DNA of 54,405 nucleotides from an uncultured Verrucomicrobiota bacterium (GTDB lineage: Bacteria > Verrucomicrobiota > Verrucomicrobiia > Verrucomicrobiales > Akkermansiaceae). Shown here piece after piece: positions 1 through 54,405 of the stretch. Below the pieces are notes generated by a model, which was given only the letters and a program-made list of their open reading frames with translations, was not told where the DNA came from and did no database searches. Each line of letters starts with the position of its first letter. The stretch's first letter is position 1. The stretch is taken from NCBI GenBank assembly GCA_937867415.1, contig CALMKO010000057.1:1-54405 (forward strand), given 5' to 3'. A program made the translations under genes and the position numbers.

Positions 1-602
1 TTGCCGAAGGCGTTGAGCGCCTCATTTTGGGCCTCCGCGAGCAGGCCGGCCAACAACGAAGGTTTTTCCACCACCCTCATGCCTCGGCCGCCACCGCCGA
101 AGGCTGCCTTGATGATGAGAGGAAAGCCGATTTCATGCGCCACGGTAAGCGCTTGATCGGGATCGGTGATGGGTTCCTCCGTGCCCGGCAGGGTGGGGAC
201 CTTGAAGGTGTGGGCCAGAGCGCGAGCTGCCGTTTTATCCCCCATGTTTTCCAGTAAATCCGGGGACGGTCCAATGAAGGTGATTCCCTCGCGGGCACAG
301 GCTCGGGCGAAGTCCGCATTTTCCGAGAGAAATCCGTAGCCTGGGTGGATCATCGTCACGCCCTTCTGCTTTGCCAGGGCGACGATGCCCTCCACATCCA
401 AATAGGCTCCCACCGGGCCCTTTGAGGAATCCAACTGGTAAGCCTCATCCGCCTTGAAGCGGTGGATGGAGAAGCGGTCTTCTTCTGCGAAGATCGAGAC
501 CGTGCGCAGGCCGAGTTCATTCGCGGCGCGAAAGATCCGGATGGCGATTTCACCGCGATTGGCGGCCATGAGTTTGGCTGGGGTTTTTGCAGTCGTGGAC
601 AT
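1..602 (-). CDS. pyc: Pyruvate carboxylase, N-terminal part (cut by window edge)
   Basis: This is the first ~200 residues of a biotin carboxylase module; the rest lies beyond position 1. The start is the ATG at 602, followed by the usual opening of the fold (KLMAANRGEIAIRIFRAA). Further on are SIFAEEDRFSIHRFKADEAY, the HPGYGFLSEN segment and the glycine-rich ATP-grasp loop GGGGRGM near residue 185. The wording around SIHRFKADEAY and GPVGAYLDVEGI fits pyruvate carboxylase better than acetyl- or propionyl-CoA carboxylase. The full enzyme makes oxaloacetate from pyruvate and bicarbonate with ATP, in the cytoplasm. DUF6172 ends 50 bases upstream on the same strand, so the two may share a transcript. 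A separate acetyl-CoA carboxylase AccC cannot be fully excluded without the C-terminal half. Confidence 0.88.
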   Translation of the reverse strand, partial: MSTTAKTPAKLMAANRGEIAIRIFRAANELGLRTVSIFAEEDRFSIHRFKADEAYQLDSSKGPVGAYLDVEGIVALAKQKGVTMIHPGYGFLSENADFARACAREGITFIGPSPDLLENMGDKTAARALAHTFKVPTLPGTEEPITDPDQALTVAHEIGFPLIIKAAFGGGGRGMRVVEKPSLLAGLLAEAQNEALNAFG

Positions 603-652
603 ATTTGGGATTTTTGTGAGGTGTTTGGATGGGTGTTTGGTGAAACGGGATT

Positions 653-937
653 CTATTTCTTCTGGCGGTGGCCGGGGGTGGCGATGATCTCGATGTAAAC
701 CGAGCCGCATTCGCTGGCGGCCGCCTGGTCGATGGCGGGCACGACCTCCTCGACATGCTTGACCTCGGGTGCCGCGTCACCGTGGCCGACCTTGCAGGCA
801 AAGTCCCAGAAGTCCACGCCTTCCGGGAGTGGCTTTTTGCGTTCCCGCTTGAGGTATTTCCGAATGTCGCTTTTGATTTGCTCGACGACGCGTGCCGGTT
901 GGTGATTGGGCGAGGTGAGCGGAAATTGCTTTTTCAT
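653..937 (-). CDS. DUF6172 family protein
   Basis: This is a 94-residue protein of unknown function, read from the ATG at 937. It has the family layout: an N-terminal MKKQFPL strand, a basic stretch KYLKRERKKPLPEGVDFWDF, and a C-terminal GSVYIEIIATPGHRQKK. No signal peptide or membrane segment is visible, so it is probably cytoplasmic. The longer upstream reading in the same frame runs antisense through the divergent carbonic-anhydrase-like gene and was rejected as a start. It lies 50 bases upstream of pyc on the same strand and 69 bases from the divergent gene at 1007. Confidence 0.75.
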   Translation of the reverse strand: MKKQFPLTSPNHQPARVVEQIKSDIRKYLKRERKKPLPEGVDFWDFACKVGHGDAAPEVKHVEEVVPAIDQAAASECGSVYIEIIATPGHRQKK

Positions 938-1006
938 GTCGCCTGCTTCTGTCGATCCGGAGCTTTTTTGTCTAGGATAAGTCGCCGGATTTTTGAAACA
1001 TGCGGC

Positions 1007-1519
1007 ATGGCCATCGAGAATATTGCCGGATTTTCCCCATCGATTCATGAAAGCGCGTTCGTTGCCGCAAGCGCGGACGTGATCGGGCGGGTAACCCTGC
1101 ACGAGGAAACGAGCGTCTGGTATCAAGCCACGCTGCGGGGGGACATCAACGAGATCGTCATCGGCCCGCGCTCGAACGTGCAGGACAATGCGGTGATCCA
1201 TCTGGCGGACGACTACGGCTGCTACGTGGGTGAGTTGGTGACGGTGGGGCACTCGGCCATCCTGCATGCCTGCACGGTGAAGGATGAGGTCTTGATCGGG
1301 ATGGGCGCAATCGTGTTAGACGGCGCGGTGATCGGCGAGCGATCCATCGTCGGGGCAGGGGCCTTGGTGACCGGGGGGACGATCATTCCGCCGGGTTCGC
1401 TGGTGTTAGGTTCGCCGGCGAAGGTGGTGCGCACCTTGTCGCTTCCGGAACAGGCCAAGGTGAAAAGCTGGGCGGAGAAATATGTCAAAGGGTCGCGGGT
1501 TTACCTGGAACGACCTTGA
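1007..1519 (+). CDS. Gamma-carbonic-anhydrase-like hexapeptide protein (YrdA/PaaY type)
   Basis: This is a 170-residue left-handed beta-helix protein. Hexapeptide repeats run from about residue 12 to 150, and the C-terminal helix carries AKVKSWAEKYVKGSRVYLE. The metal-binding histidines of the family are visible in VIHLADD and in VGHSAILHACTV, followed by IGMGAIVLDGAVIG, which is typical of YrdA/PaaY/CaiE proteins. Members are trimeric and bind zinc or iron; some hydrate CO2 and many have no proven activity. The start chosen is the ATG at 1007 (MAIENIAGF). The longer open frame upstream is the shadow of the divergent DUF6172 gene. Neighbouring pyruvate carboxylase uses bicarbonate, so a link is conceivable but is inference only. 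Confidence 0.85.
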   Translation: MAIENIAGFSPSIHESAFVAASADVIGRVTLHEETSVWYQATLRGDINEIVIGPRSNVQDNAVIHLADDYGCYVGELVTVGHSAILHACTVKDEVLIGMGAIVLDGAVIGERSIVGAGALVTGGTIIPPGSLVLGSPAKVVRTLSLPEQAKVKSWAEKYVKGSRVYLERP

Positions 1520-1531
1520 TTTTCATTTTTG

Positions 1532-2986
1532 TTAGAGGCCGTTCACCCTGGCGTTGAGCCGATAGAACACCCGCGGTTTACCATCGATGAAGGTGTCACT
1601 GAACGAGAGTGAGACACTCGTACTTGCGGATAGATTGACACCTGCGGTGGGGAAGAAAAGATTGGTCCCGCTGTCGATGGTGGCGATGGGAGTCCACGCT
1701 CCGAGGGTGGTGCTGCGTTCGATGACGTAACTGAGCCCTTGTGCGTTGAAGCGGTAGGGGACGACCAGCGTGGCTTGGGTGCCTCCGGCGTTACGGGTGA
1801 GCGCAAGGTTCTGGCCACCGCTTGGCACGGTGGGGTTACCGAGTGTGGCGTATTCGAGCGCGTTCGACTGTCCGTCGCCATCGAAATCGAAGTTCGCGGC
1901 GTATTGGGGAGCGGTTGCGGATGGCGGAAGTGTTTCCGAGATCCATGCGTTGAAATTTCCCGTGGATCCCGCTTCATAGGCACCGATGTCGGGTGCGCCG
2001 ATGATGGGAAATCCTCGTTGGTCGCTGGTGATGGTGCTTCCGAGAGCGGCGTTCCGGGCCATGCTCAAGGGCTTGAGGGCGATGGTGGGTGAAGGGCCGC
2101 CGTAATTTGCGAGCGGGCCCAGGTTGAGAGTGGAGGGATTGATTTGATCGCCCGCTTGATTGAAATCGCCGGTCGCATTTCCCGGGCCGATCAGGTTGTA
2201 ACCTTGGCTGGTAAAGGAGTTAACGGCACCCGAGGCGATATCGACACTGCTGTTGGTATTTTGCGCGATGAGACTGTATCTGACGACCGTCTCAGTGGTG
2301 AGATTTCCGGTGCTGCTGATTCCGCTTCCCGAGCCTGTCGGGGCGCTGTTGCCGCTGATCGTGCAGTGAAGCAGAGTGGTCCGGCCAGCGTCATTGGTGA
2401 TCGCGCCCCCCCGGAGAGTGGCCGTATTTCCACTGAAGGTGCAGCGGTTGATTTGGGTCTGGGTGGTGGAGAGGTCCGGACTTGTCGCGCTGAAAAGCGC
2501 GGCTCCGGATGCAGCGGTGTTTCCTGAAAAAGTGCAGCGGTCCAAGGTCAGCGAACCGTTGGTCAGGACTGCGCCACCGGTGCCCGAGTTCGCGGCAAAG
2601 GAGTTTCCGCCACCATTCGCCAAGGTCAAGCAGCGCAAGGTCGCCACGCCGCCACTGACGGAGAGAAGTCGGTGGTTCACATCGCCCGCATCGGTGACAA
2701 GGAGGCCGGCGGGCAGGGCGCTGGCATCCACGGTGACGCCGTCGATGTCATGGATGGTCAGCTGGCTCAGTAGGACGAGGGATTGGCCGCTGAGGTTCGC
2801 GGCGAAAGTGATCGTCTCCGCCCCAGGGGTGGCTGCGGCGAGGGCGAGCGATTCACGTAGCGAACCGGGGCCGGAATCAGCTGAATTCGTAACCACCCGC
2901 GGATCGGCGGGTTGCGCGCTCGTGTGGCTGCCAAAAAGCAGAAACGAGGAGAAAACAGGCCACAACGGGCCGGGGGAGATTTTCAT
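1532..2986 (-). CDS. Secreted parallel beta-helix protein with choice-of-anchor-Q-like repeats
   Basis: This is a 484-residue exported protein. The ATG at 2986 gives a signal peptide (MKISPGPLWPVFSSFLLFGSH) ending near residue 24; the open frame upstream of it has no signal features. A VVTNSADSGPGSLRESL opening, typical of this beta-helix class, is followed by helix rungs with the repeated phrases CTFSGNTA and CTISGNSA, and by SDQRGFPIIGAPDIGAYE, the usual closing of these domains. The last ~100 residues form a separate module beginning FDFDGDGQSNALEYATLGNP and ending in a YVIERSTTLGAWTPI strand. A related module occurs at the ends of the proteins at 18719 and 51037. It is probably outer-membrane or extracellular; its ligand is unknown. 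Confidence 0.8.
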   Translation of the reverse strand: MKISPGPLWPVFSSFLLFGSHTSAQPADPRVVTNSADSGPGSLRESLALAAATPGAETITFAANLSGQSLVLLSQLTIHDIDGVTVDASALPAGLLVTDAGDVNHRLLSVSGGVATLRCLTLANGGGNSFAANSGTGGAVLTNGSLTLDRCTFSGNTAASGAALFSATSPDLSTTQTQINRCTFSGNTATLRGGAITNDAGRTTLLHCTISGNSAPTGSGSGISSTGNLTTETVVRYSLIAQNTNSSVDIASGAVNSFTSQGYNLIGPGNATGDFNQAGDQINPSTLNLGPLANYGGPSPTIALKPLSMARNAALGSTITSDQRGFPIIGAPDIGAYEAGSTGNFNAWISETLPPSATAPQYAANFDFDGDGQSNALEYATLGNPTVPSGGQNLALTRNAGGTQATLVVPYRFNAQGLSYVIERSTTLGAWTPIATIDSGTNLFFPTAGVNLSASTSVSLSFSDTFIDGKPRVFYRLNARVNGL

Positions 2987-3211
2987 AGATTTGAGGTTGA
3001 GGGGAAACCGCACGCGGGATTTGGCTCGATCAGTGGAGTCGATTCTGGGGGGGCTAGCAACTGATTTCTGTGAGGCCTGGATCACGGGATCACGTAGCGC
3101 AAAGGGCTGGCTCCCGTGGCTGATTCCCGTAGGGGGGGAAGATCAAGATCTTTTCAAATCGACCGTTCCAGCCTTGCGTGGTGGCGGCGGCGTCGCTAAT
3201 TGTCCGCCCGC

Positions 3212-4447
3212 ATGGCTACGATCAACTCCAACTTCCTCAAGCTTAAAGCAGGTTACCTCTTTCCTGAAATCGCCCGCCGCGTCCGGGTTTACACCGAAGA
3301 AAACCCTGAAAAGGCGGCGCGCATCATCCGTTGCGGCATCGGCGACGTGACCGAGCCGCTGCCTCCGGCGGTGGTGAAGGCGATGCATGAGGGAGTCGAT
3401 GAGATGGCGGATCGCAGCACCTTCAAGGGCTATGGCCCGGAGCAGGGGTATGAATTTCTCCGCCAGGCGATCGTGGAGAATCAATTCGCGGATCTCGGCA
3501 TCTCCGCTGACGAGGTTTTCATTTCAGATGGCTCCAAGTGCGACACCGGCAACATCCTCGACATCTTCGGCAAGGGCAATGTCATCGCCATCACCGATCC
3601 GGTGTATCCCGTCTATGTGGACACCAATGTGATGGCGGGCAACACCGGCGACGCCGATGAAAACGGAGCCTACGCAGGACTCGTCTATCTGCCGTGCAAT
3701 GCTGCGAACAAGTTCGTCGCGGATGTCCCAAGCGAGAAGGCGGATTTGATCTATCTTTGCTTTCCCAACAACCCGACCGGAGCCGTGGCAACCCGCGCGC
3801 AACTGGAAGCATGGGTGAAATACGCCAAGGCGAACGATGCCATCATCCTCTTCGACGCCGCCTACGAGGCTTTCATCCAGGATCCTGAAATTCCGCGGTC
3901 GATTTTTGAAATCGAAGGCGCGCGCGACGTCGCTATGGAGTTCCGCAGCTTTTCGAAAAATGGTGGTTTCACGGGGGTGCGGTGCGCTTACATCGTGATT
4001 CCGAAAACCCTGACGGGAAAATCGGACACCGGAGAACGCGTGGCCATTCACCAGCTTTGGAGCCGCCGCCACAGCACCAAGTTCAACGGTGCCAGCTACC
4101 CGGTGCAGAAAGCCGCTGCGGCGGTGTTTTCCGAGGAGGGCAAGCAGCAAGTGAGCACATTGATCTCGCACTACATGGGAAATGCCAAGCTGCTGCGCGA
4201 GGCCGCCACGGCGGCGGGGCTTCCGGTCTTCGGAGGTGAGAACGCGCCTTACGTATGGGTCGGCTGTCCTGCCGGGATGAGTTCGTGGGACATGTTTGAC
4301 AAGATGCTGGGCGAGGCTCAGGTGGTGATCACCCCCGGCTCTGGATTCGGTTCGGCGGGTGAGGGGTATTTCCGCATTTCCGCCTTCAATTCGCGGGCAA
4401 ATGTCGAGGAGGTCTGCCGACGGCTTCAAGCGCTGGTGCAGCGCTGA
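3212..4447 (+). CDS. dapL: LL-diaminopimelate aminotransferase
   Basis: This PLP enzyme converts tetrahydrodipicolinate plus glutamate directly into LL-diaminopimelate, the short route to lysine and peptidoglycan known from PVC bacteria, Chlamydia and plants. The ATG at 3212 gives 411 residues, the family's usual length; a TTG four codons upstream is less likely. Visible marks are the N-terminal [20 protein letters not shown], the [20 protein letters not shown] segment, [13 protein letters not shown], the FPNNPTG motif near residue 185, and [14 protein letters not shown] with the PLP lysine at about 249. It is cytoplasmic. It stands alone between a divergent secreted-protein gene and a convergent gene 22 bases downstream, so no dap operon is evident. 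Confidence 0.95.
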
Positions 4448-4469
4448 AGCCGCCTGAATGGCAACCCGC

Positions 4470-7400
4470 TCACTTGAGTTCGGCCGCAGTCCACGGGGAC
4501 TTGCGGTCGGCATGCTTGGCGCGGGTCTGCTTGACAAAATCCTCACTTACCGAAGTCGCGTCGTTCGACCATGATTGGCGCACGTAGGTCAGCACATCGG
4601 CGATTTCCGAGTCCTTCAGATCCGTGTGAGGAGGCATCATGTTGTTGAACTTCTGGCCGGCGATCTCGATGGGTCCTTGCAGGCCGGCGAGCACGATCCG
4701 GACAGGGATGGAAGGATCACCCAGCGCCCAATCCACACCGTCAAGCGGGGGGAATGCGCCAGGGACGCCTTTGCCGTCCGGTCCATGACAGGCGATGCAG
4801 GTGCGCGCGTAAACCGCGGCGCCGCGTTCGTGAACGGCCGCGACGGGGACATTTTTGCGAACCAACTCCTTGGCGGGTGCACCCGGAGACGCGCCGGCGC
4901 TGTGATGTTTGGCCAAGGCATCCAGCGCCGCCTCGATGGTGCCGCCGCCCAAAGCCTGGAGGTAAACATCGTCGAAGTAGGCGGTGCCCGTGCCGCCTCC
5001 ATAGCCACCGAAGAGGCAGTGGAGGAGCACCTTCGACTCGCCACCGCTGTTGAACTCGATGCTGAATTCCTTCCAGTCCTTGGTTCCTGAGAGGGCCTCG
5101 CTGGCGGTGCCACCGTGCTGATTGAACATCGCCCCGCGGCCGCCGGTGTTTTTGAGATCCTCCGTGCGGATCCAACCGCCGAAGCGGTAGCGGGTGTTCG
5201 GGCTGACGGTGATTTCCGCTCCCGCGCCGATGTCGGCTGGCGAGGAGGCGGTGATTTTCAAGGCGCTTCCGCCATTGCGGCCACCGGGGGAAATGGTGAT
5301 TTGCACACTGTCCGGTGCCCCCATCGAGTAGGGACGCAAGCTCCAATCACCGAGGCTTGGGCCGTCGAAACCGGGGTCATTCAGGAGATTGACCGAAGCG
5401 GTGCTGGCGGCAGGGACGGATCCCGCAGCGGCAAGCACGGCGGCGGCATGGCGGCGGGCGGCGGCTTGCCAGGCACTGGCGAGCGTGACGTCTGGAAGAA
5501 TGAGGTCCTTTTTCGCGACAAGCGTGGCGTGAAGGGCCTTGCCGATCTTCTCGGAAGGGGCGACTCGGGCGAGGGCGACGAAAGCTTCCGCGAGTTCGCG
5601 GGCATCGGCTGCGGGGATCAAGGAGTCCTTGATGAGAGCGCCCGCCAGGTTTTCATCGGCTGGAGCGACCTGGAGCGCGGCACGGCGGAGCCCCCGGTTC
5701 GACGAGGCAAGGGCCATCCGCACCGTCTCTGCATCGAGGGTGCCGAGGCCTTGCAAGGCGTAGAAAGCGTGCATCGCAGCACGGCCAGCGGTGTTTGATT
5801 TCACGATTTCCCTGAGCTTGACGGCGGCGCCGGGCGAGCCGGATTCCACGATCAGGCGCTGGGCTTGGAGCCTCCAGAACTGGTTGGGATGGGCGAGCGC
5901 GGCGAGAAGCGGGGCGAGCTCGGTGGTGGTGAGTTGCGGGTATGGATCGTTCCGGCTGTCCTTGGGATAGACCCGCAGGACGCGGCCGTGCTTAACGTCG
6001 CGGACAGGCGATTCATAGGCGTTGCCACGGCCGTTTTTGGCGGCGTAGCCGGCGGATTGCACATTCGGTGTCGGGTTGTGCTGGATGATGAGGTTATACC
6101 AATCCGCGATCCAGACGGCACCGTCCGGGCCGGTTTCCGCAGCGACCGGGCCGGACCAGGCGTCGGCACTCGCGTAAAGGTTGTTAGGAAGCTGCCGGGA
6201 GACGTAGCCCGCACCTTTTTGCGTGATGAGAAACTGGCCGACAAGCTTGCCGGTGGGTTCACAAACGAAGGCGATTTTCTCGCGATACTCCTCGGGGAAG
6301 CGATCAGCCGTGTAAAATGAATGTCCGGCGGCGGAGGTATAGCGGTCGTGTTGGTCGACCTGGCGGATGTCCATGGAAGCGGGGAAAAACTTTGGATTTC
6401 CGTCGTCGTTCGGCGTCTTGGGCTGGGGAAGGCCGGCTTGTGCGTAGATGTCCTTGGCGAAGGTGTAATACCAGGATGGATTGCCATTGGCAGTGGAGCC
6501 GAGGATGTCGAAGTCGGACGTAAAGCCGAGTCCCCAGGTGTTGTTGGTGGTGTTTTGCAGGAACTCGAGTTTGCTGCCATCCGGCTTGAAGCGGAAGAGT
6601 CCGGTGGAGAACTTGTGCTGCTCGCCGCCGACGGTGCCATCGAATCCGGCATAGCCGATGGTGGCGTAGATCCAGTTGTCGAGCCCGTAGCGCAGATTCG
6701 AGACCCCGGCGTGGGTGTCATTGGTATGAAACCCGCTGAACAGCACTTGGCGGACGTCGGCCTTGTCGTCGCCATCGGTATCCTTGAGGAAAAGCATCTC
6801 CGAGCCATTCGTGCAGATGAGGCCACCGTTGGCAAAAACCGCAGAGGTGGGAATGGAGAGTTTGTCGGCGAAGAGGATGAATTGATCCGCCTTGCCGTCG
6901 CCATTGGTATCCTCGCAGAGGTGGATGCGGTCGTGGCCGATGTTTCCCGCCTGCAGGTTGTTCGGATAGTCCACAGTCTCGATGACGTAGGCGCGGCCAC
7001 GGTGATCCCAGGTGATGTAGATCGGGTTGACGATGTCCGGCTCGCTGGCGAAGAGTGAGATGTCAAAGCCGGTTGGGACCTGGGCGAGCTTAAGCGAATC
7101 CTGCGGGGAAAGAGGCTTTTGTCCGCTGGTGATGGTCTTGCGCTCGCGGTAGCCGGGCAGGATCATTTCCTCCTGCTCCAGCTTGGGCAGCATCAGGGCC
7201 GTCAATTTGGCGCGGACCTCCGCACCGACGCTCCAGAGGATGGCCCGGCGCAGGAGTTCGTGGAAGGCCGGTTGTTCCCAGCAGCGCATGTCATGGCCGT
7301 AAGCGGTGTAGAAAACCTTACCCTTCCCCTGATCGCGCACCCAGGTCCACGGCTCCTTGTCGCGCAGCTGCAGAATCGTGCGGTCGTCGCCATGCCGGTC

Positions 7401-7928
7401 ATGCACATACGTTTCATCCCAGGTTTCAAATCCCTTGTAGCCGCGCATGACCGGGTGCTCCGGCGCGACGATGGTGGTGGTGAAAACCTCGGCACCGTGG
7501 GATTTGAAGCGTCCACCGACAAGCTTGACGAAGGTGTCCGAGCCACCGAAGCAGGCGGAAGCGCAATGGATCGGCAGGAACGCGCCACCATCCTCGACAT
7601 AGCCGAGCAGCGCCTTTTCCTGAGCAGGCTCCATGGCTTCGTTCTGTTTCCAGTTGCCGTAGAGCATGAGGCCATCATAGCGGTCGAGCACGTCGCGGCG
7701 GAGATCGGAGAGCGTCTCGGTGTAGGTCAGTTGGATGCCTTCCGTGCCGAGGGCCTTCTTGAGCACGCGGTAGCGTTCGACCGGATCGTGGCCGGGATGG
7801 GCAGCGGTGGGGGCGCCGAGGAAAAGAATCTGCACCTTGCGGGGTGCAGGCGCGGTTTGTTTCGTAGTTTGCGACAGGCCGATGGCGACGGCGAGAATCC
7901 CGAGCGGGAGAAAGAGAATTTTTTTCAT
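4470..7928 (-). CDS. ThuA domain + PVC-type membrane dehydrogenase + cytochrome c fusion
   Basis: This is an exported 1152-residue modular protein. A signal peptide covers residues 1-20. A ThuA-like (glutamine-amidotransferase-like fold) domain at about 30-245 carries GGAFLPIHCAS and a WDETYVHD-like segment. A PVC-type dehydrogenase beta-propeller follows at about 280-680, with repeated D-N/T-D-G-D-K/G-A-D motifs, then alpha-helical HEAT-like repeats at about 680-840, and a CBM4/9-type jelly roll at about 850-1010. A C-terminal cytochrome c has CIACH at about 1044-1048 and a likely axial methionine in NNMMPP. Such proteins are abundant in Planctomycetes and Verrucomicrobia and are thought to oxidise sugars or polyols in the periplasm, passing electrons to the haem; the substrate is unknown. 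It is divergent from the PAS-AraC gene at 8042, which probably controls it. Confidence 0.85.
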   Translation of the reverse strand: MKKILFLPLGILAVAIGLSQTTKQTAPAPRKVQILFLGAPTAAHPGHDPVERYRVLKKALGTEGIQLTYTETLSDLRRDVLDRYDGLMLYGNWKQNEAMEPAQEKALLGYVEDGGAFLPIHCASACFGGSDTFVKLVGGRFKSHGAEVFTTTIVAPEHPVMRGYKGFETWDETYVHDRHGDDRTILQLRDKEPWTWVRDQGKGKVFYTAYGHDMRCWEQPAFHELLRRAILWSVGAEVRAKLTALMLPKLEQEEMILPGYRERKTITSGQKPLSPQDSLKLAQVPTGFDISLFASEPDIVNPIYITWDHRGRAYVIETVDYPNNLQAGNIGHDRIHLCEDTNGDGKADQFILFADKLSIPTSAVFANGGLICTNGSEMLFLKDTDGDDKADVRQVLFSGFHTNDTHAGVSNLRYGLDNWIYATIGYAGFDGTVGGEQHKFSTGLFRFKPDGSKLEFLQNTTNNTWGLGFTSDFDILGSTANGNPSWYYTFAKDIYAQAGLPQPKTPNDDGNPKFFPASMDIRQVDQHDRYTSAAGHSFYTADRFPEEYREKIAFVCEPTGKLVGQFLITQKGAGYVSRQLPNNLYASADAWSGPVAAETGPDGAVWIADWYNLIIQHNPTPNVQSAGYAAKNGRGNAYESPVRDVKHGRVLRVYPKDSRNDPYPQLTTTELAPLLAALAHPNQFWRLQAQRLIVESGSPGAAVKLREIVKSNTAGRAAMHAFYALQGLGTLDAETVRMALASSNRGLRRAALQVAPADENLAGALIKDSLIPAADARELAEAFVALARVAPSEKIGKALHATLVAKKDLILPDVTLASAWQAAARRHAAAVLAAAGSVPAASTASVNLLNDPGFDGPSLGDWSLRPYSMGAPDSVQITISPGGRNGGSALKITASSPADIGAGAEITVSPNTRYRFGGWIRTEDLKNTGGRGAMFNQHGGTASEALSGTKDWKEFSIEFNSGGESKVLLHCLFGGYGGGTGTAYFDDVYLQALGGGTIEAALDALAKHHSAGASPGAPAKELVRKNVPVAAVHERGAAVYARTCIACHGPDGKGVPGAFPPLDGVDWALGDPSIPVRIVLAGLQGPIEIAGQKFNNMMPPHTDLKDSEIADVLTYVRQSWSNDATSVSEDFVKQTRAKHADRKSPWTAAELK

Positions 7929-8022
7929 GCGATGCAGCGAAGTGACTCAGTCAGGATTTTCCTTAACGTGTCGAGGATGATGATTATTTCAAGGAACATC
8001 TGCTTGTAGAATCACGGGTTCT

Positions 8023-8040
8023 TTGTGTAAGATCGCGCCA
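8023..8040 (+). promoter_or_regulatory. Candidate operator, copy 1 (TTGTGTAAGAT-N2-CGCCA)
   Basis: This 18-base site ends one base before the PAS-AraC start codon, in the 113-base gap between that gene and the divergent ThuA/cytochrome gene. Its reverse complement recurs at 8837-8854 with 16 of 18 positions identical. The placement suggests a binding site for the AraC protein encoded between the two copies; that assignment is inference. Confidence 0.55.
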
Positions 8041-8041
8041 C

Positions 8042-8812
8042 ATGATGGAACTCGAGGTCAAGAAAAAATGGGACAAGCGGCTTCAGCCAGGGCAATTTCG
8101 TCACCTGTTCGATCACCTGCCGGGGACGCTTTTTTTCGCCAAGGATCTCACGGGTCGTTTGATGGCGGCCAATCCAGCATTTGTGAAACGCTGCGGATTT
8201 GTCCATGAAGCTGAAATCATCGGCATTTCCGACAGCTTGATTTTTTCACCGCGCCTGGCGGAAAAATACCGGAAGGACGATGCCGAGGTGTTCTCAACCG
8301 CCCGCCCCTTGCTGGGCATCATCGAACTGTTTCCGAATCAAGAGGGAAAGCCCGAGTGGTTTGTCACCGACAAGCTGCCGCTCTTTGATATCGCCGGGAA
8401 TGTTTGCGGCTTGTGTGGGACCGTGCGCAGCTATGATGCACAGCGCGCTGCGATGCAGCCGTACTTGGAGTTGGCCAAGGTGGCGGACCATTTGAAGCTA
8501 CATTTCCGAGAAAAACTCGATGTGCCGCTATTGGCAAAAATCGCCGGCATGTCAGTGCGGCAGTTCGAACGGAAGTTCCGTGCGACGTTTCAGATCACAC
8601 CTCAGGAATACATGATCCGGATGCGTGTGATCGAAGCTTGCGATCTTCTGGCGCGCACCAACCAAGCGGTCACCATGGTGGCACTGGAATCCGGATTCTA
8701 CGATCACAGCGACTTCGCCCGGCAGTTCCGCAAGCACATGGGGCAGACCGCGAGTCAATACCGCATGGAACGCCGCAGAGAGGTGTCGGCGCCGCCGCTG
8801 ACCGAGCGTTGA
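8042..8812 (+). CDS. PAS-domain AraC-family transcriptional regulator
   Basis: This is a 256-residue cytoplasmic regulator. Residues ~15-130 form a PAS domain (LFDHLPGTLFFAKDLTGRLM, then a VTDKLPLFDIAGNVCGLCGT strand). Residues ~145-245 form two AraC helix-turn-helix motifs (LLAKIAGMSVRQFERKFRATF and VALESGFYDHSDFARQFRKHMG). PAS-AraC fusions are typical of Verrucomicrobiota and probably sense a small ligand or metabolic state. Two adjacent ATGs (8042, 8045) are possible starts. The gene lies between the divergent ThuA/cytochrome gene and the co-directional Gfo/Idh gene 120 bases downstream. Both flanks carry copies of one 18-base site, so it probably controls both neighbours and itself. A paralogue is at 35311-36057. 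Confidence 0.9.
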   Translation: MMELEVKKKWDKRLQPGQFRHLFDHLPGTLFFAKDLTGRLMAANPAFVKRCGFVHEAEIIGISDSLIFSPRLAEKYRKDDAEVFSTARPLLGIIELFPNQEGKPEWFVTDKLPLFDIAGNVCGLCGTVRSYDAQRAAMQPYLELAKVADHLKLHFREKLDVPLLAKIAGMSVRQFERKFRATFQITPQEYMIRMRVIEACDLLARTNQAVTMVALESGFYDHSDFARQFRKHMGQTASQYRMERRREVSAPPLTER

Positions 8813-8836
8813 CGCGTTTTGCGCTCTCGCGGGAAT

Positions 8837-8854
8837 TGGCGGAATCTTACACAA
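8837..8854 (-). promoter_or_regulatory. Candidate operator, copy 2 (inverted relative to 8023-8040)
   Basis: Read on the minus strand this site gives TTGTGTAAGAT-N2-CGCCA, matching 8023-8040 at 16 of 18 bases. It lies 24 bases after the AraC stop codon and 78 bases before the Gfo/Idh start, where an upstream activator site would be expected. The opposite orientation of the two copies is clear in the sequence; binding by the AraC protein is inferred. Confidence 0.55.
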
Positions 8855-8932
8855 GCACGCCGCCAATCTACAAGCCGGAAATCTGAATCCAGCTATCCTG
8901 ACGGCCGTATCCAACCCCAGAACATCCCACCC

Positions 8933-10060
8933 ATGTCATCCATCAACATCGCCATCGTCGGTCTCGGCTTCGGAGCCGAATTCATCCCCATCTATCAGCG
9001 GCTCAAGGGCGTGAACATGTATGCAATCTGCCAACGCACACAGTCAAAGCTGGACGAGGTAGGCGACAAGTTCGGCATCGAGAAGCGTTACACATCCTAT
9101 GATGAGCTACTGGCGGATCCGAACGTGGATGCGGTCCATATCAACTCGCCGATTCCCGACCACGGCCAGCAATCGATCAAGGCACTGAAGGCCGGCAAGC
9201 ACGTGGCCTGCACCGTGCCGATGGCCACCAGCCTCGACGAGTGCAAACAGATCATTGATCTTTGTAAAACCACCGGTTTGAAGTATATGATGATGGAAAC
9301 GGTGGTTTACGCCCGTGAATTCCTCTTCATGAAAGAGCTCTATGAAAAAGGCGAACTGGGCAAAGTCCAGTTTCTCCGAGCCACCCACCAACAGGACATG
9401 GAAGGTTGGCCGGGTTACTGGCCGGGCTTGCCGCCGATGTATTATGCGACCCACTGTGTAGGCCCGATCCTCGGGCTCATGGGCAGCCAGGCGGAGTATG
9501 TTTCGTGTTTCGGCTCGGGGACGATTGCCGAGGAAATGCATGCCTGTTATGGTTCGCCGTTTGCCATCGAGACCTGCCATATCAAGATGAAAGACAGCGA
9601 TCTTTCCGCTCAAGTGGTGCGCTCCCTGTTCGACGTTGCCCGCCAGTATCGCGAGTCGTTCGAAGTTTACGGAACCAAGAAATCCGTCGAGTGGCCGCTT
9701 ATCGAGCATGATCCCCTGGTGATTCACACTGCCAAGAAGCCTGAGCCGGAGATCCCCGAGGAAGTGAAATGTCCCGACTTCGCACACTACTTGCCGGAGG
9801 AAATCCAGCTTTTCACCACCGGCGGCGTTTACGGCGGAGAAGGGGGGGAAGAGCACCTCTCGTTCACCCAAGGCGCTGGCCACGGCGGGAGTCATCCGCA
9901 CCTCGTGCATCAATTCGTCAAAATGCTGCAAACCGGGACCGATGCTTACCCGAACGCGGTCCAAAGCGCCAACATCACCTGCACCGGTATCCTCGCCCAC
10001 GAGTCCGCACTCAAGGGCGGCGAGATCGTCCGCCTGCCAGAGTGGACGCTTCAGGGGTAG
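8933..10060 (+). CDS. Gfo/Idh/MocA family oxidoreductase
   Basis: This is a 375-residue cytoplasmic NAD(P)-dependent sugar or inositol dehydrogenase-like protein. The ATG at 8933 places the Rossmann motif IAIVGLGFGAEF at residues 6-17; the open frame before it has no family similarity. Residues ~1-120 form the nucleotide-binding domain and ~125-370 the C-terminal alpha/beta domain. The EKP motif whose lysine is catalytic in most members reads TVP here (CTVPMATS at 93-100). This may mark a subfamily with a different mechanism or substrate. It follows the PAS-AraC gene and the second operator copy. Gfo/Idh and ThuA proteins are often found together in sugar oxidation loci, which fits the divergent ThuA fusion. 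The exact substrate cannot be read from the sequence. Confidence 0.88.
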   Translation: MSSINIAIVGLGFGAEFIPIYQRLKGVNMYAICQRTQSKLDEVGDKFGIEKRYTSYDELLADPNVDAVHINSPIPDHGQQSIKALKAGKHVACTVPMATSLDECKQIIDLCKTTGLKYMMMETVVYAREFLFMKELYEKGELGKVQFLRATHQQDMEGWPGYWPGLPPMYYATHCVGPILGLMGSQAEYVSCFGSGTIAEEMHACYGSPFAIETCHIKMKDSDLSAQVVRSLFDVARQYRESFEVYGTKKSVEWPLIEHDPLVIHTAKKPEPEIPEEVKCPDFAHYLPEEIQLFTTGGVYGGEGGEEHLSFTQGAGHGGSHPHLVHQFVKMLQTGTDAYPNAVQSANITCTGILAHESALKGGEIVRLPEWTLQG

Positions 10061-10167
10061 TGCCGGTCCGACTCCGGATTTCAGCATCCGCTGGAGGACG
10101 GGCAAGTGACCGTGGAAAGCGATCCGCCGCTGCGTCCATCCCGGCAGACTACGTTTTCAAGTGTGTT

Positions 10168-10187
10168 CCGGAGCCGTGCAGCTCCGG
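10168..10187. terminator. GC-rich hairpin between convergent genes
   Basis: CCGGAGC and GCTCCGG form a 7-bp stem around a 6-base loop (CGTGCA) in the 141-base gap between the Gfo/Idh gene and the convergent S10 peptidase gene. There is no strong T-run on either side, so it may be a bidirectional or Rho-assisted terminator. Confidence 0.4.
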
Positions 10188-10201
10188 GACCACGGAGTGG
10201 C

Positions 10202-11731
10202 TCAGCGATTTTCAGTCCCCAGAAAATCTAACAAGTCATTGCGGCATTTAATCAGATCCGGCGGGTTGAGATAAAACATGTGGCCACCGTCATAGTAGGT
10301 GGTCGTGATGTTGCGCCTGAGGTTTTCAGGCAGGTCGTGCATGTGCCTCACGGAATAAGCCATTCCTTCGGGAGGAGTGGCCAGGTCGGTATAGCCACCC
10401 ATCACCAACACGCGGAGATGGGGATTGTCCCGCATGGCTTCGCTGAGCCTGTCTGAAACGTTCACCACCTGATTGTCGGCATTCCAGCGCCATGGCTGCA
10501 CCTTGGCGGTCAGGATTTCGTAGGGCTGCTCTTCCTTGTAGCCCAAGTCCCGACCGAGGTAGTCGAGCATCGCGGTGGAGAAGGCTCCGTGAACGAGCGA
10601 GTATGACGGGTCGTAATCCGGCCGTTGGGCAGACTTGTCGGTCGTATCCCAAGCCACCCGGGCATCGAAACGCCCCAGGGTCTTTCCCTCCATCCGGAGC
10701 AGTTCACTTCGGAAAAAGGTGGAATCCAGCCGCAGGTTGTGAAGCAGCCATGTGGCCGAGTCGATGCCCGTCAGGCGCGCGAGCTTTGCGGCAAGGGCGG
10801 TGCGTGTGGACAGGTCCAGGTCATTGCCCTTGAGAAGAGCCGCTGCGTAATCGCCGAAAGCAAACTCGGTCGATTCCTTCACCAACTCGGCCCGGTCACC
10901 GGTGATTTTCTGGTGGAAATGAGCTGTCGCCGTCAATGCAGGAAGAAATACCGAATAGCTAAGATCATTTCCGTGTGCCGATTGAAGGGTTGCGAAATCA
11001 AGCAATGACGAAAGAAGAATCACACCATTGAGATTCATGCCGAAACGCGATTGCAAGTGATCGGCTAGTCCAGCCGCACGAATGCCACCGTATGACTCGC
11101 CTAACAGATATTTGGGGGACGCCCAGCGGTCATTCTCACTGACCCAGCGCCGGATGAAATCGCCGACGGACTCCACGTCCTCATCCAAGCCATGGAAATC
11201 ACCTGGTTTGGCATCTTTTTCCGCACGGCTGTAACCGGTGGAAACCGGGTCGATAAACACCAGATCACAAACGTCGAGAACGCTCAGTGGGTTGTCCACC
11301 ACGCGGACCGGGGGCGGGGGAGGCTGGGTGCCATCGCCGGGAAGCTTGATGATCTTAGGTCCCAGCATCCCAAGGTGCAGCCACACGGAGGAACTGCCCG
11401 GGCCGCCATTGAACGCGAACATGACCGGCCGCGTCGCGGGATCCTTGCTGTCGGTGCGTTCGTAGCTGACATGAAAAATCGAGGCTCGTGGCTTTCCATC
11501 TTCCGAATGGATGATGAGCTTTCCACTGGTCGCTCGATACGGGATTTTTTGATCGCCGATGGTCACACTGGCTTCGCGGACGACCGGCTTGACCGTTTTC
11601 GGCTCAGCAATCGAGGAAGGCTCCGCAACCGCAGTTTTGGTGGCCGGTTCGGGAGTTTTCTCGGGGCTCGCGGGCGTGGCGGCAGCAAGCAGGCTGAGAC
11701 CTGTTAGCAAAGTAAGGGGGCGGACAATCAT
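10202..11731 (-). CDS. Secreted S10-family serine carboxypeptidase
   Basis: This is a 509-residue exported peptidase that should remove C-terminal amino acids. The ATG at 11731 gives the signal peptide MIVRPLTLLTGLSLLAAATP; fourteen upstream in-frame codons were left out. A proline- and alanine-rich linker (~20-55) is followed by the carboxypeptidase fold. That fold has FNGGPGSSSVWLHLGMLGP (oxyanion region), FIDPVSTGYSRA, the nucleophile motif GESYGG, an aspartate in GGYTDLATPP and a histidine in YDGGHMFYLNP, so the Ser-Asp-His triad looks intact. It is probably periplasmic. It is a single gene with a convergent neighbour downstream and a 280-base gap upstream that holds a small hairpin. Confidence 0.9.
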   Translation of the reverse strand: MIVRPLTLLTGLSLLAAATPASPEKTPEPATKTAVAEPSSIAEPKTVKPVVREASVTIGDQKIPYRATSGKLIIHSEDGKPRASIFHVSYERTDSKDPATRPVMFAFNGGPGSSSVWLHLGMLGPKIIKLPGDGTQPPPPPVRVVDNPLSVLDVCDLVFIDPVSTGYSRAEKDAKPGDFHGLDEDVESVGDFIRRWVSENDRWASPKYLLGESYGGIRAAGLADHLQSRFGMNLNGVILLSSLLDFATLQSAHGNDLSYSVFLPALTATAHFHQKITGDRAELVKESTEFAFGDYAAALLKGNDLDLSTRTALAAKLARLTGIDSATWLLHNLRLDSTFFRSELLRMEGKTLGRFDARVAWDTTDKSAQRPDYDPSYSLVHGAFSTAMLDYLGRDLGYKEEQPYEILTAKVQPWRWNADNQVVNVSDRLSEAMRDNPHLRVLVMGGYTDLATPPEGMAYSVRHMHDLPENLRRNITTTYYDGGHMFYLNPPDLIKCRNDLLDFLGTENR

Positions 11732-11851
11732 AGGAGGGATTTTGTGAGGACGCGCATGCCAAAACCATTTCAACGCTTACGGTCGGCATCCTCATGGCTA
11801 CTTCAATCCGTACGGGTGTCAATCAAGTCGCTTCAAAATTTGGCATTTCCA

Positions 11852-11874
11852 GGCGAATCCACAACCGATTCGCC
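11852..11874. repeat. Inverted repeat in the 11,732-12,011 gap
   Basis: GGCGAATC and GATTCGCC form a perfect 8-bp stem with a 7-base loop; a short T-run (GTTTTC) follows on the plus strand. It lies between the end of the secreted-protein gene at 12012 and the start of the S10 peptidase gene, both on the minus strand. It could be a terminator or a regulatory site. Nothing else was recognised in this gap. Confidence 0.35.
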
Positions 11875-12011
11875 GTTTTCTGGGTAGATCGCCGGCTCAA
11901 GGGACCCTGCGCCTCTTGGATTTACAACTTGTGACAATATGTGTAATGCGGAATCAAAAACCCAACCCACACGGGCGTTGTGGCCATTCTCAGAGTGCCC
12001 CAAGGCCAAGC

Positions 12012-12890
12012 CTACCGCCCCGCCAGTTTGGCGGCGATGGCCGGGGTCACCTCGAAGGCGCCGGTGCTGACGGTCTTCGGGACTTCCCCGGCGGCGATTT
12101 GGTATTCGAAGACCTTAAGCGGTTTTTCGCCCTGGATCTCGGACATCAAATACACGCGTATGGTCATCACTTCCTTGCCAGTCCCACCTTTGAGTTTTTT
12201 CGTGGTGTATTGAACCTCGTTTACGCCATCGACAGCGCCGCCGATCACCACCTCGGCCTCTTGGGCATTGGCGAAGCGATGACGACTGATCTTATTGACC
12301 TGAACCTGGACTTCGCGCCCGGGACAGAAAACATAGACCTTGGCGACATATTTTGCAGGATTTGCGGCAACTGGAGTTGCTGGGATCTGTCCATCGGGCT
12401 TGGCCTCAGGGGTCTCTTCAAGATACTTAATGTTCCCAGCCGCCAATTCCTTGCGGACTGCCGGAAGAGCCGAGAGATTGACGAAGTCCGCGCGATCGTA
12501 GAGCCAACCGCCGGAGCCTTTCACAAACGAAAGGACCAGGAGATTGTCCGACGGTTGCCCACCGACGCCGAAGTCGATTTTTCCGAAGTAAGAGGCTTTG
12601 GCAGTGGGTCCATTCTGGAGGGCTTCGAGAAACTTGAGGCCTTGGAGCGACGGCGGAGGTGCGGGCAAACTGAAAATCGCCGCTGGAAAAGGCCCCTTTT
12701 CAGAGACGATCCGGTTCCGCACATCGACACGGCGGTGTTCGGCGGTGACGCGCTTCCAAGCCGAGTGATCACGGCGGATCATGGCCTCCCGCCAGGCCGT
12801 GTAGGTGGTTTCAAGCGCAGGTCGCAAGTTTTCCTGGGCAACTGCTAGAGATGCTAAAATGACCGAAATCGCAAAAATAACTCGCTTCAT
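12012..12890 (-). CDS. Secreted protein of unknown function
   Basis: This is a 292-residue protein starting at the ATG at 12890, where a clean signal peptide appears (MKRVIFAISVILASLAVAQ, cleavage near residue 19). The 78 codons upstream in frame are antisense to the divergent hydrolase gene and were rejected. After the signal, a helical segment (ALETTYTAWREAMIRRDHSAWKRVTA) resembles the start of SnoaL/NTF2-like or DUF4440-type folds, but the resemblance is weak. The C-terminal half (~180-290) is rich in beta strands. There are no catalytic motifs, lipobox or membrane anchor. I do not recognise the family. It is divergent from the hydrolase at 12974 with 83 bases between the starts. Confidence 0.65.
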   Translation of the reverse strand: MKRVIFAISVILASLAVAQENLRPALETTYTAWREAMIRRDHSAWKRVTAEHRRVDVRNRIVSEKGPFPAAIFSLPAPPPSLQGLKFLEALQNGPTAKASYFGKIDFGVGGQPSDNLLVLSFVKGSGGWLYDRADFVNLSALPAVRKELAAGNIKYLEETPEAKPDGQIPATPVAANPAKYVAKVYVFCPGREVQVQVNKISRHRFANAQEAEVVIGGAVDGVNEVQYTTKKLKGGTGKEVMTIRVYLMSEIQGEKPLKVFEYQIAAGEVPKTVSTGAFEVTPAIAAKLAGR

Positions 12891-12973
12891 GGGCGAAACG
12901 ATTGGACAAGAACGGCGTCCCCACAACAAACAAATTCCAGACCGAATGGATTGGGTTAGGTCATGACGAAACG

Positions 12974-13822
12974 ATGAGTAGCATTTTGCGGAAAGTGGCG
13001 CCGATCGGCGAAGCACGTGATCGAGAGATTTTGAAGGACGCGGCGACCTACGCCTACGCCCAGCGTCCTCAGGGCGACGTGATGGCTCATCTTTTCCTGC
13101 CAGCCGAGCCTGCCGGGAAGCCACGTCCGGTGGTTGTTTTTTTCCATGGCGGATTCTGGGATACCCCTACCCCTACGCAGTTCGTCCCCCATTGTCTGCA
13201 TTTTGCAAGTCGGGGCGCCGTCACGGTCGCGGCCGAGACCCGGACGGCAGCAAAACACGGCACCGGCCCCTTGGAAGCGATCGAGGATGCGCGCGATTTG
13301 ATCCGTTGGCTCCGCCATAATGCGGATACCTTCAGCCTAGATCCGGAGAAAATCGTAATCGGTGGGGCTGCTGGCGGGGCGTTTTTGGCGCTCCTTGCGA
13401 CCATGCCCACCCCGAAAAACCTCCCACCGGTGGACGGGCTGGATTGTTTTCCCCAAGCGCTGATCTTGTTCAGCGCGCTGGTAAATACGACCACGAAAGG
13501 AGCCGCAGCCGAGCGGTTTCCCGATACCAAGAAAGCCAAGCTATTCAGCCCGACGAGCCTTGTTCGCAGGAAGCTGCCGCCGATGATTTTTTTCCATGGC
13601 AAATCGGACCGGATTACCCCTTTCGAAGAGGTGGATCGCTTCCGCCGCCGGATGCGCTGGCGTGGAAACTCCTGCGAAGTCATTGATTTCGAGCGCGCGG
13701 ATCACAGTTTCTTCAATTTCAACGTCAGCCACAAGAATTTCGAGCGCACGATCATCGCCGCCGATCGGTTCCTGGTGGACCGCGGGATTCTGGAAGAGGC
13801 GGCGGACGGCGGCTTGGATTAG
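12974..13822 (+). CDS. Alpha/beta hydrolase (esterase-like) lacking the nucleophile serine
   Basis: This is a 282-residue cytoplasmic protein of the acetyl-esterase/BD-FAE-like class. The oxyanion motif VVFFHGGFWDTP (~50-61), the strand before the nucleophile elbow (KIVIGG), the acid region FFHGKSDRITPFEEV and the histidine in ERADHSFFNF are all present. The elbow itself reads GGAAGG instead of GGSAGG, so the serine position (~residue 132, bases 13367-13369) is alanine. It is either a non-catalytic binding protein, an enzyme with a different mechanism, or carries a recent loss mutation: one base change from TCT to GCT would do it. The start is the ATG at 12974; a TTG at 12902 would add 24 residues without family similarity. 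Confidence 0.75.
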   Translation: MSSILRKVAPIGEARDREILKDAATYAYAQRPQGDVMAHLFLPAEPAGKPRPVVVFFHGGFWDTPTPTQFVPHCLHFASRGAVTVAAETRTAAKHGTGPLEAIEDARDLIRWLRHNADTFSLDPEKIVIGGAAGGAFLALLATMPTPKNLPPVDGLDCFPQALILFSALVNTTTKGAAAERFPDTKKAKLFSPTSLVRRKLPPMIFFHGKSDRITPFEEVDRFRRRMRWRGNSCEVIDFERADHSFFNFNVSHKNFERTIIAADRFLVDRGILEEAADGGLD

Positions 13823-13844
13823 AAGATTTCTCCGAGAGATGGCC

Positions 13845-13877
13845 GTGAGATCATCCATCTTTCTCGCTGGATCTCAC
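13845..13877. terminator. Inverted repeat downstream of the hydrolase gene
   Basis: GTGAGATC and GATCTCAC form an 8-bp stem around a 17-base loop, 23 bases after the hydrolase stop and about 100 bases before the gltB start. It could end hydrolase transcription or act in the gltB leader; the loop is long and there is no T-run. Confidence 0.3.
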
Positions 13878-13976
13878 CGGCAGGCATAATTTCTGCTTGG
13901 ATCTCCATTGAACTTATTTAGGAGTCTCCCGTGCCACATCGGCAGCCTCTCCGACCTTTGTTTTCCTGATTTTCTG

Positions 13977-16900
13977 ATGAACGCGTTTTACCACTCAAGC
14001 ACTCCTTTCATATCCGATTCACTCCACCAACTCTCCCAAGAGCATGACAACTGCGGAATGGGAGCGATCGCCCAGTTGCAGGGAAAGCGCAGCTACCAAG
14101 TGCTCGATTATGCGCTGACATCCGTCTGCTGCATGACCCACCGTGGCGCTGTCGATGCGGATATGAAGTCGGGAGACGGTTCGGGCGTGCTGACACAGAT
14201 CCCCTACCCTTTGTTTTTGAAGGCTGCGGAAAAACTTGGCTATTCATTTGAAAATGAGCTAGATATGGCGGTAGCCGTGTTCTTTTTCCCAAGTGGTAAC
14301 CCGGGTCAGACGGAAAGTTTGAAGGAGTTGAGTGCCGAGATCACCGGCAAGCGCGGGATCCGCCAGATCGGCTGGCGCGAGGTCCCTGTGGATTTGGATG
14401 CGCTTGGAAAAAAGGCCTTGGCGACGCGCCCGCAGATCGAGCATCTGATCATGGCACGTCCCGAGGGCATGGATTCGGATACCTTTGAGCGACAGCTTTA
14501 CCTTTGCCGCAGGGAGATCGAGGCGCGTACCAAGGAGATCCATGGATTTTACATGCCGTCGTTTTCCAGCCGGCTGATTTCCTACAAGGCGCTTGCCATG
14601 CCGGCAGCGCTGAGGGCGTTTTACCTGGATTTCAGTGATCCGGATTACCAGGTCGCCATCGCACTTTACCATCAGCGGTTTTCGACCAATACCTTCCCGG
14701 CCTGGCCACTTGGGCAGCCATTCAGGACGATGTGCCATAACGGGGAAATCAACACCGTGGAGGGGAATCGGAATTGGATGACCTCCCGCGAGGAGTTTTT
14801 CGCCTCACCCGTCTGGGGAGATGAGATCGACCTGGTGAAAAACCTGATCCGCCATGGCGAGTCGGACTCGGCGTCGCTGGATCACGCCTTGGAGTTGCTG
14901 ATTCTTTCCGGACGTTCTCCTGAGCACGCCATGTGCATGCTGGTCCCGCCCGCTTACCGCAATGACGAGGATATTTCCGACGAATTGCGCGCGTTTTATC
15001 AATACAACCGGACCTTTTCCGAGCCTTGGGATGGCCCGGCTGGACTCGTGTTTACCGATGGCAACAAGCTCTGCGCCTCGTTGGACCGCAACGGCCTGCG
15101 ACCTTCCCGCTACAAGCTCACGGCAGACGGAATCCTTTACATCGGCTCGGAAGCGGGCGCTGTTGTGCTCGAAGATTCCACGATCATTCGCAAAGGGCGC
15201 CTCGGCCCCGGGCAAATGATCTCCGCTAACACCGCAACCGGTGAGTTCAAGCTCGATGCGGAGATCAAAAACGAGCTTTCCAAGCAGCAACCTTACCGGC
15301 GGTGGATCGATGAAAACCGGCTCGAACTCCGAAAGTTCGTCTCTCCCGACGCCCACGTTCCAGAGTTGGACTACTCCCCGCTCGACCTCTCGCGCCAGCA
15401 GGTGACACATGGGATCTCGCTGGAAGAACTCGACATGGTCTTTCCGCCCATGATCAAGGGCGCTCAGGAGGCTGTGTTCTCAATGGGGGACGATATCCCC
15501 CTCGCTGTTCTCTCCAGTCATCCACGGGTTTTATACACCTATTTCAAGCAATTGTTTGCCCAGGTGACCAATCCTCCCATCGACCCGATTCGTGAGTGGG
15601 CGGTGATGTCGATCGGCGCTGGACTCGGGCCTGAGCATAACTTGCTGATGGAGACGCCCGAGCACTGCAAGACGATCAGCCTCGACAGCGCGATCCTCTT
15701 TGAGCATCAGCTTGATAAGATCAAAGATCTTCAAGACCAAGGGTTTAGATCAATTGTTTTGGATATTACGTGGGCGGCATCCAGCGGCTCAGCGGGGATG
15801 AAATCGCGGCTCGATGAGCTCTGCACCGAAGCGGAGAAGGCGGTCGAGCAGGATTTCAACATCCTCATCCTTTCCGACCGGGCAAGCTCGGCGGAGCGCG
15901 TGCCCATCCCTTCCCTGCTTGCTGTCGGCACCATTCACCATCATCTCACACGGATTCGCACCCGCTTGCGGGCTTCTCTGGTGCTTGAATCCGGCGAAGT
16001 TCGGGATGTGCATCAGATCGCCTGCTGCTTTGGATTCGGAGCCACCGCCATCTGTCCCTACCTGGGTTATGCAACCGTCCGCCAGTTGGTAGCGGCGGAT
16101 TCGGAAAAGAGCAAACTTGGCGAAATCTCCCCTTCCAAGGCCATGAGCCAGTATCGCAAGGCACTCGAGAAAGGGATTCTCAAGATCATGTCGAAGATGG
16201 GCATCTCCGTTCTCAACTCTTACCAAGGCGCCCAGACCTTCGAGGCGATCGGTGTTGGCAAGGAAGTTGTCGACTTCTCCTTCAGCGGTGTCTCCTCGAA
16301 GATTGGCGGTGTAGGCTTTTCTGAAATCGCCGATGAGTCCTTGATCCGACACCGCGCAGCGTTTGAAACGGATGTTTCAAACGGCGAAACACTCAATCTT
16401 GGCGACCCCGGTTACAATCGCTACCGCAAGACGGGTGAGCGCCACGTTTACACGACGGAGGTGATTAAAAATTTCCATACCTACGTCAAGTCTGGCAAGT
16501 CCGAGGATTATGAGGAGTATGTGCGTGTCGCATTGGAAACCAATCCCGTAGCGATCAAAGACCTTATCGAATTCGTGCCCTCGAATGGAGGCCCGATCCC
16601 ATTGGAAGAGGTCGAGCCGATGGAGTCGATCCGGCGGCGTTTCACCACGGCGGCGATGTCACTGGGAGCGCTTTCACCGGAGGCCCACGAGACTCTGGCG
16701 ATCGCCATGAACCGGATTGGCGGTAAGTCGGACTCAGGAGAAGGAGGCGAGGATCCCGTCCGCTACAAGCCTTATGCGAATGGTGATTTCGCGCGCTCCT
16801 ACATTAAGCAGGTCGCCTCGGGACGCTTCGGGGTGTCCGCCTACTACCTCGTCAATGCCGGCGAATTGGAAATCAAGATGGCGCAGGGGGCCAAGCCGGG

Positions 16901-18650
16901 CGAGGGTGGCCAGCTGCCGGGACACAAAGTGAATGCTTTAATCGCCCGTTTGAGAAATACCCAGCCAGGGGTGCAGTTGATTTCTCCCCCACCCCATCAC
17001 GATATCTATTCGATCGAGGATTTGGCGCAGTTGATTCACGATTTAAAAGAAGTGAATCCGCGGGCGAGAGTGACCGTGAAACTGGTTGCTGAATCCGGGA
17101 TTGGCCCCGTCGCTGCGGGTTGCGCCAAGGCTTCGGCGGACAATATCCTCATTTCCGGGCATGATGGAGGGACCGGGGCATCCCCCCTTTCATCGACCAA
17201 GCACGCGGGATCGCCATGGGAACTTGGTTTGGCCGAAGCCCAGCAGACCTTGTTGATCAACAACTTGCGGGACCGAGTCATCCTACGGACTGACGGAGGC
17301 ATTCGCAATGGAAGGGACGTGGTGATCGCCGCCATTCTGGGAGCCGAGCAGTTCAACTTCGGAACCACGGCAATGATTGCGATGGGCTGTGTTTACGTCC
17401 GGAAGTGCCATTTGAACACCTGCCCGGTCGGAATCGCGACCACGGATCCGAAATTTCGCGCCAAATTCAAAGGCACACCGGAAATGGTGATCAACTATTT
17501 CACTGCCGTAGCTGAGGAGGCACGGCAGCACATGGCCCGTCTCGGGGTGCGCTCGCTGGACGAGCTGATCGGCAGGCCGGAATTTCTCAAGCAGCGCCAC
17601 ATTCCAGATCACCCGAAAGCAAACACGTTGGATCTGAGCGCCTTACTCAAAGACGTGGTGCCTCAGTTGGCGGAGATTTCCGACCTGCCAGTGGATTCGA
17701 TTTCCCGAATTTGCGCCAAACCCCGGAACGACGGGTTGGCCAAGCCTGAGCTGGATCTTCAGATTCTCAAGGATCTGGTGTTTGAGATTTCAGGCGGCCA
17801 GGCACCGGACACTCCGGAGTATGGACCTGAGTCGATTTCCCGTGAGGTGATGGACGCCATTCAACTCCTGCCCGACCGTCCGGCGCTTTCGCTCAGCTAC
17901 GACGTGATCAACACCAACCGCAACATCGGCACGCGGCTTTCCGGGCGGATCGCCGAGGTCCATGGCGACCGCGGTCTTCCTGCCAATTCCGTGCACATCA
18001 CCTGCCGCGGCAGCGCCGGCCAATCGTTCGGAACTTTCCTCGTGGGCGGCGTGAAGCTGGAACTCATCGGCGAGGCGAATGACTACGTCGGAAAAGGGAT
18101 GGCAGCCGGGGAAATCGTCATTCGGGTCTCGGAAGACGCCGCCTTTGTCGCGGCGACTAACACGATTTGCGGAAACACCTGCCTCTACGGGGCCACCGGC
18201 GGCAAACTTTTCGCCACCGGCCGCGCGGGCGAGCGCTTCGCGGTGCGGAACTCCGGTGCAACCGCGGTGGTCGAGGGCGTGGGTGATCACGGGTGCGAAT
18301 ACATGACCAATGGCAACGTGGTCATCCTCGGGAAAACCGGTAAAAACTTCGGTGCCGGTATGTCTGGCGGCACCGCCTACATCTACGACGTGGATGGGAA
18401 GTTCTATTCGCGCGTGAACTCGGAAATGGTCGTGGCGCTCCCGATCAAGCGGCCGCAGGACATCGCCGAGGTGAAAGCACTCATCGAGCTGCACCACCAG
18501 CGCACGGGCTCGGTCCAAGCCGCAACACTACTGGCGACCTGGGATGACACGGTGCGCAAGCTCGTCCGGGTCATCGCCAAGGAACGAGCCGAGCTCGAAG
18601 CGGCCGAGGAACTCCACGAAGCCGCATCGACTCCCCTCACCTCACGATAA
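13977..18650 (+). CDS. gltB: Glutamate synthase, large subunit
   Basis: This is a 1557-residue enzyme that makes two glutamates from glutamine and 2-oxoglutarate, the GOGAT half of ammonia assimilation. The ATG at 13977 gives a ~25-residue propeptide before the catalytic cysteine (QEHDNCGMGAI, Cys26), as in known GltB proteins. A type 2 amidotransferase domain (to ~430) is followed by the central domain and the FMN-binding synthase domain (GAKPGEGGQLPG, SGHDGGTGASPLSS). The 3Fe-4S cysteines appear in MGCVYVRKCHLNTCPVG near residue 1140, and the C-terminal GXGXG beta-helix ends the protein. No small subunit (gltD) is next to it, so the electron-donating partner is encoded elsewhere or the enzyme uses ferredoxin. 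An AT-rich hairpin follows directly. Confidence 0.97.
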   Translation: MNAFYHSSTPFISDSLHQLSQEHDNCGMGAIAQLQGKRSYQVLDYALTSVCCMTHRGAVDADMKSGDGSGVLTQIPYPLFLKAAEKLGYSFENELDMAVAVFFFPSGNPGQTESLKELSAEITGKRGIRQIGWREVPVDLDALGKKALATRPQIEHLIMARPEGMDSDTFERQLYLCRREIEARTKEIHGFYMPSFSSRLISYKALAMPAALRAFYLDFSDPDYQVAIALYHQRFSTNTFPAWPLGQPFRTMCHNGEINTVEGNRNWMTSREEFFASPVWGDEIDLVKNLIRHGESDSASLDHALELLILSGRSPEHAMCMLVPPAYRNDEDISDELRAFYQYNRTFSEPWDGPAGLVFTDGNKLCASLDRNGLRPSRYKLTADGILYIGSEAGAVVLEDSTIIRKGRLGPGQMISANTATGEFKLDAEIKNELSKQQPYRRWIDENRLELRKFVSPDAHVPELDYSPLDLSRQQVTHGISLEELDMVFPPMIKGAQEAVFSMGDDIPLAVLSSHPRVLYTYFKQLFAQVTNPPIDPIREWAVMSIGAGLGPEHNLLMETPEHCKTISLDSAILFEHQLDKIKDLQDQGFRSIVLDITWAASSGSAGMKSRLDELCTEAEKAVEQDFNILILSDRASSAERVPIPSLLAVGTIHHHLTRIRTRLRASLVLESGEVRDVHQIACCFGFGATAICPYLGYATVRQLVAADSEKSKLGEISPSKAMSQYRKALEKGILKIMSKMGISVLNSYQGAQTFEAIGVGKEVVDFSFSGVSSKIGGVGFSEIADESLIRHRAAFETDVSNGETLNLGDPGYNRYRKTGERHVYTTEVIKNFHTYVKSGKSEDYEEYVRVALETNPVAIKDLIEFVPSNGGPIPLEEVEPMESIRRRFTTAAMSLGALSPEAHETLAIAMNRIGGKSDSGEGGEDPVRYKPYANGDFARSYIKQVASGRFGVSAYYLVNAGELEIKMAQGAKPGEGGQLPGHKVNALIARLRNTQPGVQLISPPPHHDIYSIEDLAQLIHDLKEVNPRARVTVKLVAESGIGPVAAGCAKASADNILISGHDGGTGASPLSSTKHAGSPWELGLAEAQQTLLINNLRDRVILRTDGGIRNGRDVVIAAILGAEQFNFGTTAMIAMGCVYVRKCHLNTCPVGIATTDPKFRAKFKGTPEMVINYFTAVAEEARQHMARLGVRSLDELIGRPEFLKQRHIPDHPKANTLDLSALLKDVVPQLAEISDLPVDSISRICAKPRNDGLAKPELDLQILKDLVFEISGGQAPDTPEYGPESISREVMDAIQLLPDRPALSLSYDVINTNRNIGTRLSGRIAEVHGDRGLPANSVHITCRGSAGQSFGTFLVGGVKLELIGEANDYVGKGMAAGEIVIRVSEDAAFVAATNTICGNTCLYGATGGKLFATGRAGERFAVRNSGATAVVEGVGDHGCEYMTNGNVVILGKTGKNFGAGMSGGTAYIYDVDGKFYSRVNSEMVVALPIKRPQDIAEVKALIELHHQRTGSVQAATLLATWDDTVRKLVRVIAKERAELEAAEELHEAASTPLTSR

Positions 18651-18669
18651 TTTCTGGTCAAAGCGTGAA

Positions 18670-18707
18670 AAAGGTTTATTGTTAAGGAAACTTAACAATA
18701 AACCTTT
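18670..18707. terminator. Perfect 17-bp AT-rich hairpin with GAAA loop
   Basis: Bases 18670-18686 and 18691-18707 are exactly complementary (17 bp) around a GAAA tetraloop. The stem is strikingly AT-rich in a GC-rich region and starts 20 bases after the gltB stop. It ends 11 bases before the ATG of the next gene, so it sits in that gene's ribosome-binding zone. It may be a gltB terminator, an operator, or a structure that limits translation of the downstream gene. Confidence 0.6.
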
Positions 18708-18718
18708 CGTCATACTGC

Positions 18719-21598
18719 ATGATCCAGATTCGACTATTTCTCGTATTTCAAGTCTTGTTCGCCTCATGGGCGCTGGCAGCTCCACCGGGAAACGATTCAT
18801 TTGCCGAGGCGACGGTGGCAGGGCCGGCTTTGCCCGCCACGCTGACGGGAAATGCACGGGATGCCACTTATCAGACAGGTGAGCCGGTTCTGAACAGCGA
18901 GTTGAGAAATGGCTCGATCTGGTTCAGGTGGACTCCCAGTTCCGCAGGCACCGGCTTTGCGGTTCCCGTATTTACTTGGGAGCTCGCAGGAGCCACCACG
19001 CCGGGAAGTGGCTATGAAATGCTCGTGCACCGGGGAGCTTCCCTGGCGGGACTGAGCACCCTTGCCCGTGGAGATGAGGCCGCGCCTATCCAACGATTCC
19101 CATACACCACGGGTCAGACGTATTACATCCAGGTTTTCGTGCGGACCACCCCGGCATCAGCGACGTTTCCCTGGAAGTTGGTGATAAGCGGCACCAGCGG
19201 CCCAGCCACCGCTCCGGCGAATGATGCGTTCGCGGCAGCCACTACGATTTCGAGTGGTGCTCCAAGATCTGCAAGCGGAACAACTGTTGCCGCCACCCTC
19301 GAAAGTGGTGAAAGCATCACTGAGAATCTTACCCGCTCGGTTTGGTATCGATATACCTCGAACACCAACAATAGTCGCCTTTTTTCACTCACTCCGGATG
19401 CGGACGACTCGTTTCCCAAGGCTGAGATCTTCACCGGCAGCAGCCTGACGACCTTGTCCCGAGTCGGCTGGATCGACTCGTATGGCGAGACCTTGATCCC
19501 GCTGGTGAATGGGACCACTTACTATATCCGGGTCTTCAATCAGGATGCGAATGACTATAGTATTCCCGGCCCTTTTACCATTGATATCTCGGCATCGCCA
19601 ATCGGAGCAAGTCCGGTAAATAACGCGTTTTCAAATGCAACCGATCTCGGTAGCGCATTGAATACGCCTGTTGCATCGGACACCTTTAAGTCCGGAGTGG
19701 AATCGGGCGAAAAACTCCCGATGGGAACAAGCGGCACCGTTTGGTTCAAATGGACAGCACCCTCGTCCGGGCGGTTTTTGGTTCAGGCGGAATCTCTGGA
19801 TATTCCGCCGGGTGTTTCCGTATGGGCGGGCAGCGGTTTGGCGATTTTGAAATTGAAGGGGTCCTCGGATTGGTTCAACCCCGTAGTATCATTTCAGGCA
19901 GCGATAGGTGAAACCATCTATTTTCAGGCCTGTGGCGAGGGTGGATACTTTTTCCCGTTTGATATTTCGGTCATTGCGGATACCGAGCCTACAACTCCCC
20001 CCCGGGTGGTTTCCACCGCCCTGAACAACGCAAGCGTGGATGTGACGACCGGCGACCAAACGGTGACGCTGTCGATCGAAATCGCAGGATCTGCCGGGGG
20101 CTACATCTCTGCTGTAGACCTTTTACATCCAGGTGGTGGATTGGTGGATTTCGCCCTAACCGATGATTTTGTTTTCACCCCGGGGACATCGGGGAATGGA
20201 TTCTACAGCACCACTCTCACCATTCCGCAGGGAGCGGCTGCGGGCAGCTATCCCATCGTCATCTACTTGCGGGACGGGACGGAAACCGTGGACTATCTGT
20301 TCGGCTCGACCGGATTGATCACGGACCGGGATCCGCTTTACTTCTTCTGGCCGACCTATGCGGACATCCCCGATGGCCCGGACTTTCTAACCGTAACCAA
20401 TAGCGGTGTGGCGGACACGCCGCCCGCTTTGACAAGCTTTACCGTCACTCCAAGCAACGCGGATGTGGGTGCGGCGGCGGCAACGGTCAGCTTCTCGGCA
20501 GTCGTCACCGATGCTCAAGGTGTGGATTCGGTGTCGATGGAATGGAGTGACCCGACGGAAACTCTGTTAGGCGACAGGATTGACCTGGTTCGCAGCTCGG
20601 GAAGCCCTCTCGATGGTTCTTGGACGGGCACGTTGACCATTCCGCGCTATGCGGCTCCGGGACGCCTCAATCTGACCCTGGAGGTGACTGACAGCAGCGG
20701 GCAGACCCGTCAGTTTGGTATTCAGCCGGCGAATGATGGTCTCCGTGACCGATATTTCGGGCGCTTGCAGACCATGGCAAATTCCACGATCACTCTGAAC
20801 AACTCGGTCGGGCTGGATGTCCTGCCGCCACAGATCAGTGAAGTCACGGTGACTCCGAATCCAGCGACATTCGGCTCAGGGGGAACGGCGGATGTGGCTG
20901 TTTCACTCCGGGTCAAGGACGGTCAGTCAGGAGCGGATGAAGTTTATTTTGCTCTGGGTTCCAATCCATTGGTTCTGCTTCCACGTCTGAGTGGGACTGC
21001 AGAGGACGGCATTTATGGGAGAACGGTGACGATCCGCCGCGCGGATTCAGGGCCGGGGGTGCATGAGACGGTTTTTGCGACGTATGATGTTTCGGGAAAT
21101 GAGGGGATTTTCAATTCGCCTGTGCCTGGAGTGGTTCGGACGACCTTGCTCGCACCCGCAGCGGGAACTTACAACGCATGGGCCTTCGGCTTCTCATTAG
21201 CTCCTCCTCTGGACGGGCCGTCGGCATCTGCCCAGGCGGATGGGATTTCCAATGCCCTGAAATTCGCCTTCAATCTGGACCCCACGCAGTCCACCTCGGG
21301 AGCGGAGCGAATCCTCATTTCCGGAACCGGGCGGGCTGGATTACCGAACCTAACCATCACCGGGACCGGCTCCTCCACCCGCCTGCGGATGGAATACATC
21401 CGCCGGATTGGAGCCCCGGGCCTGAGTTACACGGCCGAGTTCGGCTCAAGTTTGGGTGGAGCGGGTGCCTGGAGTCCGGTGACGGGCGGCACCGTCACCG
21501 GGATTGATTCGCAATGGGAGCGCGTGGTGGTGGAAGATGCATCTGGAACCGGGGCTGCCGCCCGTTTTGGCAGAGTGAAGGTGGTAACCCAGCCATGA
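18719..21598 (+). CDS. Large secreted modular protein with three PPC-like repeats
   Basis: This is a 959-residue exported protein with a signal peptide at 1-20 (LFLVFQVLFASWALAA). Three related ~130-residue modules start near residues 22, 163 and 295. Each opens with a P-x-N-D/N-x-F-x-x-A motif and contains a W-[FY]-[KR]-[WY] strand, as in PPC/jelly-roll accessory domains of bacterial secreted enzymes. Two Ig-like domains (opening FTVTPSNADVG and VTVTPNPATFG) occupy about 570-810. The C-terminal ~110 residues form a module (ISNALKFAFNLDPT, YTAEFGSSL) also seen at the ends of the proteins at 1532 and 51037. No catalytic domain was recognised; it may be an adhesin or surface-attached binding protein. 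The hairpin at 18670-18707 lies just before the start. Confidence 0.72.
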   Translation: MIQIRLFLVFQVLFASWALAAPPGNDSFAEATVAGPALPATLTGNARDATYQTGEPVLNSELRNGSIWFRWTPSSAGTGFAVPVFTWELAGATTPGSGYEMLVHRGASLAGLSTLARGDEAAPIQRFPYTTGQTYYIQVFVRTTPASATFPWKLVISGTSGPATAPANDAFAAATTISSGAPRSASGTTVAATLESGESITENLTRSVWYRYTSNTNNSRLFSLTPDADDSFPKAEIFTGSSLTTLSRVGWIDSYGETLIPLVNGTTYYIRVFNQDANDYSIPGPFTIDISASPIGASPVNNAFSNATDLGSALNTPVASDTFKSGVESGEKLPMGTSGTVWFKWTAPSSGRFLVQAESLDIPPGVSVWAGSGLAILKLKGSSDWFNPVVSFQAAIGETIYFQACGEGGYFFPFDISVIADTEPTTPPRVVSTALNNASVDVTTGDQTVTLSIEIAGSAGGYISAVDLLHPGGGLVDFALTDDFVFTPGTSGNGFYSTTLTIPQGAAAGSYPIVIYLRDGTETVDYLFGSTGLITDRDPLYFFWPTYADIPDGPDFLTVTNSGVADTPPALTSFTVTPSNADVGAAAATVSFSAVVTDAQGVDSVSMEWSDPTETLLGDRIDLVRSSGSPLDGSWTGTLTIPRYAAPGRLNLTLEVTDSSGQTRQFGIQPANDGLRDRYFGRLQTMANSTITLNNSVGLDVLPPQISEVTVTPNPATFGSGGTADVAVSLRVKDGQSGADEVYFALGSNPLVLLPRLSGTAEDGIYGRTVTIRRADSGPGVHETVFATYDVSGNEGIFNSPVPGVVRTTLLAPAAGTYNAWAFGFSLAPPLDGPSASAQADGISNALKFAFNLDPTQSTSGAERILISGTGRAGLPNLTITGTGSSTRLRMEYIRRIGAPGLSYTAEFGSSLGGAGAWSPVTGGTVTGIDSQWERVVVEDASGTGAAARFGRVKVVTQP

Positions 21599-21604
21599 TG
21601 TCCA

Positions 21605-21620
21605 TTCAGGAGCACCTGAA
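21605..21620. terminator. Short hairpin between convergent genes
   Basis: TTCAGG and CCTGAA form a 6-bp stem with an AGCA loop in the 55-base gap between the secreted-protein gene and convergent ychF. It is weak and without a T-run. Confidence 0.25.
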
Positions 21621-21653
21621 CTCGGGCAGCTACGCGGTCATGCGCTGACTTGA

Positions 21654-22769
21654 TCAGACATTGAAGCGGAACTCGACGACATCGCCGTCTTTCATCACGT
21701 ATTGCTTGCCTTCGATGCGGACCTTCCCCGCAACCTTTGCTGCGGACATACTGCCTGCGGCCACCAGGTCATCGTAATGGACGATTTCCGCAGCAATGAA
21801 GCCACGTTCGAAATCCGTGTGAATGACTCCCGCCGCCGCCGGAGCCTTGTCGCCTGCGGTGATCGTCCAGGCCCGGGTTTCCTGCACGCCTGTGGTGAGG
21901 TAGGTGCGCAAACCTAACAGATGATAAACTCCACGGATCAAGCCGGAGACTCCGGAGTCCGTCACACCCATTTCAGCGAGGAACTCATTCGCGTCCTCCA
22001 CGGGCATTTCGCTGAGCTCTTCTTCGATTCTCGCCGAGATGACCACCACCTCCGAACCGGTGTGTTCGGTGGCGAATTTTCTTACCCGTGCGACTTGGGG
22101 ATGCGAGTCCGGATCGGCAATCGCACCTGCAAGCTCGTCCTCGGCCACGTTGCAGGCGTAGATCGTCTTTTTGGAGGACAGGAGGAAAAACTCCTTCACA
22201 ATTGCCTTGTCATCGTCGCTAAAATCGATGGTCAACGCGGGTTTCCCTTGGTCGAGATGAGGCATGATGATGTCGATGAGTTCGACTTCCTTCTTCGACT
22301 CCTTGTCGCCGCCTTTGGCTTTTTTCTCACGAGAGTGACGGCGCTTCTCCAAGGATGCGATGTCGGCGAGAATCAACTCGGAATTGATGATGTCGATGTC
22401 GCGGATGGGATCGACCGATCCAAGTTCATGGATGATGTCGTCGTTTTCAAAACAGCGAACCACCTGGACGATGGCATCCGTCTCGCGGATGTTCGCGAGG
22501 AACTGATTGCCGAGTCCAGCCCCCTCCGAAGCACCTTTGACGAGTCCAGCGATGTCGACGATTTCAATCGCCGTCGGCACCAGTTTTTGAGAGCTCGAGA
22601 TCTTCGAAAGCACCGCCAAACGAGGATCCGGGACGCTGACGATGCCGACGTTCGGGTCGATGGTGCAAAACGGGTAGTTGGCCGCTTCCGCCTTACGGGT
22701 GCGGGTCACAGCATTGAAGAGTGTCGATTTTCCGACATTGGGTAGTCCTACGATTCCGGCTTTGAGCAT
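21654..22769 (-). CDS. ychF: YchF/OLA1-family P-loop nucleotidase
   Basis: This is a 371-residue cytoplasmic OBG-type P-loop protein that prefers ATP and associates with ribosomes; it is implicated in translation fidelity and stress responses. The P-loop [15 protein letters not shown] is at 8-22, then [11 protein letters not shown], the switch region [20 protein letters not shown], and a C-terminal TGS domain ending [11 protein letters not shown]. The G4 element reads NVAEDEL, as expected for the ATP-preferring YchF branch rather than the NKxD of GTPases. Length matches the family. It is a single gene with no evident operon partners. Confidence 0.96.
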
Positions 22770-23121
22770 GGCGGCGGGAGGTTGGGAGTAGCGGGGCTGA
22801 AGGACGAGTAAAAAATGATCCTGTCTTTCACGGCGATCCCGAAATCAACAGCCGTGGCCAAGGCTGCGATTGGACGGGATTGGGAAATCGCGAGAAAGAT
22901 CGGAATTTGGGTAAGGCGGGAACTTATTTGCCGTTCCCTCCATCCGCGCGGCGCAGCTGTAGACCTCTTGCCAGAAGGAGTTGCCGAAACGCAAAAGATT
23001 CAAGGGGCGGCGGTCACCGAAGCGCCGAAGCGCATGAGATGCCGATGGACAAGAGCTCCGCGTCTCTCGATCGGCTGGACAAGCGCTTGGGCGGGGTGGA
23101 AGCCGTATGAGCCAGACCTTG
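22770..23121. other. 352-base gap without a recognised gene
   Basis: Two overlapping open frames exist on opposite strands (22815-23189 and 22845-23222), but neither has a ribosome-binding site, a family resemblance or a sensible start. No tRNA cloverleaf or strong hairpin was found. I see nothing that can be assigned. Confidence 0.5.
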
Positions 23122-25188
23122 TCATTCGACGATCTGGAATGAATAAATCCCTGCGCCGTTTTCCGGACGCTCGCAAGCGTGGAGGGTGATGCGCACATAC
23201 CGCGCACGTGCCTTACCGCCATCTTTGTGAGGACTCACCGCCACCGGGAATTCCCCTCGTTTGTCGGCGTGGGTCTTCCAACTGTTTCCATCCGCGGAAA
23301 GCTCGATGTGATATTGGTAAGATAGGGTGGGATATTCAAAGGTGGTCCGGATTTCCGAGAACTCGCTCACCTCGCCGAGATCGACCGTGAAGGATTGCGG
23401 GTAGTTGTTGTCTGCGGCCCTCCAGAGGCTGGCGTTGTTGTGATCGAGCGCGAACTCGGGCACATAGTGGCCACTCTTTACGCTGGTGGCGGTGGCGTAG
23501 CTGCCATGGGCGAGGTCCTTGCCCTGGGATACGATTTTCAGCAGAGGCCCGAATCCCGTTTGGGTGGGCACGACCGGTTTGATGGTGCCATCGGGGTTGA
23601 ATTCCATCACGTCGGCGGCAGTCTGGCGGAACACCAGCGCCCCCCCTTCGTGGGGTTGGTTGTGCTGGTGATAGACGATGTAGTGTTTGCCCTTGAATTT
23701 GAGCACCGAGTTATGGCCGGGACCACGGGTGGTCTGCTCTTCATTCATCTGGAGAATGGTATGATCGGGCGGAGTGGTGAACGGGCCGAGCGGCTTGTCC
23801 GCCATGGCGTAGCGGACCGAGTAGGTGCCGTCATGCAGGACGCCGGATGAATACAGGAGATAGTATTTCCCCTGATGTTTGATCATGTAGGATCCCTCGA
23901 CGAAATCAGGGATGGCCGGACCATTGGAAACATCCACGGCGTTTTCGGGTTCCGAGCCTTTTCCCCGGACGGTGGAGGCGGTGACGGGCTTGTTGAGCGA
24001 AACCACCTTGTCACCGGAATACACCGCGAAGTTGTAGAGGCCCGCCCAGTGGCCGCCGCAATGGTTGAAAGTAATGCGGACGTGACGTCCCCTGCCCTGC
24101 CCCGCATCGACGTATCCATCGCCGGCAAGCTCGCGGCGGTTCTCGGAACGGTCCGCGAAAATATGCCAGTTCTGTTCATCCTCGGAAATTTCAATCTTGT
24201 AGCCATAAGCCACCTGTTTGAACTCGGGGGAGGTATGGATTCTGGTGATCGTCTGCGATTCACCAAGATCAACGCTAAGCCACTGCGGCAGTTCGCCACC
24301 ACTGGGCAGCCACTTGGTGCCTTTGAGGAAATGCACCTCGCCTTCGATATCCTTGAGATCGGGCGTGAGCTTCGCTGCCATCGCTTCCGACCAACCCCAA
24401 TACATGTAGGCTTGGCCGTCGTCGTCGATGAACGGTTGCGCATCCATGTTGTAGGCGGCGACGATGCGACCGGCATTGCCGCCGCCGCTGACGATCGCGG
24501 TGTTGTCCTCGCGCAGGTTTTTCCATGGGCCTGTCGGTGAGTCCGCCACGGCGACCCAGGTGTCGTAACCGCCAGAGCGAGTGATGAACTGATAGTATTT
24601 GTCGCCCTTGCGGATGATGTCGGGCGCCCAGATGTCGCCGCCGAATTTCCGGTATTCCGGGTAGTTGGTGAGCTTCATCTCCCAGTTCACGAAATCGTCC
24701 GACGTCCAAACGGACGCGCGGCCGTAGGAGCCGGCATCGTTTTCCATCGAGGTGGCATAGATATAGAATTTCCCTTCATCGAACATCACATGCGGATCGG
24801 GAAACATGCCGGGCAGGATGGGGTTTCCGGAATATTCGCCCGGTGGATAGACGTTGACCGTGGTGGTCGCGGTGATCGGCGGTTTGCCGTTGATCGTGGC
24901 GGTGAGCTGAAATATATACTTGCCCGGCTGGTCCGCCGTGGCCCAAGTGATGGCGGCATCCGATCGCTCGATTTTCACCTCACCCGGGCCGCTTTGCTGA
25001 GTCCATAAAACCTTGGCATCCTTCCACTCCGCCTGGAGGTGGCTGGCGAGCAGAAGTTTGTGAGGAAGGATCGCGAAATAGCCGCGTCCGATACCGACGG
25101 GCGGCGGCGGTTCCGGTTTCTTGTTCTCCTCGGCGAGGACGTTTCCAACGAGGAGTGCCATAGAGCCGATGAGTAAGGCATGTTTCAT
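23122..25188 (-). CDS. GH43-family glycosidase with an inserted and a C-terminal F5/8 type C domain
   Basis: This is a 688-residue exported enzyme, probably an arabinofuranosidase, arabinanase or xylosidase. The start at 25188 gives a signal peptide (MKHALLIGSMALLVGNVLA). An Ig/PKD-like module (~25-115) precedes the five-bladed GH43 propeller. The general base Asp lies in MFPDPHVMF (~131), the pKa-modulating Asp in PFIDDDGQAYMYWGW (~255-257) and the general acid Glu in FVEGSYMIKH (~431). A discoidin domain (QWLSVDLGESQTITRI to NFAVYSG, ~300-400) is inserted inside the catalytic fold between the last two residues, and a second is C-terminal (~545-688). This is the last gene of the arabinan operon, 37 bases after the upstream GH127 gene. 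Confidence 0.87.
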   Translation of the reverse strand: MKHALLIGSMALLVGNVLAEENKKPEPPPPVGIGRGYFAILPHKLLLASHLQAEWKDAKVLWTQQSGPGEVKIERSDAAITWATADQPGKYIFQLTATINGKPPITATTTVNVYPPGEYSGNPILPGMFPDPHVMFDEGKFYIYATSMENDAGSYGRASVWTSDDFVNWEMKLTNYPEYRKFGGDIWAPDIIRKGDKYYQFITRSGGYDTWVAVADSPTGPWKNLREDNTAIVSGGGNAGRIVAAYNMDAQPFIDDDGQAYMYWGWSEAMAAKLTPDLKDIEGEVHFLKGTKWLPSGGELPQWLSVDLGESQTITRIHTSPEFKQVAYGYKIEISEDEQNWHIFADRSENRRELAGDGYVDAGQGRGRHVRITFNHCGGHWAGLYNFAVYSGDKVVSLNKPVTASTVRGKGSEPENAVDVSNGPAIPDFVEGSYMIKHQGKYYLLYSSGVLHDGTYSVRYAMADKPLGPFTTPPDHTILQMNEEQTTRGPGHNSVLKFKGKHYIVYHQHNQPHEGGALVFRQTAADVMEFNPDGTIKPVVPTQTGFGPLLKIVSQGKDLAHGSYATATSVKSGHYVPEFALDHNNASLWRAADNNYPQSFTVDLGEVSEFSEIRTTFEYPTLSYQYHIELSADGNSWKTHADKRGEFPVAVSPHKDGGKARARYVRITLHACERPENGAGIYSFQIVE

Positions 25189-25225
25189 GGGAATACTATT
25201 GGAAGTTTGATCCGGTTGGAAGGCA

Positions 25226-27907
25226 TCACTTGTCCTTGATCCAAATTTTCGAGCGGCCACCACGGTTAAGGCGTGCGTAGTTGGGGATGGCAGTGAGTTT
25301 GCTGCCATCGGCGAAGATGCCCTTGATGACCATCACCCCACCTAACAATTCCGGATTCCACTCGGCGGTCAGCGGCGCGTCCGGCTTGAGCACGGCTTCC
25401 AGGTTGTTGCCGTCCTTTTGCTCGATGTTGTAAACGAGCGGTCCGTAGCGCAGGGCAACCGTGCCGCGGTTGGCGGGCACTTTGTCGATGGTCTTCACCC
25501 GTTGGACTTCGAGTGGGAGGACAAGGTCCACCTTGTCACCAGTCTTCCATTCCCGGTTGATGACGGCATAGCCGTTTTCGACTTTGGGCGCGAGCGCCAC
25601 GCCATTGACAGCGAGCGAGCTTATGCCATCGGCCTCCGGCACCGACTGATAAAGCTTGCTGACATCGCGCAGCGGCACGCGGATGCGGAGTGCGAAGGTT
25701 TTGGGTGTGGTGGGATTGACGGTGATGGAAACCCCTCCCTTCCATGGGTAGTCGGTTTTCTGGATCATCTCCACATCGGTGCCGGCCACTTGGTTTACCT
25801 TCATCGTGCCGCCGATGAAGAGATTCACAAAGAGATCCTGCGGGCCGCGGGCATAGGTCCACTCCGGCAGCATCAGCAGCGTGCGCGGGATATTGCCGAT
25901 GCAGCATGGGCAGACATGCCACTTATAGCGTTTGCCGCTGGAGTCCAGCGCGTTGGTATAGGTGAAGTTTTCACCGGGCAGATCGATGCTGCCGAGAATG
26001 GCGTTGTAGAGGGTTTCCTCAAACAGGTTGGCATAAAGCGACGCCTGGCGTGCGAGGTTCATCTTGTGTTGGAAAAACAACTCGCCGCAGCCGGAGCAGG
26101 ATTCGCAATAGGCGTTGTGGGGCAGCGAGTAATCGCCGCCGAAGCCTTCCGAGGTCTCGCCGCTGCCGACGCCGCCAGTGACATAATACTTCCGGTGAAC
26201 GATATTCGACCACAGCGATTCCACGGCGCTTTGATAATCCGCATCGGAGGTTTCCATGGCGACACCGGCCATCGCATTGTAGGTGTAAACGGCGCGCACC
26301 GCGTGGCCGAGCGCTTCGTATTGTTGGGTAACCGGGGCGTGCGATTGATCGTAGGATTCGCCACCGCCGCGCTGATCGAGCAGGTATTTCGCAAGAGTAA
26401 CGAAACGTTTGCCCGCGCCGGAGCCATCTCTTCCATCGATCACGCGCGCGAGACGGAGCAATGCCTGTTCGATGCCCTGGTGACCATCGCACCATGCTTT
26501 TTTCGGTTCCGGGCCGATGTTGCGGTCCCAGCAATCGGCGAGGCGCACGGCGGCATCCAGCATTCGTGTGTCCTTACCGCCGGTGAGTTGATAGTGACCG
26601 ATGCAGGCTTCGATGAAATATCCGCCGACGTATCCTTCGTGGTCGGTTTTGATTTCCCAGCGCGGCGGTTGTTCACCTTGTTCGTGAATATTGGCGAGGG
26701 TGAAACGGGTTTGCATGTAGCCGTCTTTTTCCTGGGCTCCCAACAGGAGGGGTGTCCATTCATCGAGCGTTTTGCGTAGGGCCGCCTGGGACTTGATGAT
26801 TTCCGGGTCACCTTGCGGGTCCACCATGAGCGCCATGCAGATGGATTCGTAGGTATTGAGCACGTAGGCATTCGTCCACGGCGCGCCGATGTGCGGTTGG
26901 AACGGACGGCCGGCGATTTTGTGAGAGGCTTCGATGAAGTTCTGGATGCCGCCCTCCTCGACCTTGGGGTCGGAGAGTTTGGCCACGCAATGCGGGATCC
27001 AACCGCAGATGAGCGCCTTGACGCGGCTGTTCCAAAGCGGGCTGTCGATCTTGTAGGGGCTGGTGTACACCTCGCGCATGTCGCTGGCTCCGGGCGTGGC
27101 GATCACCTCGACGGCAAGCGTATCACTGGAGACGAGTCCTTCACCGGCGCGGGCGGTAAACTTGATCACATAACTTCCAATCTTGGAGAACGTGGCGGCG
27201 GTTTGCGCGGATCCTGCGGTTTCAAACGTCACCTCACCCGGCCCGGATTCTCTGGACCAGAGGACATCGCCTCCACCGTTTTTGACAACAGCATGAAACC
27301 ATGTCCTGCCGTCCAACACCACCGAGCGATCACGGCCAGCATCGATGCGCGGGGCGAACTTCGGCGACTTTCCGGAATCGAGCACCTTCCATTCGAGAAT
27401 GCCGGTTGAAGCGCCGCCGGTGCCGTCGAATTCGAGGCGGATTTTGGTGGTGGTGACTTCGTCAAAGGTGGTGGTGTTGAATTTCTGCAACTCCAGCCCG
27501 AGGCCTTTGACTCCCTTTACCGGCACAAAGGCCGCACCGTCCCAGAACAAGACGCGGCAGGATTTCGGGGTCTGGATGCCTTGTCCATCCGCCCACCAAT
27601 AGACATCGGTTTGCGTGGTGCTGATCGGTTTTTCCCATTCATAACAAACCCACTGGGTGCCGGTGCTCGGCCAGTTTCCATAGCGCGGATGGCTGTGGTC
27701 GTTGGAGTTCTCCGGCTCGAATCCATCATGGAGGGCGGTCAGGGTTTCGTGGCCGGAGACAAACGAGGTTGTGGGCGTGGCAACAAGCGCGAGATTTGTT
27801 GCCACCGCGGTGTTTGTGGCATCCGGTGAAGCGGCCACCATGGGAGTGGGCATCAGACTGAAGGCGATCAGCGTGACCCGGCGCAGGGTTTGGAAATCAG
27901 GATTCAT
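25226..27907 (-). CDS. GH127-family beta-L-arabinofuranosidase-like enzyme with N-terminal accessory modules
   Basis: This is an 893-residue exported glycosidase. A signal peptide (1-26) is followed by a discoidin-like beta-sandwich (~30-175), an Ig/PKD-like module (WSRESGPGEVTF, ~185-270) and the DUF1680 (alpha/alpha)6 barrel (~275-680), with beta domains to the end. The zinc and catalytic residues of the family are visible: Glu602 and Cys604 in YCESCSG, and Cys668-Cys669 in HVCPCCIGN, which by analogy with HypBA1 hold the metal and provide the nucleophilic cysteine. Family members release L-arabinofuranose from beta-linked arabino-oligosaccharides; related ones cleave other pentosides. Its ATG overlaps the stop of the metallopeptidase-like gene (ATGA, 27904-27907), implying translational coupling. 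Confidence 0.88.
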   Translation of the reverse strand: MNPDFQTLRRVTLIAFSLMPTPMVAASPDATNTAVATNLALVATPTTSFVSGHETLTALHDGFEPENSNDHSHPRYGNWPSTGTQWVCYEWEKPISTTQTDVYWWADGQGIQTPKSCRVLFWDGAAFVPVKGVKGLGLELQKFNTTTFDEVTTTKIRLEFDGTGGASTGILEWKVLDSGKSPKFAPRIDAGRDRSVVLDGRTWFHAVVKNGGGDVLWSRESGPGEVTFETAGSAQTAATFSKIGSYVIKFTARAGEGLVSSDTLAVEVIATPGASDMREVYTSPYKIDSPLWNSRVKALICGWIPHCVAKLSDPKVEEGGIQNFIEASHKIAGRPFQPHIGAPWTNAYVLNTYESICMALMVDPQGDPEIIKSQAALRKTLDEWTPLLLGAQEKDGYMQTRFTLANIHEQGEQPPRWEIKTDHEGYVGGYFIEACIGHYQLTGGKDTRMLDAAVRLADCWDRNIGPEPKKAWCDGHQGIEQALLRLARVIDGRDGSGAGKRFVTLAKYLLDQRGGGESYDQSHAPVTQQYEALGHAVRAVYTYNAMAGVAMETSDADYQSAVESLWSNIVHRKYYVTGGVGSGETSEGFGGDYSLPHNAYCESCSGCGELFFQHKMNLARQASLYANLFEETLYNAILGSIDLPGENFTYTNALDSSGKRYKWHVCPCCIGNIPRTLLMLPEWTYARGPQDLFVNLFIGGTMKVNQVAGTDVEMIQKTDYPWKGGVSITVNPTTPKTFALRIRVPLRDVSKLYQSVPEADGISSLAVNGVALAPKVENGYAVINREWKTGDKVDLVLPLEVQRVKTIDKVPANRGTVALRYGPLVYNIEQKDGNNLEAVLKPDAPLTAEWNPELLGGVMVIKGIFADGSKLTAIPNYARLNRGGRSKIWIKDK

Positions 27908-28704
27908 TTCTTTTGGTCTCGATTCTGGATGGATTCCGGGGTTTCCATTTTCCCGGTGTAGAAGGCCTCAAAGAGCGCGAATGCTTCCGGATCATAGGCT
28001 TTCAGGCCATCTCGTCCGTCCGCGGGTTTTTCGCCTTTCATGCCCATGTCGCCGTGGGTGCCGAAATACCACATCGTGAGTTCGGCAAAGAATTCGTCCA
28101 CGTTCGATCCGGCGTAAGAATCCACCCAAAGCCCCTTGGCCAGCGAGCGCTGAAGTTGGGCCTCGAACCTCGGCCGGATCGCGGGTGTTGTGCCGTAAAA
28201 GAAGATCGCGTGCGCAAACTCATGCACGCAGATATCACGTCCCCGATAGCGGTCTTCTTCGAGTTTAAGAAGATTTTCCTCACCACAGGATGTTAACAGT
28301 CCACCCATGCCGCGGGTACGCTCGTCGCGGGTGAGCCCTCCGTATTCATCGATGCGCTTGCCCTTGTCGTGCCGCCATTCCGGCAGGTCGGTGGTGACTT
28401 GGTGGCGGCCGATGATATGCAAGGCGACTCCAGCCGCACTCATCTTCCCGCAAGCCAGCGGCAGATTGCATAACATCATCGCGAGGCGCTCATGAGCCGC
28501 AAGCATAGCCTGATCCGCCACATCGTGGTGAGCCTTGATGGCGATGCCCTTGTAATCGAGCCGCTTTGAGAAGAAGTCATGTTCTGGCGGATCGACCACC
28601 CCGATGGCAGGTGGCGGGGTGGAGCCGGTAGAGGCGAGCGAACCCGGCAATGAGATGAGCATGCCCGCGCAGATCGCGGTGGTGAGTTGGATGGGTGATT
28701 TCAT
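27904..28704 (-). CDS. Secreted zinc-metallopeptidase-like (gluzincin, lethal-factor-like) protein
   Basis: This is a 266-residue exported protein inside a glycosidase operon. The ATG at 28704 gives the signal peptide MKSPIQLTTAICAGMLISL; a TTG seven codons upstream is less likely. A zincin motif HEFAH lies at 161-165 (ICVHEFAHAIFF), and a second acidic helix follows (NVDEFFAELTMWYFGT), which could supply the third zinc ligand. The layout resembles anthrax-lethal-factor-related (ATLF-like) gluzincins. The role is unknown: it could process glycoproteins such as arabinogalactan-proteins or extensins, or mature the co-expressed enzymes. It starts 22 bases after the upstream GH127 stop and overlaps the next gene by four bases. 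Confidence 0.72.
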   Translation of the reverse strand: MKSPIQLTTAICAGMLISLPGSLASTGSTPPPAIGVVDPPEHDFFSKRLDYKGIAIKAHHDVADQAMLAAHERLAMMLCNLPLACGKMSAAGVALHIIGRHQVTTDLPEWRHDKGKRIDEYGGLTRDERTRGMGGLLTSCGEENLLKLEEDRYRGRDICVHEFAHAIFFYGTTPAIRPRFEAQLQRSLAKGLWVDSYAGSNVDEFFAELTMWYFGTHGDMGMKGEKPADGRDGLKAYDPEAFALFEAFYTGKMETPESIQNRDQKK

Positions 28705-28726
28705 GAGATCGTGGAGGAGATTCAAA

Positions 28727-31189
28727 TTAAGGCGCGCTGCCGATTTCCCACTCGTAGAGTCCGGCGGAACAACCAGGCTGAAGGTCGAGTTCGAGTTTCA
28801 GCGCTTGGGTGATGACTGCATCAAAGCGGACGGTGACGGGTTCACTTTTTCGAATGGTGAAGTCCGAAGCGCCGGTGACGGGCAGCCATTTTCCTGAGGC
28901 ATCGCGGTAGAGCAGGCGCCAGGCCGTGGGCAGGCGGCACTCACCCATGCCCGTGTCATCAAACCATGAGACTGTAACCGAGCTGACTTTGGCGTCCTTT
29001 TCAAACTGATAACTCACCCATTCCGTGCCACCCTTATGAGGCCAGAAATCAAAGGCGGGGGCGAAACCGTCGGTGGCATTGCGAGGCAACAACTGATCGT
29101 TGATGCGGCTGATGTTCATACCGCTGCGGGCAAAAGAGACTTCGATTTTGGCCTGTGAAGCCAAGGTGGGAGCCGGAGCAGGTCGGGCGCTTGCGGCATC
29201 CTTGCCGAGCCAGACGGTCATGGGCGAATTGCCGCGATTGTTCCAGAATGCGTAGGGGATGCCGATCAAAGTGGCGGTTTCCTCGGCAAGCCCTTGATCG
29301 CCACGTTTCACGCGCAGCGCCTTGTCGATTTCCAGCACCGTCACGCCTCCCATGAGGTCGCTACGGAAGACCGGTTTGACCTCGCAGGTTTCCGGCAGTG
29401 CGAACTCAAGGACCGAGCCGCCGTTATCGACTCCCTCGTAGGCGTAGACGATCGGGCCACGTTCGAGGGCGATCTGGTTTCGGGTGGCGGCGATCTTGTC
29501 GTTGCCCAGCACGCGGCGCACCGGCATCGGCAACTCAAGTTCGACCGCATCGCCCGGCTTCCATTCGCGTTGGATGCGTGCATAGCCGTCTTTGAGCTGG
29601 GGTTGAATGATCTTACCGTTCACCTTGACCGACCACGCGGCGGCTTCGGCGTTGGCATAGTGATAGAGATCGGAAGGAACTGGTTTGCCACGCACCCAAT
29701 CGGGGATGCGTAGGCATAGATTGAAATCCTGCGGACCATCCGGGTTGATGGTGAGTTTGACCGAGCCATTCCACGGGTACTGGGTTTGCTGGGTAACATT
29801 GACCTTGCGGGTGGATACATTAGCCTTGGCGGTGCCTTGGGCATAGAGGTTTACGAACAGATCCTTGTCACGCACTGCGTAGGCATAGCCGCCGAGCGAT
29901 GCCATGGTGCGCAGTGTGTTCGGCGGGCAGCAGGCGCAGCCGAACCATGGAGCGCGGCCGGCATAGCCGTGGTTGTTCGCTTCCTTGCCATCGTATTCAA
30001 GGGTGTTTGGATAGAAGAAGCGATCGCCCGATAGAGAAACACCGCTGAGGAACCCATTGTATAAAGTGCGTTCGAAAACATCCATATACTTGCCCTCGCC
30101 AGTCATGAGGAACATGCGGTGGTTCCAGAACAGGAAGGCGATGGCGGCGCAGGTTTCATTATAACAACGATGCGGCAATTCATAGTTGTCACCATACGCC
30201 TCGCCAGCGCCGCGAGCGCCGACTCCACCGGTGATATGCATTTTCTTGCCCACCACGTTTTCCCAGATGGCATCGATGGCGGCGAGATATTTTTCATCGC
30301 CATTGAGGGCCGCGACATCGGCCATGCCGGAGTAGAGGTAGTTCGCCCGCACGGCATGACCGACGGCTTCGCGTTGTTCGGTGACGGGCAGGTGGTCCTG
30401 GCTGTATTCGGTGCCGGTGCCACTGCGGCCACGGGCTTCGAGAAAGATCCTGGCGAGGTCAAGCCAGCGCTTGTCGCCGGTCTGGCGGTAAAGTTTGGCC
30501 AGGCCCATTTCCACCACTTGGTGGCCGGGGGCGATGACGAGTTTTCCATCGCCGAAATCGCGGTGAAGCAGCTCGGCGCTCTTGAGACAGATATCCATCA
30601 ATGACTTCGAGCCGGTGGCCTGGGTATGGACCACCCCAGCCTCGAACATGTGGCCGAGATTGTATAGCTCGTGGCTGAGAGCCGGGTCTTTGAGCCAGCG
30701 TTTGGGGTCGAGCCATGGGTGGGACGGCGAGTCCGGATGCATGGTGCGGAAGGTGAACAAATAACCATCCGGTTCCTGCGCGGCGGCGACGCGGGTGATG
30801 ATTTCCTCCATGTGCTTGGCCAGCGCGGGGTCCGGCTTGACGCTGTAGGAAAAGGCCGCGCCTTCAAGCGCCTTGGTGACATCCGAATCATCGAACGGGT
30901 ATTGGGTGGGCGGCTTGTTCTGGAATGTGGACTCACCAGCGGCGCGGCGGCGCATGGTTTCTGCGGCCAGGTCGAAGTTGAGCAGGCGCTTGGAGGTCTC
31001 AAGCTGGTCGAGAGCGAAGGGCAGGGTGACGCGATGGTTGATTTCCTGTCGCTGCTGCCACAAGCCTTCCGTGAAGCTGACATCCGTGAAGGGCACCGGA
31101 TTCACGGAGTAATCGGAAGCAGCAACAGGCATGAGCGATAGAGACATGCCGGACAATGCAACGAGCATGGAGTGATTCAATGATTTCAT
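28727..31189 (-). CDS. GH127-family beta-L-arabinofuranosidase-like enzyme with C-terminal discoidin-like domain
   Basis: This is an 820-residue exported glycosidase. A signal peptide (1-24) leads directly into the DUF1680 barrel (VPFTDVSFTEGLWQQRQEIN at ~32-51), unlike the neighbour at 25226, which has long accessory modules in front. Glu345 and Cys347 (YNETCAAIAF) and Cys420-Cys421 (GCACCPPN) match the family's metal and nucleophile residues. ITGGVGARGAGEAYGDNYELPH is typical of GH127. A C-terminal ~130-residue beta-sandwich (EWVSYQFEKDAKVSSVTVSW to GLYEWEIG) looks carbohydrate-binding. It is the second gene of the arabinan operon, 22 bases after the GH51 gene. Two diverged GH127 enzymes in one operon suggest different linkages or a sequential attack. 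Confidence 0.9.
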   Translation of the reverse strand: MKSLNHSMLVALSGMSLSLMPVAASDYSVNPVPFTDVSFTEGLWQQRQEINHRVTLPFALDQLETSKRLLNFDLAAETMRRRAAGESTFQNKPPTQYPFDDSDVTKALEGAAFSYSVKPDPALAKHMEEIITRVAAAQEPDGYLFTFRTMHPDSPSHPWLDPKRWLKDPALSHELYNLGHMFEAGVVHTQATGSKSLMDICLKSAELLHRDFGDGKLVIAPGHQVVEMGLAKLYRQTGDKRWLDLARIFLEARGRSGTGTEYSQDHLPVTEQREAVGHAVRANYLYSGMADVAALNGDEKYLAAIDAIWENVVGKKMHITGGVGARGAGEAYGDNYELPHRCYNETCAAIAFLFWNHRMFLMTGEGKYMDVFERTLYNGFLSGVSLSGDRFFYPNTLEYDGKEANNHGYAGRAPWFGCACCPPNTLRTMASLGGYAYAVRDKDLFVNLYAQGTAKANVSTRKVNVTQQTQYPWNGSVKLTINPDGPQDFNLCLRIPDWVRGKPVPSDLYHYANAEAAAWSVKVNGKIIQPQLKDGYARIQREWKPGDAVELELPMPVRRVLGNDKIAATRNQIALERGPIVYAYEGVDNGGSVLEFALPETCEVKPVFRSDLMGGVTVLEIDKALRVKRGDQGLAEETATLIGIPYAFWNNRGNSPMTVWLGKDAASARPAPAPTLASQAKIEVSFARSGMNISRINDQLLPRNATDGFAPAFDFWPHKGGTEWVSYQFEKDAKVSSVTVSWFDDTGMGECRLPTAWRLLYRDASGKWLPVTGASDFTIRKSEPVTVRFDAVITQALKLELDLQPGCSAGLYEWEIGSAP

Positions 31190-31211
31190 GAAAGAGTGAG
31201 GGTTCGCGGGA

Positions 31212-33731
31212 TCAGTCTGTGAGGCTGGCTTTATAGCGCAGGATGGTGAGCGAACTGGGTTTCAACTCGATCGCCACCTCCGGGCCTGACACCGCGAAGG
31301 TGTCATCGACGGGGGCGATGCGGTCCGGTTGCGCGGGCTCGTTGATGGCAGTCGGTTCGCCGGTGAGCGTGATGCGGCGGGCTTGCTGGGCTGGCACGGA
31401 TGCGCCTTTCAGGCTCAACTGCAATGCGGTGGCCCCGGTGCCCGGGTTGACGCACTTGACGACGATCTCACCGGTCTTCTTGTCGTAGCCCGAGACGATC
31501 TCCACCTTGGGAGCCACGGCAGCTGGCACGCTGACGTTTTCGAAAATCCTCACGCCATCCAGGCTGGCGCTGATGCGGTCGCCAGCCAGCGAGATTTCCA
31601 CGTCATACCAGCGGTTCGGTTCGATGTGGCCGGGTTTCTGGATGATTGGATTCTGGCCATTTTGCTCGATGCCATGGGCGCTGTTGCCCCAACCGCCGAA
31701 ATTGATGTGAACGAAGCGGCTATTCTGATCGCGCAGACGGACGATGAATCCTTCCGCGCCGCCGAGTTTGCGGGCCTTGAGGCGGATGGTGTAATCCTGC
31801 CAATTGGGATCGCCGATAATGATGTTCGTCTTGTTCACCTGATCGTTGGTTTGGCGGAGCGCGCCATCCACCACTTCCCAATTGCCTTCGGCGGCCGGGC
31901 TCCAGCCATCGAGGTGTTTCGCGGGATCAAACTTGTAAAGCATCTCACCGCCACGGGTGACCTGGATGTCCTTGAACTCGGCGGAGCTGAGCCACGTTTG
32001 CAGACCGATGCGACCCGCGGGCGGGAGTGGTTTGGGCAGCGCCCTGGCCTCGGTGGGCAGCAATACATCCGGGCGATTCGCGCCGAACATCTGCTGCACG
32101 TGATAGGACGGTGTGCCGTAAGACTGGGTGTTGGTGAACCAGATCAAATCCGGCGTCCATTGCGTGCTGCCGATCTTGTTGAACAGCGGCGCGTAGGCCG
32201 TCATGCCGACGATGTCCGAGTTGCGCTCGAAGCCGGTCATCATCGCCGCTTCGGCCAGTGCGGCATACAGGCTGTTGGATTTGTCAGGGAGGTGGCAGGC
32301 GTATTCTCCGACATAGACCTTCGGGCCCTTGCGGTCGAACTTGTCATAGCGGCCTGTGGAGTTGAACAACCAGTCGGCGGAAACATAATAATGCTCGTCG
32401 ATCCATTGCGCGCCGATCTTCGGGATCTTGTCCCATGCGAGGTCATATTCCCGCCCGGCCGGCCCGGCACCTGAGGAGGAGACGATCTCGATTTCCGGAT
32501 GCTTGGCTTTGAGGCCCTTGTAAATGATCTCGTAGCGGTCGATGAACTCCATGCCCCAGTTTTCATTGCCAATGCCGAGCATCTTGAGTTGGAACGGCGC
32601 GGGGTGGCCCATGTCCGCACGCACTTTGCCCCAAGGGGTGGTGGGCGCGCCGTTGGCGAACTCGATCAGGTCGAGCGCGTCCTGGATCACCTTGCCAAGT
32701 CCGTCTAACGGAATCATCTCGGATTTCCGGAATTGGCAGGACATACCGGCAGCAAGAATCGGTAGCGGCGAGGCACCGATGTCTTCGGCGAGTTGGAAAT
32801 ACTCGAAGAACCCGAGACCACCGGATTGCCAGTATCCCCAAAGGCTGGAATTGATCGGCCGGCCTTCCACCGGGCCGACGGTGCGTTTCCAGTCATACAT
32901 ATTGTTGAGGTCGTGGCCTTCCACAATGCAGCCGCCGGGGAAACGCAACGATCCGGGCCTCATCGCCTTGAGCAGCTCGACGAGGTCCGGTCTCAGGCCG
33001 TTCGGGCGCTGCTTGTAAGTGTCCTGAGGAAACAACGAGACAAACTCCAGATCGACGATTCCCACCGCATCGCAAAGCACCACGAGTTTGGCATCCGCCA
33101 CGGTGGCGGTGGGTTTGAGTTCGGCGGAGTATTTCACCCAGTTAGCGGGCTCTACCGGAGCGACCGGCGAGCTTGCCTTGGCGGCGGGTTGTTGGTTTTT
33201 CCAATCGCTGGGATCCAGTCGGAAACTGGCGAGGCGCTCGCCGGATTTCGATTCGAGCGCCACTGTGAGGCCACCCTTGTAACCACGGTGTGCCCGGGCG
33301 TGGAACGACAGATGATAGGTGGCTCCTTTTTTCACCGCAATACCGCCGAAACCGCCGTTAGAAACCCCAACGCCAGCCTGATCCTTGCCTGGATGGAGCA
33401 CCTCGATGCGTAGGTATTGCGCCGTGTGGGGATGGAGTGGAAATCCGGATTGGCGGGACAAACGGGCGGTGCCACCACCGCGATAGTCCTTGCTCCACGC
33501 TTGCAGTTCGGGAGTCGGCCAATCAAAGCCACGATTGGCCACGAGTTCGGCATAGATCCCGCCGTCTGCGGCGTAGTTGATATCTTCGAAAAAGATACCG
33601 TAGAGTGTTTCCGGGATTGTGTGACCGGGTTGGTCCGCGCGGACTACGGCATTGACTTTGGAATCCGCCGCCCAGGTGGTGGCTGCGATCATCCCGGCAA
33701 AAATTACTGTTAGTTGAATGAATGGCTTCAT
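31212..33731 (-). CDS. GH51-family alpha-L-arabinofuranosidase
   Basis: This is an 839-residue exported enzyme releasing arabinofuranose from arabinan, arabinoxylan or arabino-oligosaccharides. A signal peptide (1-21) is followed by the start of the TIM barrel (GHTIPETLYGIFFEDINYAADG), an inserted CBM4/9-like jelly roll (~85-235), and the rest of the barrel. The acid/base Glu390 is in GIGNENWG and the nucleophile Glu476 in VYVGEYACH. A LamG/DUF1080-like module (~600-745, containing LDGWSPAAEGNWEVVDGALR) precedes the C-terminal beta domain. It is the first gene of the five-gene minus-strand operon. A perfect 7-3-7 palindrome begins five bases before the ATG, and the likely repressor gene is divergent. 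Confidence 0.93.
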   Translation of the reverse strand: MKPFIQLTVIFAGMIAATTWAADSKVNAVVRADQPGHTIPETLYGIFFEDINYAADGGIYAELVANRGFDWPTPELQAWSKDYRGGGTARLSRQSGFPLHPHTAQYLRIEVLHPGKDQAGVGVSNGGFGGIAVKKGATYHLSFHARAHRGYKGGLTVALESKSGERLASFRLDPSDWKNQQPAAKASSPVAPVEPANWVKYSAELKPTATVADAKLVVLCDAVGIVDLEFVSLFPQDTYKQRPNGLRPDLVELLKAMRPGSLRFPGGCIVEGHDLNNMYDWKRTVGPVEGRPINSSLWGYWQSGGLGFFEYFQLAEDIGASPLPILAAGMSCQFRKSEMIPLDGLGKVIQDALDLIEFANGAPTTPWGKVRADMGHPAPFQLKMLGIGNENWGMEFIDRYEIIYKGLKAKHPEIEIVSSSGAGPAGREYDLAWDKIPKIGAQWIDEHYYVSADWLFNSTGRYDKFDRKGPKVYVGEYACHLPDKSNSLYAALAEAAMMTGFERNSDIVGMTAYAPLFNKIGSTQWTPDLIWFTNTQSYGTPSYHVQQMFGANRPDVLLPTEARALPKPLPPAGRIGLQTWLSSAEFKDIQVTRGGEMLYKFDPAKHLDGWSPAAEGNWEVVDGALRQTNDQVNKTNIIIGDPNWQDYTIRLKARKLGGAEGFIVRLRDQNSRFVHINFGGWGNSAHGIEQNGQNPIIQKPGHIEPNRWYDVEISLAGDRISASLDGVRIFENVSVPAAVAPKVEIVSGYDKKTGEIVVKCVNPGTGATALQLSLKGASVPAQQARRITLTGEPTAINEPAQPDRIAPVDDTFAVSGPEVAIELKPSSLTILRYKASLTD

Positions 33732-33735
33732 GTTT

Positions 33736-33752
33736 GTTTGAATCGTTCAAAC
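33736..33752. promoter_or_regulatory. Palindromic operator candidate (GTTTGAA-TCG-TTCAAAC)
   Basis: This perfect 7-3-7 inverted repeat lies 5-21 bases upstream of the GH51 start codon, within the 311-base region between the arabinan operon and the divergent regulator gene. Palindromes of this size are usual operators for AraR/LacI-type regulators, and its position would block transcription or translation start of the operon. Assignment to the neighbouring regulator is inference. Confidence 0.6.
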
Positions 33753-34042
33753 CTGATACGGACGTGAGACGTTGGATGATTCCGCATGGTTGGACGTTGC
33801 CTGCGCATATCATGCGAAGTTGTATTGATCTTTGGATGGATAGCCATCGCGGTGGAATCAATGAGGCGGAGTCTGGAAACCCAAAACCAGACTCCGCCCG
33901 GGTTTTGCCTCCCTCCAGAGGCAAAGTTTTCATCGAGATGCTTGGTGTGTGTGACTGTTTGCAGCAGAGTCGGGGAAATTTTCAGCCCAGCAAGAATTTC
34001 GTTTTTGACAACCCGATCAAAAAATGGAGCAGTTCGAGGGAG

Positions 34043-35137
34043 ATGGGTCGTTCGGCGAGACGTTTATCAGCTGCGGAGCAGACCGCGATTCACTTGCGGG
34101 AATGCATCAGTGACGGACGCTTGTTGGGAAAACTTGCTGGCGTGCTTGCCTTGGCTGCGGAATACGATGTCTCGCCCGCCACAATGCGGACAGCGATTCG
34201 CCAACTTGAAGAGGAGGGATGGATCCGGGGAGCCGGGGCGGGTAAGGCGAGAACCGCAGCGAGGCCGGCAGATGGCAAGCTTGCGACTCGCCGCTCACTG
34301 CGAGTCACGGTATTGCCTGGAATGCGGCTGAGGGATGAGGACGGGGCCTTCCAACAGGTCGTGATGAACCTCCAGCACGAACTTGAATTGGCCGGCCACA
34401 TTTGCCGGATCGCGCTGAAATCGCAAGAGGATCTAAAGCATGACGTGGTGAAGATAGAGCGTTTCGTCCGAGACACGCCGTCGGATGCCTGGGTGATCAT
34501 CGGTCCCAAGCGGGTGGTGGTGGAGTGGTTTGTGAAGCAACCGCAGCCTGCGATTTGCATTGGCGGGGAAACGCTGAACCAGCCCATCGCCGGGACCGGC
34601 ATGAATGCAAGCGAGGTATTTGAGAAAGCCTTGCGACATCTTGTGGACTTGGGGCACCGGAGGATTCTGTTTTTATGGCCGGATTACCGGGCGGAGATCT
34701 CTCAAAGCCACCCGCACATCGGTGTTTTGGCAAGGGTGCTCCACGAGGTGGGTCATGAGATGACCAGTTACCATATGCCAATTTGGCAGTCCACACCGAA
34801 GGGGTTGCGCGACATATTGAACAAGACATTCCAACTGACTCCACCCACAGCCATCATTACCACCTATGGCAAATGGATGGCAGGGGTTTTGTCATTTCTT
34901 GCATCCCGCGGACTGCGTGCGCCTGCGGATATCTCCCTCTTCAGCATCAACGAAGATGATTGGTTTTCTTGGAAAGAACCTGAAATTTCGTGCTTGCGTG
35001 GGGATGATACCAAGATGGTGCGGCGGATCGTCCGGTGGGTGGATGCTGTCACCCGGGGCAAGAATGACCGCCGTTATGTGGGGTTTCCCCAGCACTGGGT
35101 ATTAGGCGGCACGATCGCCTCTCCGCGGAAGAGATGA
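34043..35137 (+). CDS. AraR-like regulator (GntR-type DNA-binding end, LacI-type sensor domain)
   Basis: This is a 364-residue cytoplasmic regulator. The N-terminal ~75 residues contain a GntR-type winged helix (IHLRECISDGRLLGKLAGVLAL, then VSPATMRTAIRQLEEEGWIRG). Residues ~85-360 form a periplasmic-binding-protein-like sensor domain (SDAWVIIGPKRVVVEWF, LVDLGHRRILFLWPDY, FSINEDDWFSW). This arrangement matches Bacillus AraR, an arabinose-responsive repressor. The ATG at 34043 is preceded by GAGGGAG, a likely ribosome-binding site; upstream in-frame ATGs (such as 33938) would add unrelated sequence. It is divergent from the arabinan operon and near the palindrome at 33736-33752, so it probably represses that operon until arabinose or an arabinoside is present. 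Confidence 0.85.
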   Translation: MGRSARRLSAAEQTAIHLRECISDGRLLGKLAGVLALAAEYDVSPATMRTAIRQLEEEGWIRGAGAGKARTAARPADGKLATRRSLRVTVLPGMRLRDEDGAFQQVVMNLQHELELAGHICRIALKSQEDLKHDVVKIERFVRDTPSDAWVIIGPKRVVVEWFVKQPQPAICIGGETLNQPIAGTGMNASEVFEKALRHLVDLGHRRILFLWPDYRAEISQSHPHIGVLARVLHEVGHEMTSYHMPIWQSTPKGLRDILNKTFQLTPPTAIITTYGKWMAGVLSFLASRGLRAPADISLFSINEDDWFSWKEPEISCLRGDDTKMVRRIVRWVDAVTRGKNDRRYVGFPQHWVLGGTIASPRKR

Positions 35138-35310
35138 ACCGACAAGCTCCGTGATGAACCGGTTCACTCCTTGGTTGGGTGGTGGCTGGCGATTTTTTTC
35201 AGGTTCGCGGATCTTGGAAATCCCGCCGCACGGAGCTGGGATTGCCGCAAACGATTGCTTGCCGAGGGCGCTTTCAAAAAATGTCCCGCGTCCACCCAAT
35301 GCCCACCGGC

Positions 35311-36057
35311 TCAGCCCGCAGCTGGCTTTCTGCGATACGCCAGCGGGCTGATCCCCACCACTTGCCGGAACTGGCGGGAGAATGCGGATTGGTCCGAGTA
35401 GCCGCAGTCCAGCGCGATGGTGGCGATGGGATCGTTGGTGCGGGTGAGCCGCTTGCAAGCAGCCTCGATGCGCACCTTCACAAGAAATTGCCCCGCGGTG
35501 ACCCGGAACAGGGAGCGGATACGCTGGTCAAACTGATAGACCGACATCCCGGCGATGTTGGCGAGCGTGGTCAGGCGCAGTGGTTCATCGAAATGCTGGT
35601 GGATGTGCTCGATCGCCGCGGAAAGCGCCGGAAAATCGCCATCCTGGCCACCGGGAGAGTGAAGATCGCGGGAGATTCCGCAGACCCCCGCCACACCACC
35701 GCGCTTGCTCAGGATGGCCTCTTTGTAAGTGAGGCACCACCCGCTTTTGCCTCCCGGGTAAAGATGGAGCTCCAGATGGTCACGAAAACCAGGCCCGCCC
35801 GCAAGGATGGCAAGATCCTGCCGTGCGAAAGCCTCCCCCAGCGGCGGCGGGAAAAGCTCATCCGCCCTGCGGCCGATCACCGCCTCCTTGTTGGCGAGTC
35901 CACAGCGAACGGCCAGCGTGTCATTGACCGCCATATACCGCCCTTGTGTATCCTTAATGAAAAACACGATGTCCGAGACCCCATCAAAGAGCTTCTCCAC
36001 ACCATGAATCACCTCCGTGGTTTCGAAAAAATCATTTCTTAGCGAGGTGGGTGTCAT
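35311..36057 (-). CDS. PAS-domain AraC-family transcriptional regulator (second copy)
   Basis: This is a 248-residue cytoplasmic regulator with the same layout as the one at 8042. A PAS domain at ~15-130 (LFDGVSDIVFFIKDTQGRYMAVND) is followed by two AraC helix-turn-helix motifs at ~145-245 (LANIAGMSVYQFDQRIRSLF and IALDCGYSDQSAFSRQFRQVVG, ending GISPLAYR). It is divergent from the 4-hydroxyproline gene cluster starting at 36146; the 88 bases between hold overlapping inverted repeats. It most likely activates that cluster. The 18-base site seen around the other PAS-AraC gene was not found here, so the two proteins probably recognise different DNA. The 173 bases between this gene and the AraR-like gene hold nothing recognised. 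Confidence 0.88.
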   Translation of the reverse strand: MTPTSLRNDFFETTEVIHGVEKLFDGVSDIVFFIKDTQGRYMAVNDTLAVRCGLANKEAVIGRRADELFPPPLGEAFARQDLAILAGGPGFRDHLELHLYPGGKSGWCLTYKEAILSKRGGVAGVCGISRDLHSPGGQDGDFPALSAAIEHIHQHFDEPLRLTTLANIAGMSVYQFDQRIRSLFRVTAGQFLVKVRIEAACKRLTRTNDPIATIALDCGYSDQSAFSRQFRQVVGISPLAYRRKPAAG

Positions 36058-36061
36058 TTGC

Positions 36062-36102
36062 GTGCGGGCTGGTTCTGCTTATGCGAAAACGAGAGCCCGC
36101 GC
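36062..36102. promoter_or_regulatory. Inverted repeat in the PAS-AraC / hydroxyproline divergent promoter region
   Basis: GTGCGGGCT (36062-36070) and AGCCCGCGC (36094-36102) pair over nine positions, including one G-T pair. A second pair, GCGAAA (36083-36088) and TTTCGC (36109-36114), overlaps it. The element lies directly upstream of both divergent genes, so it may hold the control sites of the cluster. Confidence 0.35.
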
Positions 36103-36145
36103 TAGTGCTTTCGCCTAGACCTTGCTGTTATTGTCCGAAGTGAAC

Positions 36146-37102
36146 ATGTGCTTGTCCCCACTCCACGTCATCGACTCACACACCGGCGGTGAGCCCACGC
36201 GCGTCGTCATTTCCGGCGGCCCAGACCTCGGTGCGGGGACGCTTGCGGAGAAGGCAAGGGTCCTGCGGGAACAACACGACTGGCTCCGCAGCTCCGTCTG
36301 CAATGAACCGCGCGGCCACGATGCGATGGTCGGCGCAATCCTCTGCCCCCCGCACGCGCCGGATTGCGTCTGTGGCGTGATCTATTTCAACAACATCTCC
36401 ACGCTCAATATGTGTATCCACGGGACCATCGGACTTGCCATGACCCTCGCGCATTTGGGGAAAATCGGCCCGGGGACCCATCGGATCGACACGCCGGTCG
36501 GCGTCGTTTCCGCGACCCTGCGTGATGACGGATCGGTGGAAGTGGCCAACGTGCCAAGCTGGCGGTTCGCTGCTGACGTGACCGTCGAAGTGCCCGGCTG
36601 GGGCACGGTGCGCGGCGACATCGCCTGGGGTGGCAACTGGTTTTTCCTGATTGACGGACAAGGGCCTGCCGTGTCGCCCGCGAATCTTGAAGCCCTCACC
36701 GCCTTCACCTGTGCCGTGCGAACAGCGCTGGAAGAGTCAGGCATTACCGGTGCTGACGGCATGGAGATTGATCACATCGAGGTCTTCGGCCCGCCTCAAG
36801 ATCCCGCGCTCGCTGACAGCCGGAACTTCGTGCTATGCCCCGGCAAGGCCTATGATCGTTCACCCTGCGGCACCGGCACCAGCGCCAAACTCGCCTGCCT
36901 GCATGCCGCTGGCAAACTCGCCCCCGGCCGGATTTGGCGGCAGGCGGGCATCCTTGGCAGCGTGTTCGAGGGCAGCGTCGAGGAACTCGCCGACGGAAAA
37001 GTCCTCCCCCGCGTGTCCGGCCGCGCCTGGGTGAACGGCGAGTCGGTCTATCGTTTCAACCCGGATGATCCGTTCCGTCACGGCATCCAAGCAAATTTCT
37101 AA
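36146..37102 (+). CDS. Proline racemase family, probable 4-hydroxyproline 2-epimerase
   Basis: This is a 318-residue cytoplasmic, cofactor-free epimerase that should convert trans-4-hydroxy-L-proline to cis-4-hydroxy-D-proline by two-cysteine acid/base chemistry. Both cysteines are present: Cys90 in NMCIHGTIG (usually MCGHG, so a Gly-to-Ile change follows the cysteine) and Cys241 in [10 protein letters not shown]. The N-terminal [15 protein letters not shown] is typical. The ATG at 36146 was preferred over an upstream TTG. The next two genes encode later steps of hydroxyproline breakdown, which supports epimerase over proline racemase. Trans-3-hydroxyproline dehydratase is unlikely because it lacks the first cysteine. 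The next gene begins 33 bases later, after a run of AACAAA repeats. Confidence 0.85.
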
Positions 37103-37135
37103 CAAAACAACAAAACAACAAAACATCTACATATC

Positions 37136-38041
37136 ATGAATATCCATTGGAAAGGCGTCATGCCAGCCACCCTCACCCAGTTCAACGAAGACCTGTCCAT
37201 CGATCACGGCCTGATGGCCGAGCACGGCAAGTGGTTGATTGAAAACGGCTGCACCGCCATCGTTGCCCACGGCTCGCTCGGCGAGGGTGCCACGCTCTCT
37301 TTTTCGGAAAAAGTCGCGCTGCAAAAAACCTACGTCGACGCCGTCCCTGAGACCCCGATCATCCCAGGCATCGCCGCACTTTCCACCAAGGAGGCGGTCG
37401 ATCTCGCCAAGGCCGCCAAGGACAACGGTTGTAGCGGATTGATGGTGCTTCCCCCCTATCTCTACTCGTCCGATTGGCGAGAAATGAAGCAACACATGAC
37501 CGCGGTGATCACCGCCACCGACCTCCCCTGCATCATTTACAACAATCCCGTCGCCTACAAGACCGACTTCACTCCCTCTCACATCAAGGAGCTTGCAGAC
37601 GAGCTGCCGAACGTGGCCGCCGTCAAGGAGTCCTCGACCGATGCCCGCCGGATCGCCGGCATCCGCGAGCTTTGCGGCGATCGCGTGGCGCTCGGCGTGG
37701 GAGTGGATGACTGCGCGCTCGAAGGCTTTGCGATGGGCGCGAAATTCTGGATCACCGGTGTGGGTGACGCCTTCCCCGCCTACAACGTGAAACTGCTCGA
37801 ACTCGGCATCTCAGGCCGTGTCGAAGAGGCCATGGAGATCTATCATTGGATGCTGCCGATGCTGCGCATGGATACGGTGGTGAAGTTCGTGCAGCTCATC
37901 AAACTGCAGCAGATGCTCGCCACCGGAGGGAAACTTGGAAACACCCGCGTGCGTCCGCCGCGCCTCGAACTCGTCGGCGCCGAGCTGGCCGAAGCGACCG
38001 CGATCATCGAAAAAGCTCTCGCCACCGCGCCAAAACTCTAA
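37136..38041 (+). CDS. DHDPS-family lyase, probable 1-pyrroline-4-hydroxy-2-carboxylate deaminase
   Basis: This is a 301-residue (beta/alpha)8 class I aldolase-fold enzyme. The Schiff-base lysine is Lys164 (VAAVKESSTD), the tyrosine is Tyr135 (IIYNNPVAY), and GSLGEGATLSFSEK is the substrate-binding loop. In hydroxyproline catabolism a member of this family deaminates and dehydrates pyrroline-4-hydroxy-2-carboxylate to 2-oxoglutarate semialdehyde; the flanking epimerase and semialdehyde dehydrogenase point to that job. A 2-keto-3-deoxy-pentonate dehydratase, which feeds the same semialdehyde from L-arabinose, is the main alternative, given the arabinan locus next door. True dihydrodipicolinate synthase is unlikely. 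The dehydrogenase gene starts 13 bases after its stop. Confidence 0.82.
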   Translation: MNIHWKGVMPATLTQFNEDLSIDHGLMAEHGKWLIENGCTAIVAHGSLGEGATLSFSEKVALQKTYVDAVPETPIIPGIAALSTKEAVDLAKAAKDNGCSGLMVLPPYLYSSDWREMKQHMTAVITATDLPCIIYNNPVAYKTDFTPSHIKELADELPNVAAVKESSTDARRIAGIRELCGDRVALGVGVDDCALEGFAMGAKFWITGVGDAFPAYNVKLLELGISGRVEEAMEIYHWMLPMLRMDTVVKFVQLIKLQQMLATGGKLGNTRVRPPRLELVGAELAEATAIIEKALATAPKL

Positions 38042-38054
38042 CTTGACCGAAACC

Positions 38055-39614
38055 ATGATTTCACCGCTCCTCGGCACATCTTTCATCGGCTACACCCGAT
38101 CCACCAGCGCCACCGTCTGCGGCCATGGCGTCCAACCGGGCACCGGCACCCAGCTTGAGCCAGCCTACCTCGCAGCCTCGCCGGAGGAGGTGGAGCGTGC
38201 CATGTCGCTCGCCGCCGCCGCCTTTCCCGCCTTTTCCATTCTATCAGGGAAAGTGCGTGCCAAGTTCCTTCGCGATGCGGCGGCTGAGATCGAAGCGGTG
38301 GTGGAGGACATCGTCGAGCGCGGCCAACTTGAAACAGCCTTGCCAGAGGCACGCCTGCGCGGTGAGACCGGCCGGACCACCGGCCAACTGCGGCTTTTCG
38401 CAGAGCTGATCGAAGAGGGCTCGTGGGTGGACGCCCGCATCGAGCGTGCCGACCCGGATTCCAAACCGCTGCCCAAGGTGGACCTCCGCTCGATGCTGCG
38501 GCCGATCGGCCCGGTGGCGGTGTTCTGTGCGGGCAATTTTCCGCTCGCCTACTCGGTGGCTGGCGGCGATACGGCATCCGCCCTGGCCGCAGGTTGTCCG
38601 GTGGTCGTGATCGCCCACTCATCGCATCCGGGCGTCGCCGAAATCGTCGCCTCGGCAGTGGTTCGCGCGGCGCGTGCCAACGAGATGCCGGAGGGAGTCT
38701 TCTCCGTTCTCTACGGCGGCGGCCGGAGTGTCGGCCAGACGGTGGTGAAGCACCCGGCTATTCAAGCGGTCGGCTTTACCGGCTCCCGCGCGGGTGGTAC
38801 TGCCTTGATGGATACGGCGAATGCACGCCCGCAGCCGATCCCGGTGTACGCGGAAATGAGTTCGATCAATCCAGTGGTCATCCTGCCCGGCGCACTTGCC
38901 CGTGGCGAGCAGGCGCTCGCTGAAGGCTTCTTCGGCTCGCTCACCCTCGGCGTTGGACAGTTTTGCACCAACCCTGGACTGGTTTTCCTCCCCACCGGCA
39001 CGGGCGAGGATTTCCTCAACCATCTCACGTCCCTAACTGCAGTTGGCTCGCCGGGCACCATGCTCAACGCGGCGATCTGCAACTCATTCGTCGGTGCCAC
39101 CGCCCGAGTCGCCAATACACCCGGTGTGGAGACCTTGGCGAGTAGCGGCAAAGAGGCGGGCCCCGGTCAGGGCAAGCCCTCTTTGTTCATCGTTTCAGTG
39201 GCCGACTTCCTTGCCCATGACTCGCTGCAAGACGAGATGTTCGGGCCCGCCACACTCATCGTCCGCGGCAGCCTGCAGGAAATCGAAGCTGCCATCCCAC
39301 ATCTCCAGGGCCAGCTCACCGCTTCGCTGCACGCTACCGACGAAGAGCTCACCGCTCACGCCGGCCTTGTCCACGCACTTCAGCAACGGGCCGGGCGGCT
39401 CATTTACAACGGCTTTCCCACCGGGGTTCAAGTCTGCAACAGCATCGTGCACGGCGGCCCGTTCCCCGCCACATCCGATGGCCGCAGCACGTCCGTGGGC
39501 CCCATGGCCATCTTCCGCTTCTGCCGCCCCGTAGCTTGGCAAAGCTTCCCGGATGCCGCTCTGCCCGCCGAACTCCAGGACGCCAATCCACTCGGTATCC
39601 GGCGCATGGAGTGA
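38055..39614 (+). CDS. Aldehyde dehydrogenase, probable 2-oxoglutarate semialdehyde dehydrogenase
   Basis: This is a 519-residue NAD(P)+-dependent aldehyde dehydrogenase of the KGSADH group, oxidising 2-oxoglutarate semialdehyde to 2-oxoglutarate. The oxyanion Asn161 is in FCAGNFPLAYSVAGGD, the general base Glu267 in VYAEMSSINPV and the catalytic Cys304 in GQFCTNPGLV. The C-terminal GFPTGVQVCNSIVHGGPFPAT is a KGSADH hallmark. The ATG at 38055 is used; the open frame upstream runs through the end of the lyase gene. It is the third gene of the hydroxyproline operon. The D-hydroxyproline dehydrogenase or oxidase needed between epimerase and lyase is not in the window. Confidence 0.88.
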   Translation: MISPLLGTSFIGYTRSTSATVCGHGVQPGTGTQLEPAYLAASPEEVERAMSLAAAAFPAFSILSGKVRAKFLRDAAAEIEAVVEDIVERGQLETALPEARLRGETGRTTGQLRLFAELIEEGSWVDARIERADPDSKPLPKVDLRSMLRPIGPVAVFCAGNFPLAYSVAGGDTASALAAGCPVVVIAHSSHPGVAEIVASAVVRAARANEMPEGVFSVLYGGGRSVGQTVVKHPAIQAVGFTGSRAGGTALMDTANARPQPIPVYAEMSSINPVVILPGALARGEQALAEGFFGSLTLGVGQFCTNPGLVFLPTGTGEDFLNHLTSLTAVGSPGTMLNAAICNSFVGATARVANTPGVETLASSGKEAGPGQGKPSLFIVSVADFLAHDSLQDEMFGPATLIVRGSLQEIEAAIPHLQGQLTASLHATDEELTAHAGLVHALQQRAGRLIYNGFPTGVQVCNSIVHGGPFPATSDGRSTSVGPMAIFRFCRPVAWQSFPDAALPAELQDANPLGIRRME

Positions 39615-39647
39615 CGCGCCTTTTCCAAATCAAGTCCACGCCCGGCC

Positions 39648-42080
39648 ATGCAAGACCCAACTCTGCTAGATCATCCCGCGCGCAGGCCGGAGCGCCGCGC
39701 GGGCGTTGTCGGGGCTTGCCTTTTGCTCACCCTCGCCATGACCCACGCCGACACCCGTCCCCTGCCCCCGCGCCAGGCTGCCCGGCCGCTGCCGCTAAGC
39801 GCCGTCCGTCTAACAGGCGGCCCGCTCAAACACGCCCAGGACCTCGACGCGCGGTATTTGTTATCACTTGAGGCCGATCGCCTGATCGCTGGCTACCGCA
39901 TCCGTGCCGGCATGGAATCCAAGGCGGCGGGCTATGGCGGTTGGGATTCGGTCGATGGAAAACAACTTACCGGCCACATCGCCGGGCATTATCTATCAGC
40001 GGTGAGCCTGATGTTCGCCACCACGGGCGACGCGGCATTCAAGCAACGCGCCGACGAACTCGTCTCGCGGATGAAGGAAGTCCATGACAAGCGCCGCAAT
40101 GGCTACCTCGGTGCGCTTGCCGATGCCGCCGGGCGCGACGGCGCGGATATTTTCGAAAATGACATCGCCAGCGGGAACATCCGCTCCGGCGGTTTCGACC
40201 TCAACGGCATGTGGGCTCCCTGGTATACACTTCACAAGACTTTCGCCGGACTGCGCGACGCCTATCGCCACTGCGGAAACAAGACCGCGCTCGAACTCGC
40301 GGTGGGCTTTGCCGCTTGGACGGAACGGGTGCTTTCCAAGTTGTCACCCGCACAGATCCAGACGATGCTCAATTGTGAGTTCGGCGGCATGAACGAGGTG
40401 ATGGTCGATCTTTTCACCGACACCGGTGACCGCCGCTGGCTGGACTTGTCCCGCAAATTCGAGCACGAGGCGATCACCACCGGACTCAAAAAACGTGAGG
40501 ACATCCTGCCAGGCACCCACGGCAACACCCAGATCCCCAAGCTGATCGGGTCGCTGGAACGCTACGCTGCCACGGGCGATGCCGCAGACCTCACAGCTTC
40601 TTCGTTTTTCTGGGATCGGGTAGTCCATCATCACAGCTATGCCACCGGTGGCCATGGCAAGGACGAGTATTTCGGCCAGCCGGACAAGTTGGCCGACCGC
40701 ATCGACGGGCGCACCGCCGAGTCATGCAACATCTATAACATGTGCAAGCTGACCCGGCGCTTGTTCGCTTATCAACCCTCTCCGGCTCTTGCCGACTTCG
40801 AGGAGCGCTCGTTGTTCAACCACGTGCTTGGCTCGATCGACCCTGCCGATGGTTCCACCTGTTATATGGTCCCCGTCGGCCGTGGCGTGGAGAGAGAGTA
40901 TGCTGACATGAAGGAAAGCTTCACCTGCTGCGTCGGAAGCGGTATGGAAAACCATGCCCTCCACGGTTCCGGTCTCTACTTCGAATCAGGCGACAAGCTA
41001 TGGGTAAACTTCTACAGCCCTTCCACCGCCGACTGGAAGTCCGCAGGAGTGAGCCTGTCCGTGGATACTGGATTTCCCATCGGCGAGACGGCCACCCTGC
41101 GGCTGAAAATGGCAGCGCCCAAGGAATTGACCTTCGCGCTGAGGCGGCCCGGTTGGACCGGCAAGGGATTTGCGATAAGCATCAACGGCCATGCTGAGAA
41201 CCTTCCTCAACCCGCCGACTCAAGCACCTTCGTCGAAATCCGCCGCCTCTGGAACGATGGCGACACCCTTGAAGTCGCCCTACCGAAACAACTTCGCATC
41301 GAACCCCTGCCGGATCATCCCGACCGCGTCGCCATCCTTTGGGGCCCGCTGGTACTTGCAGGGAAACTGGGAGAAGCTCATCGGCACGATCATTCCCCCG
41401 GCAGCCATGTCGAGGATTTGAAGTCGGTCCCGGTCTTGGTCGCTGCTGGCCGGCCGGTGGACGAGTGGCTCAAGCCGGTGGCGGGCAAGCCGGGGCTGTT
41501 CCGCACCGTCGGAGTAGGACGCGACCGCGAGGTGGAGATGCTGCCATTCTATCAACTCCATCGCGAACGCTACGCTGCATATTGGGATCTATTTACTCCC
41601 GAGGGTTGGCAGGCAAAGTCAGCCGATATCGCCGCACAGCGCGAGCGTCAGGCCCGACTGGACGCCGCCACCGTCGCCTTTTTACAACCTGGGGAAATGC
41701 AGCCGGAACGTGATTTTCACCAGCGGGGCGAAGACACCCGCCCTGACCGCGTCATGGGCCGCGCCTGCCGCCGGGGGGCCAAATGGTTTTCATTTGATCT
41801 GCCGCTGGACCCGCAAAAACCACTGGCACTCGTGGTCACCTACAACCGCGACGAATGGAGCAGGCGTTCTTTCGACATCCTCATCGACGGGGAGAAGCTC
41901 GCTTCCCAAGTGATCGAAGCTCGCGGCAAACCGGAGTTTTTCGATGTTGTGTATCCGCTCTCAGAGGCCATGGCCAAAGGTAAGGTCAAGGCAACCGTTC
42001 GTTTTCAAGCGATCGCCGGGCATGAAATCGCAGCGGTATTCGGCATCCGGGTGGTTCGCAGGGATGCGGGAGCCCCTTAG
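39648..42080 (+). CDS. GH146-like (DUF1680) beta-L-arabinofuranosidase-type enzyme
   Basis: This is an 810-residue exported glycosidase of the DUF1680 superfamily. The N-terminus has an arginine-rich stretch and a hydrophobic segment (VVGACLLLTLAMTHA, ~20-34) that fits a signal peptide. The opening PLSAVRLTGGPLKHAQDLDARYL and the order WAPWYTLHKTFAGLRDAY, NCEFGGMNEVM, TAESCNIYNM, FTCCVGSGMEN are typical of the GH146 branch. Glu358/Cys360 and Cys427/Cys428 keep the zinc and nucleophile residues. The C-terminal ~200 residues are beta-rich, like DUF4986 domains. It follows the hydroxyproline genes by 33 bases on the same strand. GH127/GH146 enzymes act on hydroxyproline-linked beta-arabinofuranosides of extensins, a chemical link between the two functions. 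Confidence 0.85.
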   Translation: MQDPTLLDHPARRPERRAGVVGACLLLTLAMTHADTRPLPPRQAARPLPLSAVRLTGGPLKHAQDLDARYLLSLEADRLIAGYRIRAGMESKAAGYGGWDSVDGKQLTGHIAGHYLSAVSLMFATTGDAAFKQRADELVSRMKEVHDKRRNGYLGALADAAGRDGADIFENDIASGNIRSGGFDLNGMWAPWYTLHKTFAGLRDAYRHCGNKTALELAVGFAAWTERVLSKLSPAQIQTMLNCEFGGMNEVMVDLFTDTGDRRWLDLSRKFEHEAITTGLKKREDILPGTHGNTQIPKLIGSLERYAATGDAADLTASSFFWDRVVHHHSYATGGHGKDEYFGQPDKLADRIDGRTAESCNIYNMCKLTRRLFAYQPSPALADFEERSLFNHVLGSIDPADGSTCYMVPVGRGVEREYADMKESFTCCVGSGMENHALHGSGLYFESGDKLWVNFYSPSTADWKSAGVSLSVDTGFPIGETATLRLKMAAPKELTFALRRPGWTGKGFAISINGHAENLPQPADSSTFVEIRRLWNDGDTLEVALPKQLRIEPLPDHPDRVAILWGPLVLAGKLGEAHRHDHSPGSHVEDLKSVPVLVAAGRPVDEWLKPVAGKPGLFRTVGVGRDREVEMLPFYQLHRERYAAYWDLFTPEGWQAKSADIAAQRERQARLDAATVAFLQPGEMQPERDFHQRGEDTRPDRVMGRACRRGAKWFSFDLPLDPQKPLALVVTYNRDEWSRRSFDILIDGEKLASQVIEARGKPEFFDVVYPLSEAMAKGKVKATVRFQAIAGHEIAAVFGIRVVRRDAGAP

Positions 42081-42185
42081 TTTGGCAGGATGATCGAGTG
42101 CCCCCCTGTGCCTTACCGCAAGGAGCTGCCCGGGAACGAACTCTAACCGGTTGTCCAATCCCCGGATTTCGCCATTTTTACGAAA

Positions 42186-43517
42186 ATGTTAATTGCCCGC
42201 GCGCCTCGATTCCGGTCCAATGGGGCCGTGCGCTACGAAACTATCTCCAACTCGCTTTTCATCCGTAACCGCGTCAATCTCAGGGCGCTATTGAAACCCA
42301 AGAGCATCGTCATTGTACTTTCTAACGACATCTTCCCGACGAATGCGGATGGCACCATGTCCTTCAAACAAAACAGCGACCTCTTCCATCTCAGCGGAAT
42401 CGATCAAGAGGAAACCGCTCTGATTCTCATGCCGGACGCCATCGATCCCAAAGAGCGCGAAATTCTCTTCGTGCGTGAGACCAACGAACATATCGCCGTC
42501 TGGGAGGGCGCCAAGCTGAGCAAGGAACAGGCAACCGCCGTCTCGGGGATCAACCGTGTCGAATGGTCTAACAGCTTTGATGGATTCCTGCACCGGTTGA
42601 TCCCCCAGGCCGATCATATCTATCTGACGACAAACGAGCATCTCCGTGCCAGCGTAGTGGTGGAAACACGCAACGCGCGCTTCATCCGCGATTGCCAGGC
42701 ACGCTACCCGCTCCACCGCTACGAGCGGCTCGCCCAGCTCATGCACCAGCTGCGCATGACCAAGGATGCCGAGGAGCTGCGCCTCCTCAGCAAAGCCTGT
42801 GACATCACGGAAGCAGGCGTTCGCCGCGTGCTTGGCTTTATCAAGCCAGGCGTTGGCGAGTGGGAAATCGAGGCCGAGCTGCTTCATGAATTCGTCCGCC
42901 GAGGTTCCAGGGGATTTGCCTATTCACCGATCATCGGGTCCGGGCTCAACGCCTGTGTGCTCCACTACCTCAGCAATGACAAGATCTGCCAGGACGGTGA
43001 AATGGTCCTGATGGACGTAGCTGCGGAATGTTGTGGCTGGAATGCCGACCTCACTCGCACGGTGCCGGTGAACGGCCGCTTCACGAAGCGACAGCGGCAG
43101 GTTTATGATGCCGTGCTGCGTGCATTTCATGAGCTGAATGGTCTCGTCCGCCCGGGGAACACTCCGCTCGACTACCACCAGCAAGTCATCGAAGTCATGG
43201 AGCGCGAGCTTGTGAATCTCGGACTCTTCACCGCAAGCGAGGCCAAGGCCCAGGGGCCGGACAAGCCGCTGGTGAAAAAATACTTCATGCACGGCACCTC
43301 CCACCACCTGGGACTCGACGTGCATGATGTAGCCCCGCCACACCAGCCCTTTGCCGCGGGCATGGTCTTCACCATCGAACCCGGTATCTATATCCGTGAG
43401 GAGAACCTCGGCGTCCGGCTTGAGAATGATATCTTCATCGCCAATGACCGCAACATCGACCTCATGTCAAGCATCCCAATTGAAGCTGAAGAAATCGAGG
43501 ATTTGATGAACCGTTGA
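42186..43517 (+). CDS. Xaa-Pro aminopeptidase (aminopeptidase P, M24B)
   Basis: This is a 443-residue cytoplasmic peptidase that removes the N-terminal residue before proline. The N-terminal domain (~1-170, FKQNSDLFHLSGI and REILFVRETNEH) is followed by the pita-bread catalytic domain. The five metal ligands are visible: two Asp in VLMDVAAECCGWNADLTRTVPV, His in GTSHHLGLDVHD, Glu in TIEPGIYIREEN and Glu in VRLENDIFI. The ATG at 42186 was taken as start, although a GTG at 42228 is possible. It lies 105 bases after the GH146-like gene. A proline- or hydroxyproline-releasing peptidase fits the hydroxyproline theme upstream, but aminopeptidase P is also a common housekeeping enzyme. Confidence 0.93.
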   Translation: MLIARAPRFRSNGAVRYETISNSLFIRNRVNLRALLKPKSIVIVLSNDIFPTNADGTMSFKQNSDLFHLSGIDQEETALILMPDAIDPKEREILFVRETNEHIAVWEGAKLSKEQATAVSGINRVEWSNSFDGFLHRLIPQADHIYLTTNEHLRASVVVETRNARFIRDCQARYPLHRYERLAQLMHQLRMTKDAEELRLLSKACDITEAGVRRVLGFIKPGVGEWEIEAELLHEFVRRGSRGFAYSPIIGSGLNACVLHYLSNDKICQDGEMVLMDVAAECCGWNADLTRTVPVNGRFTKRQRQVYDAVLRAFHELNGLVRPGNTPLDYHQQVIEVMERELVNLGLFTASEAKAQGPDKPLVKKYFMHGTSHHLGLDVHDVAPPHQPFAAGMVFTIEPGIYIREENLGVRLENDIFIANDRNIDLMSSIPIEAEEIEDLMNR

Positions 43518-43529
43518 GTCATTTTCCAT

Positions 43530-43584
43530 CCCGCCGCAGTTTTTTTGGCAGGTCGGAGGCTTTCCGTCCTTGCCGTGCGGCGGG
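43530..43584 (+). terminator. Strong hairpin after the aminopeptidase P gene
   Basis: CCCGCCGCA (43530-43538) and TGCGGCGGG (43576-43584) form a perfect 9-bp stem closing a loop that can itself fold (TCGGA/TCCG and GGCA/TGCC). The T-rich CTTCTTTGTC follows. It lies 12 bases after the stop codon. A further 6-3-6 inverted repeat, TGTTAG-TTT-CTAACA, is at 43610-43624. Confidence 0.6.
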
Positions 43585-43840
43585 CTTCTTTGTCACCAGA
43601 GGCGAACTCTGTTAGTTTCTAACAAAATCCTCAGAGGCTTGAGCAGGCCGTCGGATTGAGGAAGCTTTGCTTGGGTGTCGTGGTGCGCATTTTCCCACAA
43701 CTTCTCGGAATAACGGCATGACTGCTCACCTGGGCATGACCGCTTCATGCTGCGGAAAACCCAGCGGACAACGCAAACATCACGGAAGATGGGCGTGCTC
43801 GCAAGTCATCGGAGATCAGGGACTTCAACGCCGGCCTGCC

Positions 43841-44041
43841 ATGATCCGGTTGCTGGACACGGATACTTTCATCCTGCTGCTGCGCGGCACGGCTTTGGTC
43901 CGCCCGCGAACTGCGCGGGAAAAGTCCGTCACCGCAGCGGCAAAGCGGATTCGCGGACGCTGCCAAAAAGAAGCACGCGAGTTCCGCCGCGTCGCGGATC
44001 TGGAAGTGCAGGATTGGGCATGCACATCCCCGGCGTCATGA
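43841..44041 (+). pseudogene. vapC: vapC (PIN-domain toxin) remnant with in-frame internal deletion
   Basis: This is a 66-codon frame from the ATG at 43841. It opens like a full VapC toxin (MIRLLDTDTFILLLRGTAL, with the first PIN aspartate in LLDTDT) and after ~42 residues runs directly into the C-terminal strand of the same family (EAREFRRVADLEVQDWA). The middle ~65-75 residues, including the other catalytic acids, are missing, so it cannot be a working RNase. No VapB antitoxin was recognised upstream. The remaining bases of the 43,518-44,144 gap hold only the hairpins already described. The family match is from recognition of both ends; no alignment was run. Confidence 0.55.
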
Positions 44042-44144
44042 CCAAGGGACGCCCCTTGAATCATGGCAGCTACTCGCCGCATTTCGCCACCAAGCGGAAG
44101 CCAGGGCTTCCCTCCGGCCGCAGAGTCGTTTATGAATCCGGAAG

Positions 44145-46313
44145 ATGATCGAAGGTTTGCCCGGTTTCCTGTGCGTCCGTTTCCTCACCGCTCTGGCACT
44201 GGCCGGGGCGTCATCGACGATCCGCGCCGCTGATCCGTTAGAACTGTTTGCTCCGCAAGCGACGTTTTACGCCGGGGCCATGGAAACATTCGCCAGCGTG
44301 GTGGATGGTGTGGAAACCGGGCCGGGCGGCTGGTCGGTCGCGGGCGGCACGACCAAGCCGCAGAGCCTCGTTGTCAACTGCCTCCGCCCGGTGGAAGCGG
44401 CTGAGTTGGACGTCTCATTGTTTTTCCTCGCGGGCAAGCCATTCAATCCGATGGCGGAGTTCACCCTTTCCTTCACAAACGATGAAGAGCCCTCGCTCGA
44501 GGGAAATTGGCAGCCGCTCGAAATCCTTCGTTTCAACAGCCAGGCCACCACGCTGGAGCGGATCAGCAGCTCCGGCCTGCGCGCCGCGCGGATTCCTTAC
44601 AACGTCAATGGCGGCGTGCCCGATGAGATTTACCGCATCACCGCCGTGCTTCCCGGCAGGCGGGCCACCGGTTTCCGGGTCGATACCATCCCGGTGCCTC
44701 TCACCCAGGATGGACGGCTCGTCGGCCTCAGTTGGTATGCGCCCCATGATTTCACTCTCACCGAGTTCCGGGTCGCCATCCATCAGCGGGAAACAACCAA
44801 TATCGCCCACTACCAACCGGCCCGCAGCAGTCACCCACTTTACCTGAATCCGGATCGCACCCGGCTCCGCGCCGAGGCTCTCACTGATGGTTTGCCTGCC
44901 ACCATCGCCCACCCGGGGAAGCTGCCGCCTGATAGCGGGTTTTTCTACGAAATCGATCTCGGGCGGATCTGCAAACTCGATCACATCGGGCTGCGTACCC
45001 GTGGCGATGAGCAGTTCGAGCGCTTCACTCGCGTCCAAGTCAGCCTGTTCACGACCGCCCCGGATCGTGGTGCCGCCGCCACATGGCAGGGAATGGCGCG
45101 GGCCGATGGCAAGCACCCGCCTCCAGGAGCGGTGGAAACTCTCGTTCCAGCCGATGGAAATGGGGAATTCAGCGCCCGCTACCTGCGCATCTCGTCGGAC
45201 AGTCCCCTCCCCTATTCTCCGCAATTGGCCGAGGTGGAGGTGTATGAAAGCCGCTGCCCTGAGATTGTCGCGGCAGTGGCGGATGGACGGGAAATTCCGG
45301 TGGTCGCGCCGCTGGTGATTCCTCCCGGCACGAAGCGTCTCTCGCTGCGCGTGCAAATCCCGGGGATCGGGTTGCCGCCCGGCGATTGGTTCCGCTGGCG
45401 CGTGCGGAATGACATGGGAGATTGGCGGACATCCCGCTTGTGGACCCTCGACATGGCCTGCCCGCCACCGGGGCAATCCGTCTTCGAGGCACAGGCCCTC
45501 CACAGTGACCGCCAGTGGGATGCCACGGTGCTGCGCCTGCCGATTCTGGTCCGCCAGCATTTCTGGATGTCCGGCTGGTTCCAATGGTCATCCGCACTTG
45601 TCATGGCCGGATTGGCCACAGGCACCGGCATCTTCTGGTCGCGTCGCCGCGCCGCCCGCCAGTTGACCCGCATGAAGGCGGAGGCAGCCCTCTCCACCGA
45701 ACGCGCCAGGATCGCCCGCGACATGCACGACGAAGTCGGCGGCAAGCTCGCCCGGCTTTCGCTGCTCGGTGAAATTGTCCTTCATGGTCAACAAACATCC
45801 ACCCAGGCCAGCCCCCAACTGACCGCACTGACCCGCGGCGTGCGCGAGGTGGCGGTGGAACTCGAACAGGTCATTTGGTCGCTCAGCCCGAAACACGACC
45901 TCATGGCTGACCTCGTCCGCCATATCTATCAATACGCCGAGGACTTTTTCGCGGATACTCCGGTGATCTGTCGTTTCGGGCCGATGGCCGACATTCCTCC
46001 GGATATCAAACTGCGCCCGGAACCACGCAACGCACTCTTCCGCTCCTTCAAGGAGGCCGTCGCCAACATCCTCAAACACGCACACACCAACACCGCGCAA
46101 ATCGACGTCCGCTATGACGAGGGCTTTATGGAAATCCGAGCGGCGGACAAAGGATGCGGCTTTGATTCCGCCGCTTTGAAATCATCCACCGACCGCAATG
46201 GATTGACGAACATGCATGAGCGCATGAATTCGATCGGCGGCACCTGTGCCATCCAAAGCGGGCCCTCGGGCACCACCGTCATCCTGCGCTGGAAAGTTAT
46301 AGCAGGCGGGTGA
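44145..46313 (+). CDS. Membrane histidine kinase with discoidin-like and Y_Y_Y-like sensor domains
   Basis: This is a 722-residue two-component sensor. A signal or anchor segment (~10-28) is followed by a large extracytoplasmic part. That part has a beta-sandwich (~35-210), an F5/8 type C-like domain (~215-370: FFYEIDLGRICKLDHIGLRT, ARYLRISSD, LAEVEVYES) and a Y_Y_Y-like domain (~380-470) ending in the typical ILVRQHFWMSGWFQW before the membrane helix (~481-498). The kinase is of the NarL/HisKA_3 class: phospho-accepting His528 in ERARIARDMHDEVGGKLARLS, then a HATPase (EAVANILKHAHTN, ADKGCGFD, GLTNMHERM). It probably binds a glycan outside the cytoplasm. The response regulator gene follows by 55 bases and fucosidase genes come next, so a fucosylated ligand is a reasonable guess. 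Confidence 0.9.
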   Translation: MIEGLPGFLCVRFLTALALAGASSTIRAADPLELFAPQATFYAGAMETFASVVDGVETGPGGWSVAGGTTKPQSLVVNCLRPVEAAELDVSLFFLAGKPFNPMAEFTLSFTNDEEPSLEGNWQPLEILRFNSQATTLERISSSGLRAARIPYNVNGGVPDEIYRITAVLPGRRATGFRVDTIPVPLTQDGRLVGLSWYAPHDFTLTEFRVAIHQRETTNIAHYQPARSSHPLYLNPDRTRLRAEALTDGLPATIAHPGKLPPDSGFFYEIDLGRICKLDHIGLRTRGDEQFERFTRVQVSLFTTAPDRGAAATWQGMARADGKHPPPGAVETLVPADGNGEFSARYLRISSDSPLPYSPQLAEVEVYESRCPEIVAAVADGREIPVVAPLVIPPGTKRLSLRVQIPGIGLPPGDWFRWRVRNDMGDWRTSRLWTLDMACPPPGQSVFEAQALHSDRQWDATVLRLPILVRQHFWMSGWFQWSSALVMAGLATGTGIFWSRRRAARQLTRMKAEAALSTERARIARDMHDEVGGKLARLSLLGEIVLHGQQTSTQASPQLTALTRGVREVAVELEQVIWSLSPKHDLMADLVRHIYQYAEDFFADTPVICRFGPMADIPPDIKLRPEPRNALFRSFKEAVANILKHAHTNTAQIDVRYDEGFMEIRAADKGCGFDSAALKSSTDRNGLTNMHERMNSIGGTCAIQSGPSGTTVILRWKVIAGG

Positions 46314-46368
46314 AGCAGCGATTTCCTCGCTTGCACTCCTCGGGTTGTCTGCCCCATGGTGCACACAC

Positions 46369-47004
46369 ATGAGCATCCGGGTATCCATTGTGGAAGACGA
46401 CGCCGCTTACCGCTGCATGCTCGAGACGCACCTGAACCAGTCTCCGGACGTCCGCTGCGTGAGCACTTACGGTGACCCCCGCGAGGCGCTGCGGCGATTG
46501 CCCATGGAAAAACCGGATGTGGTGTTGATGGATTTGCAGTTGCCAGGCTTGACCGGCACCGAGTGCATTGCGGCGCTGCGGGCCGAGTATCCGGGCTTGC
46601 AGGCGATCATGCTCACCGTCTTCGAGCAGGACGAACAAGTCTTCCAAGCCCTCGCCGCAGGGGCGTGCGGCTACCTCGTCAAGCGCACGCCACCCGCCCG
46701 GATTTTGGAAGCCATTCGCGAAGTGCAGCAAGGAGGCTCACCCATGTCTGCCCACATCGCACGCTGCGTCGTCGAAGCATTCCGCAAACCACCACCGCCC
46801 AAACAAGGTGAGGCGGAGGATTTCCAGTTGTCGCCACGGGAACGGGAAATTCTCGATCTCCTCGCCCAAGGACTGCTGCTCAAGGAAATCGCCCAGCATT
46901 TTTCCGTGAGTCACTCCACCGTCCAGACTCACATCGGGCGGATCTATAAAAAGCTCCATGTGCACTCACGCTCCCAGGCCGTTGCCCGCTTGAAACAACA
47001 ATGA
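46369..47004 (+). CDS. NarL/FixJ-type response regulator
   Basis: This is a 211-residue DNA-binding regulator paired with the kinase at 44145. The receiver domain (1-125) has IVEDD at 7-11, phospho-acceptor Asp55 in VVLMDLQLPG and Lys105 in GYLVKR. The LuxR-type helix-turn-helix (~148-211) contains LSPREREILDLLAQGLLLKEIAQ and VQTHIGRIYKKL. The ATG at 46369 starts the conserved fold directly; an upstream in-frame codon adds eight residues of no family similarity. Its likely target is the 25-bp palindrome 44 bases after its stop (47048-47072) and the near-identical copy at 50975-50999. Confidence 0.95.
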   Translation: MSIRVSIVEDDAAYRCMLETHLNQSPDVRCVSTYGDPREALRRLPMEKPDVVLMDLQLPGLTGTECIAALRAEYPGLQAIMLTVFEQDEQVFQALAAGACGYLVKRTPPARILEAIREVQQGGSPMSAHIARCVVEAFRKPPPPKQGEAEDFQLSPREREILDLLAQGLLLKEIAQHFSVSHSTVQTHIGRIYKKLHVHSRSQAVARLKQQ

Positions 47005-47047
47005 TCGCCCTCACGGCGGCACGGAAGGAACCTGCGGACCGATCCGG

Positions 47048-47072
47048 TGTCATGTGTTTGCACGACATGACA
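47048..47072. promoter_or_regulatory. 25-bp palindrome, copy 1 (TGTCATGT-N9-ACATGACA)
   Basis: Perfect 8-base arms flank the spacer GTTTGCACG. The site lies between the response regulator gene and the first fucosidase gene, 86 bases before the latter's ATG. The copy at 50975-50999 differs at one base of the 25. The length and symmetry fit a dimeric LuxR/NarL-type regulator; the binding protein is inferred. Confidence 0.7.
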
Positions 47073-47158
47073 GACAGGCGGGATTGCACGAATTTACAGG
47101 AGTGCCGCTTGCATGAGCGTTCCTGCCTGCCATCCGTCACCCAATACGCTCGCCAAAG

Positions 47159-48907
47159 ATGACTCTGCCTCGCCACTCCCGAATTCTTTCCTCTCTTGCC
47201 GCCCTCACCCTGCATTCACTTGCCCTGCCGCTTGTTTCCCCGCTGTATGCCGCCGAATCCGTCGCCGCGCCCGACCTACAATGGTGGCGCGATGGCCGCT
47301 TCGGCATGTTCATCCACTGGGGACCCGCTGCCATCGGCGGCCAGGAAATCAGTTGGTCGCGCGGTGCCATCGGACCGGCGAAATATGATAGCTTCTACAA
47401 GGAGTTCAATCCGGTGAAGTTCAATCCCGACGAGTGGGTCGCCATCGCCAAGGCGGCGGGCATGAAATACATCGTGCTCACCGCCAAACATCACGACGGC
47501 TTCATGCTCTGGCCCAGCAAGACCCGCGACTATCACATCGGCCTCACCCCCTTCAAACGTGATGTGGTCGGTGAGCTCGCCGTCGCCGCAAAAAAAGCCG
47601 ATATCCCGTTCTGCGTTTACTACTCGCCCGGCGATTGGAGCGATCCGGACTGCCGCCACCCGCAAAACAACCCGAAATACGCCGAGCGCATGCACCAGCA
47701 GATCACCGAGTTGCTCACCAACTACGGCCGCATCCCGCTCGTCTGGATCGACTTCGACGGACAACCCAGCCCGGCCCATCCACGCGAGACGGCCACCCTC
47801 ATGCGCAAGCTCCAGCCGGGCGTGCTCATCACTAACCGCCTCGAAGCCATGACCCCCGATGAATCCCACGGCCGCGTCGGCCCCTGGGGCGACTATGCCA
47901 CGCCGGAACAACAGGTCGGCGGCTACGGCGACGATGTGCCTTGGGAAACCTGCATGACCATCGCCGGCCAATGGAACTGGCGGCCGAATGATCCGGTGAA
48001 ATCGCTCGATCACTGCCTGCGCGTGCTTATCAGCACCATCGGTGGTGATGGCAACCTGCTCTTCAACGTCGGCCCGAAACCCGATGGCGAAATCGAACCG
48101 GAACAAGTCGCCCGGCTCAAGGAAATGGGGGCTTGGTTGCAGAACAACAGCGAGGCCGTCTATGGCACTCGCGGCGGCCCCTGGCATCCCACGACATCCT
48201 ACGCAGCCACCCGCACCAAGGACGCCATCTACCTCCACGTCTTCGGCCAGCCGAACATGCCCTTCAGCCTGCCAGCCCTGCCATCCAAAGTCGCCTCGGC
48301 AAAATTGTTAGATGGCACACCGGTAGAGTTCGGTCAAAGCGATCTCGCCTTCACCGTCGCCCTCCCACCCGCGAAAATGGACCCGCTGATTTCGGTGGTA
48401 AAACTCACCCTCGAGGACAACCCGCTTTCCCTCGCCGCGATCCCGCCGCTGTCCGCCACCGGTTCCTTCGCCTACCGCAAACCCGCCACCGCCTCAAGCA
48501 ACATCGCCGCCCGCTACATGCACACACCCGCCGCCGCCTTCGATGACAACCCGCGCACCTACTGGACGCCCGGCCGCGACGAGGATCTGGCGGATTCCCT
48601 CTATGGCAAGACCTTCCATTCCATCACTCCCGAACGCCCGCTCTGGCTGCGCGAAAGCTGGCTCGCAGTCGATTTGCAGGAGCCCAAAACCGTCACCCGC
48701 ATGCGCATCGGCGATGGCTGGGCCCCGGTGAAGGAATGGAAGGTGGAATACCTCAAAGACGGCACCTGGCAAGAAGCGGTCAAAGGCACCACCATCGGCG
48801 AAAAATTGCTCGATGTCACCCTGCCAAAACCCGTCACCGGCCAAAAATTCCGGCTCTCCCTCAAAGCGAACGAGCGCACCGCCATCCGCGAATGGCAGCT
48901 CTTCTGA
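47159..48907 (+). CDS. GH29-family alpha-L-fucosidase with C-terminal F5/8 type C domain (copy 1)
   Basis: This is a 582-residue exported retaining fucosidase. A signal peptide (~1-32) leads into the GH29 barrel: RFGMFIHWGP (48-57), AKHHDGF (109-115, fucose-binding histidines intact), the nucleophile Asp198 in VWIDFDG, and GDGNLLFNVGPKPDG near 295-310. A beta domain (~340-430) and a discoidin domain (~445-582: ATASSNIAARYMHTPAAAFDDN, WLAVDLQEPKTVTRMRIG) follow. It should remove terminal L-fucose from glycans in the periplasm or outside the cell. It lies directly downstream of the kinase/regulator pair and its palindromic site, and is followed by a paralogue 108 bases later. Confidence 0.93.
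   Translation: MTLPRHSRILSSLAALTLHSLALPLVSPLYAAESVAAPDLQWWRDGRFGMFIHWGPAAIGGQEISWSRGAIGPAKYDSFYKEFNPVKFNPDEWVAIAKAAGMKYIVLTAKHHDGFMLWPSKTRDYHIGLTPFKRDVVGELAVAAKKADIPFCVYYSPGDWSDPDCRHPQNNPKYAERMHQQITELLTNYGRIPLVWIDFDGQPSPAHPRETATLMRKLQPGVLITNRLEAMTPDESHGRVGPWGDYATPEQQVGGYGDDVPWETCMTIAGQWNWRPNDPVKSLDHCLRVLISTIGGDGNLLFNVGPKPDGEIEPEQVARLKEMGAWLQNNSEAVYGTRGGPWHPTTSYAATRTKDAIYLHVFGQPNMPFSLPALPSKVASAKLLDGTPVEFGQSDLAFTVALPPAKMDPLISVVKLTLEDNPLSLAAIPPLSATGSFAYRKPATASSNIAARYMHTPAAAFDDNPRTYWTPGRDEDLADSLYGKTFHSITPERPLWLRESWLAVDLQEPKTVTRMRIGDGWAPVKEWKVEYLKDGTWQEAVKGTTIGEKLLDVTLPKPVTGQKFRLSLKANERTAIREWQLF
48047..48096 (+). repeat. 50-base exact repeat shared by the two fucosidase genes
   Basis: This stretch is identical to 49910-49959 and encodes the DGNLLFNVGPKPDGEIE region of both GH29 genes. 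Many other segments of the two genes are nearly identical at DNA level, for example around 48641-48700 and 50501-50560. This points to a rather recent tandem duplication or gene conversion. Confidence 0.85.
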
Positions 48908-49015
48908 AACCGGAATTCGAAGTGGCGGAAATGGCCTTCAAGGATGGAATTCGGATTGCCGCCACTGATAAATGACATATCTAACACAATTTAATACGAT
49001 TTATTGAAATCCCTC

Positions 49016-50773
49016 ATGACTCTGAAATCAATCGCCCTCACTCTCGCACTCTCCTGTCTCCTGCCGGGCCTCCGTGCGGAAACACCCGCAGTCGCTCCGC
49101 CAGATCTCAAATGGTGGCGCGACGCCCGCTTCGGCATGTTCATCCATTGGGGGCCGGTCTCGATCACCGGCGGGGAAATCAGCTTTTCCCGCGCCAAGTC
49201 CAATCCCTACGCCCCACATGGTTTCGGTGCCACACCGGTCGATGTTTATGATAATCTCTACAAACAATTCAACCCGGTCAAATTCAATGCCGACGAATGG
49301 GTCGCCACCGCCAAGGCAGCGGGCATGAAATACATGGTGCTCACCGCCAAACATTGCGACAGCTTCCTGCTCTGGGACTCGAAGACCGATGACTATAACA
49401 TCATGAACACCCCCTTCGGCCGCGATGTGGTCAAGGAACTCTCCACCGCCGCCAACAAGGCGGGCCTCCCGTTCTGCGTGTATTTCTGCCCGGGCGATTG
49501 GAAGGACCCGGACTGCCGACACCCGGAAAACAACCCGCGCTTCGTCGAGCGCATGCACGCCCAACTCACCGAGTTACTCACCCAATACGGCAAAATCCCG
49601 CTGATCTGGTTTGATTTCGATGGCCACCCATGCCCGTCCAAGCCCGAGGAAACCGCCACCCTCGTCCGCAAACTCCAGCCGGGTGTGATCCTGACCAACC
49701 GCCTCGAAGCGATGACTCCAGACGAATCCCACGGCCACATCGGCAAATGCGGCGACTACGCCACGCCGGAACAATTCGTCGGCGGCTATGGCGACGACGT
49801 CCCCTGGGAAACCTGCATGACCATCGGCAACCAGTGGTCGTGGCGGCCGAACGATCCCATCAAACCGCTCGACCACTGCCTGCGAGTGCTCGTCGGCACC
49901 GTCGGTGGCGATGGCAACCTGCTCTTCAACGTCGGCCCGAAACCCGATGGCGAAATCGAGCCGGCACAAGTCTCCCGCCTTAAGGAAATGGGAACCTGGT
50001 TGCAGAAAAACGGTGAGTCCGTCTATGCCACCCGCGGCGGGCCATGGCTGCCCACGCCATGGTATGCCAGCACCCGCACCAAGGACGCCGCCTATCTACA
50101 GATCTTCGGCAAACCCACCATGCCGTTCAGCCTCCCTCGGCTTCCCAGCAAGGTGACCTCGGCCACCTTGTTAGATGGTACACCCGTGGAGGTGGGACAA
50201 AACGACATCGCCTTCACGCTCGCCGTGCCTGCGGAGAAGATGGACCCGTCCATCACCGTGGTGAAACTCACCTTCGAACAAAGCCCGCTTTCCCTCAGCC
50301 CCATCCCGCCTGCCTCGACCACCGGCTCGCTCGCTTACCGCAAACCTGCCGCGGCATCCAGCAGTGTTGCAGCACAATACATGCACAAGGCGGATGCCGC
50401 CTTCGATGACAACCCCCATACATTCTGGTCGCCCGGCCGCGATGAGAAAGTCGCGGATGCCATCTACGGCAAAACCTTCGCCGCCATCAAACCCGACCGC
50501 CCGCTATGGCTGCGCGAAAGCTGGCTCGCCGTCGATTTGCAGGAACCCAAAACCGTCACCCGCATGCTCATCGGCGATGGCTGGTCGCCGGTAAAGGAAT
50601 GGAAGGTGGAATACCTGAAGGATGGCAGCTGGCACGAGGCAATGAATGGCACCACCATCGGACTGAAAATGGAAGTCACCCTGCCCAAGCCGGTCACCGG
50701 CCAAAAATTCCGGCTCTCCCTCAAAGCTGACGACCGCACCGCCATCCGCGAGTGGCAGTTGTTCTCACATTGA
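49016..50773 (+). CDS. GH29-family alpha-L-fucosidase-like protein (copy 2), altered active-site motif
   Basis: This is a 585-residue exported paralogue of the gene at 47159, with the same order of GH29 barrel, beta domain and C-terminal discoidin domain. The start is the ATG at 49016 (MTLKSIALTLALSCLLPGLRA signal peptide); a TTG four codons earlier is less likely. The nucleophile Asp200 (IWFDFDG) is kept. The fucose-binding motif AKHHDGF is changed to AKHCDSF (~111-117), replacing the second histidine with cysteine and the glycine with serine. There is also an insertion of about 20 residues after SFSRAKS (~61-80) near the active-site entrance. It may therefore act on a different sugar or be inactive. 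It probably shares the transcript of copy 1. Confidence 0.9.
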   Translation: MTLKSIALTLALSCLLPGLRAETPAVAPPDLKWWRDARFGMFIHWGPVSITGGEISFSRAKSNPYAPHGFGATPVDVYDNLYKQFNPVKFNADEWVATAKAAGMKYMVLTAKHCDSFLLWDSKTDDYNIMNTPFGRDVVKELSTAANKAGLPFCVYFCPGDWKDPDCRHPENNPRFVERMHAQLTELLTQYGKIPLIWFDFDGHPCPSKPEETATLVRKLQPGVILTNRLEAMTPDESHGHIGKCGDYATPEQFVGGYGDDVPWETCMTIGNQWSWRPNDPIKPLDHCLRVLVGTVGGDGNLLFNVGPKPDGEIEPAQVSRLKEMGTWLQKNGESVYATRGGPWLPTPWYASTRTKDAAYLQIFGKPTMPFSLPRLPSKVTSATLLDGTPVEVGQNDIAFTLAVPAEKMDPSITVVKLTFEQSPLSLSPIPPASTTGSLAYRKPAAASSSVAAQYMHKADAAFDDNPHTFWSPGRDEKVADAIYGKTFAAIKPDRPLWLRESWLAVDLQEPKTVTRMLIGDGWSPVKEWKVEYLKDGSWHEAMNGTTIGLKMEVTLPKPVTGQKFRLSLKADDRTAIREWQLFSH

Positions 50774-50844
50774 TGGTCGCTGACTGTGACGGAGTGAGCC
50801 GACAAAAACGGCGCTGAGCGATGAGATCCCTACCCACCTCGAAA

Positions 50845-50903
50845 GCGCTGTAACTTCCCGCCGCGGGTTGCATGTGCCGATTCAAACCCGTAACATCCAG
50901 CGC
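50845..50903. terminator. Nested inverted repeats downstream of the fucosidase pair
   Basis: An outer stem GCGCTG/CAGCGC (50845-50850 with 50898-50903) encloses an inner stem CGGGTT/AACCCG (50864-50869 with 50885-50890). The resulting 59-base foldable element starts 71 bases after the second fucosidase stop and ends 71 bases before the next palindrome. It is probably a terminator or leader structure. The rest of the 50,774-51,036 gap holds only the palindrome. Confidence 0.4.
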
Positions 50904-50974
50904 CGTGGGTCATCATCGTCTTGGCTGGCTTGCCGCCACGGTGGCAGTGCTTTGCCACGCCCGTCCGATTTCCA

Positions 50975-50999
50975 TGTCATGTGTTTACACGACATGACA
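50975..50999. promoter_or_regulatory. 25-bp palindrome, copy 2 (TGTCATGT-N9-ACATGACA)
   Basis: Perfect 8-base arms flank the spacer GTTTACACG. It matches copy 1 (47048-47072) at 24 of 25 bases. It lies 37 bases before the ATG of the surface-protein gene at 51037, so it is placed as a promoter-proximal control site. Confidence 0.7.
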
Positions 51000-51036
51000 A
51001 CTGGAACACTTAGCTCCTAGAGTATGGCAGCTCGTT

Positions 51037-53301
51037 ATGAGATCTCCATCCCTGCCCCTTCCCATCCTGCTCGTCGCTCTTGGCGGCGGGAATCTCCTTC
51101 ATGCCACTCCCACCATCGCCGGTGGCAATGGTAGTTTTGAAACCAACACCCGGGGCACCGCTGCGTTTGGAGGTGGTTTCGGACAAATCTGGTATCTGAA
51201 TCCATTGGCAGCGAATACCAGTGGAGTAGATATTCCCGGATGGACGCTCTTCGCCCCAGGAGGGACCTTGCCGCCCAATACCAACACCGCATGGCTCATG
51301 GGAGACAATACCTACGGAGCCCCATCGGATGGAATCTATCAGATCAATGTCGAGGGCGGTCCTGACTGGTGGCTGCGCGCCTCCTTGGACAACCTCACCA
51401 TTGGCAGCACTTACTCCGTGTCATTCCAGTCCCGCAGACGGCAAGGCAGTGGCAGCGGCACCTTTGATGTGTTTGTGGATACCGCCACTCCCACCCAGGT
51501 GAGCCCGAGTCCCGCCTCCACCAGCTGGGCTCCACAATCCCTGACCTTCGTCGCCGAAGCCGCCACCCACACCCTGACCATTTCCAACACGGACAACCCC
51601 GCCAACAACGGCTTCATGGTGGACCAGTTTTCCATCGCCGAGGAAACTTGGGTGGCCGGGGACGGCGTCTGGACCGCGGGTGACGGCAACTGGAATACCG
51701 CCACCAACTGGCAAAGCAACACCATCGCCCAAGGCGGCGACCGATCCGCCAACTTCAACGGCCTCACCCCCGTCACCGCCACGGTCGATGTCAACCGCCC
51801 GATCGGCGCGCTGCTTTTCTCCGGTGCCAATCACACACTGGCCGCTGGCATCGGCAGTCTCACCTTGGATGGCGGCGCCCTTTTCGCCACCCCTTCCGTC
51901 ACCGTGGCCAATGGCATCACTGCGACCATCGCTGCCACGCTCAATGGCAACGAGGGCCTGCTCAAGGACGGCGCGGGCACCCTGGTGCTTTCCGGGAACA
52001 ACACCTATTCCGGCGGGACGACGGTTAGCATCGGGACTCTGAAACTGGAACTTGGTCCCCGAAGCGGAAACCCTCCGTTCGGTAGTTTTTCAGTCGATAG
52101 TGGCGCAACCCTGAATCTCGATAATACCAACACGGTGGTCGGCAGTTATTACCCACAAAGCTTTGTCTTATCCGGTGAAGGCACGCTGACGAAAACCAAC
52201 ACCGGCTCCATCGACTTGTGGACCGGATCCAATCTAACCGGCTTCACCGGCACCGTGAATGTCCAGCAGGGATCACTAAGGGTCAATAACATCGGCACGG
52301 CTGCCAACATGGCGCAGGCGACCTTGGAGATCGCCGCCGGAGCCACCTTCGACGTCCGCTACAACGCCCGGCTCTCCGTGGACAAACTCACCGGCTCGGG
52401 AATTCTCGATCAAAGCTCCAACTTCGGCGGTGGACTGGGTGCCGTAACCATCGGTGCAAATCATGGATCCAGCACCTTCAACGGATCCATCCGTAACACC
52501 AGCGGCGTGGCGCTTCCCGTCACCAAATCCGGCACCGGCACATTCACCCTCGCAGGCATCAACACCTACACCGGCAACACCACCATCAATGATGGCACGC
52601 TCATACTCGCCGATGACGCCCGACTGACCTTCGTGGTCACCCATAGCAGTCAGAACACCATCGGCGGCAGCGGAACCGCCACCTTGAAGGGCGACTTCCT
52701 CATCAATACCACCGCAGTCACCGGAGCCACCGCCGGCACCTGGTTACTGGTCGATATCGCAAGCCTCGCCCCCGCCTCTTCCTTTGATGATGCCACCTTC
52801 ACGGTCATCGACTTCGTGGACCCGGAAAACGACGGCATCTGGACCATGACCGACGCCAAGGGCAATTGGGCATTCTCCGAAGCCACCGGCACACTCAGCC
52901 TCGCAGTCGGCAGCGACTACGATGACTGGGGTGCCACCTATGGACTTACCACCGGTTCCGAAGGTGGCGATCTCGATACCGATGGTCTCAGCAACTTCGA
53001 GGAATATGCATTCGGACTGCTCCCGAACAGTGGTTCATCCGTGAATCCGATCATTTCGCAGTTCAATAAAACCACCGGTCAGTTCACTTATCAGCGCCGG
53101 CTCCAGTCCAACACCGATATCAACTACTCGGTTCGAAGTTCGACCACCCTCGCCACCAACGAGTGGAACAATCTGGTAAAAGACACCGACTACACCGAGT
53201 CGCTCTCGGCAGCGGGTGACATCGAGACCGTCACCATCACCCTCACCCCGGTCCCCACCTCCTCCAAGCTTTTCATTCAAATCAAAGCCGAAGCACCCTG
53301 A
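51037..53301 (+). CDS. Surface protein with autotransporter-type beta-strand repeats
   Basis: This is a 754-residue exported protein. A signal peptide (~1-23) is followed by a jelly-roll module (~25-205: GGNGSFETNTRGTA, GIYQINVEGGPDWWLRASL, HTLTISNTDNP) nearly the same as most of the protein at 53329. The middle (~210-610) carries autotransporter-associated beta-strand repeats (LKDGAGTLVLSGNNTYSGGT, TKSGTGTFTLAGINTYTGNT). The end (~630-754) is the module with GDLDTDGLSNFEEYAFGLLP and YSVRSSTTL also found in the proteins at 1532 and 18719. There is no PEP-CTERM tail and no autotransporter barrel, so its surface attachment is unexplained. It lies 37 bases after a palindrome shared with the fucosidase promoter, and the short PEP-CTERM gene follows 27 bases later. 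Confidence 0.82.
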   Translation: MRSPSLPLPILLVALGGGNLLHATPTIAGGNGSFETNTRGTAAFGGGFGQIWYLNPLAANTSGVDIPGWTLFAPGGTLPPNTNTAWLMGDNTYGAPSDGIYQINVEGGPDWWLRASLDNLTIGSTYSVSFQSRRRQGSGSGTFDVFVDTATPTQVSPSPASTSWAPQSLTFVAEAATHTLTISNTDNPANNGFMVDQFSIAEETWVAGDGVWTAGDGNWNTATNWQSNTIAQGGDRSANFNGLTPVTATVDVNRPIGALLFSGANHTLAAGIGSLTLDGGALFATPSVTVANGITATIAATLNGNEGLLKDGAGTLVLSGNNTYSGGTTVSIGTLKLELGPRSGNPPFGSFSVDSGATLNLDNTNTVVGSYYPQSFVLSGEGTLTKTNTGSIDLWTGSNLTGFTGTVNVQQGSLRVNNIGTAANMAQATLEIAAGATFDVRYNARLSVDKLTGSGILDQSSNFGGGLGAVTIGANHGSSTFNGSIRNTSGVALPVTKSGTGTFTLAGINTYTGNTTINDGTLILADDARLTFVVTHSSQNTIGGSGTATLKGDFLINTTAVTGATAGTWLLVDIASLAPASSFDDATFTVIDFVDPENDGIWTMTDAKGNWAFSEATGTLSLAVGSDYDDWGATYGLTTGSEGGDLDTDGLSNFEEYAFGLLPNSGSSVNPIISQFNKTTGQFTYQRRLQSNTDINYSVRSSTTLATNEWNNLVKDTDYTESLSAAGDIETVTITLTPVPTSSKLFIQIKAEAP

Positions 53302-53328
53302 TACCCTGCCACCTCTCAAAACAATCCC

Positions 53329-54003
53329 ATGAAAATCAACCATATCATCCTACCCGTCCTTCTTTGTCTCACCGGCAGCGCTACCGCCGCCATCACCATC
53401 GCCGGTGGAAATGGAAGCTTTGAAACCAATACTCGTGGCACCGCCACCTTCACAGAAACTTGGTATCTGAACCCGCAGGCGGGTAGCGGTATTCACGCCA
53501 CCCAGTGGTCAAGCATCACTGGCTGGACACTCACCGCACCCGGCGGCGGCACCGCCAATAGCGCCACCGCGTGGCTCATGACAGGCAACACTTTTGGTGG
53601 CTCCGCTTCAGACGGGAACTATCATATCAACGTCGAAGGCGGGCCAAACTGGTGGCTGAGCACCAGTATCAGTGGACTCACGGTTGGCAACAACTACACC
53701 GTCTTTTTCGATGCTAAACAACGTTCCGGCGGTTCAGGCAACTTCGATGTTTTCGTCAACACCACCGTTCCTACAGGGGGATTCAACATCACTCCGACTT
53801 CAAGCTGGGCACAACAAAGCTTCACGTTCACTGCGCAGCTTACCAGCCACACCCTGACGATTTCGAATGTGGACCACTCGACCTATGTTGAAACACTTGT
53901 CAACAACGGTGTGATGGTGGACAATTTCAGCGTCGTCCCCGAGCCATCCGCCGCACTCTTGGGCGGGCTTGGTCTGCTCGCACTGCTGCGCCGCCGCCGT
54001 TGA
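53329..54003 (+). CDS. PEP-CTERM sorting-domain protein
   Basis: This is a 224-residue exported protein with a signal peptide (~1-20: HIILPVLLCLTGSATAA), a jelly-roll module (~21-200), and a C-terminal sorting signal: VPEPSAALLG, a short hydrophobic helix, and RRRR. Such tails are processed by exosortase and direct proteins to the surface or matrix; no exosortase gene is in this window. The jelly-roll module closely matches residues ~25-205 of the preceding protein (GGNGSFETNTRGTA, YHINVEGGPNWWL, SHTLTISNVD). The two genes are 27 bases apart and probably co-transcribed. The ligand of the module is unknown. Confidence 0.92.
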   Translation: MKINHIILPVLLCLTGSATAAITIAGGNGSFETNTRGTATFTETWYLNPQAGSGIHATQWSSITGWTLTAPGGGTANSATAWLMTGNTFGGSASDGNYHINVEGGPNWWLSTSISGLTVGNNYTVFFDAKQRSGGSGNFDVFVNTTVPTGGFNITPTSSWAQQSFTFTAQLTSHTLTISNVDHSTYVETLVNNGVMVDNFSVVPEPSAALLGGLGLLALLRRRR

Positions 54004-54039
54004 TGTCGCATCGGGTGGACGCAGGCCGGGGGCCAAGCA

Positions 54040-54073
54040 GCGCAGCGGACCAGCATCCACTGCGCCGTTTTTT
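54040..54073 (+). terminator. Intrinsic terminator after the PEP-CTERM gene
   Basis: GCGCAG (54040-54045) pairs with CTGCGC (54060-54065) and is followed by six T residues (54068-54073). It lies 36 bases after the stop codon and probably ends the 51037-54003 transcript. Confidence 0.6.
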
Positions 54074-54115
54074 CGCGCCCAATCCCAAGTGCATGAACTC
54101 GGCGCCTGCCCCCGG

Positions 54116-54140
54116 TGCCGCATGTTGATGCGACATGACA
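54116..54140. promoter_or_regulatory. Degenerate third copy of the palindromic site
   Basis: The right half, CGACATGACA (54131-54140), is identical to the right half of copies 1 and 2. The left half keeps only CATGT, with a spacer two bases shorter. It may be a weak site for the same regulator controlling a gene that runs off the window end, or a chance match. Confidence 0.35.
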
Positions 54141-54405
54141 CAGCCAGCGTTTTTTCCGAGGTGTAAGCACGGTGTTCGTTTACGCGCAGCGGCATCTCCA
54201 CAGAATCCCGCCCCTCCAATGGTTCCATAGCCAGTCCCCACGCGGACCAGACCGGCCTGCTTTCCCCGCCTCCTACACGGTGGCGCATCCGTTTGGCAGG
54301 ACTCCGATTCAACGCCGCGGAACCGGTGTGCTTGAAACGGGTTTTGATGGAACTCCCGCCGCGAATGCTTCCCGCATTTTCACCGATGCCGACCCCATCA
54401 CCATC
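54141..54405 (+). other. Unresolved end of window, possibly the start of another gene
   Basis: From a GTG at 54172 one plus-strand frame stays open to the window end (78 codons, ending GFDGTPAANASRIFTDADPI). An overlapping plus-strand frame is also open over much of this stretch, and neither matches a family I know. It could be the N-terminal part of a gene under the half-site at 54116-54140, or non-coding. Confidence 0.2.

Follow-up and report, generated by a model that had tools for sequence, protein, structure and literature searches.

Two near-identical dyads in a genome of the Akkermansiaceae (Verrucomicrobiota) are probably the operator and class II activation site of the kinase/regulator pair encoded next to them, which, as judged from sequence comparison, would activate both a fucosidase operon and a surface-protein operon. 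Within the window, that is the whole stretch of 54,405 nucleotides analyzed (contig CALMKO010000057.1, with all features below on the forward strand), both sites lie in front of genes, their core recurs nowhere else in the genome, and their outer frame is common to many genomes.

Results

The two 25-bp copies reported in the initial annotation were readily confirmed at 47048-47072 and 50975-50999. They are identical at 24 of 25 positions, the sole difference being G at 47060 versus A at 50987, and each carries 16/16 of the specified bases. With up to three mismatches, the window holds three matches to the pattern (copies 1 and 2, and one that overlaps copy 2 at an offset), and shuffled windows hold 0.12 on average, with at least three in 0 of 100 shuffles. 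In the whole genome (4,898,035 bases in 470 contigs), the only matches without mismatch are the two in the window, the others listed having three mismatches, and the window core (ATGT) is present in exactly two copies in these 4.9 Mb. The element itself differs from what had been proposed. As judged by comparison across sites, the unit is not a 25-bp palindrome but a 20-bp dyad, TGTC-N12-GACA, followed by a −35-like TGACA. Copy 1 of this dyad spans 47048..47067 (TGTCATGT-GTTT-GCACGACA) and is paired at only two of its four inner positions, and copy 2 spans 50975..50994 (TGTCATGT-GTTT-ACACGACA). The abutting TGACA, the proposed −35 element, lies at 47068..47072 for copy 1 (ATGACA at 47067-47072) and at 50995..50999 for copy 2, in front of the surface-protein operon, and the same frame is found at 81 sites. 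The 25-bp palindrome was discarded as the unit on its left arm, which is present with all 8 bases in only 3 of 47 distinct sites, and its right arm, ACATGACA, arises because GACA and TGACA adjoin.

Copy 1 starts 44 bp past the end of the NarL-type regulator gene and ends 87 bp ahead of the ATG of the first GH29 gene, and copy 2 ends 38 bp ahead of the ATG of the PATR gene (51037). Terminators can occur directly behind a gene, as copy 1 does, but it is very improbable that the palindrome is a transcription terminator, an RNA hairpin or a mobile palindromic repeat, and we rejected this explanation. No T-run follows copy 1, copy 2 stands not behind a regulator but ahead of another gene, and the genome scan returned the core twice only, not the many copies of a general repeat. 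Repetitive palindromic elements (REP/MITE) have many dispersed copies unrelated to promoters, whereas both copies here precede genes. Furthermore, an identical core is found behind an HTH-matched regulator in a second genome (G078), and TGACA or TGACG flanks both sides of related dyads between some divergent gene pairs. Position, uniqueness and the G078 counterpart together support the earlier proposal of a promoter-proximal site tied to the adjacent kinase and regulator.

The sensor histidine kinase (44145..46313) combines an N-terminal sensor of about 450 aa with HisKA_3 (E=4.2e-9) and HATPase_c (E=1.7e-7) domains from Pfam. Its designation as an extracytoplasmic glycan sensor is unproven, the sensor region having an F5/8-type-C match that is only sub-threshold (E=0.064) and no usable fold in a single-sequence AlphaFold prediction (mean pLDDT 32.9). 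Relatives of this sensor are found in five other places in the genome (C263, C30, C21, C41 and C391) and in G078, whose kinase is 47% identical to that of the window. The response regulator (46345..47004), the putative operator binder, has Response_reg (E=9e-23) and GerE (E=2.9e-18) domains in Pfam, and VraR, then NarL, score best against it among solved structures. Its D63, which we take to be the phospho-acceptor, is invariant across eight paralogues. By its domains, a conserved-Asp receiver, a GerE-type HTH and an adjacent HisKA_3 kinase, the pair is of the NarL/FixJ two-component type.

Behind copy 1 lies a GH29 pair (47159-50773). The first gene (47159..48907) encodes an α-L-fucosidase (Alpha_L_fucos E=4.1e-79) with an F5/8-type-C domain and, by eye, a signal-peptide-like N terminus, and the second (49004..50773) is a tandem duplicate with 72% identity to the first. 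The genes behind copy 2 (51037-54003) encode a β-strand protein with a passenger-associated transport repeat (PATR, E=4.2e-17; 51037..53301), which we take as a surface protein, and 27 bp further on, with no operator of its own, a PEP-CTERM surface protein (53329..54003). The PEP-CTERM motif (PF07589) of the latter is C-terminal and scores 22.0 bits against a gathering score of 20.7, and the genome encodes two exosortase-family proteins, as expected of a PEP-CTERM/exosortase system. Pfam gave no PEP-CTERM match in the PATR protein itself.

The dyad is one member of a family of putative operators. The pattern TGTC-N12-GACATGACA is matched 81 times across 40 of 73 same-genus genomes, and in none of the 73 does the reversed pattern occur. 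A single class (TGTCCCA) accounts for 46 of them, and the other 35 have many different cores. Among 47 distinct 20-mers, 23 pair at at least three of the four inner positions, against about 5% expected at equal base frequencies. Of 37 regulator genes, 7 are followed within 150 bp by a dyad with [TA]GAC[AG], as are 4 of 223 ORFs of other kinds (Fisher p=1.5e-4), and 30 of the 37 have none in that interval. Four of the five other regulators of this genome that come with a sensor kinase of this kind (C30, C21, C263 and C41) lack a dyad behind them; at C41 a dyad, CATCGCATGAACATGCGATG, stands before the kinase gene instead. Of the 35 exact sites with cores other than TGTCCCA, only 3 lie within 60 bp and 6 within 420 bp behind a regulator. 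Fourteen were flagged as lying within called ORFs, and 9 form no more than one of four inner pairs; some of these, the TGTCCTAC-type sites among them, are probably matches in coding sequence. When 96 loci (80 named and 16 from this genome) were scanned in a targeted manner, 5 sites lay near the regulator stop and 12 far from it, or 0.19 versus 0.008 per kb, and three permuted controls gave 0 near the stop. An untargeted search for dyads at regulator loci had too much noise to stand alone. By eye, many of the 3-mismatch matches in relatives resemble chance.

The TGTCCCA class sheds light on the promoter. Most of its sites stand in front of a small RNA, which had no Rfam match in the 5 loci compared. 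Of 60 matches to a model of this RNA, 46 have an exact operator upstream, and in 45 of these 46 the model starts 29-30 nt past TGACA, a fixed spacing that is expected if TGACA is the −35 box. For the two window copies, the part of a class II layout that is seen is the position against a −35-like TGACA. By the spacing of the sister class, the start site expected at copy 2 would be at about 51029, only some 8 nt before the ATG; this and the lack of a clear −10 box count against the proposed promoter layout. A flank-side test for the −35 box gave Fisher p=0.047 with 26 sites, which is a weak test. Occlusion would fit a dyad next to the −35 box as well, with the adjacent regulator binding as a repressor or dual regulator and covering the box, but we consider this unlikely. 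The spacing between operator and RNA is fixed in the sister class (45/46), which speaks for activation because activation requires such spacing and repression need not, and no clear −10 box was seen on reading the sequence behind either window copy. Activator-dependent promoters commonly have no clear −10 element, and NarL/LuxR-type regulators sited just upstream of −35 are usually activators.

As far as the available comparisons show, the core goes with the DNA-binding domain of the regulator. Among the 73 same-genus genomes, G078 is the only other one with the window's core (TGTCATGTGTTTGCATGACATGACA), located 49 bp behind its regulator and before a gene for a PATR protein related to that at 51037; a palindrome conserved in the absence of the regulator was therefore not encountered. 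The regulators of G078 and of the window share 71 of 151 residues in receiver and linker and 50 of 58 in the HTH, together with the core. Two other regulators (G019:C245 and G075:C165) are closer to that of the window in the receiver (94/143 and 92/143) and more distant in the HTH (26/58), and they carry a different core, TGCCGCCA. In 24 regulator/operator pairs, similarity of the recognition helix correlates with similarity of the operator (r=0.43; 0/5000 permutations), an effect that is modest once receiver similarity is controlled (partial r=0.16, reached in 120/5000 permutations; 0.22 and 96/5000 without the RNA class). The genome has 20 regulator matches at E≤1e-8, the window's own included, their frames are common and their cores are a few bases apart, and the operators of C391 and C56 are alike (0.88) despite unlike helices (0.41). 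Another NarL-type paralogue, or several with overlapping specificity, might thus act at the window sites. We regard this as improbable, the core standing 44 bp (window) and 49 bp (G078) behind regulators with matched HTHs, and favor the adjacent regulator. Behind the operator in G078 are PATR and DUF5703 genes, with no GH29 among the genes scanned and no Pfam PEP-CTERM match in a small protein at the locus, so fucosidases and PEP-CTERM are not proven to be conserved parts of the regulon.

A further site, described earlier as a degenerate copy near 54116, is indeed present at 54116..54140 (TGCCGCATGTTGATGCGACATGACA), but it belongs to another operator class, TGCCGCAT-N4-ATGCGACA followed by TGACA, with GCAT in place of ATGT. 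Its core, TGTCGCAT, is that of a paralogous regulator on contig C56, of whose regulon it is probably part, and the same class also precedes GH78, GH95 and PATR surface-protein genes. Downstream is the start of a PATR-type gene (54165..54405, start approximate) that resembles the gene at C56:38994; it is frameshifted, with consecutive pieces of similarity split over two frames, and ended by the contig end. On its core class, the site was ruled out as a member of the fucosidase regulon, and the window therefore probably holds parts of two regulons. The single compact regulon first envisaged would take in the fucosidase and surface-protein genes, which stand behind the same core, and not the 54116 site, which probably goes with another regulator.

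Discussion

From these observations we infer a circuit in which the sensor kinase would sense a signal outside the cell, most likely a piece of some glycan that contains fucose, and phosphorylate the regulator, whose dimer would bind the dyad and, in contact with the −35 box, recruit RNA polymerase. The GH29 pair and the PATR and PEP-CTERM genes would thereby be switched on jointly. In the dyad, the outer frame TGTC...GACA would be common to paralogous regulators and the inner half-site ATGT specific to the regulator at 46345-47004.

More tentatively, and with somewhat less than even confidence, we propose that Verrucomicrobiota possess an operator code, in which NarL-type regulators share one frame, the four inner bases of each half-site co-diversify with the recognition helix, each regulator has private glycosidase and surface-protein promoters, and the commonest member found drives a small RNA. 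Variation in the middle letters may insulate parallel sugar-response circuits from one another. If such a code is true, a circuit would be re-wired by exchanging either its core or its HTH by itself, and the small-RNA member would tie the sugar-specific circuits into a more global circuit. The operator family is readable, its regulator-operator pairs are predicted, and it can be used to forecast regulons from genomes; the paralogues form a natural series for studying how two-component circuits that run in parallel are kept from cross-talk on DNA.

The architecture has parallels in several known systems. The lux box of LuxR-type regulators is also 20 bp long and overlaps the −35 box. A 20-bp dyad abutting −35 and a GerE HTH are common to both, but here the regulator belongs to a two-component system and the outer frame is common to paralogues with a variable core. 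PrsK/PrsR is likewise a histidine kinase/response regulator pair, and the PEP-CTERM genes of that system are preceded by a conserved DNA motif (Haft et al. 2006, PMC1569441), but it is a proteobacterial system with an NtrC-type regulator, a sigma-54 promoter and RpoN dependence (PMC9850573). The window system is from Verrucomicrobiota, with a NarL-type regulator in which Pfam finds a receiver, GerE and overlapping HTH families and no sigma-54 interaction domain, a dyad against a −35-like box, and glycosidases in the predicted regulon. In a table of the 2006 paper, Verrucomicrobium spinosum appears with 65 PEP-CTERM proteins but without PrsK/PrsR, and the same paper leaves PEP-CTERM regulation outside Proteobacteria open, with further regulatory proteins and motifs still to be found at that time (PMC1569441). 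Bacteroides hybrid two-component systems also govern polysaccharide-utilization genes through a sensor kinase/regulator class (PMC11253607), but they have kinase and regulator in one protein with an AraC-type DNA-binding domain. In the window these are separate proteins with a GerE/NarL-type domain, which sets them apart from the hybrid systems, and no SusC/SusD-type match was found among the nine window proteins scanned. In GacS/GacA, the RsmX/Y/Z small-RNA genes are preceded by a palindrome that may be a GacA site (PMC2375449), which recalls the sister TGTCCCA class, whereas the window operators precede protein genes.

Verrucomicrobiota are reported to have many fucosidases and rhamnosidases and to consume polysaccharides rich in methyl pentoses (PMC5615132, PMC8857213). 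The accessible, mainly non-subscription literature searched yielded neither an account of how they switch these genes nor any operator or regulon of this type described for the phylum. The novelty claimed for the layout stands to that extent but not within the genome, where clusters of kinase, regulator and surface protein recur. The C30 cluster has a GH106 gene and a sub-threshold PATR match, with no PEP-CTERM match in the Pfam check, and the C391 cluster has a PATR match above the cut-off and a sub-threshold PEP-CTERM match.

Results

The two 25-bp palindromes that the initial annotation had placed in front of the fucosidase and surface-protein genes, copy 1 (47048-47072) and copy 2 (50975-50999), are indeed near-identical, sharing 24 of 25 bases, and three matches at up to three mismatches occurred in none of 100 dinucleotide shuffles. 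Both occupy promoter positions behind the kinase/regulator pair, as had been claimed: copy 1 follows the regulator gene, which ends at 47004, and precedes the first GH29 gene, which starts at 47159; the PATR start codon (ATG, 51037) comes 38 bp after the end of copy 2. The genome scan that had been proposed (4.9 Mb, 470 contigs, the window being contig C57) returned these two copies as the sole exact matches; searched as a 20-bp core form with up to two mismatches, both copies match exactly and six other places match with two mismatches, against one place for a reversed control. The genes concerned encode a sensor kinase (44145-46313; HisKA_3 and HATPase_c), a response regulator (46345-47004; receiver and GerE), two GH29 alpha-L-fucosidases (first gene from 47159; mutually 72% identical), a PATR beta-strand protein (ATG at 51037) and a PEP-CTERM protein; the genome has two exosortase-family genes. 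In named genomes, most of the regulator's best matches come from MAGs of Akkermansiaceae or of other Verrucomicrobiota, although some of the records carry other labels, and the genome is therefore taken to be verrucomicrobial. The kinase sensor gave an F5/8-type-C match below threshold only. A GH127-type glycosidase gene (39648-42080; DUF4986 and DUF6805 domains) precedes the kinase gene at a distance of about 2 kb, with an M24 peptidase gene in between.

The palindrome is, however, not the unit it was first taken to be; the real unit was found by letting the inner bases vary. On contig C56 of the same genome, TGTCGCATACTTATGCGACATGACA and TGTCGCATACTCATGCGACATGACA precede two PATR genes, and on contig C311 TGTCCCATAATTTGGTGACATGACA lies 31 bp behind another kinase/regulator pair. 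These sites and those in the window share a 20-bp dyad, TGTC-N12-GACA, with TGACA immediately behind it. The 25-bp form is a coincidence of the core: with ATGT, the left arm reads TGTCATGT and so matches the right arm ACATGACA, which holds for only 3 of the 47 distinct sites. The pattern TGTC-N12-GACATGACA, searched exactly, occurs 81 times in 40 of the 73 genomes of the same genus (reversed pattern, 0 in all 73) and is present in 31 of 145 family genomes, the window genome counted (reversed pattern, one). Of the four inner positions, left free by the pattern, at least three are paired in 23 of the 47 distinct sites, with about 5% expected at equal base frequencies. The 81 sites are heterogeneous: 46 form a sister class, TGTCCCA, that of the C311 regulator, and among the 35 others nine show no more than one inner pair and 14 are flagged within a called ORF, so that chance or coding sequence probably explains some of them. 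By eye, many operator classes often show TTT (GTTT, ATTT, CTTT) at the dyad centre when it is read in the sense of the downstream gene, despite the symmetric arms. Three genomes, G002, G012 and G024 (L088:9644, L089:5863 and L096:1669), carry a 30-bp near-symmetric form, TGTCA-TGTGACGCAAATACGTCACA-TGACA, which has a -35-like box at each end; the divergent genes around it encode, judged by eye, sugar-phosphate isomerase-like and planctomycete-type cytochrome proteins. A second operator-like form (approximately ACCACTCATTTGAGTGG, then a GACA-containing stretch) lies behind regulators with other helices (L184, L186, L235, L236).

Association with regulator genes

A regulator gene ends up to 420 bp ahead of 33 of the 81 sites, and in 23 of these cases no more than 60 bp ahead; the TGTCCCA class accounts for 27 and 20 of these, respectively, and the other 35 sites for six and three, some loci being only 3 kb long. 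A dyad followed by [TA]GAC[AG] within 150 bp was found behind 7 of 37 regulator genes and 4 of 223 other ORFs of the same loci (p=1.5e-4), the loci having been selected for homology to the regulator, apart from the window, L006 and L078, which entered the set because of the motif; the remaining 30 of 37 lack it, i.e., most regulators are without the motif. In a partly overlapping set of 80 named and 16 own-genome loci, the stretch just downstream of the regulator stop is enriched about 23-fold in TGTC..GACA dyads (5 in 26 kb, against 12 in 1466 kb elsewhere); three permuted patterns gave 0 there. In the window genome, contig C391 (L100, 6197-16703) carries a further kinase-regulator-surface-protein-glycosidase cluster with PATR, its sensor kinase reading as two ORFs (6197-7045 and 7139-8326), as though a frameshift or an assembly error had split it; the operator TGTCGCAATCATTGCGACA plus AGACA lies 9 bp behind its regulator. 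In a cluster of the same kind on C30 (L098, 2134-12104), with a sub-threshold PATR match and GH106, we looked for an operator and found none.

The identity of the core appears to follow the DNA-binding domain of the regulator. We paired 24 regulators each with the nearest plausible operator, the pairing being our choice in five cases (C56, C41, G019:C95, G075:C211 and G075:C168) where the operator is in the same cluster and not directly behind the regulator. Helix HSTVQTHIGRIYKKL goes with core TGTCATGT (window, G078), VSLGTVRTYI with TGTCCGAT or TGTCAGAT (G019, G075, G091), ISYWTVQ with GTCCCTT (L127, G019:C180) and VSVNTL with TGTCGCAT (own C56, G075); C391 and C56, with like operators and unlike helices, are an exception. 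Across the 24 pairs, the Mantel correlation of helix and operator is 0.43 (0/5000 permutations); on the core alone it is 0.36, falling to 0.16 (reached by 120/5000) when receiver similarity is controlled, and without the TGTCCCA class these last values are 0.27 (31/5000) and 0.22 (96/5000). The clearest single comparison suggesting that the core follows the helix-turn-helix domain is a domain mosaic: among the 24, the regulator of G019:C245 is nearest to that of the window in its receiver (94/143), with 26/58 identity in the DNA-binding domain and a different operator, whereas that of G078 has only 71/151 in the receiver, a nearly identical DNA-binding domain (50/58) and the same core. The G078 operator lies 49 bp behind the regulator gene and ahead of a PATR gene; the scanned genes behind PATR encode DUF5703 proteins and no GH29 enzyme, and Pfam shows no PEP-CTERM match in the small protein there. 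PATR is the part of the arrangement that G078 retains. Behind the TGCCGCCA-type operators of G019:C245 (L222:42-2435) and G075:C165 (L224:10063-13326) follow not PATR but Ig-like (Big_3_5) or invasin-like (Invasin_D3, Big_1) repeat proteins, and "surface protein" therefore seems a more general label than PATR.

The third copy, at 54116-54140, had been assigned to the window regulon as a degenerate copy; its core is of the TGTCGCAT class, found at eight places in the genome with zero or one mismatch. These precede GH78 (C56:8466), GH95 (C343:5065 and C56:27025), PATR genes (C56:38868 and C56:41678), by eye a PATR-like remnant (C281:629) and, for 54116, a frameshifted PATR-type gene at the window end; the eighth, C281:48, lies at a contig start. 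At C56:27025 the longest ORF starts ahead of the site and exceeds the C343 protein by 52 aa, from which we infer that the true GH95 start is behind the operator. The C56 regulator sits amid such sites, with GH106 and GH97 genes no more than about 10 kb away, and in G075 a regulator whose helix is almost identical has TGTCGCAT 124 bp behind it. Most simply, therefore, the 54116 copy would belong to the C56 regulator and not to that of the window. The gene at 54165-54405 resembles a C56 PATR gene, is frameshifted near its start and is cut by the contig end.

Predicted mechanism and relation to known systems

The TGACA behind the dyad resembles TTGACA, a -35 box. In the TGTCCCA class, an exact operator is upstream of 46 of 60 matches to a small RNA model, and the RNA starts 29-30 nt after TGACA in 45 of these 46. 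TGACA or TGACG flanks both sides of the dyad in several divergent gene pairs (G002, G012, G024; G006 C340; G019 C48); the overall flank test is borderline (counts 3, 4, 1, 18; p=0.047). The -10 elements of both window promoters were not obvious on inspection, and the expected start site at copy 2 is about 8 nt ahead of the PATR ATG; both points weaken the predicted -35 case a little. Most likely, an external cue would act through the kinase to place a phosphorylated regulator dimer on the dyad, where it would contact RNA polymerase at -35, and the fucosidases and surface proteins would be expressed together. Because the predicted regulon holds GH29 enzymes, a fucosylated glycan is the obvious guess for the cue, but the F5/8-type-C match of the sensor is below threshold.

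Kinase/regulator control of such genes has precedents. In Proteobacteria, PEP-CTERM genes are controlled via a sigma-54 site and PrsK/PrsR (PMC1569441, PMC9850573); the window regulator is of another type. Polysaccharide utilisation in Bacteroides is likewise under kinase/regulator control, there by hybrid proteins with AraC domains (PMC11253607), and the abundance of GH29/78/95/106 in freshwater Verrucomicrobia was already known (PMC5615132). The literature searched held no description of a TGTC-N12-GACA operator family, which together with these precedents suggests a new version of a known kind of control.

The regulator of the C311 class has its own operator (TGTCCCA and variants) ahead of an RNA of about 70-90 nt, in which a linker joins a 5' hairpin, GAGGGGAGAGGTCCCC, to an intrinsic terminator. 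Compensatory changes affect 8 of 16 consensus pairs, each of the eight in the terminator stem; for the 5' hairpin, which does not covary, the support is conservation alone. Rfam gave no match for the RNA in five loci, and at E<=1e-4 its model has matches in 37 of the 73 genomes of the genus. This arrangement of regulator, operator and small RNA resembles the Gac/Rsm layout. The RNA lies directly behind the NarL-type regulator and its operator at L006:4601-4683 (C311) and at L264, L254, L260, L262, L252 and others, and is present as one to three tandem copies.
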